DNA of 64,000 bases from Polytrichum commune (Eukaryota; Streptophyta; Polytrichopsida; Polytrichales; Polytrichaceae), in assembly GCA_950295325.1 (NCBI GenBank), contig OX485804.1, positions 3,784,001 to 3,848,000 on the forward strand, given 5' to 3'. The first letter of the stretch is position 1, and each line of letters opens with the position of its first letter. The position numbers and the translations under genes are program-made. The notes under the pieces were generated by a model. It made no database searches. It was not told where the DNA came from and saw only the letters and a program-made list of their open reading frames with translations. Shown piece after piece: positions 1 through 64,000 of this stretch.

Positions 1-2260
1 GAAATTACCTGAATCTACTCGGTTCCTTATGAACATGCCCAAAACGGATTAGCTGAGACACTTATTAAGAAAATCCGAGTCGTAGCCAGACCTTTATTCC
101 GTCATGTTCAATTCCCTTCTTACCTTTGGTGACATGTTGTTTTACATGCAAATGTTCTTTTACGTTTACGTCCAACACTTTTGAATGTTCAAACACCTCA
201 TGAATTATGATCTGGCCACCCTCTTAATTTGTATGAGTACCTCTTTCTGAACCCAAGAGGCATACAATAGTTATCATCACCAAGTAGGCATTTACATAGG
301 TTTTTATTCACCCTCTATTATCCGATACTTAATTCCTGCAACAAGTGTTTTGTTTAAGGCCGGAGTTGCTAATTACAAATTTATTAGAATAGTATATCCA
401 ACTTTACCCTCCATTTCATCTTCACCTCCTCTAAACTTTACCCCACCTAAAACCTTAACCCTGAACATAGATCTACCAACTTGTCTTCTTGATACAAAAG
501 AAACTAAACTTCTGCACCTTAAGACCATGGTTGAAAACATACCTAATGGATTTTCATCCGATTCTTAAATCATTTGTAATCCACATTTTGAAACAAACAA
601 TATTCTTCCACATAAAATACCAGACCTCGAAAACAACCACGTGCTTTATTTACAATCGATACCTCAAATCAAGTTCTCGAATCTGATTTGATTTCCATTG
701 ATCAGGCTAAATCCAGAGCTGATTGGCTAAAATGGCACACTACAATTGAGGTTGAATACTCATCTTTAAGAAAACATCAAGTATTTGGATCAATTTCAAC
801 AAATTGACAAAGCCTCCAATAGATCATAAATTGATTTTTAAGAGGAAATTAGATGGCCATGGTAGAACCATTCGCTACAAAATCAAATTAGTAGCACATG
901 GATTTTTCCCAACGATTTGGAATAGATTTCGATCAAACTTATTTACCTGTAATAGTACCATATCCTTCATATATTTACTAGCATTTACAGTTCATATGTC
1001 CTTATATATATATATACATGTTGGATGTAGTAACAACTTATTTTCATGGCATTTGAATACTACCCTTTATCTATTACCTCTAGCAGGTTTTTTTCCACAT
1101 ATACCAATCCCCAAACCTAGTAAATATATTGGTCTCAAAATTCATAAAGCAATATATGATCTAGAGCAATTTGGTAGGACATAGTATCATCATTTATATC
1201 ATTTTCTTATTTTCCAAGGTTTTATTCATAAAACTATTTTTTTTTTTTGTATATTTACTTATTCTACCCCTTCTGGATTTGCTATCATAGTTGTTAATGT
1301 TGATGATTTAAACATCATTGGGATATCTGAATTATGTTAATACACCCAAAAATTATTAACCCATAATTTTGACATAAAATCTCTTGGAAAGACAACTTTT
1401 TGTCTACGATTCCAGGTCAATCACTTACCTAATGGTAACATTATATCGCATCAGCAAGCTTATGTTTAGAAAATCCTCAAAGCATTTCAAATAGATCAAG
1501 TTAATATATTGGCAACTCCTATGATTGGATGCAACAAAGCTAATGAGGATCCTTACTATCTTTGTGAGGAGGAGGAAGAGATTGTTGATAAATCTAAATA
1601 CCTCACTGCAATTGGTATTTTTACCTATCTGATTACCCATACCAAACCAGATATAGTTTTTACTACAAGTATAATAGCAAAGCATAGTCAAAAACCTATT
1701 GTCAAACATTGGAATGGCGTACAACATCTAATGAGATACCTACAAGGAACATCAAACCTTGGATTGTATTACCAAAAAACTAACAATTTTGAGATAATGG
1801 GTTTTGCATATTCTGTAGATTACCTGACGGAACTACATGTAATCCCAAACATGTTATATCTTTCTCATAAATGGTGCTCATCGTTCTTGGAAGTTTGTTA
1901 AACAGACGGTTACTGCAACATTCACAAATCATTCAGAACTATTTGCATTCTACAAAGCAACCCGAAAATATGTTTGGCTTAGAACAATGAAGGAGATAAT
2001 AATCAAGCAATGCAAATTCAAGTCAAGGACTAGCCAACTATGATTTTGAACACAATGCAGCATGTATTAGATAGATGTCAATTGGTTTTTATAAAGGTTG
2101 ATAGGACAAAGCACATTAGTCCTCATATATCTAGTTATACACAAGATTTAGTTGAGAGAGGAAAATTAAAGATTTAAAAAGTATAATCTAAATATAACAT
2201 TACAGATATGTTGACAAAACATTGTCTGCATATAAATATAGGAAATTAATATATATAGCA
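1..2260 (+). pseudogene. Ty1/Copia pol remnant (integrase end, RT, RNase H)
   Basis: Three-frame reading of the plus strand gives decayed Copia polyprotein in the normal order. Integrase C-terminal part lies at about 25-340 (EHAQNGLAETLIKK, then LWxHVVLHANVLL). RVT_2 reverse transcriptase begins near 720 (KWHTTIEVEYSSLRKHQVFG), continues through HKLIFKRKLDGHGRTIRYK and KLVAHGF, and reaches a VDD box near 1294 (VNVDDLNIIG). The RNase H region runs to about 2240, including PDIVF, MRYLQGTSNLGLYY and NHSELFAF. Many stops and frameshifts separate the blocks, for example after KLVAHGF at about 904. No LTRs were recognised, so this is an internal fragment. The family is clear from motif order; activity is excluded. 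Confidence 0.85.
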
Positions 2261-2299
2261 AATATGAGGATATTAAAAGAATTCAACTCTCCTGAAGAG

Positions 2300-3050
2300 C
2301 CTAGTCAAAGAACCTAGTCGTGATAATTAAATCAATTCCTACCCTATTTAATATATTTCCCAACACTGCATCCATGCCCCTTAAATTGAACACCTTGAAG
2401 TTTTCCTCAAAACAACTTATGTTTGCTTTGAAACGCACGTTCATAACCAATTTCACCGCTTTATACAATTCTTGGTGAAGTTCACTTTCACTGGCAAGGT
2501 GATTTCCTCCAATTTCAACTTCAATCTCATCACTCACTTCGGCGTCATGAAAGAATTTGTGGTTTTTTTTATTAAATAACAAAGTCACATTAGTTATTAG
2601 TACCTAACTCCATACTAATCAGACTTATTATCGAAAAAATGGCCTCAAAATCACCTTTCGGCACTAGAGTTCTACGACTGAAATTTCCGAGCATCTTATG
2701 TCTAGTATTGAAAGCTAGCCAAATTTGCAAGTTAAGATTATCGCTAAGATTTTTACTTTGTCTTTGTTCCGGCGTAATTGAGGTAGAATTTAATTATGTT
2801 TTGACGCCATCTTTTGAGCTATCATGAGACTTTCGCGCCATATGTCCCGACGCTTTACATTTGAGACAAAGTCCTTTTGTAGTCGCCTCTTTAGTGTCCA
2901 CACACTTACTAGCTTGAATTTCCTCGTTGTTTGTGGCTTTAAGTTAGATCCTCTATGTGCATCATCCTTCACCTCAAAATTTTGCATATAGACTTGCCGT
3001 TATTAAATTTTCTTTCCAAAAACCTTTTAATAATTGGCGTATCCGGTTGC
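2300..3050 (-). pseudogene. Ty3/gypsy gag-protease remnant
   Basis: On the minus strand a block ending near 2300 reads FNLRGMDAVLGNILNRVGI, resembling the C-terminal part of retropepsin-like domains of plant gypsy elements (usually FxLxGxDVVLGxxWL). About 250-500 bp upstream in the element's sense, another frame reads CLKCKASGHMARKS, a CCHC zinc knuckle whose last cysteine appears as serine. Stops and frame changes lie between them. No integrase or RT was found beside it, so this is a fragment of at most 0.75 kb. Family assignment is inferred from two short motifs. Confidence 0.45.
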
Positions 3051-3059
3051 CTTAATCTC

Positions 3060-4630
3060 GAGTGTCGCTTAAATGAATGATGATATCAAGGACTTTGGTT
3101 CTTGTAACGGAAAGATTTTTCACTCTCTCACACTTTACATCGAACATCTTATCGAGACTTGCAAAAAATGCCCATCATGCTCAATTGCATATTATTCTTA
3201 CAAATATATTGGAGGTACTTCGACTTGTACTCATTAGCATATCTTGAGATGTTTTGATCCGGCCTTCACTTCATCAATTGTGTTGTTTAATATGACATGT
3301 TTGGTAACACAAGAAAGTGTTGTATTATCAAAATGTCATATTTTGCACAATATAACATTTGGCCTCAAATATTGTACTATCAAGATTTTTCAAGAAAATG
3401 GTCTATTCAATGTAAAAAATCATTTTATATACACAATGAAGACATATAAGTATGAAAGCACATTTTTATTTGAGAACTATGCTCACAACATCATATAATA
3501 TGGAGTTTTAAAAATAAATTCCCATGATGGTGTTTTCATCATGTCACACACAACGAAAGTAAAAATCTATTGTCTTCTGATGATGTTGGAATTTGACATC
3601 TTGTTTAATTTATTCATAAAAGATTGCATGATCATCACATTTATTACGGGAGTTCTAAAGGATGCTTAGATTTTATAGTAATTGGGTATACCTATGGGCT
3701 TGAAGAAGCTTGACTATTGGTGTTGGCTAGTCATCCATATCATTCCCCTCCAGAGGCTCTTCATACAAATTTTAACCCAAATGGATTTCTCTACCCCATG
3801 CCAAATCTACTAACTCAGTCATGTTGTGCTTTGCATGAACAACTTCCTCTCTTACCAATTGCACATATTCTTCAGTAGGCATTTCTTCATTTCCAAGGTT
3901 CAAAGAGAAAACGAGGCTTGCCAAGTCATTTGTTGTTTCTTTCATTCTCAAATTCATGATCCATGGCAAAATCAACACTCTAGTACGCAAGAAAAAACTT
4001 GGACATCCTCTAGTTGTTTTTGTATGATTTTGGGATTCATCTCTATCCACACTTGAGAGCACTACATAAATGCAAAGAAGAAGACTATTGGGGCTTCATC
4101 TCTCAAGTTTACATATCCCACATAGATCATGACACCTCATGGGATGGAGTTAAACACAAAAACGTACTGATTATGTAATGTGTAATTTGAATATCTTATA
4201 CCTATTGATTGGTGATATTTGAACTAGCTAGAACAGTGAATCCTCGGAAGATTGAGTGTTGGAACTTTTATATTTGTTGTTTTATAATGCCAGGTTGACG
4301 TTTGACACTTTAAATTATTATCCAACACAACTGTGTTGGACGGGCTATCAACCTATGGTATCCACATGTTAGGACAATTTCATTTGCAAGTGGTGCTTTC
4401 TCTCCATCTTCCACATATTAGTTAAACGAACCGTAATTAATTTTGTATTTTCCTTCCACTTGAACTAGTATTCTAAAAGAATAAAATAAAATCCAACTCT
4501 CTCACATTGGGACCCCATTGGGACCCCATTGGGATGGGATTCTGTGGAGGTTTGTGCATTTTTTAAGAATGGCCGACTTATGTAGGACGCCCCTCCCTTG
4601 AGGCCTTGTACTAAACCTCTAATTGCAATT
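3060..4630. other. no recognisable gene
   Basis: AT-rich sequence with only short chance open frames. Two opposed overlapping frames at 3772-4062 show no recognisable domain. A small direct repeat (ATTGGGACCCC twice) occurs near 4506-4530. Confidence 0.5.
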
Positions 4631-4635
4631 GCCAC

Positions 4636-4637
<2 letters not shown>

Positions 4638-4678
<41 letters not shown>
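4638..4678. repeat. (AG)n microsatellite
   Basis: Uninterrupted AG dinucleotide tract of about 20 units, 41 bp. It creates a serine/leucine-repeat frame on the minus strand that has no other support. Confidence 0.95.
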
Positions 4679-4682
<4 letters not shown>

Positions 4683-4699
4683 CAAAAGTTGGTAGGTGG

Positions 4700-5555
4700 G
4701 GCACTCATAAGAGTTACATACAAGTTCCCTCAAAGAGGCACCCGATTTAGGAGTTTGGTGCCTCCTTGACAAATTTTGGCTTTTTACAATACCCTATTTA
4801 TTTTTTCTACTTTTGTTTTGCCTCATAATCTTGCAGTCTTTGTTAGTTTGAACTTCAATTTTTTTCCATATAAACCTAACCCTATGTTAATTCAAAAATG
4901 ATCTCTTTTATGTTGTCTAAAATCACCATATGTGTGGTGTTTTAAGGCACCCTTTATCAACATGCCTAGTAATATGAGACAACTTATTAACATGAGATAT
5001 GGGTTGCTTTATGTTATCAACCAAGTTTGTTGATAAAGGATGGAATACAATAATGACAAGGGATTGAAACACCAAACATGACATGGATACAACATGAACA
5101 CTACTACACAATACAATAACACTACCAAAACACTACAATAACATTACTGAGCACTACAAGAACCCTACTAAATGCTCAAGTGTTGAGGTTGTGAGTGGGA
5201 GAACCTTATGACCCTTGCCAAGTTTTATACCATCCTAAATACAACACCCTATATGTAGTTCTACAAAGAAATAAGTCTACATGACATTATAGGGTACTTC
5301 TATAGTATTTATAATGCAATATGAGAATAGAATTGATGCCATACTACATTGCATAGTTTTCAAATTTTAGCTTTAAAATAATAAACATTACCCTATATTA
5401 CCTCTCACCCTATTTCTAATATTTCATTAGTGAAATACCTGTGACTCACCTTTTAACAAAGTCACCCAAAGTTTGACCCATATACTTGGGAGGTAACTCT
5501 ATTGTAGATTCTACTATCACAAGAGTCAACTATGGACAATTAACCAACTAGGAAA
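4700..5555. other. no recognisable gene
   Basis: AT-rich intergenic sequence. A short run near 5100-5170 repeats words such as CACTAC and AATAACA. No coding or RNA feature is supported. Confidence 0.5.
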
Positions 5556-5718
5556 GCATGTGATAAGTTTGAAGCAGGCAAAGCCTTGTAAATGGGCTTC
5601 CCATTCACCAAGTTTTGTCAACTTCACCACTAGTTCCCCACATGTTGTGAATTGCCTAGTCTCGTTCCTTGTGTATATTGAGGCGCCATCAAAATCTTCA
5701 TGAAGAGCGAGGCCCTAG

Positions 5719-6018
<300 letters not shown>

Positions 6019-7096
6019 TAGTGTGGGCTGCTCGTGCAGGTACATAAATATCCCGTGATTGTGCTCCCAAAGGAGAAGCTCGTGGACACTAATGCCGCAG
6101 GTTAGTATTTTTTTGGCATCAAATGAAAAGAAACCAAGTGCATCAACTAGAATTCTCTCTTTATTTGTGTTTGACAGTGTACAAGGTGATTCATGATGCC
6201 CATTAGTGTGATGTTTAACTACTGAACTCGAGGTACAATCGTAGACGTCGTTGACTTGTCCTGGCACTGCAATGGATTATGTTGGGTAGGGGTTCGTGGT
6301 GTCTACATAAACTCATCCAAAATGCAGTGATTTATTTTATAGTGTGAATATGGTTACTTTAGATGGATACAATCTGAAAACAACGTTAGAGATCTTGAGT
6401 TAATTTAGTGGGCCCCAATCAGAATGAATTAGTCTCAAAGTTGTAGAGAACTGGTTTTCACTAGAATCCTTTCATCCACGATGTTTACATAGACGCCGGG
6501 AATCCCAAGTCATATTTGTTGTGGTGAGACCTGCTACTGGGAGTAGTAGAGGGCATGTGTGACGTGAGGCACCAAGACCATACATGCTACTATTAGTAGT
6601 AGCATGTTGTATTGCAATAAATTATTGGACATAGCTGATAATTGAATTGCTTGTGCCATGAACTCATCCCAAAAACATCCACGATAAGGCTAAATTGATT
6701 TTGAGTACTACGCTCCCTATACATTTTGCAAGTTACAAAAAGAAAGTAAGAAAACATATAGTCAATGTCCAAGTAAAGATTGAATTGCTCTCGCTAGTGT
6801 GGCAAACTCCTAGTGGCTTAGTACATGCCCACTACCAACCTAAACATCGACCTTTGCTTTTCCTACATTCCTTTTGTTCCTTGCACGGATATATACAAAT
6901 CGTATTCAACCACCTCATTGTGATTGATTTTTGGATAAATTTTTGTCACTCGAGCATAGTCTCAATCATCCGCTATGTCTGTATTTATTGCAATTTGAAA
7001 ATGCTACTACTAGTAGTTAGTCATTTGTCTAGCCTCAATGCTCATGAGACTCACCTCCAAACATGCTCAAGTTGCTCCCGGTATCAAGTTTAATCA

Positions 7097-7111
7097 CAAC
7101 ACTATAAGAAA
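7097..7111 (+). repeat. CACTA left TSD and TIR
   Basis: CAA at 7097-7099 is the target duplication and CACTATAAGAAA at 7100-7111 is the left terminal inverted repeat. Confidence 0.96.
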
Positions 7112-8250
7112 ATGTTGTTTTTTTGGACGTCAAAGAAAACGCATCTTAGCGTTCACTTTGACATGGAAGTAGTTCTAAATGACGTCACCTAAAATCCGTT
7201 ATGAATGACACGCAAAAAACGCCCAACAAACATAGATAACATGGCCAATTTCGGCTTGTTTTTACAAAACGTCACATAAAACATGGTCTTCCTTAACCTC
7301 CACAGAAGGACACGTGGAGAGCACGTGGCCTCCACGCAAGCAATTTTTGAGCGGGCAGTGCCACGACGGCCATTTGTACATTTGTTCTCTTGCTGACGTG
7401 GAGTGTGACCTGGACCCACTTAACAAATGATGTGGACTGCGAAATTTGTGACGTGTGAGCTGATGTGGACATTGCCTCATGTGGAGATTGTACTTGGCAT
7501 GGTAGATGTCCACTTGGACAAGGAAATGTCATGTCGGACATCACGTTGGACGTGGACATTTGCTTTTGCGAATTTGCAATGTTATGCAATGTTTTTGTTG
7601 ACGGCCTATGTGGGAGTAGAATGTCCTTTGTGGCGTCATATTGGACACATGAAAATTTTACGATGTGTGGCAGACAAAACATAGGAGGTCTGATGATGAA
7701 TTCTCTTAGACATCATCCCATAGATGAGGATGTCCTTTTGGAAATCGGCTCACGTTGGCGTGGACGATGGCCTGAACTTCTCAAAGTCACTATTGACGTC
7801 AAGCTGGATGGCTATCAGAACAACCACTTGTGAATGGGTAGTTTTTTAGGGCATCTATATATGTGAATCAACTTGGACGTCACGTTTTACACATGGCCAT
7901 GTCAAAGACATTAAGAACTCAAGTAACAAATATTGTAGAGCATACCCATGCAAATCATAAAATGCATTGTATTCATTGATAAAGCATATTGCAACCAGAA
8001 GGCCGCATTGCCACAACAGTCGGTAGCACCCCAAAAACTTAAAACAAACCCATGTTTGCAATGCCACTGTCTACAATGGCACATGTATCCCGGAAGGCGA
8101 TGCGCAGAAGGTCCATGCAACGCAGCTTTTACCGCGGCATTACTGATGACGTCTCATTTTTTCTTCTGTGTTTGTGGTTTCGTGCCACTCCCCACCTGCT
8201 ACACCCCACCGCCATTCACAAAACACCATGGCATCCATTAGTGGAATTCA
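7112..8250. repeat. CACTA left subterminal region with repeated short words
   Basis: No gene is supported. The stretch is dense in GACGTC, TGTGGAC and ATGTGGACAT-like words on both strands. The same words recur at 12640-13160, 16490-16600 and 17560-18700. In En/Spm elements such subterminal motifs bind TNPA; that role here is inferred. Confidence 0.55.
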
Positions 8251-8256
8251 TTCCGT

Positions 8257-9173
8257 TCACCAACAATACATGCAATGTCCACATTTGCATGCGTTCGGGC
8301 CGGTCCTCTTGCGAGCAAAGAGGATCAACCTAAATTGACATTCAATCATTAACTCCCTCACCTTTGCAGGAATTTGGGGAGGTTTAGGCAAACCAACCGC
8401 TTTTGGTGCTCCGAGTTTGAGCATTGTGGATTTCGTGGTCACTTTTGCTGTAGTTGTCCCTTGTGCGTTTCGAACAGCATGTCGTGGACGGCCTGCTCCC
8501 TCTTCCAGGACATGTGCGTCCTCTTGCCAACACAAGCCACATTCATGCTCCAAGGGAATGTGCTACAAGGGAACCATTCTGGTTGACATTGGAGTTTGTC
8601 ACAACAGACGCGCGTCCCAACAAGTATCTTATCGAAGAGGCACATGTCTAACTGAACAACATGTCCGACAACCACACGACCACAAAGTTTGCTTCGCAGT
8701 TCATTACTTTATTTCATAAACTAATTGCATTCATGGGTCTCGGGTGAAGTTACCTGCTCCAAAATGGCGTTATGTTCGGGCGCGTCCATAACGCCCTCTG
8801 TCCCGGGATGTCCTTCATCGATGTCCTCCATGGTTTGCATAGGCTCCTCCTCCACTTCGGGCTCTGCTGGGTCAACAGTTGCATGGCCATCTGTCGTTTT
8901 GTTGGAATCTCTTTGGAGTATGTCCTCGACCAACGCAGCTATAACATTGGTAGGGCTAGTGTGGACTCCTTGGTTGTTCATGGCAACGTCAGTCGCAACA
9001 TCTTCAGCAACGTTAATGGGAACATGAACCTCAGACGGCAATGGCACGTTCACAGCACCCATGGTGGTCACAATCGGAGCAGGGACGGGTTGGTGCACAA
9101 GCGTTGTGGCATCTACCGTGGTCGACGTCAATGCGGATGTATCCAACATTTGCCACGACGATGAAGGCTCCAT
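8257..9173 (-). other. open frames downstream of the TNPA-like gene
   Basis: Two minus-strand frames (9173-8721, acidic, rich in Thr/Val/Glu, ending THECN; 8553-8257, containing LPKPPQIPAKVRELM) lie beyond the reconstructed TNPA stop at 9225. They may be alternative terminal exons of that gene or chance frames. No domain is recognised. Confidence 0.3.
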
Positions 9174-9224
9174 CGTGTCCTCACCTGCATTTCCTTGTTT
9201 TGTACCTTGATTTTGAAGAACCTT

Positions 9225-12200
9225 TCACATCATGTCCTCCATGCGTTTGTGGGACGCGGCCACGTTCTCTCCAAGGCGTGTGACGGTGCCCTCCAAATCC
9301 GACACTCTAGTGCGCACCTCCTCTATCTCCCCGCTATGATCGGGACGCACTCTGCGTTTTTCCTCTTGGAGGCGTTCGTACTCCTTAGCGATCTCAGCGT
9401 CTACCTCCACGTCGTACGGTGCTCGGTTTTTCAACATTGTCTACAAACATCATCCAATGCATTTGGGATTAGACTGATCACAATAACTTGAATGCAACAA
9501 GTGCAGACTGAAATGAATTCCCCATACCAACCATTGCATAGGTCAACACTATATGAAACAAAAATGTCATGTCGAACTTGCACTTCCATCCATGTACACG
9601 CCAAACCAGACGTGCGTTGTCGTGATGGATGTTCCTCTTGACATGTGTCGACATAAATGGTTTTGAATGACGTCAACATCGACATCTGGTGCAACATAGC
9701 TTGGCGGGTGACTTACCAGACGTGACATGACTTCCCTTTCAATGGCTTTCATCTGTGCTGTGGTGGAGACTTTCCCTTTCGAGATAGAACGCATGTGCTC
9801 AGACTTCACCTGTGCGGCCTCAGTGGCGCGCATAGCTACCAGTGTTTTCCAATGCTCCGGATCGACATCGGCTGGTTTGCCCGCGTTGTTGTCGATGAGC
9901 TGATTTAGTCTCCAACGGGTGTTGATAAGGACCTTTGTTATGATTGGCCGCATCCACTTCTCGCACACTTTGTCGCAGTGTCCGCACATTTGCCAATCTG
10001 GATGCCAAACACAAACGTCATTTTCCAAAGACTAACGTCGCATCCTGGGATCAAATCTGGCCAAGATTGCCAACATTTGTGCACTGGATACCAACAAAAT
10101 AACATTCTAAGCAAAACCAGTTGCTCATGCATGCGAATTTAGAAAGGAGGAGTGGGGGACCAATACGTAGCGCCTTAGGGTCAACAGTGGATGTCGCGGA
10201 CGTCTTCAGTGTGTCTTTGCACATGTCACTTTAGATGCAGGGTTGCACACAAAACTTGCGGATGACAATTCACATGACCGTGGACATGCGCTAACTCCAA
10301 CGCAGGAAGGTATTACTATGCTTACCCGTGTACAAACGTTTGAATAATCGTTTTCTCTCATGGCGTGGCTGGCCTTCCCATCCCGTTGTGGGATCTAGGT
10401 CCTTCGCATACTTCTTGATATCGCTACAAAGGACGGCCTTCATTGACCCAAATGGTTGCCCTTGCGCGTCCAATTCTACATGTTTCTTCATGCCGGTGCT
10501 CCCCCCTCCCTTTCGTGTTGGTGGCGGCTGCGAAGTCTCAAAGGCATCATTGTCCTCGCCCTCGGAGTCCTCAGTGCCTGTATGTGTTGGGTATCCTCGG
10601 CTACACAATGAGCATTTTGGGATTCAGTTCACCCTAACTATGTTCGCATGTCGTTGACATTCTCTGTCATTCCACTATTGTATTGCACCTAAGCCTTCGT
10701 GAAGTTAAATTATGGATTTGACGTCAACTCTGACATTTGCATGTGTTGTGCGGACATCTTGGGTGACACACTCTATGTTGCCGTAGACTCCTCTGCGTCC
10801 AGATAAACGTGAAGCCAAAAACCTAACCATCTATCTCTATTTCTTCCTATGTATATGACATGAACAGACCATTATTCGATCAAGGACGTATGGGCCATGG
10901 CCATCGCCACTGTTACCTCCACATCCATTTCCTTGCACAAGACACACATACAACGCCTACATTGCAGGGTTCAGTCATATCCTCCCGAACCCTAGTAACG
11001 TAATCCGGTCAAATGACAGTGACCTAAAAGTGAGTGTTTGAAGCTATCCTCATAGAATCCGATACAGAATGACGAGGTTGCTACCTAATGCATGTATTTC
11101 AGCAAAGTCACATTGATTTCAGCCATGTCAGTAAATTTAGAACAAAACTCCTGCAAAATGAGAGAATGGTGCACATGCTGGGTCACGCTCCTTCACAACC
11201 TTGATGTCCTTTCAGATTCGCTCGGCAGATATCTTCATTATCCACTAAAATGTTGATTATGAGGCATGAACCTCGGACGGCAATGGCCATTGTGACTGTG
11301 TGGGAAAGAGCATACAAACACTATCATCTCGCAAGAGCAGGCTCCCTCACTAAACCTTCACGATGTTAAACTTTAGGTTGGATATCAACTCGGACATCCA
11401 CATGTCTATGCTGACATGTTCCGTGACACAGTTCCCGAAGAGGTGGACTCCTTTGCGATATGCTTAACGTGTTTGTGTAACCTCGGATTATGTTCGCATC
11501 ATGCAACTAAGTTAGTGTACACGACTAAGGAGTCCAGGAAAGGGTTTGCCCATGCAAGCGCGAGTGACACATACCTCCAGGATTGCTCCCTCTCTGACGT
11601 CCCTTCGCTGTGCACGCATTGCCTTGACGCCTCCTCCTCCGAAGAGGTCACTTCAATTACCCTGCTCCGTTTTGCTGGTGGTGAGGCACGCTTTTGCAAA
11701 TCCCTGCTTTTCGAAGTGGGCACACGCCTTGTGTCCTCCCTTTTCGAAGACCTACGCTCTCTAGGCGGAGACATGTGTTGGCGCCGTGCAGCAACATCCA
11801 CCTCCCTCTGCGGCATGGTTGCTGGGGACGTCGCCTTGCGCTTGCCGCTCCGATCCCGCGGCCTCACCATCTTCGAAGGAGGCAGCAAACAGAGGAGCGT
11901 CGAAGGAGACACCACAACAGAGAGCTGAGACACAGGGGCTGTAATTACGAAGGCGGCTGGACCTATAGGCACGGGTGCACCTATAGCCGCATAAGGACCC
12001 TATGGCTGCTGGGTGACCTATAGCTGGTAACAGCCACGTGTCCGCCTGGCTGCATGAGGGTGCCATGGACGAGCAACTGCGGCAGTGCTGAGGCGAAAAA
12101 AATTCCGGCAGGAAGAAAAAATTCGACATCCTAACATGGCCTGAACTATGAAGCACACATGTGCGATGGAAGACTCACCTGTTTTGCAGTTGGGTTGTTC

Positions 12201-12475
12201 TTGTTGGTTTGTGATGTAGTAGGTGGCATGTCCTTTTTACTCCCCAGCAGGTGCAACAAGCGGGAGCTGCGACGACATTGAGGGTGTTGGGTTGCCACAA
12301 ACGTATTTTGTTTTGTGGATGGCATCGTTGCATTCGACTCTCCGCATTGCAATACAAAATTAGAGAGCACTGCAGCAGCCTCGGAGTCATCCACATCCAC
12401 CCTGCGCGGTTGTTGTAATGTGTCTGCAAAATGGACAACCCTAGCATTCTTTCGCGTTGCACGCGACACCGCCAT
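9225..12475 (-). CDS. CACTA TNPA-like protein (Ptta/En/Spm plant transposase), five exons
   Basis: Reconstructed minus-strand exons are 12475-12179, 11924-11575, 10600-10326, 9997-9717 and 9440-9225. Donors are GTGAGT, GTATGT, GTAAGC and GTAAGT; every acceptor ends in AG. All junction phases agree, and the total is 473 codons including the stop. The N-terminal half is basic and Ser/Arg rich (exon 2), with an acidic linker at the start of exon 3. The block from KKHVELDAQGQPFGSMKAVL through WMRPIITKVL to DVDPEHWKTLVAMRATEAA resembles the plant transposase family Ptta/En/Spm (Transposase_24). The last exon is a probable coiled coil (EIAKEYERLQEEKRR, VSDLEGTVTRLGENV). TNPA proteins bind subterminal repeats and assist TNPD. 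It is transcribed away from TNPD. Confidence 0.7.
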
Positions 12476-13288
12476 GCTGCTAAGTGTTGCGCAGACAACG
12501 TGCGCACGAAGGTAAGAGGCAACGCTTAGGGTTTAGAGGATAGCGGCAACCCTTTTCGGACTCTTCTGGGGCATTCACATCGAGGGTTACCCTCTGGTAC
12601 ACGTGGGTAATGGTTATTGACTTCGCATTTTTACTTCCGTGTCAGAACCCATTGTTTGTTTGGATGTCATTTTGGACATCCAATGTGTCATGTGCATATC
12701 CCAAACAATGTGTGAGTGTGGGGAATGGAAGTGGCGTACCTGAAACGTGCAACATACTCCGTGCGCTATGCCACCCATATGACAACAATACATATGTACA
12801 TTGCATTCAATGTACACAACCATCCAGCGGAAAGGAAAATTCGCTAGTGTCTTCCAACATTTGTTGCGTGTGCCATTCATTGGGGAATGGTCATGTCGGA
12901 CACCCAAGTCCACACATGTGTTTGTATTGAATGCACTACTATGTAGTGCATGCATCTTCGTTTTCGTGTCACACAAGATGACACGTTGGTCAGGAACTCG
13001 TCAAAAATGACGCCCATGTGGACATCTATGATGACATGTTTGCAATTGGTCTGCATGTTTTGGTTGCATTTCGAAAGAGGTATAGTAATCCCTATAAGAC
13101 TTTGATGTAGTTGACAAGGGTGACAACATGTGTAGGCCATTTTGGTATGTGTCCTTTGTGGAACACGACCTCAAAAAGAATTTCCTGATTTGTTGCGTGC
13201 CTGTAAAGGTGGGGATGTGGTGACCTTTTTGTGTTCGCCTTTGCGAACAACATTTGAGACTAAGTGATCACAATATGAGTTCACATTC

Positions 13289-16200
13289 ATGGGATCGCGA
13301 CGCGGTGCAACCGTTCGTTTGACAGAGGATGGACACACACTACGTCACGTGCCGCTTGGGGACATTATACTTCACACGGAGCTCCGCGTGGCCACGGAGA
13401 ACAATGTGCACACATTTAGGTGTCCATGCCTCGACTGCAAGGGTGGACGTCGGAAGAGCATCCAAGTTATCCGACAACACCACGCGGCGGTTGGTCGTGA
13501 TCCATTTCTACAAAAGTCTTTACTAGGCGGTGACCCCCCGGAAGGCTATCCCGCAGGTGGAATCTGGGTGGAGGACGTCTGTTGTGACGACGACGTTGTT
13601 GAAGACATCCCAGTTGACACATTACCTGAACATGTCGACGCCGACAGCGGCGGACATCTCCCACCCCTTCTGGACGAATTCCACGAGGTTGAACGTCAGG
13701 TGCTGGAGGCACTGGGCAGAGCGGATGCACTCCATGAAGAGGCCGAAGCCGATGGACGCTTGCATGTGGAGAATGGGGAAGAACTTGACATTGAAGATGA
13801 CATGGATGGGTTGTACACGGAGGCCACCACTCCAGTGTTTCCGGGTTCAAAAACGAGCGTTGTGTCCGCTACGATCATTTTAATGAACATGTGCTCGGTG
13901 TTCCGTGTGAGCAATACATTTACCGATGAGTTGTTCTGTTTTTTGTCCGGGGACTTGTTACCAATGCCCAACAAGTTGCCCAAAACCCATTATGCGGCTC
14001 GGAAGAGCATCCGGCGGCTTGGTTTGACCTACAACAACATCCATGCCTGCCCTAATGGGTGTATTTTATATGACGAAGAATATGCAACACATGATACCTG
14101 TCCCAAGTGCATGCAAAGACGATGGCTAGATGGCAGCAACAACATTCCAGCGAGAGTGGTCCGGCACTTTCCCCTAATTCCCAGGTTGAAACGGATGTGG
14201 CGCTCGTCTGAGATAGCGCGTCTATTGACAGGACACACCAAACACGTCAGCAGTGATGACGTCATGCGTTCAGTGGTTGACAGCCCTGCATGGAAGCACA
14301 TCAACAATGATGTCGCGTTTGGCAACTTTGGGTGTGACGATCGAAACATGAGATTGGCGCTCGCATTGGACGGAGTGAATCCTTTCAGGTTAAACAACAC
14401 CAATTGGTCGACCTGGCCGGTGTTGATTTTGATTTACAACTTCGAGCCGTGGTTGGTGACAAAAAAAAATTTTATATCGTTGTGCATATTGATATCCGGG
14501 AAGAAGTCACCGACGTCCTCAAACATTGATGTGTTTATCGGACCGCTTTTGAAGGAGCTACAAGAACTTTGGCATGGTGTTGATGCTCTAGATTTCTCTA
14601 AACCACAAGGGAATCGTACTTTCACTTTGCGCGCAATACTTATGTGGACCATTTCCGATTTTCCCGCCTATGGGCTTATTTCCGGTCTTACTTGTAAGGG
14701 TTACAAGGGGTGCCCTTGTTGTGGACCAAACACAGATGCGAGGATGGCGAAAATGGGAGACATGCTTCCAAATAGGAGCATTAGGGGCATGAAAATTGTA
14801 TACGGCGGCATTCGCCGTTACTTGCCTCGACACCACCCGTATCGCCGCAATAGGAGATTCAACGGCTTGGAAGAGGACCACCTTAGGCCAATACCGTTGT
14901 CGGGAGAGGATATCATTCGATATGCAGCGTGGCGTGAATCATACTTGCAGTTGGGTGGGAGAGAGAATGGACCCGGCGACCCAGTGCATGCCACTGGTGT
15001 CAAACGACTGAGTGCTTTGTTTGAGCTGGATTACTGGCAGGTGATGCATGTTCGATCATTCATGAACGTCCTTCCTGTCCACAATGATGTTGAATTGGAC
15101 ACGTTGACGTCCGCCTTTGTCAAGTAGTTTGAATTGACGTCCTGTACGACGTCTGACCTGACGCAGAATACTATGATGATTACAGGCTCTGTTCATCAGC
15201 ATCGTAGGAATACATGTGTCTATGTATTTGCTGGAAATGTGTGTGACACTGGTCTTGTGTTTTGTGCAGCATCTACTAGTTCGTCACATCCTCGATGTAA
15301 TGCATTGTGAGAAGAATTTGTGCGAGAGCTTGTTGAAGACTTTGTTTGGAATGAATGATAGTCTTGGAAGCAGGGTTGATGCGGAGGAACTGGGCATACG
15401 CGAGGAGATATGGTTGCAACCCCCACGACGGCAACAGGAAGGATACTATATGCCGCATGCCCCCTATGTGTTTAGGCCAAATGAACGAGCGGAGTTTGTT
15501 GGAATCGTCTCCAATATTCGCACACCCACTAATTACGTGGGCAGTATCCACAAACGCCTAGCGGATGGCAAATTGCAGTACATGAAAACGCATGACTACC
15601 ACGTTCTCATGCAACAGGTGCGCAATGTCCCAGACCTGGTGACTGTGTAGTTTGCAATGATGCACTTATGCGAGACAGCGATATAGGGAGACTCCACAGG
15701 ATGTCTTGTGCGACCTCATTCCAACCTTGTGTGACGCGTCACTATACTGGAGGATGTTTTTTGGTATCTGTGGCAGCATCCCGTATTCTTCTTGACGCTC
15801 CTAGCTGTTTTGGGTGATGACTGGTAGAACGTGATACAAACATCATCTAACTTTGAATGTAACGAAGGTGATCTAGATTCTCCCTGTGGCTGTACGGAAT
15901 CTATTGGACGAAAGCGTGCGCGTTGCTATAATAAAAATGAGTAGAGTTTTCCAAAGACTATGCGCCAAGGAGGTGAGGAGAGAGGACAAAGAACGTACGA
16001 TGGTGGATGTGGTTATGGCGACGTGCATCTTGGAGAAGGAATTCCCACCGACGTTTATGAACGTCATGACGCATCTACCCGTGCATTTGGTGGAGCAATT
16101 GTTCACGTGCGGCCCGGTGCATTGTCGGTGGATGTATCCCATAGAACGGTACCTGAAAACATTGAAAGATTACGTTCGAACATACTCACATCCGGAAGGG

Positions 16201-16596
16201 AGCATAGCGGAAGGTTATTTAATGGACGACACGCTTGGTTTTTGCACGGAGTACATGCATCAATACAGAGGAACAACACATCGTGTATGGGACGCCGAGG
16301 AGGACGCAATCATGAATGATGAGATTCTCCGTTGCAATTCACAACAAAAACGGAAGATGTCCGACGAGTTCCGCAACTACGCGCACGCATTTGTTTTGGA
16401 CAATGCGTCTTCATTGGAGCGCTGCAGACAGTTAGTGAAATCCGGACTTTCTTATATTCCTGCCGTCATTGATGTATATTGTCGTCACATGCAATGTCCT
16501 GTGACATGTCCATGTGGACATGCTTCCCTACGTGAGGTTGTGTTAGACAAGGTGTTCCTATTGACATCCTTTTCGACATTCACACGTCAAATGTGA
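13289..16596 (+). CDS. CACTA transposase TNPD (Tnp2 family with DUF4218)
   Basis: Exon 1 (13289-15040) encodes 584 codons: an N-terminal transposase-associated region with CPCLDC, an acidic linker, then the Tnp2 core (KTHYAARKSIRRLGL, ALDGVNPFRLNNTNWSTWPV, LISGLTCKGYKGCPCC). Intron 15041-15269 (donor GTGATG, acceptor GTGCAG) joins in phase to exon 2 (15270-15617; ILDVMHCEKNLCESLLKTL). Intron 15618-15876 joins in phase to exon 3 from 15877, which carries the DUF4218 region (FPPTFMNVMTHLPVHLVEQL, CRWMYPIERYLKTLK). Exon 3 probably splices on before the open frame ends at 16596, because typical C-terminal sequence reappears downstream. The reading frame is free of stops through these exons. TNPD performs strand cleavage and joining in CACTA transposition. 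Confidence 0.85.
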
Positions 16597-16649
16597 TACT
16601 GCCGCTGATTGCAAATCCCTTTGTGCATAACGGAATACATACGTGAGAG

Positions 16650-17539
16650 CTCCAATTGTAACCACTATTTCTTGTCACCCAACCTTGTGTAGGGAGTACA
16701 TGGCAGCAAGAACGGTGCGATGGAAAGAGAGGGAGGTCTTCCGAAAGATGTTTCGCCGTCGGCATCCATCGTTGGCAGTGAGGTACCCGTCAGACCTCCA
16801 CGATCTTCCTCCGTTTGCGACATGGTTGACCGTGCGAGTGACACGTCAACGATAAGCTGGCGAAGATGTTGGCGATGATGTAACGGAGTATGCGCAGCCT
16901 CCGGAGTGATATGCTATCTCACACCGCAAAATGTATGCGTTCGGCATGCACTTCCGTGTTCGGGGTTCCGAGACATGTCTTGTGACGCGCGATTCATGTG
17001 TGGTGGCCTCCTTCACACGACAAATACCATAGGGCTTAAGAAATGGCCGACCCATAGAAACAACCGAGGAGTATGTGGGCTACATTGAAGAGATATTGGA
17101 GCTAGACTACCGAAACCTTTACACCACGGTGCTAGTGTGCGATTGGGTTCGTCCAAGCCAAGATCCTCGACATCCCAACATCACACGGGATCAATATGGT
17201 TTCACCGTCGCCAACTTCAACCGCATGGATGGCAAAGTGCACTCAAACTCTTTTGCATTTCCTTTGCATTGTCAACAGGTCTTCTTCTCCAATGACACGA
17301 CAAGGCCAGGATGGAAGGTTGTATGCCGCACGGACGTGAGGGGTAGACGTGGGCAACTACAAACCACCCAATCTTTGCCGAACATAATCAATGTGCGCCA
17401 CGATGTTGAATTTTTGGGTCTACAACCACAAGCCGAAGATGTAGAGCCCCCTAGGGAGCCTGCAACGGACGGCGGCATGCATATACCAGCCTCGGTGGAT
17501 GACCGTGGGCAAGAAGACGACGACGGAACACAGTACTAG
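16650..17539 (+). CDS. TNPD C-terminal exons with DUF4216
   Basis: A possible exon after the acceptor near 16693 reads EYMAARTVRWKEREVFRKMF and WLTVRVTRQR. A later frame (about 17050-17539) reads YIEEILELDYRNLYTTVLV, DWVRPSQD, QYGFTVANFNRM and QVFFSNDTTRPGW, the DUF4216 pattern found at the C-terminus of many CACTA transposases. It ends in an acidic tail at 17539. I could not fix the junctions between 16400 and 17050, so one continuous TNPD or a separate protein are both possible. Confidence 0.6.
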
Positions 17540-18793
17540 TGGCTACGACCCAAAGCACCTACAGCAACGTCACATCACACTTGGCATGCAATGTATAAGA
17601 TTGTGTTACAAGGGATGCCTTGCTGGAGAGGAACTCACCGTCTTAATTGATGTCTACTCGGGTGTCCGCGGAGACGTCAAACATGTTAAAACAAACGGAT
17701 GGTCATAATTTTCTAGGCATTAAGCTTTTCCAGTAGCAGTTCATCGTCCTATGTATGGAATGTGGGTTCGAGATCCCGCATGGGCACTCGAACGTCCGAC
17801 GCATGTATTTTTGGAATTGTGAGAGCAATGAAGTGCCATATTTTGCCATGCTTGCAAAAGTCTTCCCTGGATTGAATTTAAATGATAGACCTCGTGTGTA
17901 AATGAACAAATATATAACTCATGCAATTTGTCAACACCGATTGCGCAGTATGGCAATATTGCGACCCTGTAAATGATCTCCGTTGTGTTCATGTACCGTC
18001 GGTTCATAGCTGGTCTTAACTAAAGATTTCAAAGATGAGGAGTTGAATTTTTTTGTAAATTATCATTTAATGTTGTTTAAATACGTTGAATTCAAAATCA
18101 ACATATGAAAAACTAAATTATAAACAATTGAATGAGAAAACATACATTTTGTAGCAAAAGTTGAAATTTCAAATTTCCTCTATTTTTAGCCGAAGGCCAT
18201 TTTTTCACTTTAATTAATTATTCGGCCAACATGTGTTGAACCAGCTATGAACCTACAGTTCTTAATTGTGGTCTGACATGTCTACCTTATGGCAAGAAGA
18301 GAATGAGGCTATAACCCTCGTGTTTTTTGGTTCATCCACTACAAATATTTGAACGGAACTCGTGAGAATAACATGCATGCCAAGAACCATATTGAAATAC
18401 TGTGAGAAATTTATGTGGCATTCCCTAAAATTTTTGGGAAGAAGTTTGTCTTTTATAGCCAACCACACGTAAATGTCCATTCTCCAACCTTTTTTTCCCG
18501 GGCAACACTTTGAGTTTGCCCGACACAACTATATACATGCCGTGGATAGACCTGTGGGGATGACGTGGCGTTAGTGGCCTTACAGACGCCCTGACGCAGG
18601 ACGTCCTCATGTTTTAAATGACATCCACAAAAACATGGTTATCCTTCCTAACATCGCCATGTCGTGCCCCATGATCTGTCATGTTTCACGCAACGTCCAA
18701 TAAAATCTACAATTATGTGGGCGTTAATTGCCGAACATAGTGACATCTCAGAAGACATCACTCGTTTCTCTAAAACGACCCCAAAAACGCGGG
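17540..18793. other. CACTA right subterminal region
   Basis: No gene is supported. AT-rich centre (18030-18240) followed by GACGTC/CATGTC words toward the right TIR. Confidence 0.5.
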
Positions 18794-18808
18794 TTTCTTA
18801 TAGTGCAA
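18794..18808 (-). repeat. CACTA right TIR and TSD
   Basis: TTTCTTATAGTG at 18794-18805 is the exact reverse complement of the left end. CAA at 18806-18808 is the second target duplication. Confidence 0.96.
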
Positions 18809-19073
18809 CCTTGACCGTACGGCCATGTCACGTGATTTGTGTATTATTGACTGGATACGAGGAGACACACTATCGCCCCTAATTGATGACCATGCCATGG
18901 TGTAACCATTGCTTTCAATATTGTACACATGTCACCCTAACAATGACTACAGTGGACAACCAATACCCACCTCACTAGTCTGCAACTTGATAGGTTGGAT
19001 GCAACAAGCCATGACAAGGCTCCTGGAATCTAGTTCATAAAGCATGTCATGTGTCATACTTTTTATGAGATAG

Positions 19074-19250
<177 letters not shown>

Positions 19251-19253
19251 TAG

Positions 19254-20235
19254 TCATATTATATCATCACTCTCTCCTATGTGCTCGAGACATTGATTCA
19301 ATGGTATCAAACTCGTCCCCCTTGTATTGATGTAAACATTTGATATTTTGGACGGTTTGAAATGATTCCTAGTCTTGACAAAGGTTTTCTCGAGCAATGT
19401 AACATATTGTGGCTGACATTTAGTTCTCGGCTCGCTATTTCATGGAGTTCAAGGCTACCATACAGGAGCAATAACTACAGTTGTAATCATGAGAACTTAC
19501 CATGTCTGGTTACCCTGGCATATCAATCTGACATTGATGAAGAATATGTGAACTCATCTTAGCCTTCACAATTGAAACCCAATCTACTTTCCCAAAGTGG
19601 TCAATGAAATGAAATTTTTTAATTGCTAGTGTGGTCAAACCTTACAAGGTGCATGCCATAAATACAACAACTTATGCAAAATTATCAAACCAAGGTAAAG
19701 TAAAGCAACAAAGAAAGAAGACATGGCCCAATTTCTCTTGCTTGAAACATGCAACAACACCATGAAACGTAGAAAGGGTGCTCCAAACATAGTGAGCATA
19801 TATAAAAAATACATGTCTTATATGCATTAGAACAAAGTATCCTATATATGACTATGAACACATTAAAGTTGTAGCTTTACATGGGACAAATAGAAAATCA
19901 AGGATATTATGAACCTTATATGCTCTCAAACACCTACAATAAACAAATTAAGTGGAGCACATACTAATATAAGCACATACTAATATACTAAGTAGAAGGA
20001 CTATTATAACTCACTGCACATTATCATCTATGGAGGTGTGATGTCATCCATAATCCTCTGATTATGTCCACAAACATATTGATTGTGCTCAATAACCAAC
20101 TCGAGTCTGTAAATGATGTCTATACTCTCGAAGACCCCCACAACTTGTCATCCACTGTCCTCTCGGTGGTTGTCCGGACTCTAGTCCATAACTACAATTT
20201 TTGAAAAGTACTAAAATGGTTAGAGTTGAATGGAC
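19254..20235. other. intergenic region between convergent genes, copy A
   Basis: AT-rich, about 1 kb, between the adenosine kinase stop and the stop of the minus-strand gene. It matches 47877-48832 in copy B with indels. No feature is recognised. Confidence 0.6.
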
Positions 20236-23200
20236 TTAGCCCCAATAAACTTGGTCAAGAGGTCCACTACCCTTGTGTTTGGAAAATTTTCCAACTGCCT
20301 TGACTTTCATCTCTGGAATATATTGGAGGGGAACAGCTGAACATTTACATTTCCCATGTATGAATGTCCCATTTGTAGGTGTTAGCGTGCACGTAAATGC
20401 ACCACCACTTATGAAGAACGTAGCACCACAGACAATGGCTTGCATCTCTCTGGATTTCCAGAAGTAATCCTTTTCATTGTAATCAATTTGGTCACCAATC
20501 ATGTGTTTCCAACAGTCGTCACATTCGGGTAATCCTTGGAGCTCCTTGTGAAGGACCATGTCTTTCAACACATTTCGGCCTTTGCGAATAATTTTCTCGG
20601 CAAAACGGATTTTGACAAAACGGGAGGAGTTTGACAAAAACTCTTGCCCCACATGTATCTTTGATTGATTTCGTGTTACATCTAACGAGCTCCCCTGCAG
20701 AGAGCTTCTGAAAATTTCTGACACTGCACCTGGTTTGCCTTCGATAATGTCAGTGAGGAATATAAATCTCTTGGTCCGCTGGTCATACATGAAAGCCTGC
20801 ATGCGATTGCCATTATCGTCGTTTCTGATAAAGAAATAATCTTCTGCACAATGGCTTATGTTACCGTTCTTTAGTTTCACCTCCACCAAACGGTGCACTT
20901 CATCTCGTGACTCCGGAGGCACAACTATTGTTCCTGGCATTGCCATACCCGACAAAACTTTGCACATCTCATCCTTCACCAGGCGTGTACAAGCTTCGGG
21001 TCGAGTCTCCCATGCTCCACTGACTTGGAACCCTAGAAGTCCAATTCCACCACCCCAAGTGCGTTTGAAAGCCATGAGCGCTGCTGCATCAACTTTTTGA
21101 GTCTCTTCAGCTGTTGGATGTTCAGGTAACAAGAGTTTTCTACCCAATTGTTTAATCAATTCTTCCATTCTCTTTTCCTCAATTTTGACAGTTGATGATG
21201 ATTCAGCTGTTGGATGTTCAGGTAACAAGAGTTCTCTACCCACTTCTCGGATCACATCCTCCCTTATCTTTCCCCCAATTTTGACAGTTGATGATTCCGC
21301 TGTTGGATGTTTAGGGAACAGAAATTTTCTATCCAATTCTGGGATCACATCCTCCGTTCTCTTTTCCTCTGTTTTGACAGTTGATAATGTAGTTTGTTGT
21401 TGTGGTCCATTCTTCGCTTGCTTGAGCTGTACTATACTCCTGTCCATATCTTCCCATACAACATCAAGTTCAACAATTAGGGCCTCTTCAGCTGTTGGAT
21501 GTTCAGGTAACAAGACTTTTCTACCCAATTCTTGGATCGATTCTTCCATTTTCTTTTCCTCGATTTTGACAGCTGATGATGTAGTTTGTTGTTGTGGTTC
21601 ACTCTCCGATAAATGGACTGGCTTGGCCTGTGTAGCACACCAGAGTCCTTTACGTCCATCTCCTCTCCATACAACATCATGTTCAACAATTAGGGCCTCT
21701 TTTGTAAAGAGGACATGGCATGCTTTGAGATTACATGTGCTACCACCTTCTTCAGCCTCACACTCAATATGCCCATCATCTCCAGTCCATTGTAACTTAA
21801 AATGTTGATGTCCTGCTGCAAATGCAAAAGCCACCATCTGGAGAGCATTGCATTGTAACCTTGAATATTCAAGAAACCTGCTGTCTGGCAAACCACTCAA
21901 AGCTCTCCTTGCACACGTCGACCGTTTCTCACATGTGCCGTGTCTTTCAAGAGCAAATTTATGGAAATGGCCATCGTAGCAGGTCCCATCCTCATGCAAA
22001 CAACTCACCCTTGTAAATCCATCCGTTGTTGTAACTTGCGTTGTCCCTATGTAACTCACATGTGTATCTTCACAAAACATCCGGTGCTTGTTATCATATG
22101 CATCATCGATGAGCCCCTTATACAAAAGCATTCCTGTGAGGTCGTGTCGAATGACACACCATGTAGTACATCTTGTTTCATCAAAATCATAAGGATCTCC
22201 TTCCACTATACAGATGAGACCTCCAAGTCGGTAGATGCTGTCAAGATCAACAAGATCGTTCCCCCTCCATCGTAATGGGAGTGAATCCCATTCAAGTAGC
22301 ACATTGTTCATCCGGTTTTGCAAAACCGTAGTTGCTGCTGTTGATAATATGTGTAGGGGCATACCCCTTATCATCAAGTTTTCGTCAATATTTTTAGAGA
22401 AAATAGCATGAGCAATGCTCTTTTCCATACCTTCCTTAATAATATTGGCTTCATCCCAAACGACTTTTGATGGTGGCCACACATCATCAATGCCCACCAC
22501 TTGGCTTGCCCATTCCTGCAACTCATTGATCGTGGTTTGTATGGAAGTCACAAGAAGTGAAACCAACACACTCGCTTCTTTAGGCACTCCAAGTCGCAGT
22601 CGCTCAAGGTCCTCAACATTGTACTCGTGAAAATTCTCAAGGTGTGTCATTTCCGTGCTACAGTGCATTGCAGGTTTTGCAAATGTTGTTTCCTAAACAA
22701 CGAGACAGTAAGCAAGCCTGAGTTCAACAAAGTTTTTGTTTTGAGACGCGTACTATTTGGAGCATGAGAACAAACAACTTCGGTATGATACAAGTACATT
22801 CCTTGATAAACAGCACACACTACTGTTGGCCAACTTCCATCAAACTCTGAGCTTTTGAAAAACTGCCGAAGCCATTTGTCTTCGTGAAGGACACCTCCAA
22901 CCTTCATCAGACTAAAGAGGATAGAGACCTGCAAACACCACGTGTATGTTACATGTCATGTCATATTTATCATAAACTGTCGATTATGTAACGGTAGGAA
23001 CACATAATAAATGTAAAATCTAGGTAATCCAAGAATGGTTCCTCTCCTTTTTAGAACAGTTTCTTCTGAATCACCTCTAATACTTCAAATGGATCAATGA
23101 TTTGTTGGTTTGCAAAGAGGAGAAACATGCTTGAAAAGACTGCGGCATTGAGAGGAATCCGTTCATATAATTTGTGTTAGAATTAGAAAGGGCTTCCTTC

Positions 23201-24377
23201 TTCAAATATCAGTTTTTGAACTTATTAGTAGCAAAGTTTCAAGGGGATTGTAAAATGAACCACAGAGACATGTCATGAGGTCATATGACCTGTGAAAATT
23301 GGCTCTTTCATCACACACACGTATGAAGAGCAACCTTTGCTTCCTCTTTCTTTACATTTCAGCTTACAACTAGAATTCATCATAATTCTGATTGGCCATG
23401 TGACCGTGCAGGACATCTTTGTTGTTGTTTCAACTAGTGTATGGTCGATTTAACAATTCCTTTTTTTTCTAAACATGAACTCTCATTATCCAAACTCCCT
23501 ATGTGTTGAATTCATGTCTAAGAAGGAAAATAATGTTAATAATAATAACCTTTTTTGAAAGAAAGTAGCTCCAATTATAGGGTTCTTAGAAATGGGTTGG
23601 CAGCTCCAAACCAAGTTCTAAAGACGGTGACCCCTACAAGTGCTACAGAGAGTTTCCACCCTGGGGTGTCTCTAACCCTGCCTCTAAGACCACATAGTAT
23701 ATTCTAGTGCACTATATTCTATAGTGCAATTGGTCAATGCATGAATCTGTCGCTTGATAACCTAGGCTTCATATACAAAATGAAAAAGAGGAAATCAAGA
23801 TCTGTATGTATTCAAGATAACTTAGCTTGGATCTGATATGCATGGTTGGTTTTCTATGGGGACTTACCAAGTCTGGATTTTTTGGTGCGGCAGGGTCTTG
23901 CATGTTGAATGCAGACGAGGATTTGAGGTTGTCAGAGAGCCGATGAAAGATCACACTCGTGAATTGCAATTCATGGGATGACGGTGATCCACTGCCAGCA
24001 GTATTTAGGGTCTCTTCATAATAGGCATCTATTATTACGTCATCAGATGCATAGCCACCACTAGACTCCATTTCATTAGCCTTGTCATGTGTCAATTTTT
24101 CAGCATTTTCCGGACCAATCTGTGCCTGAATAGAATCATTATTGTATGGGGCGTTTGAAGAGGTCTCCTTTGAACTATTCTTGCCAGCGTTCCCAAGTTT
24201 ACAAGGATTTGGGCTATCTGGCTTAAATCGAGAAAAGTGATCAATCTGTTCACAACGAGCACGCTTCGAGACAACATCCATACCAATATTTGAATCAGGC
24301 ATGTTGATATTAGATCCCCGATATCTGTTGATGCCAAGTGGGAAAAGTTTCACTTTAATTTGTCTTGATTTGTTGAG
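20236..24377 (-). pseudogene. unrecognised plant gene, copy A, with a 1-nt frameshift
   Basis: Not recognised. Two exons can be joined in phase: 24377-23868 (170 codons; basic VSKRARCEQ; Ser/Asn-rich) and 22928-20236, with donor TTG|GTAAGT and acceptor TTTGCAG. The large exon encodes about 895 residues in copy B. Here one G is missing near 22656 relative to B, shifting frame between LQCTV and MTHLENF, so the downstream 810-residue frame would need its own start. A central region (about 21108-21570) holds four repeats ending LLPEHPTAE with a preceding TVKIEEKRMEELI-like stretch. Several Cys/His residues occur (SCLHEDGTCYDGHF, CEKRSTCARRAL) without a known spacing. It converges on the adenosine kinase fragment. 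First exons were not identified. Confidence 0.6.
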
Positions 24378-25515
24378 CTGCAAAGATAGTTGTCACATAC
24401 CTCATGTTGCCCAAGAAATAAAAATTCATCAGGTTACAAATCTCTTCTGTAAAATTTTGTAGCTTGGTCATTGCTGTTTCTGTTTTGTTGTTGTATATAT
24501 ATCAAAGATCCACTCAAAAATAATTTTATTTATTGAAAATTTATTTAAAAATAAAAACCATGAGCACAGATTCTTCATGTTTTCATTGCTACCCATGTCC
24601 TCGCAAACAACTCACGTTGGGTACTGTAGTTAATCATATCTGCAGCAACTCCCTGTTACCACCGTTTTAGACATCTACACTAGATATGATATTTAGTGTC
24701 ATATCGTATTTAATGTCACTAAGCTAACTTTTCGGATGCATTTCTTATAAATAAGTTTACCAATACTGCCATGGATGATGGATGATTTCATCCATTGGTC
24801 AAAACCCTACCTTCTCTTGTCAGCAACTTGTGCTGATATATTGTCAACAGCCCTAAACCGTAAACCCCTAATTGCAACACTATAAATCTATAATCCCAGA
24901 AAAAATCTTTCGCTTTGTTCCTTATTAAATTGGAGTATATTCTATAAATTCCTCTAAAATGATTGGTATTTTTGAACTTCAACCGGTTCATCTGTTACTA
25001 GAAGCCGGTTCTCCTCATTCATTGCAAGGAGGTGCACCCATCAATCAGATCAAATGACTGACCATGCATGTTGCCACAAACCCAGCAACCCTATTGTCAT
25101 CGAGATCCTTGAATCACTTCAAAAATTCAAGACGTCTATGATTTTGTTTTTAAAGTGATACATTCAAGACAACATGGAAGGCAGGGATGACCCTTTGAGG
25201 GACTCTGCCACAATATACAACATGCCTGACATAATATGCTTCAAAAAAGTGATTTGCATGCTTACCACATATACTATGAGAGGAAAATTCGTCAGTCAAC
25301 AATATTTTAGCTGACTGTGGTCTTCACCTGACATTCGAGGGTCGCCAAGAAAATCCCTCAGATTCTATCCAGCAAATTCAATGCTTCACATGACGGCAGA
25401 GGCAAACACTTGCATGTGTATGCCGACATATATAACATTTACTTGTATCTGTCTTGTTCTCATGCAATATTCCACTAGCAGTTTGCAATGATCACCGAGC
25501 CCTAACTCACCGGTT
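24378..25515. other. upstream flank of the unknown gene, copy A
   Basis: A CTTTGCAG acceptor at 24378 implies at least one further exon upstream, but I could not identify it. 24880-25030 matches an interspersed repeat also present near 25800, 43430 (inverted) and 53330. Confidence 0.4.
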
Positions 25516-25539
25516 GGCCTTCTGTCTCAAAAAAAAGAA

Positions 25540-26100
25540 AACGATCCGGAGCAGCTGCGGTCTAGCTAGGTGTGATACCAGGGCCACACCAGGCCTCCAG
25601 CCGGGTTCGGCCAGCCACTTCAGCCAGGCGGGCTGAACTTGGCTGTGGGTCCGGTGTGACCCTGTTTCAGCCATGAAGACGTGTGGACAAGGTTCGAAAA
25701 AAATTTAAGCATGCCCCAGTGATCCGGGAGATTTTTGGGCATAACCGGTTGAGATCCAAGTGTTTGCAAGTCCGACCAGTTACATGTTCACATCCTCCGG
25801 TTTTCCTTCATTAAATTGAGGTATATTCTATAAATTTCACTAAAATGATCGGTAATTTTTTTGCAATCTTGAACATCAACAGGTTATTTCTCAAACTCAA
25901 CCGGTTCATTTGTAACTAACTGCCAATTCTTCCCCGATCATAGGCATGCATCTAATATTTGAATCAGTTGCAATTGTTTATTTTATTATGTATCACAACA
26001 ACCAAGGTCATTGAATATCACTGTTGTAGTGAAAATTTATTATGTTTATTTCATTACAATGTGGTGTTCTTAACACCTTTAAAATGTAAAGGCAAAATTT
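25540..26100 (+). repeat. interspersed repeat, GC-rich head and AT-rich tail
   Basis: The GC-rich head (GCAGCTGCGGTCTAGCTAGG) is shared with 61095-61120. The tail, from GGTATATTCTATAAATTTC to TCAACCGGTTCATTTG, is shared with 24930-25010, 53350-53450 and, inverted, 43430-43590. No coding potential was seen. The class is unknown. Confidence 0.5.
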
Positions 26101-26122
26101 AGTACATTCCTTTACAAGAATA

Positions 26123-27199
26123 TTACTTCACATTATCTAACCAATATTGAAACAAAGCCTTTCTGATTCTATTTCCTGCACGGGCAGATGTTCTTTCTGA
26201 TGGTTCTCGATCTTCTGTTTCAGGGTACCTATCATTATTATTGGGCATGGTATCAATATAATCATGTGGTGACATTAGTTGTCTATCATTACAATTATAT
26301 CTACAAAAGTTATGTAGCACACAACAAGCAGTGATTACAATTGCAGCATATTTGACGTCAACATTTAGGTTTTTAAAATTCCCCACCTATTGTTAAGGAT
26401 ACCAAAGGTATTTTCAATTTTGACATTTTCTTGTCTAATACACTTATCAAAGGCATCTTGATCATCATGTCCAGACAACTTTGCATTGAAAGGCTTTTGA
26501 ATTTGTTGCAATAAAGGATAAGTTGAATCCCCAATAATATAGGGTTTTATAGTTTCACCTTCAATATTGATGTTAGGTTCTTGTAATATTCGCCTTCTCA
26601 TTAGTTTTTTTAAAAACGCTGATGATCACATGTGTGTAGCATCATGAGTGCCCTCCGGCACTGAAACACAAACATCCAAAAAATTTGATTACTATCACGT
26701 ATTCCTTGTAGCAATATTGTATGTACATCATGTCGACACTAATAATCTGGCAGAGTATATTTTTTTGGGGTTTCATGTATAATTTAACATGGGAGCCATC
26801 TATAGCACCACATATTTGAGGCAATTTAGTTATACGATGAAATCCACGTATGATATCTTTCAATTTTCTGCCAGTTGGAATACCAATAAATTGTGTATAT
26901 AATTTATCTTTGTCTACCAATGCATTACATATTAGCATCAAATACTTCAAAACTGCTGTTTCTCCAACGCCAAACATATTTCCAACGTTTTGGTTTGTTC
27001 CTGCATGAGCTAGTTTGTGAAGAACTATTGCAACTGTTTTCTGACCAATAACAAAATCTTTGTAATTTTTATTTTGATGTTCAATGTAAAGTTTCAAAAG
27101 ATCACAATGCTTAACGAATGTACTATATTTCATACGAAAATCTCTAAACCATATTTTATCTCGTATTTCATTATCCAGTAGATAATTTTTTTGATACAT
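26123..27199 (-). pseudogene. PIF/Harbinger transposase (DDE_Tnp_4), frameshifted
   Basis: Three minus-strand frames together give a HARBI1-like nuclease. The N-terminal part (27199-26642) has KDIIRGFHRITKLPQICGA and the first catalytic Asp in AIDGSHVKL. After frame changes near 26750-26640 come GTHDAT, YIIGDSTYPLL with the second Asp, and VKIENTFGILNNRWGIL with the Glu. The last frame (26386-26123) has AAIVITACCVLHNFC. All three catalytic residues are present, but at least two or three frame breaks inactivate it. The usual partner, a Myb/SANT protein, lies divergently at 28486-29640. Terminal inverted repeats could not be located. Confidence 0.85.
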
Positions 27200-27680
27200 G
27201 ACGTCCCATTGATGAATTGATTTTCGAAATGTCTACCACCGCCTTCTTGGCAATGTTTTTTTTCTTGACCTCTTAATTTAAAAAAAAATCCTAGCCATAG
27301 CACAAGAATAAAGGAACAATATTAGGGATATGTTCTTCATAGGAAACTTCAAATAACAACTTTACTTCCATATCCTATAATTTTGATAGAACTTACGTAA
27401 ACTATAAATCTAAAATATGAAATTATGTGAAGATCAAATGAACTTAATAACAAAAAAAAATACGGGAATTACATATAGTATTTTAAGGTCGGTAGTAAAA
27501 ATGTTTTTAAAAAAAGTACACAAAATATTGTTATGACATCACATTAGCATAGAGATGAAAGGACATAAAGATTTATATATAAAGATTTATTTTAAAAACA
27601 TGATATTTACAAAAAATAAATTTAATAATTAAACTAAAAATATCCTAAAAGTAAAAAAAACTTAAACCTATAAAAGCACT
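27200..27680. other. AT-rich spacer inside the PIF/Harbinger element
   Basis: Very AT-rich, no coding potential. It separates the transposase from the inserted hAT-like element. Confidence 0.5.
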
Positions 27681-27688
27681 AGACCAAT

Positions 27689-28353
27689 CAGGGTTGTCTA
27701 TACCGACGTCATGACGGTGTCGTGCCGTCATGACGTGTCGTGTCGTGACGGACCCCTCCGTCACGACACAATAGGGTCCATGTAGGGTCAACCTAGGGGA
27801 AAGTTAGTAGGGTGGGTAAAATACTTACCTTCTTGCCAAGGTGGCGTCCTATGTGGCAGAAAAGGCCGACGTGGACGTGGATATGCCTAGCACTAGATAA
27901 ACCATTTTGCCATTATGTTTATCATTCTGTTAAAATCAAAGTAGTAAAATATGACTAAGGAGGGTGTGGGGCGGACGGGGGTGGGGGGGTGGGCGTACGG
28001 GGGGGAAACGGAGCGGACGGGGGCGGACGGGGGGGGGGGAACGGGGGCGGACGGGGGCGGGAACGGATGCGGACGGGGGGGAACGGGGGCGGGAATGGGT
28101 GCGGACGGGGGGGCGGACGGGCGCTAGTAATTTTTCCCCACTTTACCTCTACTTTGCTAACATGTCATCACACGTGGACATCTTACATCCTACGTGTCCG
28201 AAATGGGGTAATGTAATTACATACAGAATTCGGTAAAATTCAAGTCCGTCAGGATAAAGACAACATCCGGCATAATGTCGTGACGGATACGTGTCGTGAC
28301 GGCACGACATTATGCCGAGATTAGTGTCCATCGCGACATAATAGACAACCCTG
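27689..28353 (+). mobile_element. hairpin-ended hAT-like non-autonomous element, copy 1
   Basis: Ends CAGGGTTGTCTAT and ATAGACAACCCTG form a terminal inverted repeat. Flanks AGACCAAT (27681-27688) and AGATCAAT (28354-28361) are an 8-bp target duplication with one mismatch, typical of hAT elements. Near each end is a strong hairpin: TGTCGTGACGGA (27741-27752) pairs with 27757-27768, and CGGCATAATGTCGTG (28268-28282) pairs with 28303-28317. The core is a G-rich tandem tract. A second copy in opposite orientation lies at 61594-62191. There is no transposase inside, so it would depend on an autonomous hAT. Confidence 0.93.
27962..28130 (+). repeat. G-rich tandem tract (GGGGCGGAC units)
   Basis: Irregular repeats of GGGGGCGGACGG and GGGGGCGGGAACGG. 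The many G-runs could form G-quadruplexes. Open frames rich in glycine through here are artefacts of the repeat. The matching region of copy 2 is the C-rich complement interrupted by a 36-bp A-run. Confidence 0.9.
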
Positions 28354-28485
28354 AGATCAATAGATAGTTACATAGTGCTTTGTTGTTGATAAGGTGTGAT
28401 ATACATATTCCATTTGTTTTCATTGTTATGTTATAAATTATAGAATATTTTTTTTTTTTTCATTTAAAGTTAACATTAAAAGATC

Positions 28486-29610
28486 ATGACTAGACCTACA
28501 GGAGGTGATGGGTCTCGAGAACGAAGTTCAAGTCGTAATAGAAGAGTCCTTGCAAATCCAAATGTTGTACATGGAGTTTCTAGAAGTCAAGTTATCAGTA
28601 GAGGTCAAGCTGTTGCTAGTCATAGAGAAGCTTTTGTTATGGCACATGACATAATTGCTGAAGACAACAATGAAGACACCGTAGTTGAAGAACTTTAAGA
28701 TGAAGAAGGAAATCGTTTCGACATTGCAATTTGGACCGATGAATTGACCTCTTCCATTTTAGAAAAATATGAAAATTTTTATTTTTATAAAGATAGGTGC
28801 CCTAATTTATCCAAGAACATGTGGAAAATCATAGTTGATCATATTAATGAAATTTCTACGGAATGATCATTTACAGAGAAGCAAGTGAAGTCTACGATTG
28901 ATACAGTGAAGAAGAGATATAAAATTATCAAAGAGAAGAAATCACAGTCCGGAACTGGAACATTTGAAGCTATTTCGTGGTCACCTTATGATGTTTATGA
29001 TAGACTTTGGGTTGTTACTCCAAAAACAAGTGGGATTTCAGGTGGTATGGATGCAGGTCAATCATGTAGACCTGTTGTGGTGGTAACTACAGATTGACAT
29101 TCTTTTGCAAATCCAAGTGAAACGTCCACAGAAGTATTTGATCTGAATGTTAAAATGAAAAATGATGAACATGAAGAACTAGAAGAAAATAGAAGCCATG
29201 TTCAAAGAACTCAAGGTACTGGAACAAGTGTTGAAGCTGTTGATAGAAGAACTGGAACACCTGCACCAACCAATCCATCCAATAGCCACATAGTTGATGC
29301 TAATGTTGCTGGTCAAATGACATCAGAGAACCGAAAACAACCTGAACTTGATCAAGAAAATCAATATTTGGCGAATGCATTGTCAGGATTTGCTGCATTA
29401 TATGATAAAAGTGAGCAGTCAAGGATGGAACAAATGCAACAATTTTAAACTTTCAGGATACAAGCTATTGCTGAAGCTACCAAGGCCACTCTTGAATCGC
29501 AAGAGAGGGCACCAAAGGATATAATTGAATCTAAGGAAATGATGCAACGACAAAGAATACAACTTGAAATGCTGATTAAAAAAAATGTGAAGAATTTCAA
29601 AAGCAATTGA
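28486..29610 (+). pseudogene. Myb/SANT-like partner gene of the PIF/Harbinger element, four in-frame stops
   Basis: One continuous frame from ATG 28486 encodes a Myb/SANT-like DNA-binding region (IWTDELTSSILEKYENFYFY, NLSKNMWKIIVDHINEI, KQVKSTIDTVKKRYKIIKEK, ISWSPYDVYDRLWV). A Gln/Glu-rich coiled tail follows (SRMEQMQQF, ESKEMMQRQRIQLEML). It is cut by stops at 28696 (TAA), 28864 (TGA), 29095 (TGA) and 29446 (TAA) with no frameshift before about 29580. Every stop is one C-to-T change from CAA or CGA. Such proteins bind transposon ends and bring the transposase into the nucleus in Harbinger systems. Confidence 0.8.
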
Positions 29611-29699
29611 TGGAACTAAAAGAGAATTTGAGGCGCAAGTAATGAGGACATGAAAATAAAAATAAATTATAATATGTAATTTTGTATAGATAAAACTTT

Positions 29700-29855
29700 G
29701 ATATTGTAATATAACTACACCTAGTTGTCATCCTACGATGACGAGGCGTCCTCAACGACGAGGCTAATTGATAATATGATATTGTAAAGTAACTACACCT
29801 AGTTTACATCCTACGACGACGAGGCGTCCTCAACGACAAGGCTAATTGACAATGT
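29700..29855 (+). repeat. two tandem 78-bp repeats
   Basis: Units 29700-29777 and 29778-29855 share GATATTGTAA, AACTACACCTAGTT, ACGAGGCGTCCTCAACGAC and AGGCTAATTGA. A partial third start (GATATCTAATG) follows. Similar words occur near 42250-42320, on the other side of the long retrotransposon, so these may be terminal sequences of that element. Confidence 0.8.
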
Positions 29856-29995
29856 GATATCTAATGTATACCATGATGACGAGGGGCATGAGTTAGCATG
29901 AGGAAGGGTGAAACATAGGGACACATTGTGTGTGTATAAGGTAGATGAGTCTTAGTACTAATTGTGTGTTTCGCATCACATGAGAAGTGCGTGCA

Positions 29996-30002
29996 TATAT
30001 AA
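29996..30002 (+). promoter_or_regulatory. possible TATA box
   Basis: TATATAA in a mixed context at the start of the GC-richer leader. It could place a start site near 30030 upstream of the retrotransposon leader. There is no independent support. Confidence 0.25.
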
Positions 30003-30029
30003 GTGTGTCCATTGAGACTCGAGATTGGG

Positions 30030-31492
30030 CGTGAAACCGGCGTTGTGAGTGGCGAGAAGGGCCTGCAGGGCCTCGGTGAGGTGAACCCTTAGAAACTCGA
30101 AAGGCTGCTGGAGGCTAGGGAGTGGGAAAGTTGAAGCGGCACAGTGTGTTGCTCCTCAACATTTCCCTAGCCACCCACCTCTTGAGGAACTGAAGGGACA
30201 CCCTGCTCCGAGCCCGATCTCACACCTCAACATAAATACCCAATGTAGGCTACCCACACACCCACTTCGAAGGCAACAGAGCCACAGAGAGGAGAGACAG
30301 ATACCACACTTGTCGAAGTAGCTGCCGGAGACAAGAAGAGGGATTCGAAGTCTTGACCAGATCCACAGAGAAGAAACATACACTATAGTTACCGAAAGGA
30401 GCTGCCGGAGGAGGTAACTGGGATTCAAAGCCTTGCCGAAGGAGCTGTCGAGAGGCCACACCGAAATACGATCGCCGAAACTCAGATTTGAGCCATCACC
30501 GGCACCACAGTAGCACGTGTATCTTCGTAGTCTCACTGTTAGTATAGAAACCTTCAAGTATTAGCCTAGATCTACAGAGGACTCACTAGAATACAAATTC
30601 ACTGAGAGAAGACAAAAGAGGTGACAGAGAGGCGACTAGATCTACTGCTGCCGAAGGAGTTGCAAGAAGCGAAGCCGTGATCCGGAGGCCTGCCGCAGGA
30701 GCTGTCGGGACCACACCGAACTCACTGAATCTCAGCGCACCGAATTTACCGAACTCCGAAACTCAGCACATCGGAACCCAGATCACCGAACTCAGATCAC
30801 CGCCGAATACACCGAACCCTACCACCGAACACACTGAAGATTGTCGTTGCTGCTGGGAAAAATTATTGCTGCTACTGTGTCCATTGCGACTGTCGCTGCT
30901 GGAAGCGGATGTAGCAGCACGGGGAGACTCAACAGACACCAGGCGACCGAAGTGGGAGAAAGGAGCTGCGTAGACAGGCATCACCGGAAAACTGCAGAAA
31001 GCTAAGCAGTTGGAGCCTAAGGTGAACTTACCAGAGCCGAAAGTAAACATCAGCTAGCCGAAATCACCTGACCGAACCAAGAGAGACAGAAGAGCATTAC
31101 GAGGCACACAACCATTGAACCAACAACGAAGGATAGAGGCACCACCGAGGCAACAAACGGGACAACGGGTGTCTAAAACTACTGCCGCTGCTACAGAGAA
31201 ATTTCCTACTGCTACTGGGTAAGCTTTGCTGATAGCGGACATAGCAACACTGAGCGACTCAACAGACACCAGGCGAGGTAGCTGTTGGAGCTGCTAAACA
31301 AAGGCGAGGAGCACCGTCACACACATTTGAAGCTGCTCAAGTTAAACCCGAGGAGCTGCCAGAAGCCAGGAGCAGCGGATCGGAGGTGCATCGCTAAGAG
31401 ACTTCCAGCACACCTGGGATTTCACTAACTAGAGCGGAGGAGCTGCGAAACTACAAAATTGCGGAGCTGCCTGCCACCTCCCTCGCTACCAG
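30030..31492 (+). other. retrotransposon leader with internal repeats
   Basis: GC-richer than its surroundings, with no long plus-strand frame. It repeats the theme CCGAAGGAGCTGCCGGAG at about 30310, 30395, 30440, 30645 and 30695. A second pair shares GACTCAACAGACACCAGGCGA at about 30927 and 31256 (one word per copy). It ends in CTACCAG before a GTAAGC donor at 31493. Probably 5' UTR and promoter of the element. Confidence 0.5.
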
Positions 31493-32063
31493 GTAAGCCT
31501 TCTCAGCCCTCCTCTCAAGCACACACTTAGAGCACACACTTAGAACACACACTTAGAGCACACACTTAATTAACAAACAAACTCTCTTGATTTCATAGTT
31601 GACACACACATAGGCACTTAGAAGCACACACATAAGATTAGTTAAGCACACAACACTTGTAATTTATTAGAAGTAGTAGTAGTTGCACCTAGTAATAAGC
31701 ACATAGAATTGCTAGTTATTGTTAGGTTAGATTAAAAATGAAGGTTGCAACCGCATCATGCCTTGTTCTCATGTGGCTCATTACCACACTATATTGGAAT
31801 AACTCTCACAGCGTCCTCTCTCACACTCTATGGAAATGTTATGCACAAGCATGTTTTACTGCTATACCTACATTTAAAGGAACATCTAACCGAATTGCAT
31901 GGTATTTTGTAAATAATGGTAAGCAACACACACACATAAATAATAACATCTTCCTAATACCCCCCCTACAAAGCCCACTTATTCATAAGTGGAAAGGGAA
32001 TGGGTTGAGGAGCAAAGAAAATGTACTGAAAACATGCAATAACAACATACTCTACTTTTGCAG
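31493..32063 (+). other. possible spliceosomal intron before ORF1
   Basis: Donor CAG|GTAAGC at 31493 and acceptor CTTTTGCAG ending 32063 bound an AT-rich stretch. The next bases are A then ATG (32065), which opens the conserved-looking part of ORF1 (MAYARSLEKS). Inside are four copies of a CACACACTTAGA-like 13-mer (31515-31568). If spliced, the frame starting at 31738 is not the true N-terminus. Confidence 0.45.
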
Positions 32064-33678
32064 AATGGCATATGCTCGTAGTCTTGAAAAGTCATTGGAT
32101 GGGGTAAAAGATATGGAAGTAACTCAAACAAAAAAGAGGACATCAAGTAATGCATGCCTAACTATTGTTGATAAAACTAAAAATCGGCCTAGCACACAAG
32201 GAAAATCCCTTCCGTTGTGGCTTGGATTCAAAGCAATGAATGCTTTGAATGCAAGCAACAAACTAGCAAAAGAAAACCATAAGAGTGTTAGTGAGCTAGT
32301 CAAAATGGGCATGTATGAAGGAGAAGCACTAGAATGCCAAGATAGTGTTGTCTCATACCCGTATGTACATCAAGAATTATGGCCTAGTATGAACAGCCTA
32401 GGTAAACAAAACTATCATCACACACAAATTCCTTCAGAGATAGAAACTTGTGATGGCTTTGCAATGGATTACCACGTAGCTTTATTCTTTGAATTAGATG
32501 AGATGATTATGCCCAAAGAGGAAGCACTTATAAGCATCACCAAAAGGTTGAATGAAATGAAAATCCCTCTAGGTGATGATATAAGTGACCCAATCGCTAT
32601 AATGTGCACACATGGAGGCAAGCAATGGTCGGGACATGCTAAAATACATTTAAAAAATATACAAGAAGATGGTATTCCCATGCATCTAGGACTTAGGCCA
32701 TTTATTATCCGGCTCCCGGATAATAAATTGCACAGAGGTAAAATTTGTAAGTCTTACGACACCATTGCCTCAAGTGAGATGTTATCAGTCAAAATTACCA
32801 CTGATAGCATCAAAGATGAGACATGGTACAAAGTATTTGATGAAGTGGTAAAAGAAGGATTTCATAGAGGGCACAATTTTGAAATTACCCATGTGCGAAA
32901 AGGGGAAAGTCACAACTTTGCTTGGATCGTTGCAACTAGCCCGGAACAAGTAGAAAATATAAGAAAGAACAAAATAACATTCGGGCATGAAAGCATTGAT
33001 GTTACGATAGGAAAACCCTCGGGCGACGACTTAGCTAAAAAGAATGCACTCATCCTCATTGCAAAAAATTTAAATAGATTAAAACCTAAAGAGGTCCTTG
33101 AAACCGAAATAAGGGCATGCATGGGTGAGAAAAACGTCTTAAACATCTTCTTTAAAACGGATGACAAAGGCAAACTCACCGGTGTATGCAATGTGCAATG
33201 TTTAAGTGCGGCGGTCTATAAAAATTTTGTAAAAAAGAATCATAAAATATATAATAAATATGTCGAATTTGCTCCTCACCCAAAAAGCTTAGATGGGATA
33301 TCTAAACCTTCGGGAGAGGAGCTTACACGACTAGGCTTTAACGATATGAACACCGCGTTAGCAAACACCGTAGAAGCCATGGAAAATGCCCCATCCAATG
33401 GACTAAGAAAGAAAGACATACACCAAATGGTTGAGGAAGCTGTGGCCAAAGGGACCGCTATAGTGAGAGATGAGATGCAAACCATGGAGACTCGCTTAAC
33501 AAGCCAAGCGAAAAACTTTGCAATATACGCGGCAAAAAATGCAGCTAGGGCACTCAAAAAAGACATGGCCACACTCCGACAGGCCCTCACCAAAACCATG
33601 GCAGCCTCGGACTCCTCGGAAATGCTCGACAAAGAAGACTCATCAAGCGACAAGGAAGATTTAATGGCGATAAACTAA
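31738..33678 (+). CDS. retrotransposon ORF1 protein, RRM-like
   Basis: Open frame of 646 codons with ATG at 31738. The first 109 residues are hydrophobic then low-complexity and may be an artefact of reading through an intron; the better start is 32065 (537 residues). The segment around residues 434-525 (NALILIAKNLNRLKPKEVL to KYVEFAPHPKSLDG) has the alternating pattern of an RRM fold. A preceding segment (LSVKITTDSIKDETWYKVFD, ITHVRKGESHNFAWIVATS) may be a second such fold. The C-terminus is alpha-helical and ends in an acidic Ser/Asp tail. ORF1 proteins of non-LTR elements bind element RNA as chaperones. There is no CCHC knuckle. The frame is intact, unlike ORF2. Confidence 0.7.
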   Translation: MKVATASCLVLMWLITTLYWNNSHSVLSHTLWKCYAQACFTAIPTFKGTSNRIAWYFVNNGKQHTHINNNIFLIPPLQSPLIHKWKGNGLRSKENVLKTCNNNILYFCRMAYARSLEKSLDGVKDMEVTQTKKRTSSNACLTIVDKTKNRPSTQGKSLPLWLGFKAMNALNASNKLAKENHKSVSELVKMGMYEGEALECQDSVVSYPYVHQELWPSMNSLGKQNYHHTQIPSEIETCDGFAMDYHVALFFELDEMIMPKEEALISITKRLNEMKIPLGDDISDPIAIMCTHGGKQWSGHAKIHLKNIQEDGIPMHLGLRPFIIRLPDNKLHRGKICKSYDTIASSEMLSVKITTDSIKDETWYKVFDEVVKEGFHRGHNFEITHVRKGESHNFAWIVATSPEQVENIRKNKITFGHESIDVTIGKPSGDDLAKKNALILIAKNLNRLKPKEVLETEIRACMGEKNVLNIFFKTDDKGKLTGVCNVQCLSAAVYKNFVKKNHKIYNKYVEFAPHPKSLDGISKPSGEELTRLGFNDMNTALANTVEAMENAPSNGLRKKDIHQMVEEAVAKGTAIVRDEMQTMETRLTSQAKNFAIYAAKNAARALKKDMATLRQALTKTMAASDSSEMLDKEDSSSDKEDLMAIN

Positions 33679-34620
33679 ATAAACTCAACACTTCAATACC
33701 AAAAAAATACCAACAAAAACAAAATAAAAAGGTATTTATAAATACCCCCCTCAAACAAAAAATACTTATCAAAAAATCAAAAAATAAAAACAAAACTAAT
33801 CATACACAAAAATATATAAAACCAATACATATCACAACACTTAAAATACTTACCCCTAACCTTATTAAAATATTTATCTCAACTCTTGAACAAAATCCCT
33901 TAAAACCATATACCAAAACAACTATATACCAAACCAAATACCAAATCAAATACCAAAATCCAACCAAACCACAAATCAAACACCAATCCAAATACCTACA
34001 TCTTTCCAAATACCAACACCAAATAAAATACCAAATCAAACACCAAAAGCAAACCGAATACCAAATCAAATACCAAATCAAATTCCAATACCAAATCAAA
34101 TACCTACTCCAAATCATATACAAAACCAAGTACCAACACCAAAACAAACACCAAAACATATACCAAACTAAATACCAAACCCAATACCAATATCTAAATC
34201 AATACCCAACCAGATATCAACACAACCACCCACAACTATACCAGCACCAAAACCACCACCAACACCAATATAAATACCACACCCAAAACCCAAAACTAAC
34301 AACTAAACTCCTTGTGACACACAACTACCATCCAATATTACCTAGCTTATATTTCACAAGCAAATACATACTTACACAAAATCGCAAAATGACCGACTCA
34401 AAAGTTAAACACTACCACGAACACTACTTCATCAACAACAACGCTATAATAAAATATTACACAATAACACTAAATACCATACAAAAAACACATATAAACA
34501 CAATATTCAATAATACTCCAACTAAAATAAAAACCAAAACCAAATCACTTACCAAACACGTCAAAATTAATAACCAAACAACACAACACAACAAATAATA
34601 AACCTACAAAACACCACCAA
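33679..34620 (+). repeat. A/C-rich, G-depleted spacer between ORF1 and ORF2
   Basis: About 0.95 kb made almost wholly of A and C with irregular repeats of CAAATACCAA and AAACCAAATACC (densest 33890-34270). G is very scarce on the plus strand. Near 34340-34470 the plus strand reads YFTSKYILTQNRK and HYFINNNAI, a decayed duplicate of the segment before the 2A motif in ORF2 (TTKFILNKYKK, GYYFINKLT). Confidence 0.85.
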
Positions 34621-34623
34621 CTA

Positions 34624-37600
34624 ATGCCTTATACACCTGGGCAAGGCGGATTGCTCACACTTACAAATAATAAAACGGCCTCGGCCTCCCGGCCTCGCCA
34701 CAAAACTAAAAACAAATACCAATTCACAAACATCTGGGCACCCAACAAAATAACAAATCACGAACCTAAAAGCAACACAAGTACACACTTTCCAACTAAA
34801 CAACTAGCAAATATAATACCCGCTTTACCTAACCTATTTACTACAACTAAGTTCATACTCAATAAATATAAAAAAATACATAAGAAAAAACCAAAATTAC
34901 TTCAACTCCACGGATACTACTTCATCAATAAATTAACATTATTGCAATGCGGAGATATAGAACCTAACCCCGGACCAATGCCTGATATCCTACACACACA
35001 CCCCGCTACACATAAAAAAAGAGCCAAAACATATTTTATCCCAAACACAATAAAATTTCAACCAGAGTACCAACATATAGCAAACACGTTCGCTCCCATA
35101 CTAAAACAGAATCACCCACTACACCACCAAACAACCATCATATATCCATACCTACATCAATACATCCTAATACAAAGTCATTCCCAATCAACTCATATAC
35201 TATATGCCTTAGTCATTACGATAAATCCCTCAATAGACACATGCAACAACATATTAGCCCAACCCCGCATTTACCACTTTAACGATATATGGACCAACAC
35301 ACTAATCATTAGACTAGCCAACCTCAACAACCCTCCCGAGCGACACATCCTAACACAACACCCATACACAATATTTGTTGAAAATAACCAAGATATAATA
35401 CACCCCAAAAACTCTATACATACCGAGTTATATAAATTTATCCACAACCAAGAGACTCCACCTACACTAACCATACTCCAAAGGAAATTCCCCTTTCTTC
35501 CTATAAAACTGATTACTGAGTCACTCCGGTGCTTAGAAAACATAGACGAATATTCACACCCACCACCACTCCCAAACATCCCCACACCAGCCCCAAGAAC
35601 AATTACAAACACTAACCACGAAACAAATATAATAACATGGAATGCCTCGTCACTTAACACAGCCTTACCAAACCTAAAAAACTTAATAAACCATTCCTTT
35701 AGCAACATAGCGATTATAAATATTCAAGAAACCAAACTCACAGCAACTAAATCCACAAAATACATTCAGAACCAATTCCCTGAATACAAGCTCATTTTTA
35801 ACAACACACACGCCCTCACAAGATGCATAAAACAAAGAATGCCTTACACCCCGGGTAGAGGTGGTCTTCTCACACTTATTCATAACAAATACGCATTTCC
35901 TGGGAATGTTACCAAGACACCCACACCAGCAAATATCTCCCCTTATCTACAAATAATAAAAATACACAACCATCCTCTCTTGCCATGGCTAATCATACAT
36001 ATGTATATGCCCACACACGTAGATGACACCCACCTCATTCCCTACCTTAAAACCACAATCATCAACCAAATAACTGCGCACCCAAACCACACGCACATTT
36101 TATGTGGAGATTTTAATAAAGATATTGCACTCATCGGAAGACAAAATAACAACAATCATACGCCACCACAAGAGGACGACATTCAATGGAAAAACTTTAC
36201 TACAACCCTAAATCTAGAATATATTCCAACAAACACTAACTTTTCAAGACAAGGAAGTTATAATTACACGTCAACCAACCTTATCGACGGTTTCTATATC
36301 AACTCACCAGATAACAACAGATTCGCCTCTACAACTAATACAAACATAAATCTAAATTCAGACCACTATCCAGTCACATTACACATACCTCAAAACTTAC
36401 TTATAGCTAGACCACCACCCCCCGCAAATATTACACCAACTAGAATATTAAATCCAATCCCGCCGGAAAACTTAGAGAAATTTAATATAGAAATTTTTGA
36501 AGCAAATACCACGCAAATAAACGAACTAACCATCCTACTAGAAAATCACAACAACCTCACCCCTGATCAATGGCAAGAAGCTTGTACATCTTTAGACAAC
36601 ATTATAGAAAAAATTTCAGTAACCATTGAAAAACCTGCAAAGTTGCCCCAATACCAACCCTTACAAACAAAACAGCTCAGCAAGGCGGTTTTCCACCACG
36701 GAAACTATCCAAAGAATGGAAACGACACCTCGACACATACCATCTTATTAGAAAAACGATATACATTGCAAGAAACAACCCACACTAGCAAGGTCATCCC
36801 ATTTTAAACGAAATCCGTAACCACCAACACGTACAAATTCCGCATCCACCTACAACAACCACCCCCCCAAATGAATGGATTGACACCATAGCCGCTATCG
36901 CAAAAACCTCCAATAAAGAAGCCAGAAAAATCACCACAAAATACACCAAACACTATATTCTAAAAGCCGTATCAAAATACCGCCAAATGTATGAAAAAAG
37001 TTCCAAAAAGATAAATAGGAAAGTCTTTAAGCACTCCGAAACCTCACCCCTCGACTCCATCACGGATAGACAAAATAACATATTAACCAATCCTGAAGAT
37101 ATTGCGAAAGAAATACACATTCAACAATCCATCAGTAATCGTCCAACAGTACCCACATGCTACTATCATAACATTCACCCACCACACTACACATGTGGCG
37201 TTAGGCAATACCCATGGCATGACTTAGAAGGATTCACAATTGAACAGCGGGGAGAACCCCAAACCCCCCTGCACACATACTTTGACCAAGAAACATACGA
37301 CCTCTGCCTCAAAAACCTAGGAAACAATAAAGCCCCAGGACCGGACAAAATTCCTAATTCAATCATAAAGAATATGCCTCCACGTTTTCACAAGATACTC
37401 TTTCTATTCTTTAAACATTGCTACAAACAAAAACAAATTCCCGCCTCCTGGAAAAACTAGTCTAACGGTCTTACTATACAAGAAAAGTGATTCATCACTA
37501 CTTACCAACCATAGATCTATTGCACTAGCTAACACCATATACAAACTATACACAAGCACATTAACTTCTATTCTCTCAGCTTATGGTGAAAGACACCAAA

Positions 37601-40600
37601 TACTGCATGATAGCCAAGAAGGATTCAGAGCAGAACAAGGAACATCCACACAACTTCAACTCCTCATTGCAGCATTGGAAGACGTAAGATTTACAAACCA
37701 AGATATATATATCTTCTACATTGATTTAAAAACACTTTCGGTTCCATTGATCATGTAAGACTCTTAGCCATAATGAAAGACCTTGGATTCCCAATAGATG
37801 TTATAAACCTCATCGGTAATATATACTCACAATCCACTACTATATATCTTGGAGAATACTTCGGCAAAATCCTACCCATCCCCATTCAAAGAGGTACAAT
37901 ACAAGGAGACACTCTCAGCCCCTACTTATTTTTAATATTCTTAGAACCCCTCCTTAGATGGTTACAACAAGGTGACAACGGATATACCTTTGGAACTTCC
38001 AAAATTAAAATCACATCCGCAGCATATGCCGATGACCTAGCAATGATTGCCAACAAATTAAAATCCTTACAAACCCAACTAAACAAATTAGACAAATTCT
38101 GCGAATTTGCGGAAATGGACCTTGGAATATCCAAGTGTGCAGTGACCGGATGCCCCAATAAATCTAAAATGAACCCCATAACATTCAAAGCCCTGATTCA
38201 ATCCACTAATATAAACTATAGAAACCAACCATTACCAGTCTTAGATCAACATGAACCATACACCTACCTGGGAATCAATCTCGCACCATCCCTTAAATGG
38301 AAAACACAAATTAATACCACTACAGCTAAAGTTATTAAACAATGTCAAGCCCTTGTAGCATGCCCAGCCACCATGAAACAAAAAATCAACATGACAGATA
38401 CAGTCATATGTGCTGGTATAGCCTACAGCTTTTACGCAGTACCATACTTTATTCCGGCTATCAAAAAACTCGATAAGAAGATTATAGCACTTCATAAAAC
38501 AATTTGCGGATTACCAAAAAGCACATCTAATATCGCTACACAACTCCCACACGATCTATTCGGAATTGAAGCATTCTCTCTACAAAATGCCCTCAATGAC
38601 AAAGGTAGACTTGGTAAAATCTATCATGGCTTAACACAATTTATACTTGCAAAATTTGGAGGTTCCAAAGAAATAACCCGCATTAAATATCACCATTGTG
38701 TCAGATCACCTATCACGAGAACGCTATTCCTACTTAAACATGAAGCCGGAGTCCACCTAAAAAGTACAATAAATAGCTTTTTATTAAACCCATCCACACT
38801 TGAAACTGCATGGTTGAAAGAAGCTCAAAACCTACAGGGCCTAAACCCAACACTTCGCTTAAATTATTACAAAAACTCCTATTGCACAATATAATAAAAT
38901 TAGAACAAATAATCATGCCCAATGGCACAACCTTAATGAACCCAGACGATTTTAAAATATACCACTCCAATCCTACAAAAATCATCAAAAGTGCATTAAA
39001 CATTGCGAATCAACTATTTTGCCACCCTTCCTGCCACCAAGACTGCCACCTACCATGCCCACACCACTACCCCCCACAAACCTTAAAGAATGATTACACA
39101 ATAATAAATCATACCATCCTCCCTCAACACCCAACCCCCCCAATACACCCCCCAAACCCCGTATCCCCCACCTACCCCCGCCTCCCAAAAATATGCTTAA
39201 CAACCCCCGTCAATTTCCTATACACACAATACTAGATCACAAACAACGACAACTAATAGATTCTAACGGGATTAAAAGAAATGACACATCATACCTATGC
39301 CAATGGACTACAACAAATAATACCAGATACAACAAATGGCGCACCCAAAGAGAGCTATTTCCCTATTGTGATACCTATACTAGTTGCCACAACACCGAAC
39401 TACTTACCCAATATTATACGAAAAGACAACACAAATTCTTCACAAATATCGTCAACACATACTTCTCCACGGAACAACTAAGAGATACCAGATACGTTAT
39501 CCCTGCCACAATAATTCCATTGGCACATATCTCCATTAATGAATGCAACCCAGAGAGTGACATCGAAACAAATACTAACACTATCCAAACACAATTCGAC
39601 GTCGCTCACATATATGAAGACAACGGCCGGCACCTCATTACCATCCCAAAAACTAGATTATTCTGGCTATGGAAACAATACCATCAAGCTAAAGATACCC
39701 CACATAATCTAGAACCACCTACCCAATCATTTGAAACTGAAATCGTGTGGCTATACCAAAGGTATAAATACCGTATTCCAAAAATGACCCACTTAAACGT
39801 GCCCAATATACTATACCAACTCCAATATTAGATTTCCTAATAACGTCATTTAACATCAACCATTCATACTTCTCATCCCCAGTTACTTGTTCCACACAAT
39901 TCACCCAATTCCACTCACCATTCTCTAGGGATAGAATATTTGGATCCCTAGGAAAAACATTTGACCAAAAATGGAAGGGAATTGGTTACGCCCATCCCCA
40001 TAACGCAACAGACTTACAACAAGCCATCCATTGGGCCCGCATTGCGGCCAAAAACGACCCAAATACAATCACTATACTTATCTCAAAAGATATGGATTGG
40101 TACCATAACTTTAACCCATACACTGGCCCATTCTTGGACACACACATCATTGCCCATTTTGCAGCAGACACCATCATATACGAAGAACCCACAATTCCCC
40201 CCGAACTCAATATCACGAGGAAAGAATTATCAACACTACGAATATTCTGTATCCACCACCAAAACAATCACATCGGTACCTACGAACAAATGAATCAACT
40301 CACCAACATAGCAAATAACCTCCAAATATTACAAATTCACACACAAATTGCACCACCCACCCCCTTAAATACCGCCGTTAATCCTAGCAAAAGATGGGCT
40401 AAATCTAACTATCCAAACACACCCAATAATAATAACATACTTATTTCACAATTCCCTAATTACCAAACCAACTTACCATTAAAATTCCATCCACAATTCA
40501 GCTACTATACAGACGGTTCTTTTATGAAACCCAAAGAAATTAACCCTGGAGTATGGAGAAGAGAAAGAGCTGGCTATGGAATCTATAGCCCAAAGGGCCT

Positions 40601-41963
40601 TAACATCTCCAAAAGACTACATGGACTCCAAAACATACTACGAGCAGAAATGATAGCCATACATGAAACACTAACAATCATTAATACACTATATCCAAAC
40701 GAACCCGCCTACATATTTACCGACAGTCTCAATGTATTATACTTACTCAACACACAAATTAAACACCCCACACTTCACAATAGCCACCCTGACCAAATCA
40801 CCCTCGCCACCATGGTACAACTTCTTCAAAACCGAACCCAACCAATCACATTATACAAAGTCAGAGCACACGTCAACATTAACGGCAACAAACAAGCAGA
40901 CAAATTGGCAAAAGAAGGGCCAGAACTAGAGCACAGAATTGCCATTCACCCATATGAACATGCCCATGCCACCCCATACTACTACCAAAAGGACGTTTGG
41001 GCCTCAATGTTGGACGTTCCTGATAAAGGCCCTGTTAGATTCCTAGAAAAACAAATTATTAAATACGACAGGGAAAACAACTTGGAAAACATGGCCACAC
41101 AAACCCCCAACACTTACAAATGGATAGGAAATGAAGATATAGACAAAGAACTTTCTAACGAATTCTGGGAAAACCCGGAAATCACGGATAAACAAAAATC
41201 ATGTCTCATCAAATTCCGAACAGGAACCTATATGGGCAATGCTCGAAAACAACTGTTCTTCGGTAGACAATCATATCCCTCTATTACGTGCCCCATTTGC
41301 AACTCATACGAACCGGACACGTGGTTACATGTACTACTTACGTGTAAACAACAACATATACATTCACTTCACGTCAAAAGACACAACAAAGCTGTTTGGG
41401 AAATTAGGAAATTACTAATCTCATCTGAAAAATCTCCATGTTACATTCTCATGAACGTTGGCACCTTTAATAATACATCCCAGGAAAACACCGTTCCCAA
41501 CTGGCTACTCCCTTGCACATGCAGTACACAAAGATGCCATTGTAACTCCAGATTTAGACCTGACATCCTTTGTGTTAGAGGACTACCGTACCAAAATGAC
41601 CCCCCCACAGACATGGACCCCAACCTCACCATACAATTCATCGAATTCACATACTGTAATGATAGATTCTCTCCAGAAACACTCGAAGCAAAAAATAACA
41701 AATATAAATCATTAATCGATAGTATTGCTGCTAGAGGATGGAAAGTTGACCCCCTTATTATAATCACCGCATGCGCTAGAGCCACTACACACATTCCTTC
41801 AATGAAATCACTCGAAAATAAATTTAAAATACCTATGCCTATCATTAAAAATACTTTTAAAAACATCAATACTATCGCTATTAAATATGCCATGTCTATC
41901 CTCCTACACAAAAGAAGAATAGAAAACCACCAACCCCTACCCCAAACACTAGACCCCCCATAG
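34624..41963 (+). pseudogene. retrotransposon ORF2: 2A, APE, RT, RNase H, CCHC, RLE (frameshifted)
   Basis: About 2,440 codons if restored. In order: GDIEPNPGP (34951-34977); APE endonuclease from about 35630 (ITWNASSL, NIQETKL, GDFNKD, SDHYPV); RT (NNKAPGPDKIPNSII; FRAEQGTSTQLQLL; YIDLK and FGSIDH split by a shift; QRGTIQGDTLSPYLFL; AAYADDLAMI); RNase H from about 40500 (YYTDGSF, LRAEMIAI, FTDSLNVLYLL, AHVNINGNKQADKLA); CCHC finger near 41290 (CPIC to WLHVLLTC); RLE (KRHNKAVWEI, RFRPDIL, IQFIEFTY, KNNKYKSL), matching the PD-(D/E)xK endonuclease layout of R2-type elements. Frame breaks occur near 36690, 37455, 37733, 38875 and 39830, plus stops. The apparent Met at 34624 lies in a short copy of an APE segment found again at 35840, so the true start is uncertain. 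Confidence 0.85.
34951..34977 (+). other. 2A-type ribosome-skipping motif (GDIEPNPGP)
   Basis: Codons 110-118 of the ORF2 frame encode GDIEPNPGP, preceded by LTLLQC and followed by Met. It fits the D(V/I)ExNPGP consensus exactly; skipping would fall between G (34972-34974) and P (34975-34977). It would release an N-terminal peptide from the APE-RT polyprotein. 2A motifs at ORF2 N-termini are known in some animal and trypanosome non-LTR elements. Activity here is inferred. Confidence 0.85.
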
Positions 41964-42204
41964 ACAAAGCCATAAAACTTTGGTAACTAAGCCACTCTAC
42001 TACATCCACTAACAAATGCACTAGAGACTTGGCGACCCAAACCATACTAACAATCCCCCCTAAAAACTAACCATTTTGGTTCTTGTTACTAGTAACTGGT
42101 GACTATAGTGTCTACTCTCGAAAGGGAGGAGTAGATCTTTACCTCCATACCTTTGTCCTGTGGGCATCGGATTGGAGGAGGATCGAACAGACACTTCATT
42201 CACG

Positions 42205-42280
42205 TCGGTCTCCTCCAGAGACCGAAGTTTTTCTTCTTTTTTCTTCTTGATGACGAGGTTGGGTGTATGGACACCTAGTC
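42205..42280 (+). other. 3' UTR hairpins and T-rich tract
   Basis: TCGGTCTC (42205-42212) pairs perfectly with 42218-42225 across a 5-nt loop and is followed by a T/C tract (TTTTTCTTCTTTTTTCTTC). Next, TTGATGAC (42246-42253) pairs with GTCATCAA (42273-42280), with an inner GGTGT/ACACC pair. This may be the structured 3' end of the retrotransposon. Confidence 0.6.
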
Positions 42281-42377
42281 ATCAACGGTAGTGTCATTGT
42301 AAGGTAACTACCAATATTGATGGATAATTGAATATTCTAACCACATGTGCCAGTGTATAAGCGGAGGATGATTGGAG

Positions 42378-42827
42378 CTAGACAACGTCTAGTTGAAGAT
42401 GGATGGATTGGAGTTAGACAACTCCAGATTGACAACATGTGCACTGGAGTTAGACAGCTCCGCATATAGTGCATTGGAATTAGACCATTCCATATTGAGA
42501 ACACGTGCACATGAGTTAGACAACTCTCGATGAGGTGCATTGGAATTGGACCATTCCAGAATTGGAAAGATGAATGTTATTCATTGGAGCTAGACAACTC
42601 TTAATGAATAGATAGATCTAGTTGGAATTAGACAATTCCAACTAGAAGAATGAATGGATGAATTTAGTTGGAATTAGACAATTCCAACTAGAAAGAAGAA
42701 TGGATGAATCCAATTGGAATTAGACAATTCCAATTGGAAGAATGAGATTGAGATAAGAGATGGAAGAAGGTTCTAGAAGAACCAAAGATAGAAGATTCAT
42801 AGTAGAACTAAAAGATAGAGCTATGAA
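42378..42827 (+). repeat. array of about ten covarying hairpins with AGAC loops
   Basis: Imperfect tandem hairpins mostly share loop AGAC while stems vary in a paired way. Examples: 42409-42426 (TGGAGTT arm), 42475-42492 (TGGAAT), 42513-42526 (GAGTT), 42541-42558, 42580-42607, 42617-42646 (TCTAGTTGGAATT, 13-bp perfect stem), 42665-42690 (11 bp) and 42709-42738 (TCCAATTGGAATT, 13 bp). A different palindrome starts the array (CTAGAC/GTCTAG, 42378-42392). Two more hairpins follow (42769-42783; TTCATAG/CTATGAA, 42796-42827). Units are 25-60 bp apart. Function unknown. Confidence 0.88.
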
Positions 42828-42829
42828 TA

Positions 42830-43370
42830 TGATATTTTTACTATATGTAAAGATAGAAAGTAAAAGTAGTGCTTCGGCATAAGAAGAAGCTTGGGGGAAG
42901 ATAGAGGACTTTTTGTCTCTCTCCTATGGTCAGGTGGTTGAGCTTTAACCAAGACCTACTTGGTCTATGATTGTTTTGGGTTGATACGTGTTAGTGTGGA
43001 AGTTGGTGATAAACCGGTGAGAGATTCGTTACAGATATATTGAAAAAACTCTAGGTTGTTTTGTGTTGTTGCGGTTGTTACAGATGTAGTTGAATATGTT
43101 TTGTACATGATATTTTTTTTCATTTTTTTGAATAAAATGACTTTGAATTGAGAAGTTGTCCCATAATGTATTAAAATAAGTGATGTAAATAACCTTATGT
43201 GATGGAATTAATTTATTAATTTAATATAAAAATACAATTATGAATTCAATATTAATATTTATCCAAAAATAATTAAATATGTAAAAAATGATTAATTTTG
43301 TCAATAATATATACAATATTAATTAAGTACGTAAAAATTAATTAATCAATACTTAGTTTTCTATATAAAC
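42830..43370. other. no recognisable gene
   Basis: AT-rich, with TTAATTAA-type words from 43200 to 43365. It may be the tail of a transcription unit containing the hairpin array, but nothing shows this. Confidence 0.4.
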
Positions 43371-43399
43371 ATGATTGTTACCAACGGTAATTACTGGTA

Positions 43400-43960
43400 C
43401 TGTTATTTATCAGAGTGGGAGGGGCCTATGATCAGGGAGAACCGGCAGTTAGTTACAGATGAACTGGATGAATTTGAGAAATTACCGGTTTATGTTCAAG
43501 ATTGCAGGAAAATTACCGATCATTTTAGAAAAATTTATAGAATATACCCCAATTTAATGAAGGAAAACCAGGGGATATCACATTTAACCGATTGGACTTG
43601 CAAACACTAGGATCTCAATCGGTTATACCCTAAAATCTCCCCGATCACTGGGAGGGGCAGCAGAATGTAAGTGAGTGGGGCTGCCCCATGGCTCCAACCA
43701 GGTAGATTGGATGGTGGCTGGTTGCAGCCCCACCCCCCTCCCCCAGCCACCACAACCATATTTCGCCGTCGATAAAGTGCCCTTGGAGCCCCGCTTGGAA
43801 ACCAGGGCTAGGTTTTTACAGCCGTTGGACCGGCTGGGGCTCCGGTGTGGCCCTGGTATGAGCGAGGACCACGGGTCAGTTACACTGGGCAACGAACTCA
43901 TGTGTCACGTCCTTAGTGGCGGGGGCCAGGCGAATACACATGTGATTTAGTCCGGAGTTC
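43400..43960 (-). repeat. interspersed repeat, inverted copy
   Basis: Reverse-complement relative of 25540-25960: its AT-rich part matches 24930-25010 and 25800-25950. The GC-rich part (43660-43930) shares GCGAGGACCACGGGT with 61125-61140. No supported coding frame. Confidence 0.5.
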
Positions 43961-44479
43961 GTTTTGGGTTTTGGAATGACCTTTCGAGGTGCCAGGTTGG
44001 TCACAATGGGTATCATTGTGTTTCTCATGAGACATTATTGTCAATGATCATGATTCCATTCCACTATGAAAAGATAGTTGTGACAATAAATTTTTTAAAG
44101 TCAAGAACGAAAGTAATGTTATCCTTTGTTGATACATTACTCTATATATAATAATAACCTCTTATCTAGATTGTTAATTTTCCTACCTCAAAGTGTATAC
44201 TTACTATTGACATAGTCTTGAACGTTTGGACTATAAATTTATTACGTATATTTATCGCAATTTCTTGCAGCTCAATGATTGTAAAACTATCAATAAAAAA
44301 TCATGAAATTTACTAAATTTGTTATTGTATTGATATGATCTTGAAATCATTAACAACAACTTTTCTTTTTGGGTACAATAAAAATTGAGCTCTAGAAAGC
44401 TTACTTTTTAGATGATTTAATGGAATCACAATATGCTCCAAGGAATAAAAGGGTAGGAGATTTCTCCACTATGTTACTT

Positions 44480-45190
44480 AGGGCCCATTTACACTATGGA
44501 CCATGAAGTCGGATCATGAAAGAGGGCCTTTTTAAATGGTATGAGTTCATGGTCCGACTTCTTAAAAAATTAGTTTTGAAAGCCTTGGGCCCCCCACTAG
44601 GTGTAAACCAAATGTGGACCAAGAAGAATGATCATGCACCAAAAGGTGAATGTGCTGATTTTTTTCTCATACATGCCCCAAAAGGGTAGGTTAAAAAAAA
44701 GAATCCAAGTTTGACCATTCTCTTGTCTTCTCTTGGGCTTCACTTGTCTTCACTTCTTGTTAAATGTGTCGAAGATGTGGCTTGCAAATCTTCTCACAAC
44801 AATTTTTACAACAGAATGAGCGATCTAATTTGGACATGTGACATGTACCTTGTGTCATCACTACACTAAATAGGATATTTAATGTTTGATTATATTTGAT
44901 GTTGTTACCACCGTACCTTGCTCAACACTAATTTTCAGTTATTTGATAAACAACGTTAGAAGATTTGCTAGAAGATATCTAGGAATTCTCCTTTTATCAT
45001 TGTTTTTTTTTTTCGTATCCTTACTAACACTAAATTAAAACATATAACTTCCACATATTACCATAGTTGATATTTAGTGTTTCAGTTTACATTTAATGTT
45101 ACTTAATTTCATAGGGTTATTGATATTTAGTGTATGTGTTCGTATTTAATGTATCAAACATTAAATATCCTATTAATTGTAGTAGAAAAC
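44480..45190 (+). repeat. interspersed repeat, inverted relative of 57400-58075
   Basis: Shares long similar stretches with the reverse complement of 57400-58075: AAAGCCTTGGGCCCC, GTGTAAACCAAAT, GACCAAGAAGAATGA, GCTTCACTTGTC and AAATGTGTCGAAGATGTG. It starts TTAGGGCCCATTTACACTA, resembling the end of the PIF-type element at 62422, so it may be a degraded PIF-type element. It has no coding capacity. Confidence 0.65.
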
Positions 45191-45440
45191 TATGCGAAAA
45201 AAGAACCGCAATTGAAGTGAAACAACGAAGGAAACAAGTGATAAGTTGAAATGGGCAAAGCCTTGTGGATGGGCTTCCCATTCACCAAGTTTTGTCAACT
45301 TCACTACTTGTTCCCCACATGTTGTGAATTGCCCAGTCTTGTTCCTTGTGTATACCGAGGTGCCATCAAAATCTTCATGAAGAGTGAGGCCCTAGGCTAT
45401 GTGTGTTGCAAGCTCTCTCAATGGTTTATTTGAATTAGAG

Positions 45441-46067
45441 TACACCAAATAGCACACACGCTACAATCAAACAAACACACGAGATCCTACATACTCATCA
45501 ATGCAAGAAAGCAAAACTCTAGACCTCAAGACATCACAATCCCCCACTAACAACTCCAATGCACATGCCCCATTCTCCCATGTACATGCTTAGCCAAACT
45601 CAAACCGCAAATCTTATGTCCCCATTAAAAGCCACCTCCCCCCCCCTCACCCCCCAAACACCAACCCCACCAAACGTCATACAATTTATGGAATTCACCT
45701 ACTGCCATGATAGATTTCCCAACACCGTTCACAAGGGAAAGGCCACCAAATAAAATCCACTCATACAAGCACTTAAAACAACGGGATGGCAAGTCAACCC
45801 CTCATCACTATCACAACCGGCGTTAGAGGGCCCATCCATGAACAATCAAATCAAGAATTAAAACAACTCAAAATACCCAAAAACGAAGTCAGAAGACTTA
45901 TAAAACAAATACACCAAATTGCCATTAAATACCTCACATACTTGATATTAAATAAAAGAAAATTGGACAACAAACAACCCCCCATAGACCCCCTTAGACA
46001 CAAGGCCCTGGACATATTGGACTAACAAGGCCCACCTTCTGAACCCCGACGTTACTCTTATTTTTAA
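45441..46067 (+). mobile_element. 5'-truncated dual-endonuclease-type retrotransposon, RLE end only
   Basis: Flanked by an 11-bp direct repeat TTGAATTAGAG (45430-45440 and 46068-46078); copy A has this word once, uninterrupted. The insert is A/C-rich like the long element. Its 3' half encodes a diverged RLE end: VIQFMEFTYCHDRF, then ATK and a stop where the long element has NNKYKS, then IKQIHQIAIKYLTYLILNKRK against INTIAIKYAMSILLHKRR. It ends TTATTTTT with no long A tail. It is a separate, diverged family member with further stops. Confidence 0.9.
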
Positions 46068-46078
46068 TTGAATTAGAG

Positions 46079-47876
<1,798 letters not shown>

Positions 47877-48832
47877 TCATATTATATCATCACTCTCTCC
47901 TATGTGCTCGAGACATTGAATGGAATCAAACTCATCCCCCTTGTATTGATGTAAACATTTGATATTTTGGACGGTTTGAAATCGATCCTAGTCTTGGCAA
48001 AAGTTTTCTCGAGCAATGTAACATATTGTGGCTAACATTCCGTTCTCGCTATTTCATGGAGTTCAAGGCTACCTTACAGGAGCAATAACTAAATTTGTAA
48101 TCATGAGGACTTACCATGTCTGGTCACCCATTGATATGACATTGATGAAGAATATGAGAACTCATCTTAGCCTTCAGAATTGAAACCCAATCTACTTTCC
48201 CAAAGTGAAATTCAAGTGTTTACTTGCTAGTGTGGTCAAACCTTGCAAGGTGCATGCCATAAAATACAACAACTTATGCAAACTTATCAAACCAAGGTTA
48301 AAGTAAAGCAACAAAGAAAGAAGACATGGCCCAATTTCTCTTGCTTGAAACATGCAACAACACCTTGAAATTTATAGATGGTGCTCTAAACATAGTGAGC
48401 ATATATAAACAATGTCTTATAGGTATTATAACAAAGTATCCTATATATGACAATGAACACATTAAAGTTGTAGCTTTACATGGGACCAATAGAAAATCAA
48501 GCATATTATGAACCTTATATACTCTCAAACACCTACAATAAACAAATTAAGTGGAGCACATACTAATAATTCTTCATAATGAATCCCTCATCCAAGAGTA
48601 GAAGGACTATCATATGTCACCGCACGTTATCATCTATGGAGGTGTGATGTCATCCATAATCCTTTGATTATGTCCACAAACAGATTGATTGTGTTCAATA
48701 ACCAACTCAAGTCTGTAAATGATGTCTATACTCTCGAAGACCTCCACAACTTGTCATCCACTGTCCTCTCGGTGGTTGTCCGGACTCTAGTCCATAACTA
48801 CAATTTTTGAAAAGTACTAGAGTTGAATGGAC
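47877..48832. other. intergenic region between convergent genes, copy B
   Basis: Matches 19254-20235 of copy A. No feature is recognised. Confidence 0.6.
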
Positions 48833-51800
48833 TTAGCCCCAATAAACTTGGTCAAGAGGTCCACTACCCTTGTGTTTGGAAAATTTTCCAACTGCCTTGA
48901 CTTTCATCCTTTGAATATATTGGAGGGGACCAGCTGAACATTCACATTTCCCATGTATGAATGTGCCATTTGTAGGTGTTAGCGTGCATGTAAGTGCACC
49001 ACCAGTTTTGAAGCGCGTAGCAGCACAGACAATGGCTTGCATCTCTCTGGATTTCCAGAAGTAATCCTTTTCATTGTAATCAATTTGGTCACCAATCATG
49101 TGTTTCCAACAGTCGTCACTTTCGGGTAATCCTTGGAGCTCCTTGTGAAGGACCATGTCTTTCAACACATTTCGGCCTTTGCGAATAATTTTCTCGGCAA
49201 AACGGATTGGGGAAGAGTTTGACAAAAACTCTTGCCCTACACGTACCTCTGATCGATTTCGTGTTACTTCTAACGAGCTCCCCTGCAGAGAGCTTCTGAA
49301 AATTTCTGACACTGCACTTGGATCGCCTTCAATAATGTCAGTGACGAATATAAATCTCTTGGTCCGCTGGTCATACATGAAAACCTGCATGCGATTGTCA
49401 TTATCGTCGTTTTTGATAACCAAATAATCTTCTGCACAATGGCTTATGCTGCCATTCTTTAGTTTCACCTCCACCAAACGGTGCACTTCATCTCGTGACT
49501 CCGGAGGCACAACTATTGTTCCTGGCATTGCCATACCCGACAAAACTTTGCACATCTCATCCTTCACCAGGCGTGTAAAAGCTTCGGGTCGAGTCTCCCA
49601 TGCTCCACTGACTTGGAACCCTAGAAGTCCAATTCCACCACCCCAAGTGCGTTTGAAAGCCATGAGCGCTGCTGCATCAACTTTTTGAGTCTCTTCAGCT
49701 GTTGGATGTTCAGGTAACAAGAGTTTTCTACCCAATTGTTTAATCAATTCTTCCATTCTCTTTTCCTCAATTTTGACAGTTGATGATGATTCAGCTGTTG
49801 GATGTTCAGGCAAAAAGAGTTCTCTACCCACTTCTCGGATCACATCCTCCCTTCTCTTTCCCCCAATTTTGACAGTTGATGATTCCGCTGTTGGATGTTT
49901 AGGTAACAGGAATTTTCTATCCAATTCTGGGATCACATCCTCCGTTCTCTTTTCCTCTGTTTTGACAGTTGATGATGTAGTTTGTTGTTGTGGTCCATTC
50001 TTCGCTTGCTTGGGCTGTACTATACTCCTGTCCATATCTTCCCATACAACATCATGTTCAACAATTAGGGCCTCTTCAGCTGTTGGATGTTCAGGTAACA
50101 AGACATTTGTACCCAATTCTTGGATCGATTCTTCCATTCTCTTTTCCTTGATTTTGACAGTCGATGAAGTAGTTTGTTGTTGTGGTAGACTCTCCGGTAA
50201 ATAGACTGGGTTGGACTGTGGAGGACACCAGCGTGATTTACCTGCACATCCTCTCCATACAACATCATGTTCAACAATTAGGGCCTCTTTTGTAAAGAGG
50301 ACATGGCATGCTTTGAGATTACATGTGCTACCACCTTCTTCAGCCTCACACTCAATATGCCCATCATCTCCAGTCCATTGTAACTTAAAATGTTGATGTC
50401 CTGCTGCAAATGCAAACGCCACCATCTGGAGAGCATTGCATTGTAACCTTGAATATTCAAGAAACCTGCTGTCTGGCAAACCACTCAAAGCTCTCCTTGC
50501 ACACGTCGACCGTTTCTCACATGTGCCGTGTCTTTCAAGAGCAAATTTATGGAAATGGCCATCGTAGCAGGTCCCATCCTCATGCAAACAACTCACCCTT
50601 GTAAATCCATCCGTTGTTGTAACTTGCGTTGTCCCTATGTAACTCACATGTGAATCTTCACAAAACATCCGGTGCTTGTTATCATATGCATCATCGATGA
50701 GCCCCTTATACAAAAGTATTCCTGTGAGGTCGTGTCGAATGACACACCATGTAGTACATCTTGTTTCATCAAAAACATAAGGATCTCCTTCCACGATACA
50801 GATGAGACCTTCAAGTCGGTAGATGCTGTCAAGATCAACAAGATCGTTCCCCCTCCATCGTAATGGGAGTGAATCCCATTCAAGTAGCACATTGTTCATC
50901 CGGTTTTGCAAAACCGTAGTTGCTGCTGTTGATAATATGTGTAGGGGCATACCCCTTATCATCAAGTTTTCGTCAATATTTTTAGAGAAAATAGCATGAG
51001 CAATGCTCTTTTCCATACCTTCCTTAATAATATTGGCTTCATCCCAAACGACTTTTGATGGTGGCCACACATCATCAATGCCCACCACTTGGCTTGCCCA
51101 TTCCTGCAACTCATTGATCGTGGTTTGTATGGAAGTCACAAGAAGTGAAACCAACACACTCGCTTCTTTAGGCACTCCAAGTCGCAGTCGCTCAAGGTCC
51201 TCAACGTTGTACTTCTTAAAATTCTCAAGGTGTGTAATTTCCGTGGCTACAGTGCATTGCAGAGTTTGCAAATGTTGTTTCCTAAACAATGAGACAGTAA
51301 GCAAGCCTGAGTTCAACAAAGATTTTGTCTTGTGACGCGTACTGTTTGGAGCATGAGAACAAACAACTTCGGTATGATACAAGTACATTCCTTGATAAAC
51401 TGCACACACTACTGTTGGCCAACTTCCATCAAACTCTGAGCTTTGGACAAACTGCCAAAGCCATTTGTCTTCGTGAAGGACACCTCCAACCTTCATCAAA
51501 CCAAAGAGGATGGACACCTGCAAACACTACATGTATGTTACAAATCATGTCATATTTTTTATAAGACTGTCGATTAATTATGTAACGGTGGAAAGACATA
51601 ATAAATTTAAAATCTAGGTAATCCAAGAATGGTTCCTCTCCTTTTTAGAACAGTTTCTTCTAAATCACCTCTAATACTTCAAATGGATCAATGATTTGTT
51701 GTTTTACAAAGAGGAGAAACGTGCTTGAAAAGAATGCGGCAGTGAGAGAAATCCGTTCATATAATGTGTGTTAGAATTAGAAAGGGCTTCCTTCTTCAAA

Positions 51801-52731
51801 TATCAGTTTTTGAACTTATTAGTAGCAAAGTTTCAAGGGGATTGTAAAATCAACCACAGACGTGTCATGAGGTCACATGACCTGTCAAAATTGGCTCTTT
51901 CATCACACACACGTGTAAGAAGAGCAAGCTTTGCTTCCTCTTTCTTTACATTTCAGCTTACAACTACAATTCATCATAATTCTGATTGGCCATGTGACCG
52001 TGCAGGACATCTTTGTGGTTGTTTCAACTAGTGTATGGTTGATTTAACAATTCCTTTTTCTAAACATGAACCCTCATTATCCAAACTCCCTATGTGTTGA
52101 ATTCATGTCTAAAAAAGAAAATATTGTTAATAATAATAATATTTTTTTAAAGAAAGTGCCTGCAATTAAAGGGTTCTTAGAAATGGGTTGGCAGCTCCAA
52201 ACCAAGTTCTAAAGACGGTGACCCCCTGCAATAGTTTCCACCCTGGGGTGCCTTTAAGCCTGCATCTAAGACCAGAAAGTATATTTTATTGTGAGTAAAT
52301 ACAACGAGAACTGAAATTGGCAACTGGTCAATCTGTCGCTTGATAACCGAGGATATACAAAATGAAAGAGGAAATTAAGATTTGTTTGTATTCAAGATAC
52401 CTTAGCTTGGATCCGATTATTTTCATGTTTACTTACCAAGTCTGAATTTTTTTGTGCGGCAGGGTCTTGTATGTTGAATGCAGGTTTAACACATAAGGAT
52501 TTGAGGTTGTCGCATAGCCGATGAGAGACGCCGTTCCCAAGTTTACAAGGATTTGAGCTATCTGACTTAAATCTTGCAAAGTGAGGAATCTTTTCACGAC
52601 GAGGACGCTCCGAGGCAACATCCATACCAATATTTGAATCAGGCATGTTGATATTGGATCCCCGACATATGTTGATACAAAGTGGGAAAAGTTGCACATG
52701 CTTTGAACTTGATTTGTCTCGATTTATTGAA
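48833..52731 (-). CDS. unrecognised plant gene, copy B
   Basis: Not recognised. The large exon 51517-48833 is open for 894 codons plus stop, preceded by acceptor TTTGCAG; the intron runs to donor GTAAGT at 52436. The upstream exon 52731-52437 matches 24377-23868 of copy A but lacks 234 bp in frame and has a net 10-bp gain near its 5' end, which changes the frame of its first part. Four repeats ending LLPEHPTAE lie at about 49690-50160. The N-terminal part of the big exon (MKVGGVLHEDKWL, YQGMYLYHTEVV) continues without break into ITHLENFKKYNVEDLERLRL, unlike copy A. No transmembrane segment or known catalytic motif was seen. Whether it is expressed is unknown. Confidence 0.6.
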
Positions 52732-52739
52732 CTGCACAG

Positions 52740-54240
52740 ATAGTCGTCACATACCCATTATCACAGCAGAAAACAATGCAAAGATATGTGTATTAGCAAG
52801 GGACTGTCATGTGAGCAATTGTCATGTTGCCCACCAAGAAATAAAAAGTCATCAGGTTACAAATCTCTTCTGTAAAATTTTGTATCTTTGTCTTTGCTGT
52901 CTCTGTTTTTTGGTTGTTTATATATCACAGATTAAATAAGAATATTTTTTTTAATAAAGAAGCATGAGTACAGATTTTTCATGTATTCATTGCTACCCAT
53001 GTCCCGACAAATAACTCTGTGAGTTGATTTGGTTAATCATGTCTGCAGCAACTACGCATTACCACCGTTCGAGATATGTACACTAAATATAATATTAAGT
53101 GTCATGATATTTAATGTCACGATGCTAACTTTTCGGATGACACCTCATATGCATAAATTTACCAGTACTGTCATGGATAATGGATGAGTACGATGGTTGA
53201 ATTCATACATTGGTCAAAACCCTACCTTTTCTTGTCAGCAACTTGTGCTGAAAAATTTCCATGAATGATTGAATTTCCCATGGAAAATCGCATGGTAAGT
53301 GACAGTAACACCCAAAAAATCTTTCGATTTTGTCCTTAAATTAGACTATAGTGTCTAAATTCCTCTGAAATGATTAGTAATTTTCCTGAAGTTTTTAACT
53401 TCAACCTGTTATTTTCCAACTCAACCGGTTAATCTGCATCTGGCAGCCGGTTCTCCCCATTCATTGCAAAGAGGTGCACCCATCAATCAGATCAAATGAC
53501 TCACCATGCATGTTGCCACAAACCTAGAGTCCTTGTTATTGTTGAGTTCCTTGAATCATTTCAAAAATCCATGAAGTCTATGAATTGTTTTTTTAAAGTG
53601 ATACAAAAGAATTAGTAAATTTGATGTATTTGAGTAGCACTATACTGCCAACATTAAAAGCTTCACACAAGTGGTATCTAGTGAGTTCTCAAGTGCAGCT
53701 CATCTCCAAGCCAGCTGACAGGATTTTGCTTGAATTTTAAGAAGGTCATACGCAACTACAAGTACGTAATATGTTTCCATGTTGTGTCTAGCATATTTCT
53801 GTTCAAATTTAAACTACCACAGGCCACTATTGATTAATTTCCAAAGGCAAATCAAGGAGTAAATTAGGGAATTTGGTATGGTAAACTTTAAAGCACAATA
53901 ACATTCAAGACAACATGGAAGGCAGGGATCACGCTATGAGAGACTCTGCCACAACATGACATGCCTGACATAATACGCTTCAAAAAAGTGATTTGCATGC
54001 TTACCACATATACATGAGAGGAATATTCTTCAGTGAACAGCAATTTAACTGATTGTGGTCTTCACCTGACATTCGAGGGTCGCCAAGAAAATTCATGTCA
54101 CCTCTCAGGCTAATTCAATGCTTTACATGACGGCAGAGACAAACATTTGCATGTCAATACCAACATGTATAACATTTACTTGTCTTCGTCTTGTTCTCCT
54201 GCAATATTCACCTAGCAGTTTGCAATGACCACCGAGCCCT
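52740..54240. other. upstream flank of the unknown gene, copy B
   Basis: Matches 24385-25510 with an extra block of about 300 bp at 53600-53905. The repeat copy with TCAACCGGTTAATCTG lies at 53350-53450. No exon was identified. Confidence 0.4.
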
Positions 54241-54249
54241 AACTCACAA

Positions 54250-55480
54250 TTTGAGCACTGGCCGAGGCAATGTGGCAGGGACCCAAGGCGCTGTATAAAT
54301 GATCTACAGTATGAGGTACGATGTGCAGTAGCCTTTACGTTTGCAAGGGCCCCAATCGCAAGGAGGTATGAGTGGAATCAAATCGGATAGGCCAGATTAG
54401 AGAAGAAATCAGATAAGCTTTAGAAATTAGCAACGGTATGGGGAGAGGCTATGTGGGATGAGGATGAGAGAATACCCTGGGCTGAATGTCTCGAATAGAA
54501 AGGAACAAGATCCGATCGGGGTCTGAAACAAAACAAAAAGGGCGAAGGTAGTGTAGGGAATGCAAGGAAATCTAGATCACAACTAGCGAAAGTAACGAAA
54601 GGGATCAGGGTACGATTCGGCAAACAGGAAGGCAAGACATAGGGTGGAAAGAGGAGATTAGGACAGAACCTATGTAGAAGCTCGGTAGTAGAGTAAGCCA
54701 GGTGGTTTTTGTCGAAGCTGTATGCGAAGCAGCAAGGGATTGGGTAAGAATAGGAAGGATGTGAAGATCAGAAGCTAGCAGAGTTACGAACTCAGCGATC
54801 GGGTCAAACTAAAGCTGCGTGCCGAGGGGAACCGGAAGCGAAGAAATGCAGGGAGAGGAAGTAGCCCGAGCTGGTGGAGCTCGTCGAGCACTAAAATGAG
54901 GCGAGACAGATCCGAGTGAGGCAGGCGAGTCAATCTGGGTGGGAAGCGACGAGATCCAGGAAGTGGAACTGGCCTGGGCTGGCGGAGCAGCAAATGAGGT
55001 AAGAGAGACCTTAGTGAGGTAGACTATGCAGTATCTGTGCATTGTGCAAGATCTGGGAGAGAAAAGGGGAGGCGAGGTGATCAGCGAAAAAAGTGAGGAG
55101 TGAAGTCAAGACAATCTGTGCAGACCGTGGAGCATCTGCGAACTGTGAGCGAGCAGAGGAGCAACAGGTGAGAGGGAGTTAATCTGCGGGCAGGGGACAG
55201 ATATGGAGCAGCAACTGCGATCCGGGTGCGAGGACGGACGCAGTGGCCATAGCCACATGGGCGAAGAGGGCCGCCAGCCTCCGCCTGGCGCAAGCCAGGT
55301 GGCCCCCCGCGGTTGGCCGGCGGGGGGGTGGTCAGGCCCACAGGCAGAGGCTGACCCGCCAGGCTGGGGATGCAAGCCCACGCCCACCGCCTTAGCCCTC
55401 CGCCACCTACCCAACCGCGCCAGGAAATTTCCTAGGCTGCGGGATGAAATGTTTTTTTACAGATATTTTATAAAAAATAA
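54250..55480. repeat. purine-rich to GC-rich repeat, relative of 60890-61330
   Basis: Shares GTGAGGAGTGA and CAATCTGTGC (55092-55122; 61196-61222) and GGAGCAGC/CTGCGATC words (55205-55222; 61095-61115) with the region after the second Myb gene. GC-rich at 55210-55430. No gene is supported despite several short frames. Confidence 0.45.
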
Positions 55481-55581
55481 TACAGCTAAGGGCGGTTACC
55501 TTTTGGTCCGCCCAAAGCTTAAATGGGTGAGGGAGGCCCAGCTCCTCACTCATATTTCATCGCTTTCAAATACAAGTCAAT

Positions 55582-56896
55582 ATGGCCACGAGGGAGGAGG
55601 ATATGATTTTAGTTTTTTTTGCCTTCATGGTGGTATTTCTCACATTTCCAATTCGTAGAGCGCGTGTGCGACCAACATTAGAATTGTTGGATGGAAGTGT
55701 AGGGGCTAGGTATTTTCCTTTAGTTGTTGTTTATTCGTGGATGCTACGTTTCCCGCAAAGATTGTGGTGGGTAGAACCAAAACAAAATATTCATTATGAT
55801 GTTGTTGAAGGAGATGTGTGGCATACTACCCCGGATATGTTAGATCGGAAATACTGGCAGACTTATAGGATGAGTTTTCTAGCATTTGAACAGTTGGTTG
55901 CCGAACTAACACCATTTTTGCGTCCTACTGCGCAGATGTTTGTCAGGCCTCCTATACGTATTAAGAAGCAAGTGTGTTTAGTTCTGTACCGATTAGCCCA
56001 TGGTTATTCTTGCAAAGCCATGAATATGTTGTATGGTTGTGAGGAATCTACCATTAGAAAATATACCCTAATTGTTTGTAGAGTATTATCTTCTAAAAAT
56101 GGACTATTTGGTGCGTACATTCACGCACCTAGAGGGCATAGGTTAATGGATGTTATCCGTAAGTTCAGAGATCTTACCGGCTTGCCTAATATGGTGGGTG
56201 CTATAGATGGCACCCACATACCTTTGTCTCTTAGGCCTCAAGGGGGTTTAACCCCTATGCCTTGTGTTTTTTCAATAGGAAAAAATTTCATAGTGTGTTA
56301 TTGCAAGCAGTGTGCGATGCAGAGGGATTTTTTTGGAATATGTGTGCAGGGCAACCCGGTGGAGTGCATGATGCCGCTCAGTTTGTTTGGTCAAAAATCT
56401 ATACGCAATTGGGAACACGAGAGATTTTACCAAAGCCAATTTTAGAAATTGGTGGATTGGAAATTCGACTATACTTGCTTGGAGATTCCGCCTATCCTAG
56501 TCGCCCTTATCTGCTGAAGAATTTCAAGCCCAATGTCAATGATCCCAGGTTTCAAGATAAAAGAAGGTTTGATGAGTCATTGAATTCTGGCAAAGTTGTG
56601 ATTGAACAAATTTTTGGAGCATTGAAGAATCGATGGAGAATTTTGAAGAATTTGAATATGGGAGTAGACAAGGCTGCTACAATCATTTTGCGTGTTGTAT
56701 TTTGCATAATTACTGCGAGATATTCTCAAAGCGAGTTCCATTGCCAGACAATTTCAATCAACGTGCCGATCATTTTGTTGGAGTACGTAGGGGACCTTTA
56801 AAAGTGTCTGCGGATGGTCGGGCTGGTAAAGTAGCGGGAGAACAGATGCGGGCAGCCCTGTTTGAAGCTTGGGTTGCAAGAAACCCATTTTTATGA
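55582..56896 (+). pseudogene. second PIF/Harbinger transposase, two frameshifts
   Basis: ATG at 55582 opens 288 codons including a helical N-terminal region (KQVCLVLYRLAHGYSCKAMN), GLPNMVGAIDGTHIPLSL with the first Asp, then a shift near 56265. The next frame gives FNRKKFHSVLLQAVCDAEGF, PGGVHDAAQF, LYLLGDSAYPSRPYLL with the second Asp, and VVIEQIFGALKNRWRILKN with the Glu. A second shift near 56695 leads to FACCILHNYCEIF and the C-terminus at 56896. It is diverged from the 26-27 kb transposase, so it is a separate element. The Myb/SANT gene at 60662-58909 may be its partner. Confidence 0.88.
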
Positions 56897-56899
56897 TGT

Positions 56900-57395
56900 A
56901 TAGGATTAGTCTATATTGTATTGTTCTATTTTATAATATATAAATTATTGGTATAAATATTATGAAATATGCCTTCAGTAATTTTCTTCGTTTAGTGATG
57001 AAAAGATAATATGTAAATATTAATGTTTGGAAAATATCATGATTATTATGATATTGTTCTTCTTCTTTGCTAAAACACCTTTGGAAAATGCAACAAATGT
57101 CGTATTGTGGAGGTGTTGTCTTCTCCTTAATATGACAAATGACCTAAAATTTTCATACTATCAAGGGAACTCAAAAACACAAGAAATATGACCTTCAAAA
57201 CATTAGCAACGAGTTTAAATAATATAGATTATGTGAAATAATCAGTACATAGTAATGATGCATGACGTTTAGCATCACTAAGCAAATTGCCGTTGCAAAA
57301 CAAAAAAAATTGTATTTATCTTAAGATTGTTAATTTGGGTTGTCGAAAGACCCACAATGGGGGCCACATTTGCGGTCACTTTTGGCATGGTTTTC
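56900..57395. other. no recognisable gene
   Basis: AT-rich sequence downstream of the transposase. Nothing is recognised. Confidence 0.5.
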
Positions 57396-57399
57396 TACT

Positions 57400-58075
57400 A
57401 CACTAAGTAGGATTTCATACACTTCGTACGAACACATACACTAAATAACAATATCCCTGTGGAAATAGGTTACATGAAATGTAAATTATAACACTAAATA
57501 TGAACTATGGTAATATGTGGAAGTTACATGTTTTAATGTAGTTCTATTAGGGACATGAAAATAACGAACTACGATATAAGAAGAATCTCAACATTTCTTA
57601 TAGCAAATGTTCCAACATTAATTATCAACACATTGAGAATTAGTGTTAATCAAGATACGGTGGTGGTAACATGAAATGTAAACAAACATTAAATATCCTA
57701 TTTAATGTAGTGCCAACACATGGTACATGTCACATGTACCTTACATTGAACATGCACAAAATAAATTGCTCTTAAATTTTGTAAGAATTGTTGTGAAAAG
57801 ATTTGTGAGGCACATCTTCGACACATTAACAAGAAGTGAGGACAAGTGAAGCCCAAGATAAGACAAAACATAGGTCAAACTTGAATTTTTTCTCAAAATG
57901 GCCCTCTTTTGGGCATGTATTAAAAAAATCAATACGTTCAATTTTTGGTGCATGGTCATTCTTCTTGGTCCAGATTTGGTTTACACGTAGTGAGGGGCCC
58001 AAGGCTTTCATTTTATTTTTCAGGAAGTCGGACCATGAACTTACCTTGTCCATTGTACATTAGTTACCCCAATTA
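57400..58075 (-). repeat. interspersed repeat, inverted relative of 44480-45190
   Basis: See 44480-45190. The two copies are in opposite orientation and similar over most of about 0.68 kb. No coding capacity. Confidence 0.65.
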
Positions 58076-58079
58076 TCAT

Positions 58080-58905
58080 GAAGTTTCCAATGACAAGTGA
58101 AGCTCTGAAGTAGTTCCCAAATGAAAATGGATGTAATGTACATGTACATAACATGGATGAAAGGAATTGTAGCATTTATTCCTTTTTTAATATGAGATAA
58201 TGTAAGCTCTACATGTCGTATTATCGAGTGCCACAGACGTATGAAAGTGGGAGTGTTGAACCAAGAAGTCGGTGCCGCAAAAATGTATCGTAATATCGAG
58301 GGTGTTGTAGAAACGATTGTCGTACTAACGAGGTTGGACTGTATGGGAGCTAACAGTTTGTAATAATTACAATGTATTTATTGTAACAAATACATAAATT
58401 GTTACAGAACATATGCTTGAGAATGTGACAGTATATTGTGAAGACAATTATATGGAATTATACAATTGTTAGGAAAAACCTTTATGTAGTAGGTGCATTG
58501 AATGAAGTGTATAGGTAATTACAAACACACGGATTTCTAGTGACACATAATGTAATTGTATTAGCAGATAATATTCATGATGTGGGTGTAATTTGGTAAG
58601 AAAGCGAATACACTTGATTATGTATATTGTAGAAGTATGTCGTGCATTAACATTCACCGTATAAAAGAAGCATGTACATTTTTAGTGAAGATTGTAATTT
58701 TTATTAAACATATACATATTATATGAACTCAAGGAAATGTAATAAGAAACATATATGAACTATGATATGTAAATGTATGGCAAAGAGATATTGTTATATT
58801 GCATCAAAATATCAAGTACAATGAAATTGGAAACTTCCAATGACAACATTGCCATATCTACTTATTTAGATTTTACAGCACACTTGCAAAAAGACCTGCC
58901 ATCCT
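58080..58905. other. no recognisable gene
   Basis: AT-rich, only short chance frames. Confidence 0.5.
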
Positions 58906-59177
58906 CTCCTATGATGTTTGAGTCAGTTTAAACATCTTCAACTCCAACTGCCTATTCTCTTTCTGCATTTCAACAGCCGCCTCTAATTTCAACTCCTCAA
59001 TTCTACGGGTAGACTCACAAAACCGATCCAAAGAAGCTGCCATATCATTTGACAATCTTCTCTTCTTCACTGGTTGTCCCCGGACTCAAGGTAAGTTTGC
59101 GGCTCTAGTTCGAGGAGAATCCGGTTCCTCCTCTCCACCCTCTTGTGTTGCCTCTTCTTCTTGAGATGGAACTTGTT

Positions 59178-60188
59178 CAGACCTTGGACAACTGCCAAAA
59201 TAACTAAAGTTAACTAGATTTTTTTCCAAGGCATTTAGGGAACAACTATAGTTAACTGAAAAAATTTCAAACCCATTTGAAAAACAACTAAAGTTAACTA
59301 GAAAAAATCAAGACCAAATTCAAGAACAACTATAGTTAACTAGAATTTTTTTTAACAACAATAACTATGTATCTAACTATAGTTAACTAAAAAAAACTTC
59401 AATAAAAACTTTAGTCAATTGTAGTTATGAAATATAAACATCAAGCCTCATATTCTTCATCTGCCTCAATGTTGTCCTTATCTTCATCGTTGGTGTCGTA
59501 TTCCGACATAACTGGTCGCTTAGGAATAAAATTCTCCCATTGCGAGTCAAGCTTGACTACCTCAAATACGTCAGAACAAAGTAAATGCTTGTTCATCTTT
59601 AGGAACATGTTGACTTCAATTAAACCTGCTCGCAAAGAAGATCGCTTTGGAGCAATGACATCATTCATACCACCAAGATCGCATTCCAACCCGCCAGCTG
59701 ATCTCACTGTGTTGAGTTCCTCCAAGCTTGAGCATTTAAGTAAAGATCTATTGCACTTTAACTAGTAACAAAAGATCCTAACAGTGCACATTATGCAAAC
59801 ACAAGAGTTTGAAGCCTAATCCACCACCACATCGATGACTTGAGTTAGTTGACACAATGAAGCATAGATACCTTGCTTGCTCCAGATTGTCGAGTGTGCT
59901 CTCAAGAGGCTCTAGACCAAAAGGAGGAGAAGCTTCAAGATATACTAATTATTTTGAAAACCATTAGCCTTTAGCCCCTCATTCCTCGTCATCCTACCAT
60001 AATTTCAGGCTGCACTTAATGTTAGTTAACTAGATATAATTATAGTTAACTAGATTTTTTGGTAGTTTGAATTCAAAACAACTATAGTTAACTGGATTTT
60101 TTGACCGGTCAAATCGTGAACAACTGTAGTTACGAAGGGCAACTAGTTAACTACTAGTTGATTTAGTTGGTTAGTTGTCCAAGGTCTG
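59178..60188 (-). mobile_element. hAT-like element inside the Myb/SANT gene
   Basis: Ends CAGACCTTGGACAACT and AGTTGTCCAAGGTCTG form a 16-bp perfect inverted repeat. The flanking direct repeat AACTTGTT (59170-59177 and 60189-60196) is an 8-bp target duplication. Removing the element and one repeat restores the host reading frame. Subterminal regions are packed with ACTATAGTTAACTAG-like motifs on both sides (59205-59430; 60020-60160). At 1,011 bp it is an internally deleted derivative that keeps a transposase C-terminal piece. Confidence 0.96.
59441..59725 (-). pseudogene. hAT transposase C-terminal fragment
   Basis: Frame of 94 codons ending near the element's left end. RSSLRAGLIEVNMFLKMNKH resembles the end of hAT dimerisation regions (R-x-SL-x-P-E-x-V-E-x-x-x-F-L-K-x-N). 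An acidic tail (EYDTNDEDKDNIEADEEYEA) follows. The catalytic part is deleted. Confidence 0.6.
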
Positions 60189-60689
60189 AACTTGTTCTTC
60201 TACACCCACATGTTCGCCATTGTCCATCCCACCGGGCACACCATCCGCCTTGGCGGTACCAGAGAGTACCTCATCGATGGTGTTAAACCAAATCCACTGA
60301 GATCTTGCATTGTCACCCGTGACATTGTGGAGTTTCTTTTCCTTGTGATAGTGCCGCTTGAGCTTGTCCCATTTGTCCCTAATTTGACTCCAAGTCCTCC
60401 TAGCCTCATTAGGATGCTCCCTCAAAATTTGCTCCCTAATCCTCTCCCAATTTTGTTGCTTAAACACAGTTGTGCCAAAGCTCTCAATCCTCTCCTTCAC
60501 CAATTCTATGAGAAAGTTGGTGGCACCATGGGTCCACTCCCTAGCCGGAAGAGATGAGGAACCTAAACCCGAAATTTTGTCATTGGTAGCGAGAGATGGA
60601 GTCCCCAAAATTGGAGGGGATGCAAGTACTACTTTCCCCAAATAACCCAAGCCTTCCTCCATGATTAAAAAAAAAAAAAGGCCCAACTT

Positions 60690-61545
60690 GAGGGTGACGT
60701 GGAAGAAAGAAAGCCCAAATGTGGGTGTGAATATGAGAGAAGAGAAATGGGTGTGAGTATGAGTGAAGAGGAAGTGAATGATGTGGATGTTTAGTGTTCA
60801 AACTTGTGCTTAAGTATGTTTTGGGGAGGGGTGGAGAGGGGTGCTAAAGTTACTTGTCTTGCTGGGCTCATTAGTTACTGACAGCTGGGGTGAGATTTTT
60901 AAAGGACCTAGTGGCGGAGGGCGGCGAAGCCTGCAACCCCGGGGCTGGGGCGGAGGTCCGCTTCGCCGCCCTCCCCGGCGGAGGGCGGAGGGGTCTGTTC
61001 CAGCCAGATGAGATTCATCCGGCCCGCCAAGCGGAGCGGCGTAGAATGGCTCATGTGCACGGGCCTAGTGAGTCCATATGTGCGGGGACAGATCTGGAGC
61101 AGCTGCGATCTAGCTAGGTGTAAGCGAGGACCACGGGTAAGTTACTCTGGGCAGTGTGAGCAGGGACTTAAGCAACATGGAGTGATGCGACGCAGTGAGG
61201 AGTGAGGTGAGCCAATCTGTGCGGATAAACTGCGTGGAAGAGCAGGAAGTGAGATGGTGAGGAGGAGACGGAGAACATATACAGGAGAGCTCTGCAGGAG
61301 TGGCAGAGGGAGGGCATACCCTAAAGAGACCCAACTATCTCTGTCCGGCGTGACATGCGCATGTGGGGCCCACTACTGCATCTGCCCTCCGAAAATGTTT
61401 GCTTCATTGCCCATGCGGTCCGGTCAAGGCTGCCCAAAGCTCTTTGCCCAACATCTCTTCTCAAACACCTCTCTTCTTTGATGCCCCCCATTTCAAAAAA
61501 TAACAATTGCAATTTAACAATATTTCTTTAATACCATGGTGTTGT
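60690..61545. repeat. GC-rich repeat region, no gene
   Basis: 60890-61330 is GC-rich and related to 54250-55480, 25550-25600 and 43850-43890 through shared words such as CAGCTGCGATCTAGCTAGG and GCGAGGACCACGGGT. Short frames here have no domain. Confidence 0.4.
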
Positions 61546-61593
61546 CTTTCTGCAATTGTCCTTCACTGCGATTGTCCTTCACCACCGCGATTG

Positions 61594-61828
61594 CAGGGTT
61601 GTCTATTGTGTCGTGACGGAGGCTAATCTCGGCATAATGTCGTGCCGTCACGACATTATGCCGGATGTTGTCTTTATCCTGACGGACTTGAATTTTGTGT
61701 GTAATTACATTACCTCATTTCGGACACGTAGGATGTAAGATGTCCACGTGTGATGACATGTCAGCAAGGTAGAGGTAAAGTGGGGGGGAAATTACTAGCG
61801 CTCGTCCGCCCCCGTTCCCAACCCCTGT

Positions 61829-61867
<39 letters not shown>

Positions 61868-62191
61868 CATGTTCCCGACCCCGTCCGCCCCGTTCCCGCC
61901 CCCGTCCGCCCCACACCCTCCTTAGTCATATTTTACTACTTTGATTTTAACAGAATGATAAACATAATGGCAAAATGGTTTACCTGGCGCTAGGCATATC
62001 CACGTCCACGTCGGCCTTTTCTGCCACATAGGACGCCACCTTGGCAAGAAGGTAAGTATTTTACCCACCCTACTAGCTTCCCCCTAGGTTGACCCTACGT
62101 AGACCCTATTGTGTCGTGACGGAGGGGTCCGTCACGACACGACACGTCATGACGGCACGACACCGTCATGACGTCGGGATAGACAACCTTG
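61594..62191 (-). mobile_element. hairpin-ended hAT-like non-autonomous element, copy 2
   Basis: Same family as 27689-28353, in opposite orientation. Ends CAGGGTTGTCTAT and ATAGACAACCTTG; a perfect 8-bp target duplication CGCGATTG flanks it (61586-61593 and 62192-62199). CGGCATAATGTCGTG (61630-61644) pairs with 61649-61663 over a 4-nt loop. TGTCGTGACGGA (62112-62123) pairs with 62128-62139 over a GGGG loop. Confidence 0.96.
61830..61865 (+). repeat. A36 homopolymer in the element core
   Basis: 36 consecutive A inside the C-rich core of copy 2; copy 1 has no such run. Homopolymer length may be affected by sequencing. Confidence 0.9.
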
Positions 62192-62421
62192 CGCGATTGT
62201 CCTTCATTGCGATTGTCCTTCATGGCTTAGTTTTGTCCTTCATGCCTATTGTCCTTCACCATGATTTTCGGATTTGATCTGATCGGGTCTCTTTAGCGTC
62301 CCGCTCTCTCTTGTGTCTCTTATAGCAAAACCCGTTGGACCATGTCAGTGCATTTATTAGGCCTTGAATAGTTTATTATGGGGACCACAACCACCAATGG
62401 TCCCTCTCCCACTTTTCCTTA

Positions 62422-63877
62422 GGGCCGCTTTACACTACGGTGGAGAAGTCCTCCGGTCAAGAATTCTAGGGGAATTCTAAAATTTGATTGGCCAAGAGTG
62501 ACACTCTTGTCCGGTGGTGGTTTACACTACGGCCAAGAGTCCTTTGGTGGAGAACTTTGTACATGGATGAAATAATGACATGGTTGGCAACGTGGCAACA
62601 CTTTTTCCAAGCGGAGTTCTCCGGAGGTCAAGTTTCTTGGGCAACCTCAAAGCCTTGGACAACAAACTTGGCCTCCGGAGAACTCCAACTTTAATAAAAG
62701 AAATCTTTCGGGAGGTGCACTCCATTGTCAAGTTGAACACCACGTGCGATAAATAAAATCTACTTTCTACATAAAGCTTCACCAAAATGGGTCAAAATTT
62801 TATCAATTGTTTTTCATGAGTAGATATACACGGTATCTATTACATAGTAAAAAATAATAACCAAATTTGATGATTTTTTTTTATAAATTTTATAAAACAT
62901 ACCGTTTCTAACTAGAATGACGCAAAATTGAACTAAAACAATTACTACAAAAATTAAGATGCTCACAAATTTCAAAAAAATATAAAAAAGATATTATCAA
63001 AGGTTATGCATATGTAGAAAAATATCATAATTTTCAAAATTATATATGGCATATAATAAAGGGTAGCAAACTTTTATCACACGTGGTTAAGAAATGTAAG
63101 GGGGTGTGATCGCCCCAAGAGAAATATTTGCACTATTTTTCTCCCTCTTTAGCATGACATTTTTGGGAAATACAAAAAAGTCGTATTATCGAGGTGTCAT
63201 CTTCTAATTACTATGACAAATTACATAAAGTTGTCATACTATTGAGGAAATACAAAAACATAAGTAATATGCGCTTAAAAATATATAAAACAAGTTTAAG
63301 CAATATAGATGGTATGAAATAATAACTTATAACTCCAAATAACTACAAATATTCTCATGAACTCTTAAAATAAGAGTCCAAAGATCTTTGGTGTTGCCTA
63401 CCCAAGTTAGCAGCTATCATCTTATCTAAATTCCCATCTAAGTTTTGGGAACTAATAATTTCATTAACACCAAAGATAATGTTACCTACTTATTTACCTT
63501 AATTTGGATGTATTATAAAGGTGGAACATTTTCAAATAAATTATTGTCATGAAAGAAGTTCTAAAACATTGCTATATACATTTTTTTTATCAATATAATT
63601 TTTTTAAATATCAATACAATGGTCATTGAGGGGGTAAGGTTTCTACTATGGCCGACTTTGACCGTTTTGTGAAGTAGTCCGGTGGACTTCTCCTCTTGGT
63701 GAAGTTGTCCAATACACTTCTCCTCTAGGTGGTTACACTATGGCCGGTGAAGACTTCTTAAGGCATTATTTTATTGTCTTTTCATCTTCTCCGGCATACC
63801 ATCCCTCAAACAACCATGTCTTGGGCGAAAGTTCTTGACCGACCGGTGCACTTCTCCACCGTAATGTAAAGCGGCCC
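62422..63877. mobile_element. PIF/Tourist-like non-autonomous element, 1.46 kb
   Basis: Left end GGGCCGCTTTACACTACGG and right end reverse complement GGGCCGCTTTACATTACGG form an inverted repeat that continues through TGGAGAAGT. TTA flanks both sides (62419-62421 and 63878-63880), the PIF/Harbinger target duplication. Near-terminal words recur inside (GGTTTACACTACGGCC at about 62518; a related GGTTACACTATGGCC near 63729). The centre is AT-rich and non-coding. A PIF/Harbinger transposase would be needed in trans. Confidence 0.93.
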
Positions 63878-64000
63878 TTACATTAGGCACAATATTCCCC
63901 AAAACCTAGTGAGTAGTACAAGAATCAAATTGAGAGAGATCCCATTCTAAGAACTTCTTAAATTAAATTTTGAATGAAGCAATTATTCCCTAATCCAAGG

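Follow-up and report, generated by a model that had tools for sequence, protein, structure and literature searches.

A probable dual-endonuclease LINE of the Dualen/RandI layout in the moss Polytrichum commune

Does a moss genome harbour a LINE that cuts DNA with two different endonucleases? The question is raised by a 64,000-nt stretch of Polytrichum commune contig OX485804.1 (GCA_950295325.1, forward strand, positions 3,784,001-3,848,000; hereafter the window), in which a large non-LTR element appears to encode an APE endonuclease upstream and an RLE endonuclease downstream of its reverse transcriptase (RT). Such a layout recalls the Dualen/RandI non-LTR retrotransposons, reportedly described by Kojima and Fujiwara in 2005. 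According to the available parts of the literature, these are known from green algae and cryptophytes (PMC3636483, PMC4640811, PMC8226300), combine APE with a PD-(D/E)XK endonuclease in one element, possess RNase H (PMC4640811) and end in a short tandem repeat. We propose, with a probability of about 0.82, that the moss element is a native, autonomous dual-endonuclease LINE with the Dualen/RandI layout, moving by target-primed reverse transcription.

The window copy occupies 29885..42247 on the plus strand (12,363 bp; compared with four other copies) and is bounded by an 11-bp target-site duplication (TSD), TGATGACGAGG, at 29874..29884 and 42248..42258; the ends proposed in an earlier note on this DNA (29900-42340) are corrected accordingly. 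A conserved block of the 5' untranslated region (30102..30209, plus strand) was recognised by blastn against the upstream regions of other copies. It is followed on the same strand by ORF1 (31726..33678, 650 codons open), for which Pfam yielded no significant match (best, an RRM-like domain, E 0.29). An open frame at 33549..34598 (plus strand) overlaps the end of ORF1, contains tandem repeats (33904-34190) and leads into ORF2, the window copy as a whole showing about six to seven frame changes. An Rfam search over the whole element gave no match.

In ORF2, the domain order is 2A-like motif, APE, RT, chromodomain-like segment, PCIF1-like segment, RNase H, and CCHC plus RLE, all on the plus strand. 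The earlier note had named APE, RT, RNase H, RLE and 2A, all of which were recovered, but it overlooked the PCIF1-like and the tentative chromodomain-like segments. The 2A-like motif, ending in CGDIEPNPGP (34924..34977), is predicted to cause ribosome skipping; the pattern D(V/I)ExNPGP was present in 8 of the 13 loci searched, not all of which cover the site, and L005 covers it without a match. The APE domain (35620..36519; QETK, GDFNKD, NSDHYPV) matched PF14529 (E 3.5e-6) and PF03372 (E 1.2e-4) slightly short of the curated cut-offs, which APE families exceeded in the relatives L050 and L052. Among four long ORF2s scanned, Pfam reported RVT_1, RNase_H and PCIF1_WW in all and an APE family in three. 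No Pfam APE was reported for the L001 region, which is 80% identical to the window APE region. The RT (37269..38645) retains YADD, its frames being broken in the window copy; RVT_1 matched the main window piece at E 4.7e-15 and intact L001 at 2.6e-29. In L050, the RT has an internal deletion and the RVT_1 match ends at 164 of 205. The RNase H domain (40473..40955) was assigned by PF00075 (E 6.3e-14) and by alignment.

To which LINE lineage does this RT belong? A firm grouping with L1 or RTE had been named beforehand as the outcome speaking against the dual-endonuclease reading, and the opposite was seen: an unrooted tree with few references and long branches, from which silkworm R2 was absent, placed the moss family with two R2s, opposite L1 and one plant RTE-like sequence, with a support of 96/97. 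The AU test disfavoured trees in which the family was held with L1 (p 0.044) or with RTE (p 0.017). Against PDB sequences, the solved LINE RTs that scored best were R2 9nl2 (E 2.2e-32) and R2 9dou (3.4e-30), ahead of L1 (7e-22); silkworm R2 (8gh6, 2e-19) ranked behind L1. The RT profile found no relative in viral contigs or prokaryote genomes, nor did the RLE and PCIF1-like family profiles in viral contigs.

R2 itself has a single endonuclease, lacks APE and RNase H, and inserts in rDNA. An R2-side LINE could have gained APE independently and thus have converged on Dualen/RandI without being a member. The R2 grouping of the RT speaks for this alternative. So does the fact that the available parts of the literature name neither a PCIF1-like nor a chromodomain-like segment for Dualen; a 2A motif is not mentioned there either (PMC3636483, PMC4640811, PMC8226300). 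However, the tree lacks Dualen, and the same grouping is also compatible with Dualen standing between the RLE-type and the APE-type LINEs, as given in the accessible portion of PMC4640811. Moreover, the combination of APE, RLE and RNase H matches Dualen/RandI. In the window copy, the 3' tail (42229..42247, plus strand) consists of TTC-type repeats; most closer relatives carry (CTAT)n, and the latter resembles the tails listed for RandI, (ATT)n and (CTATTT)n (PMC3747384). We regard an independent gain of APE as unlikely, albeit the strongest competitor. The Dualen/RandI assignment refers to layout and published description as far as available: the moss element shares APE upstream of RT, RLE downstream (judged by motif and profile), RNase H and an RT outside L1/RTE, and differs in having a moss rather than a chlorophyte host. 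Another RLE-type LINE, Utopia, some members of which possess RNase H, is described in the same partly available source (PMC4640811) as targeting U2 snRNA genes, whereas 21 moss insertion sites lack a strong motif.

The C-terminal module begins with a CCHC zinc knuckle, C-X2-C-X9-H-X4-C (41289..41345), followed by the RLE core (41379..41804) with RHN, PD (41559-41564), E (41643-41645) and KxxKY (41691-41705). Throughout the series CCHC-RHN-RPDI-E-KxxKY (41289-41705) the key residues are invariant in all nine aligned members. In the available part of PMC5678591, the knuckle of RLE-type LINE endonucleases is given as CX2-3CX7-8HX4C, and RH, PD, D/E and KX2KY are listed as RLE features. The moss knuckle (CX2CX9HX4C, 9/9) keeps the published order with one residue more, and the RLE features follow in order, again without exception in the nine. 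Judged by eye, the GXW given there after the fourth strand was not at that place in the RLE alignment. The order CCHC-RHN-PD-(D/E)-KxxKY is shared with R2 (9nl2, 9dou, silkworm 8gh6), in contrast to the X9 spacing and an inserted CxCx4CxC cysteine cluster (41514..41543; invariant in 9/9), which is absent from the three R2 endonucleases compared.

Profile comparison (hhalign) of the RLE with solved R2 endonucleases gave P 8.2e-5, the controls P 0.73 and 0.52. Smith-Waterman z scores against the three R2 endonucleases were 5.9, 3.4 and 3.6; the other five regions gave 15 comparisons, of which one scored 2.6 and none of the others more than 1.2. A search with an R2 RLE profile (hmmsearch) placed 5 of 15 alignment members above all 20,000 shuffles, although weakly, with a best E of 0.21. 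The L001 ORF2 and five other members were listed among the decoys, and the remaining members, including the window copy, were not among the matches listed. Pfam returned chance-level RLE matches only (E 0.13 or more, in three members or fewer), PDB sequences gave none up to E 10, and an AlphaFold model from the single window sequence had a pLDDT of 34. Thus, of the C-terminal RLE claimed in the earlier note, the motifs, the R2 profile comparison and the shuffles are in favour, but structure prediction, Pfam and PDB sequences are not. On balance, the sequence comparisons support a putative R2-type RLE endonuclease.

One could instead argue that the module is a LINE-linker CCHC knuckle followed by a dead or unrelated tail with no working endonuclease, since APE LINEs also end in CCHC (PMC5678591, available part) and most members score among shuffles with the R2 profile; the Pfam, PDB and AlphaFold results and the missing GXW point the same way. 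Yet the R2-like order of invariant RHN, PD, E and KxxKY and the separation of the z scores from those of the other regions would be hard to reconcile with such a tail. The same holds for dN/dS values of 0.07-0.14 for CCHC plus RLE in all five pairs. A dead tail is accordingly quite improbable.

A search of the 408-Mb genome revealed copies on all seven large contigs. Plastid psaB likewise points to a moss as the probable host. From 2,023 candidates, 106 RT matches were scored, and six of these fall in frames of 2,327-2,924 codons free of stops. L001, L003 and L004 each have an ORF2 of 2,625 codons, compared with about 2,440 in the earlier note, and L003 and L004 are 98.7 and 98.8% identical to L001. 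Intact copies thus exist, and they bear out the layout claimed in that note: APE, RT, RNase H and RLE share a single open frame in several copies. Each of the five full-length copies examined has TSDs of 11-13 bp. Since other exact matches, as long as 12 bp, were seen away from the junction (in the tail letters of L003), weight is placed on the position of the TSDs. In the closest pair, L001 and L005, dN/dS was 0.07 for APE, 0.05 for RT, 0.06 for RNase H, 0.08 for CCHC plus RLE, 0.09 for the PCIF1-like and 0.03 for the chromodomain-like segment. APE and RLE are hence nearly as constrained as RT in this pair, and ORF2 with APE, RT, RNase H and CCHC-RLE is under purifying selection. The element is large, mobile and recently active. 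Despite the frame changes of the window copy, an APE LINE nested in an RLE LINE, or an assembly chimaera, was rejected because the four domains lie in one open frame, and together with contamination this explanation is practically negligible given continuous frames of 2,305-2,890 codons at separate places, a domain layout common to families only about 40% identical, the presence on all large contigs and TSDs that bound the whole unit.

PCIF1 is a cap-specific m6Am methyltransferase. In the window copy, a segment derived from such an enzyme (39780..39981, plus strand) matched PF12237 at E 2.8e-7, narrowly missing the cut-off; the matches in L050 and L052 were also below it. PF12237 was matched in all 11 members of the PCIF1-like alignment, and each of the 150 places scored, out of 698 candidates, exceeded the cut-off. 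The homologous stretch lies around FASPLNC...FGS.G...ANPP. It differs from PCIF1 in lying within a retrotransposon protein, after RT and before RNase H, and in lacking NPPF, which is replaced by HPHN in the window and by HPHN, HPPN, HPHT, HPKD or FPTD in the aligned members. Since this motif is lost, methylation by the segment seems unlikely. Comparison with PCIF1 by hhalign gave P 1.3e-6, and a PCIF1 fragment matched window 39810-39959 at E 0.22. A genome search with a 74-residue fragment of PCIF1 returned 133 matches up to E 1, and both loci checked were the moss element. The AlphaFold model from the single window sequence had a pLDDT of 32.

The segment at 39172..39471 (plus strand; YLCQW ... 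W ... L) is tentatively a chromodomain, on a family-level basis. The window piece alone gave no Chromo match, and PF00385 reached E 0.0039-0.12 in 4 of 10 members, always below the cut-off. In the PDB, the best 8 of 11 matches, led by one at E 0.056, all came from chromodomains, three proteins being represented. Profile comparison gave P 2.8e-4 against 0.019 and 0.27 for controls; this value, like that for PCIF1, is flattering because the references came from the family's own sequence matches. Of the aromatic cage, which we take to comprise three residues, the segment alignment shows a single invariant one, the W of YLCQW. In distant pairs, dN/dS was 0.60, 0.33 and 0.81, as loose as linker. 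Chromoviruses and Chronos also captured a chromodomain according to the accessible part of PMC5348765, but these are Ty3/Gypsy LTR elements with a chromodomain adjoining integrase, whereas the moss segment is a weak match and belongs to a LINE, in which it follows RT and precedes RNase H.

How could such a protein act? The 2A motif would split off the N-terminal ~285 residues. The RT may recognise a 3' RNA fold and prime from a nick made by one endonuclease; APE would most likely nick the first strand, and a cut by RLE in the second strand, offset by 11-13 nt, may produce the duplication. The template would be removed by RNase H. The chromodomain-like segment may tether the complex to chromatin, and the PCIF1-like segment, without its catalytic motif, might bind RNA, possibly at a capped 5' end, rather than methylate it. 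A more far-reaching proposal is that insertion sites are chosen by chromatin state, that the element picks its own RNA through a capped 5' end and a folded 3' end, and that one land-plant ORF2 unites two endonucleases with chromatin-reading and cap-methyltransferase-derived RNA-binding domains as a living relative of the RLE-to-APE switch; taken as a whole, this is speculative and rather doubtful. In the available part of PMC4640811, Dualen figures as the hinge in a presumed replacement of RLE by APE during LINE evolution. In the accessible open-access literature the APE plus RLE layout is described mainly from green algae, and its occurrence in a moss therefore bears on how LINEs changed their cutting tool. 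As a high-copy family with near-identical intact copies, the element offers an opportunity to examine in a land plant how the two endonucleases share the work, and it may add a PCIF1-like segment, possibly also a chromodomain, to the domains captured by LINEs.

Insertion is dispersed, without a strong target motif. Of 22 tails inspected, 21 fitted the pattern (L006 did not), and across these 21 sites no position beyond the tail CT exceeded 0.55 bits; T at 13/21 and A or T at 19/21 at two positions may be due to chance. The 3' RNA structure (42104..42232, plus strand) comprises an outer stem, inner hairpins, an ATTCA linker and a terminal hairpin. Its alignment contains 10 of the 18 tail loci inspected, omitting close copies, L051 (too short) and L017 (terminal hairpin not evident). 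Compensatory changes were found in 10 of 24 pairs, and the covariation score of 0.345 was reached in none of 500 shuffles and fell to at most 0.138 when the fold was slid.

The window, positions 3784001-3848000 of contig C2 in the 408-Mb, 64-contig Polytrichum commune genome, contains a LINE whose family combines two endonucleases in a layout that, compared by description, is Dualen-like, with extra segments in addition. The plastid psaB on contig C8 is closest to the PDB chains 6l35/7xqp, 8htu and 7ksq/7kux, from the moss Physcomitrium patens, which points to a moss as host; the seven large contigs measure 42-78 Mb. The element is flanked at both ends by an 11-bp direct repeat, TGATGACGAGG (29874-29884 and 42248-42258), and therefore spans 29885-42247, i.e. 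12,363 bp, the 5′ end being fixed by the repeat itself. The element placed at 29900-42340 in the earlier note is present, its exact ends shifted by the target-site duplications (TSDs). TSDs occur alike in all five copies examined (11 bp in the window; 12, 12, 12 and 13 bp in four others), and in the upstream regions of the copies L003 and L004 homology starts at the base set by the TSD, within one or two positions. By our own estimate an 11-bp match arises by chance at about 0.02 per copy (some 15 start positions x 6,500 bases / 4^11), a figure weakened by the low-complexity tails, since the tail letters of L003 gave a 12-bp match elsewhere, away from the junction.

The window copy is broken, its ORF2 showing about six to seven frame changes, whereas the family is intact elsewhere in the genome. 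Of the 2,023 first-look candidates from a genome search with the window RT, 106 were scored as matches; they are spread over all seven large contigs, with one on contig C36, and six of the 106 lie in stop-free frames of 2,327-2,924 codons; two DNA searches with the 3′ end gave 40 scored of 1,904 and 40 of 1,636 candidates. Copies with an intact ORF2, which the earlier note had left to be checked, were found at L001, L003 and L004, each with an open frame of 2,625 codons instead of the predicted 2,440 or so. L003 and L004 are 98.7% and 98.8% identical to L001 in amino acids over ORF2, and the L001 copy also has an open ORF1, about 747 codons long when two adjoining loci are joined. The family has been recently active. 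Its more distant members share about 60% (L006) or 40-43% (L050, L051 and L052) ORF2 identity with L001; the frame of L051 is broken, and part of the RT is missing from L050.

The N-terminal APE, the RT and the RNase H, named in the earlier note, were recovered by Pfam in the window copy within 31726-41963, with both APE models and PF12237 just below their curated cut-offs. In L001 ORF2, Pfam reported RVT_1 (2.6e-29), RNase_H (4.6e-13) and PCIF1_WW (3e-10) and no APE model; the APE motifs are nonetheless retained, in a region with 80% identity to the corresponding part of the window copy. In each of L050, L052 and L006, Pfam finds RVT_1, RNase_H and PCIF1_WW together with one or more APE families, though PCIF1_WW stays under the cut-off in the first two. 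Of 13 loci scanned, 8 contain the 2A-like pattern D(V/I)ExNPGP; L005 covers the region and lacks the pattern, and some others do not extend to it. Two such motifs, GDIELNPGP and GDIEINPGP, stand 267 codons apart in the same ORF2 frame of L051 (168-1022, +), suggestive of a duplicated N-terminal unit. Tandem repeats with periods of 12-90 (33904-34190) lie close to the beginning of the window copy's ORF2 frame, next to a stretch of strong strand asymmetry (GC skew -0.63 at 34001-36000).

Beside the APE, the family carries a second predicted endonuclease, an R2-type RLE. Of the 336 columns in an alignment of nine members (identity to the window copy 40-85%), 85 show no variation; these include the CCHC knuckle (C, C, H, C) and the R, H, N; P, D; E; and K, K, Y residues. 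Their order is that of RLE LINEs, with a catalytic first K in KX2KY, as far as the available portion of PMC5678591 describes them; relative to the same description, the knuckle spacing is X9 instead of X7-8 and GXW is absent. The family also has a CxCx4CxC cluster between RHN and PD, which three R2 endonucleases lack. When the RLE profile was compared with these three by hhalign, P was 0.0039 (probability 8.6) for a shallower and 8.2e-5 (probability 60.8) for a deeper alignment, against 0.34-0.88 in the controls (other domain profiles versus the R2 reference; RLE profile versus PCIF1). Smith-Waterman z values were 5.9, 3.4 and 3.6 (equalled or exceeded by 0, 4 and 3 of 500 shuffles); the highest of 15 control comparisons with the remaining five regions was z 2.6, for the PCIF1-like segment, and none of the others was above 1.2. 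Against an RLE count the R2 profile, which scores just 5 of 15 members higher than every shuffle, the lack of a useful match of the region to Pfam or PDB sequences, and a structure prediction that returned nothing usable. The C-terminal CCHC-RLE proposed at 41290-41900 is borne out by motifs and profile comparison, and not by structure or by Pfam and PDB sequence matches.

The RT appears to lie on the R2 side. Three R2 sequences are the best PDB matches of its profile (2.2e-32, 2.4e-30 and 3.4e-30), followed by human L1 (7e-22) and silkworm R2 (2e-19). An unrooted, long-branched tree of 16 sequences (eight family members, two R2, human L1, four L1 of the same genome and one degenerate RT, L057, which we take to be plant RTE-like; neither silkworm R2 nor Dualen is in it) separates R2 plus the family from L1 plus RTE with support of 96/97. 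A grouping with L1 or RTE, raised earlier as the opposing outcome, is thus disfavoured; holding the family with L1 or RTE gave AU test p values of 0.044 and 0.017. L057 comes from NZ_CP104070.1 (18918-22568), a record titled Alicyclobacillus fastidiosus plasmid with two annotated features only, and this degenerate LINE RT is probably eukaryotic contamination. Plant-type L1 also occurs in the moss genome (L040-L045 and L053-L056), and a zf-RVT search with 322 candidates, 150 of them scored, gave 141 matches; frames of 1,403-1,845 codons hold four of these, and one of the four frames contains an internal stop.

Dualen elements are also reported to carry a cysteine protease; Pfam detected none in the window copy, L001, L050, L052 or L006. 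The likeness to Dualen/RandI, suggested from the start, holds for the pair of endonucleases, since the accessible parts of PMC3636483 and PMC4640811 give these elements both APE and RLE. In the portions available, Dualen/RandI is assigned to green algae alone (PMC4438587), is present in all core-Reinhardtinia species compared (PMC8226300), and LINE/Dualen is reported in cryptophytes (PMC12747079). Among the papers listed by our searches of the open-access literature, partly loose ones, there was no report of land-plant Dualen/RandI, and none of a LINE with a segment like PCIF1 or a chromodomain.

PF12237 matched all 11 members of an alignment of the PCIF1-like segment and was above cut-off in all 150 scored places of the genome (698 candidates). 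By hhalign the segment matched two PCIF1 pieces, themselves chosen via a search with the segment, at P 1.3e-6; against PDB its profile found weak matches (best E 0.015). Conversely, a 74-residue PCIF1 fragment gave 133 genome matches with E values from 0.0028 to the limit of 1, the two best being the family's element, and also matched the window copy (C2:3823810, E 0.22). In place of NPPF, the catalytic motif of PCIF1 according to the available part of PMC8868631, the family has HPHN, HPPN, HPHT, HPKD or FPTD, and because of this replacement we infer that the segment would be a pseudoenzyme. A further segment of ORF2 is tentatively chromodomain-like: all 12 aligned members have YLCQW followed downstream by a W and an L (YMCQW in L011 and L012, outside the alignment), chromodomains of three proteins make up the best 8 of 11 PDB matches (best E 0.056), and PF00385 was found at E 0.0039-0.12 in 4 of 10 members tested, with no match in this segment of the window copy.

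Between L001 and L005, Nei-Gojobori dN/dS was 0.07 for APE, 0.05 for RT, 0.03 for the chromodomain-like and 0.09 for the PCIF1-like segment, 0.06 for RNase H and 0.08 for CCHC plus RLE, and 0.51 for the N-terminal part before 2A. In more distant pairs, with synonymous sites near saturation, the values were 0.07-0.14 (RLE), 0.13-0.21 (APE, where covered), 0.05-0.10 (RT) and 0.09 to 0.81 (chromodomain-like).

The ~130 nt immediately upstream of the tail adopt a common predicted fold in each of the six sequences that were folded (z from -3.4 to -9.7), which L050 and L052 share despite few stem letters in common with the rest. Across ten sequences, 91.2% of cells pair and 10 of 24 pairs show compensatory changes; the covariation score of 0.345 was reached by none of 500 shuffles (slid versions at most 0.138), in a test favourably biased because the structure derives from the same sequences, and "further pair types" did no better than shuffles. 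Rfam gave no match over the element. Closer relatives end in (CTAT)n, the window copy and L009 in TTC-type tails, and L050 and L052 in T-rich ones; eight green-algal RandI families have (ATT)n or (CTATTT)n, by the available part of PMC3747384. The tails fit the pattern in 21 of 22 cases, and the insertion flanks of these 21 showed no strong motif.

Elsewhere in the window, two long open frames on the minus strand (20236-22692 and 48833-51526; 818 and 897 codons), near-identical by eye and sharing matching 93-96-bp tandem repeats, had no Pfam match at E 0.01; the pair is a duplicated gene or repeat. Frames at 55531-56801 (+) and 26642-27232 (-), which by eye and by their motifs resemble transposases of the Harbinger type, were likewise free of Pfam matches at E 0.01 in the pieces scanned, 55531-56442 and 26645-27232. 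A CACTA-type transposon lies at 13268-16596 (+; Transposase_21 E 8.5e-62, DUF4218 E 1.3e-34), and a Myb/SANT-like frame at 60171-60797 (-; E 3.3e-12).
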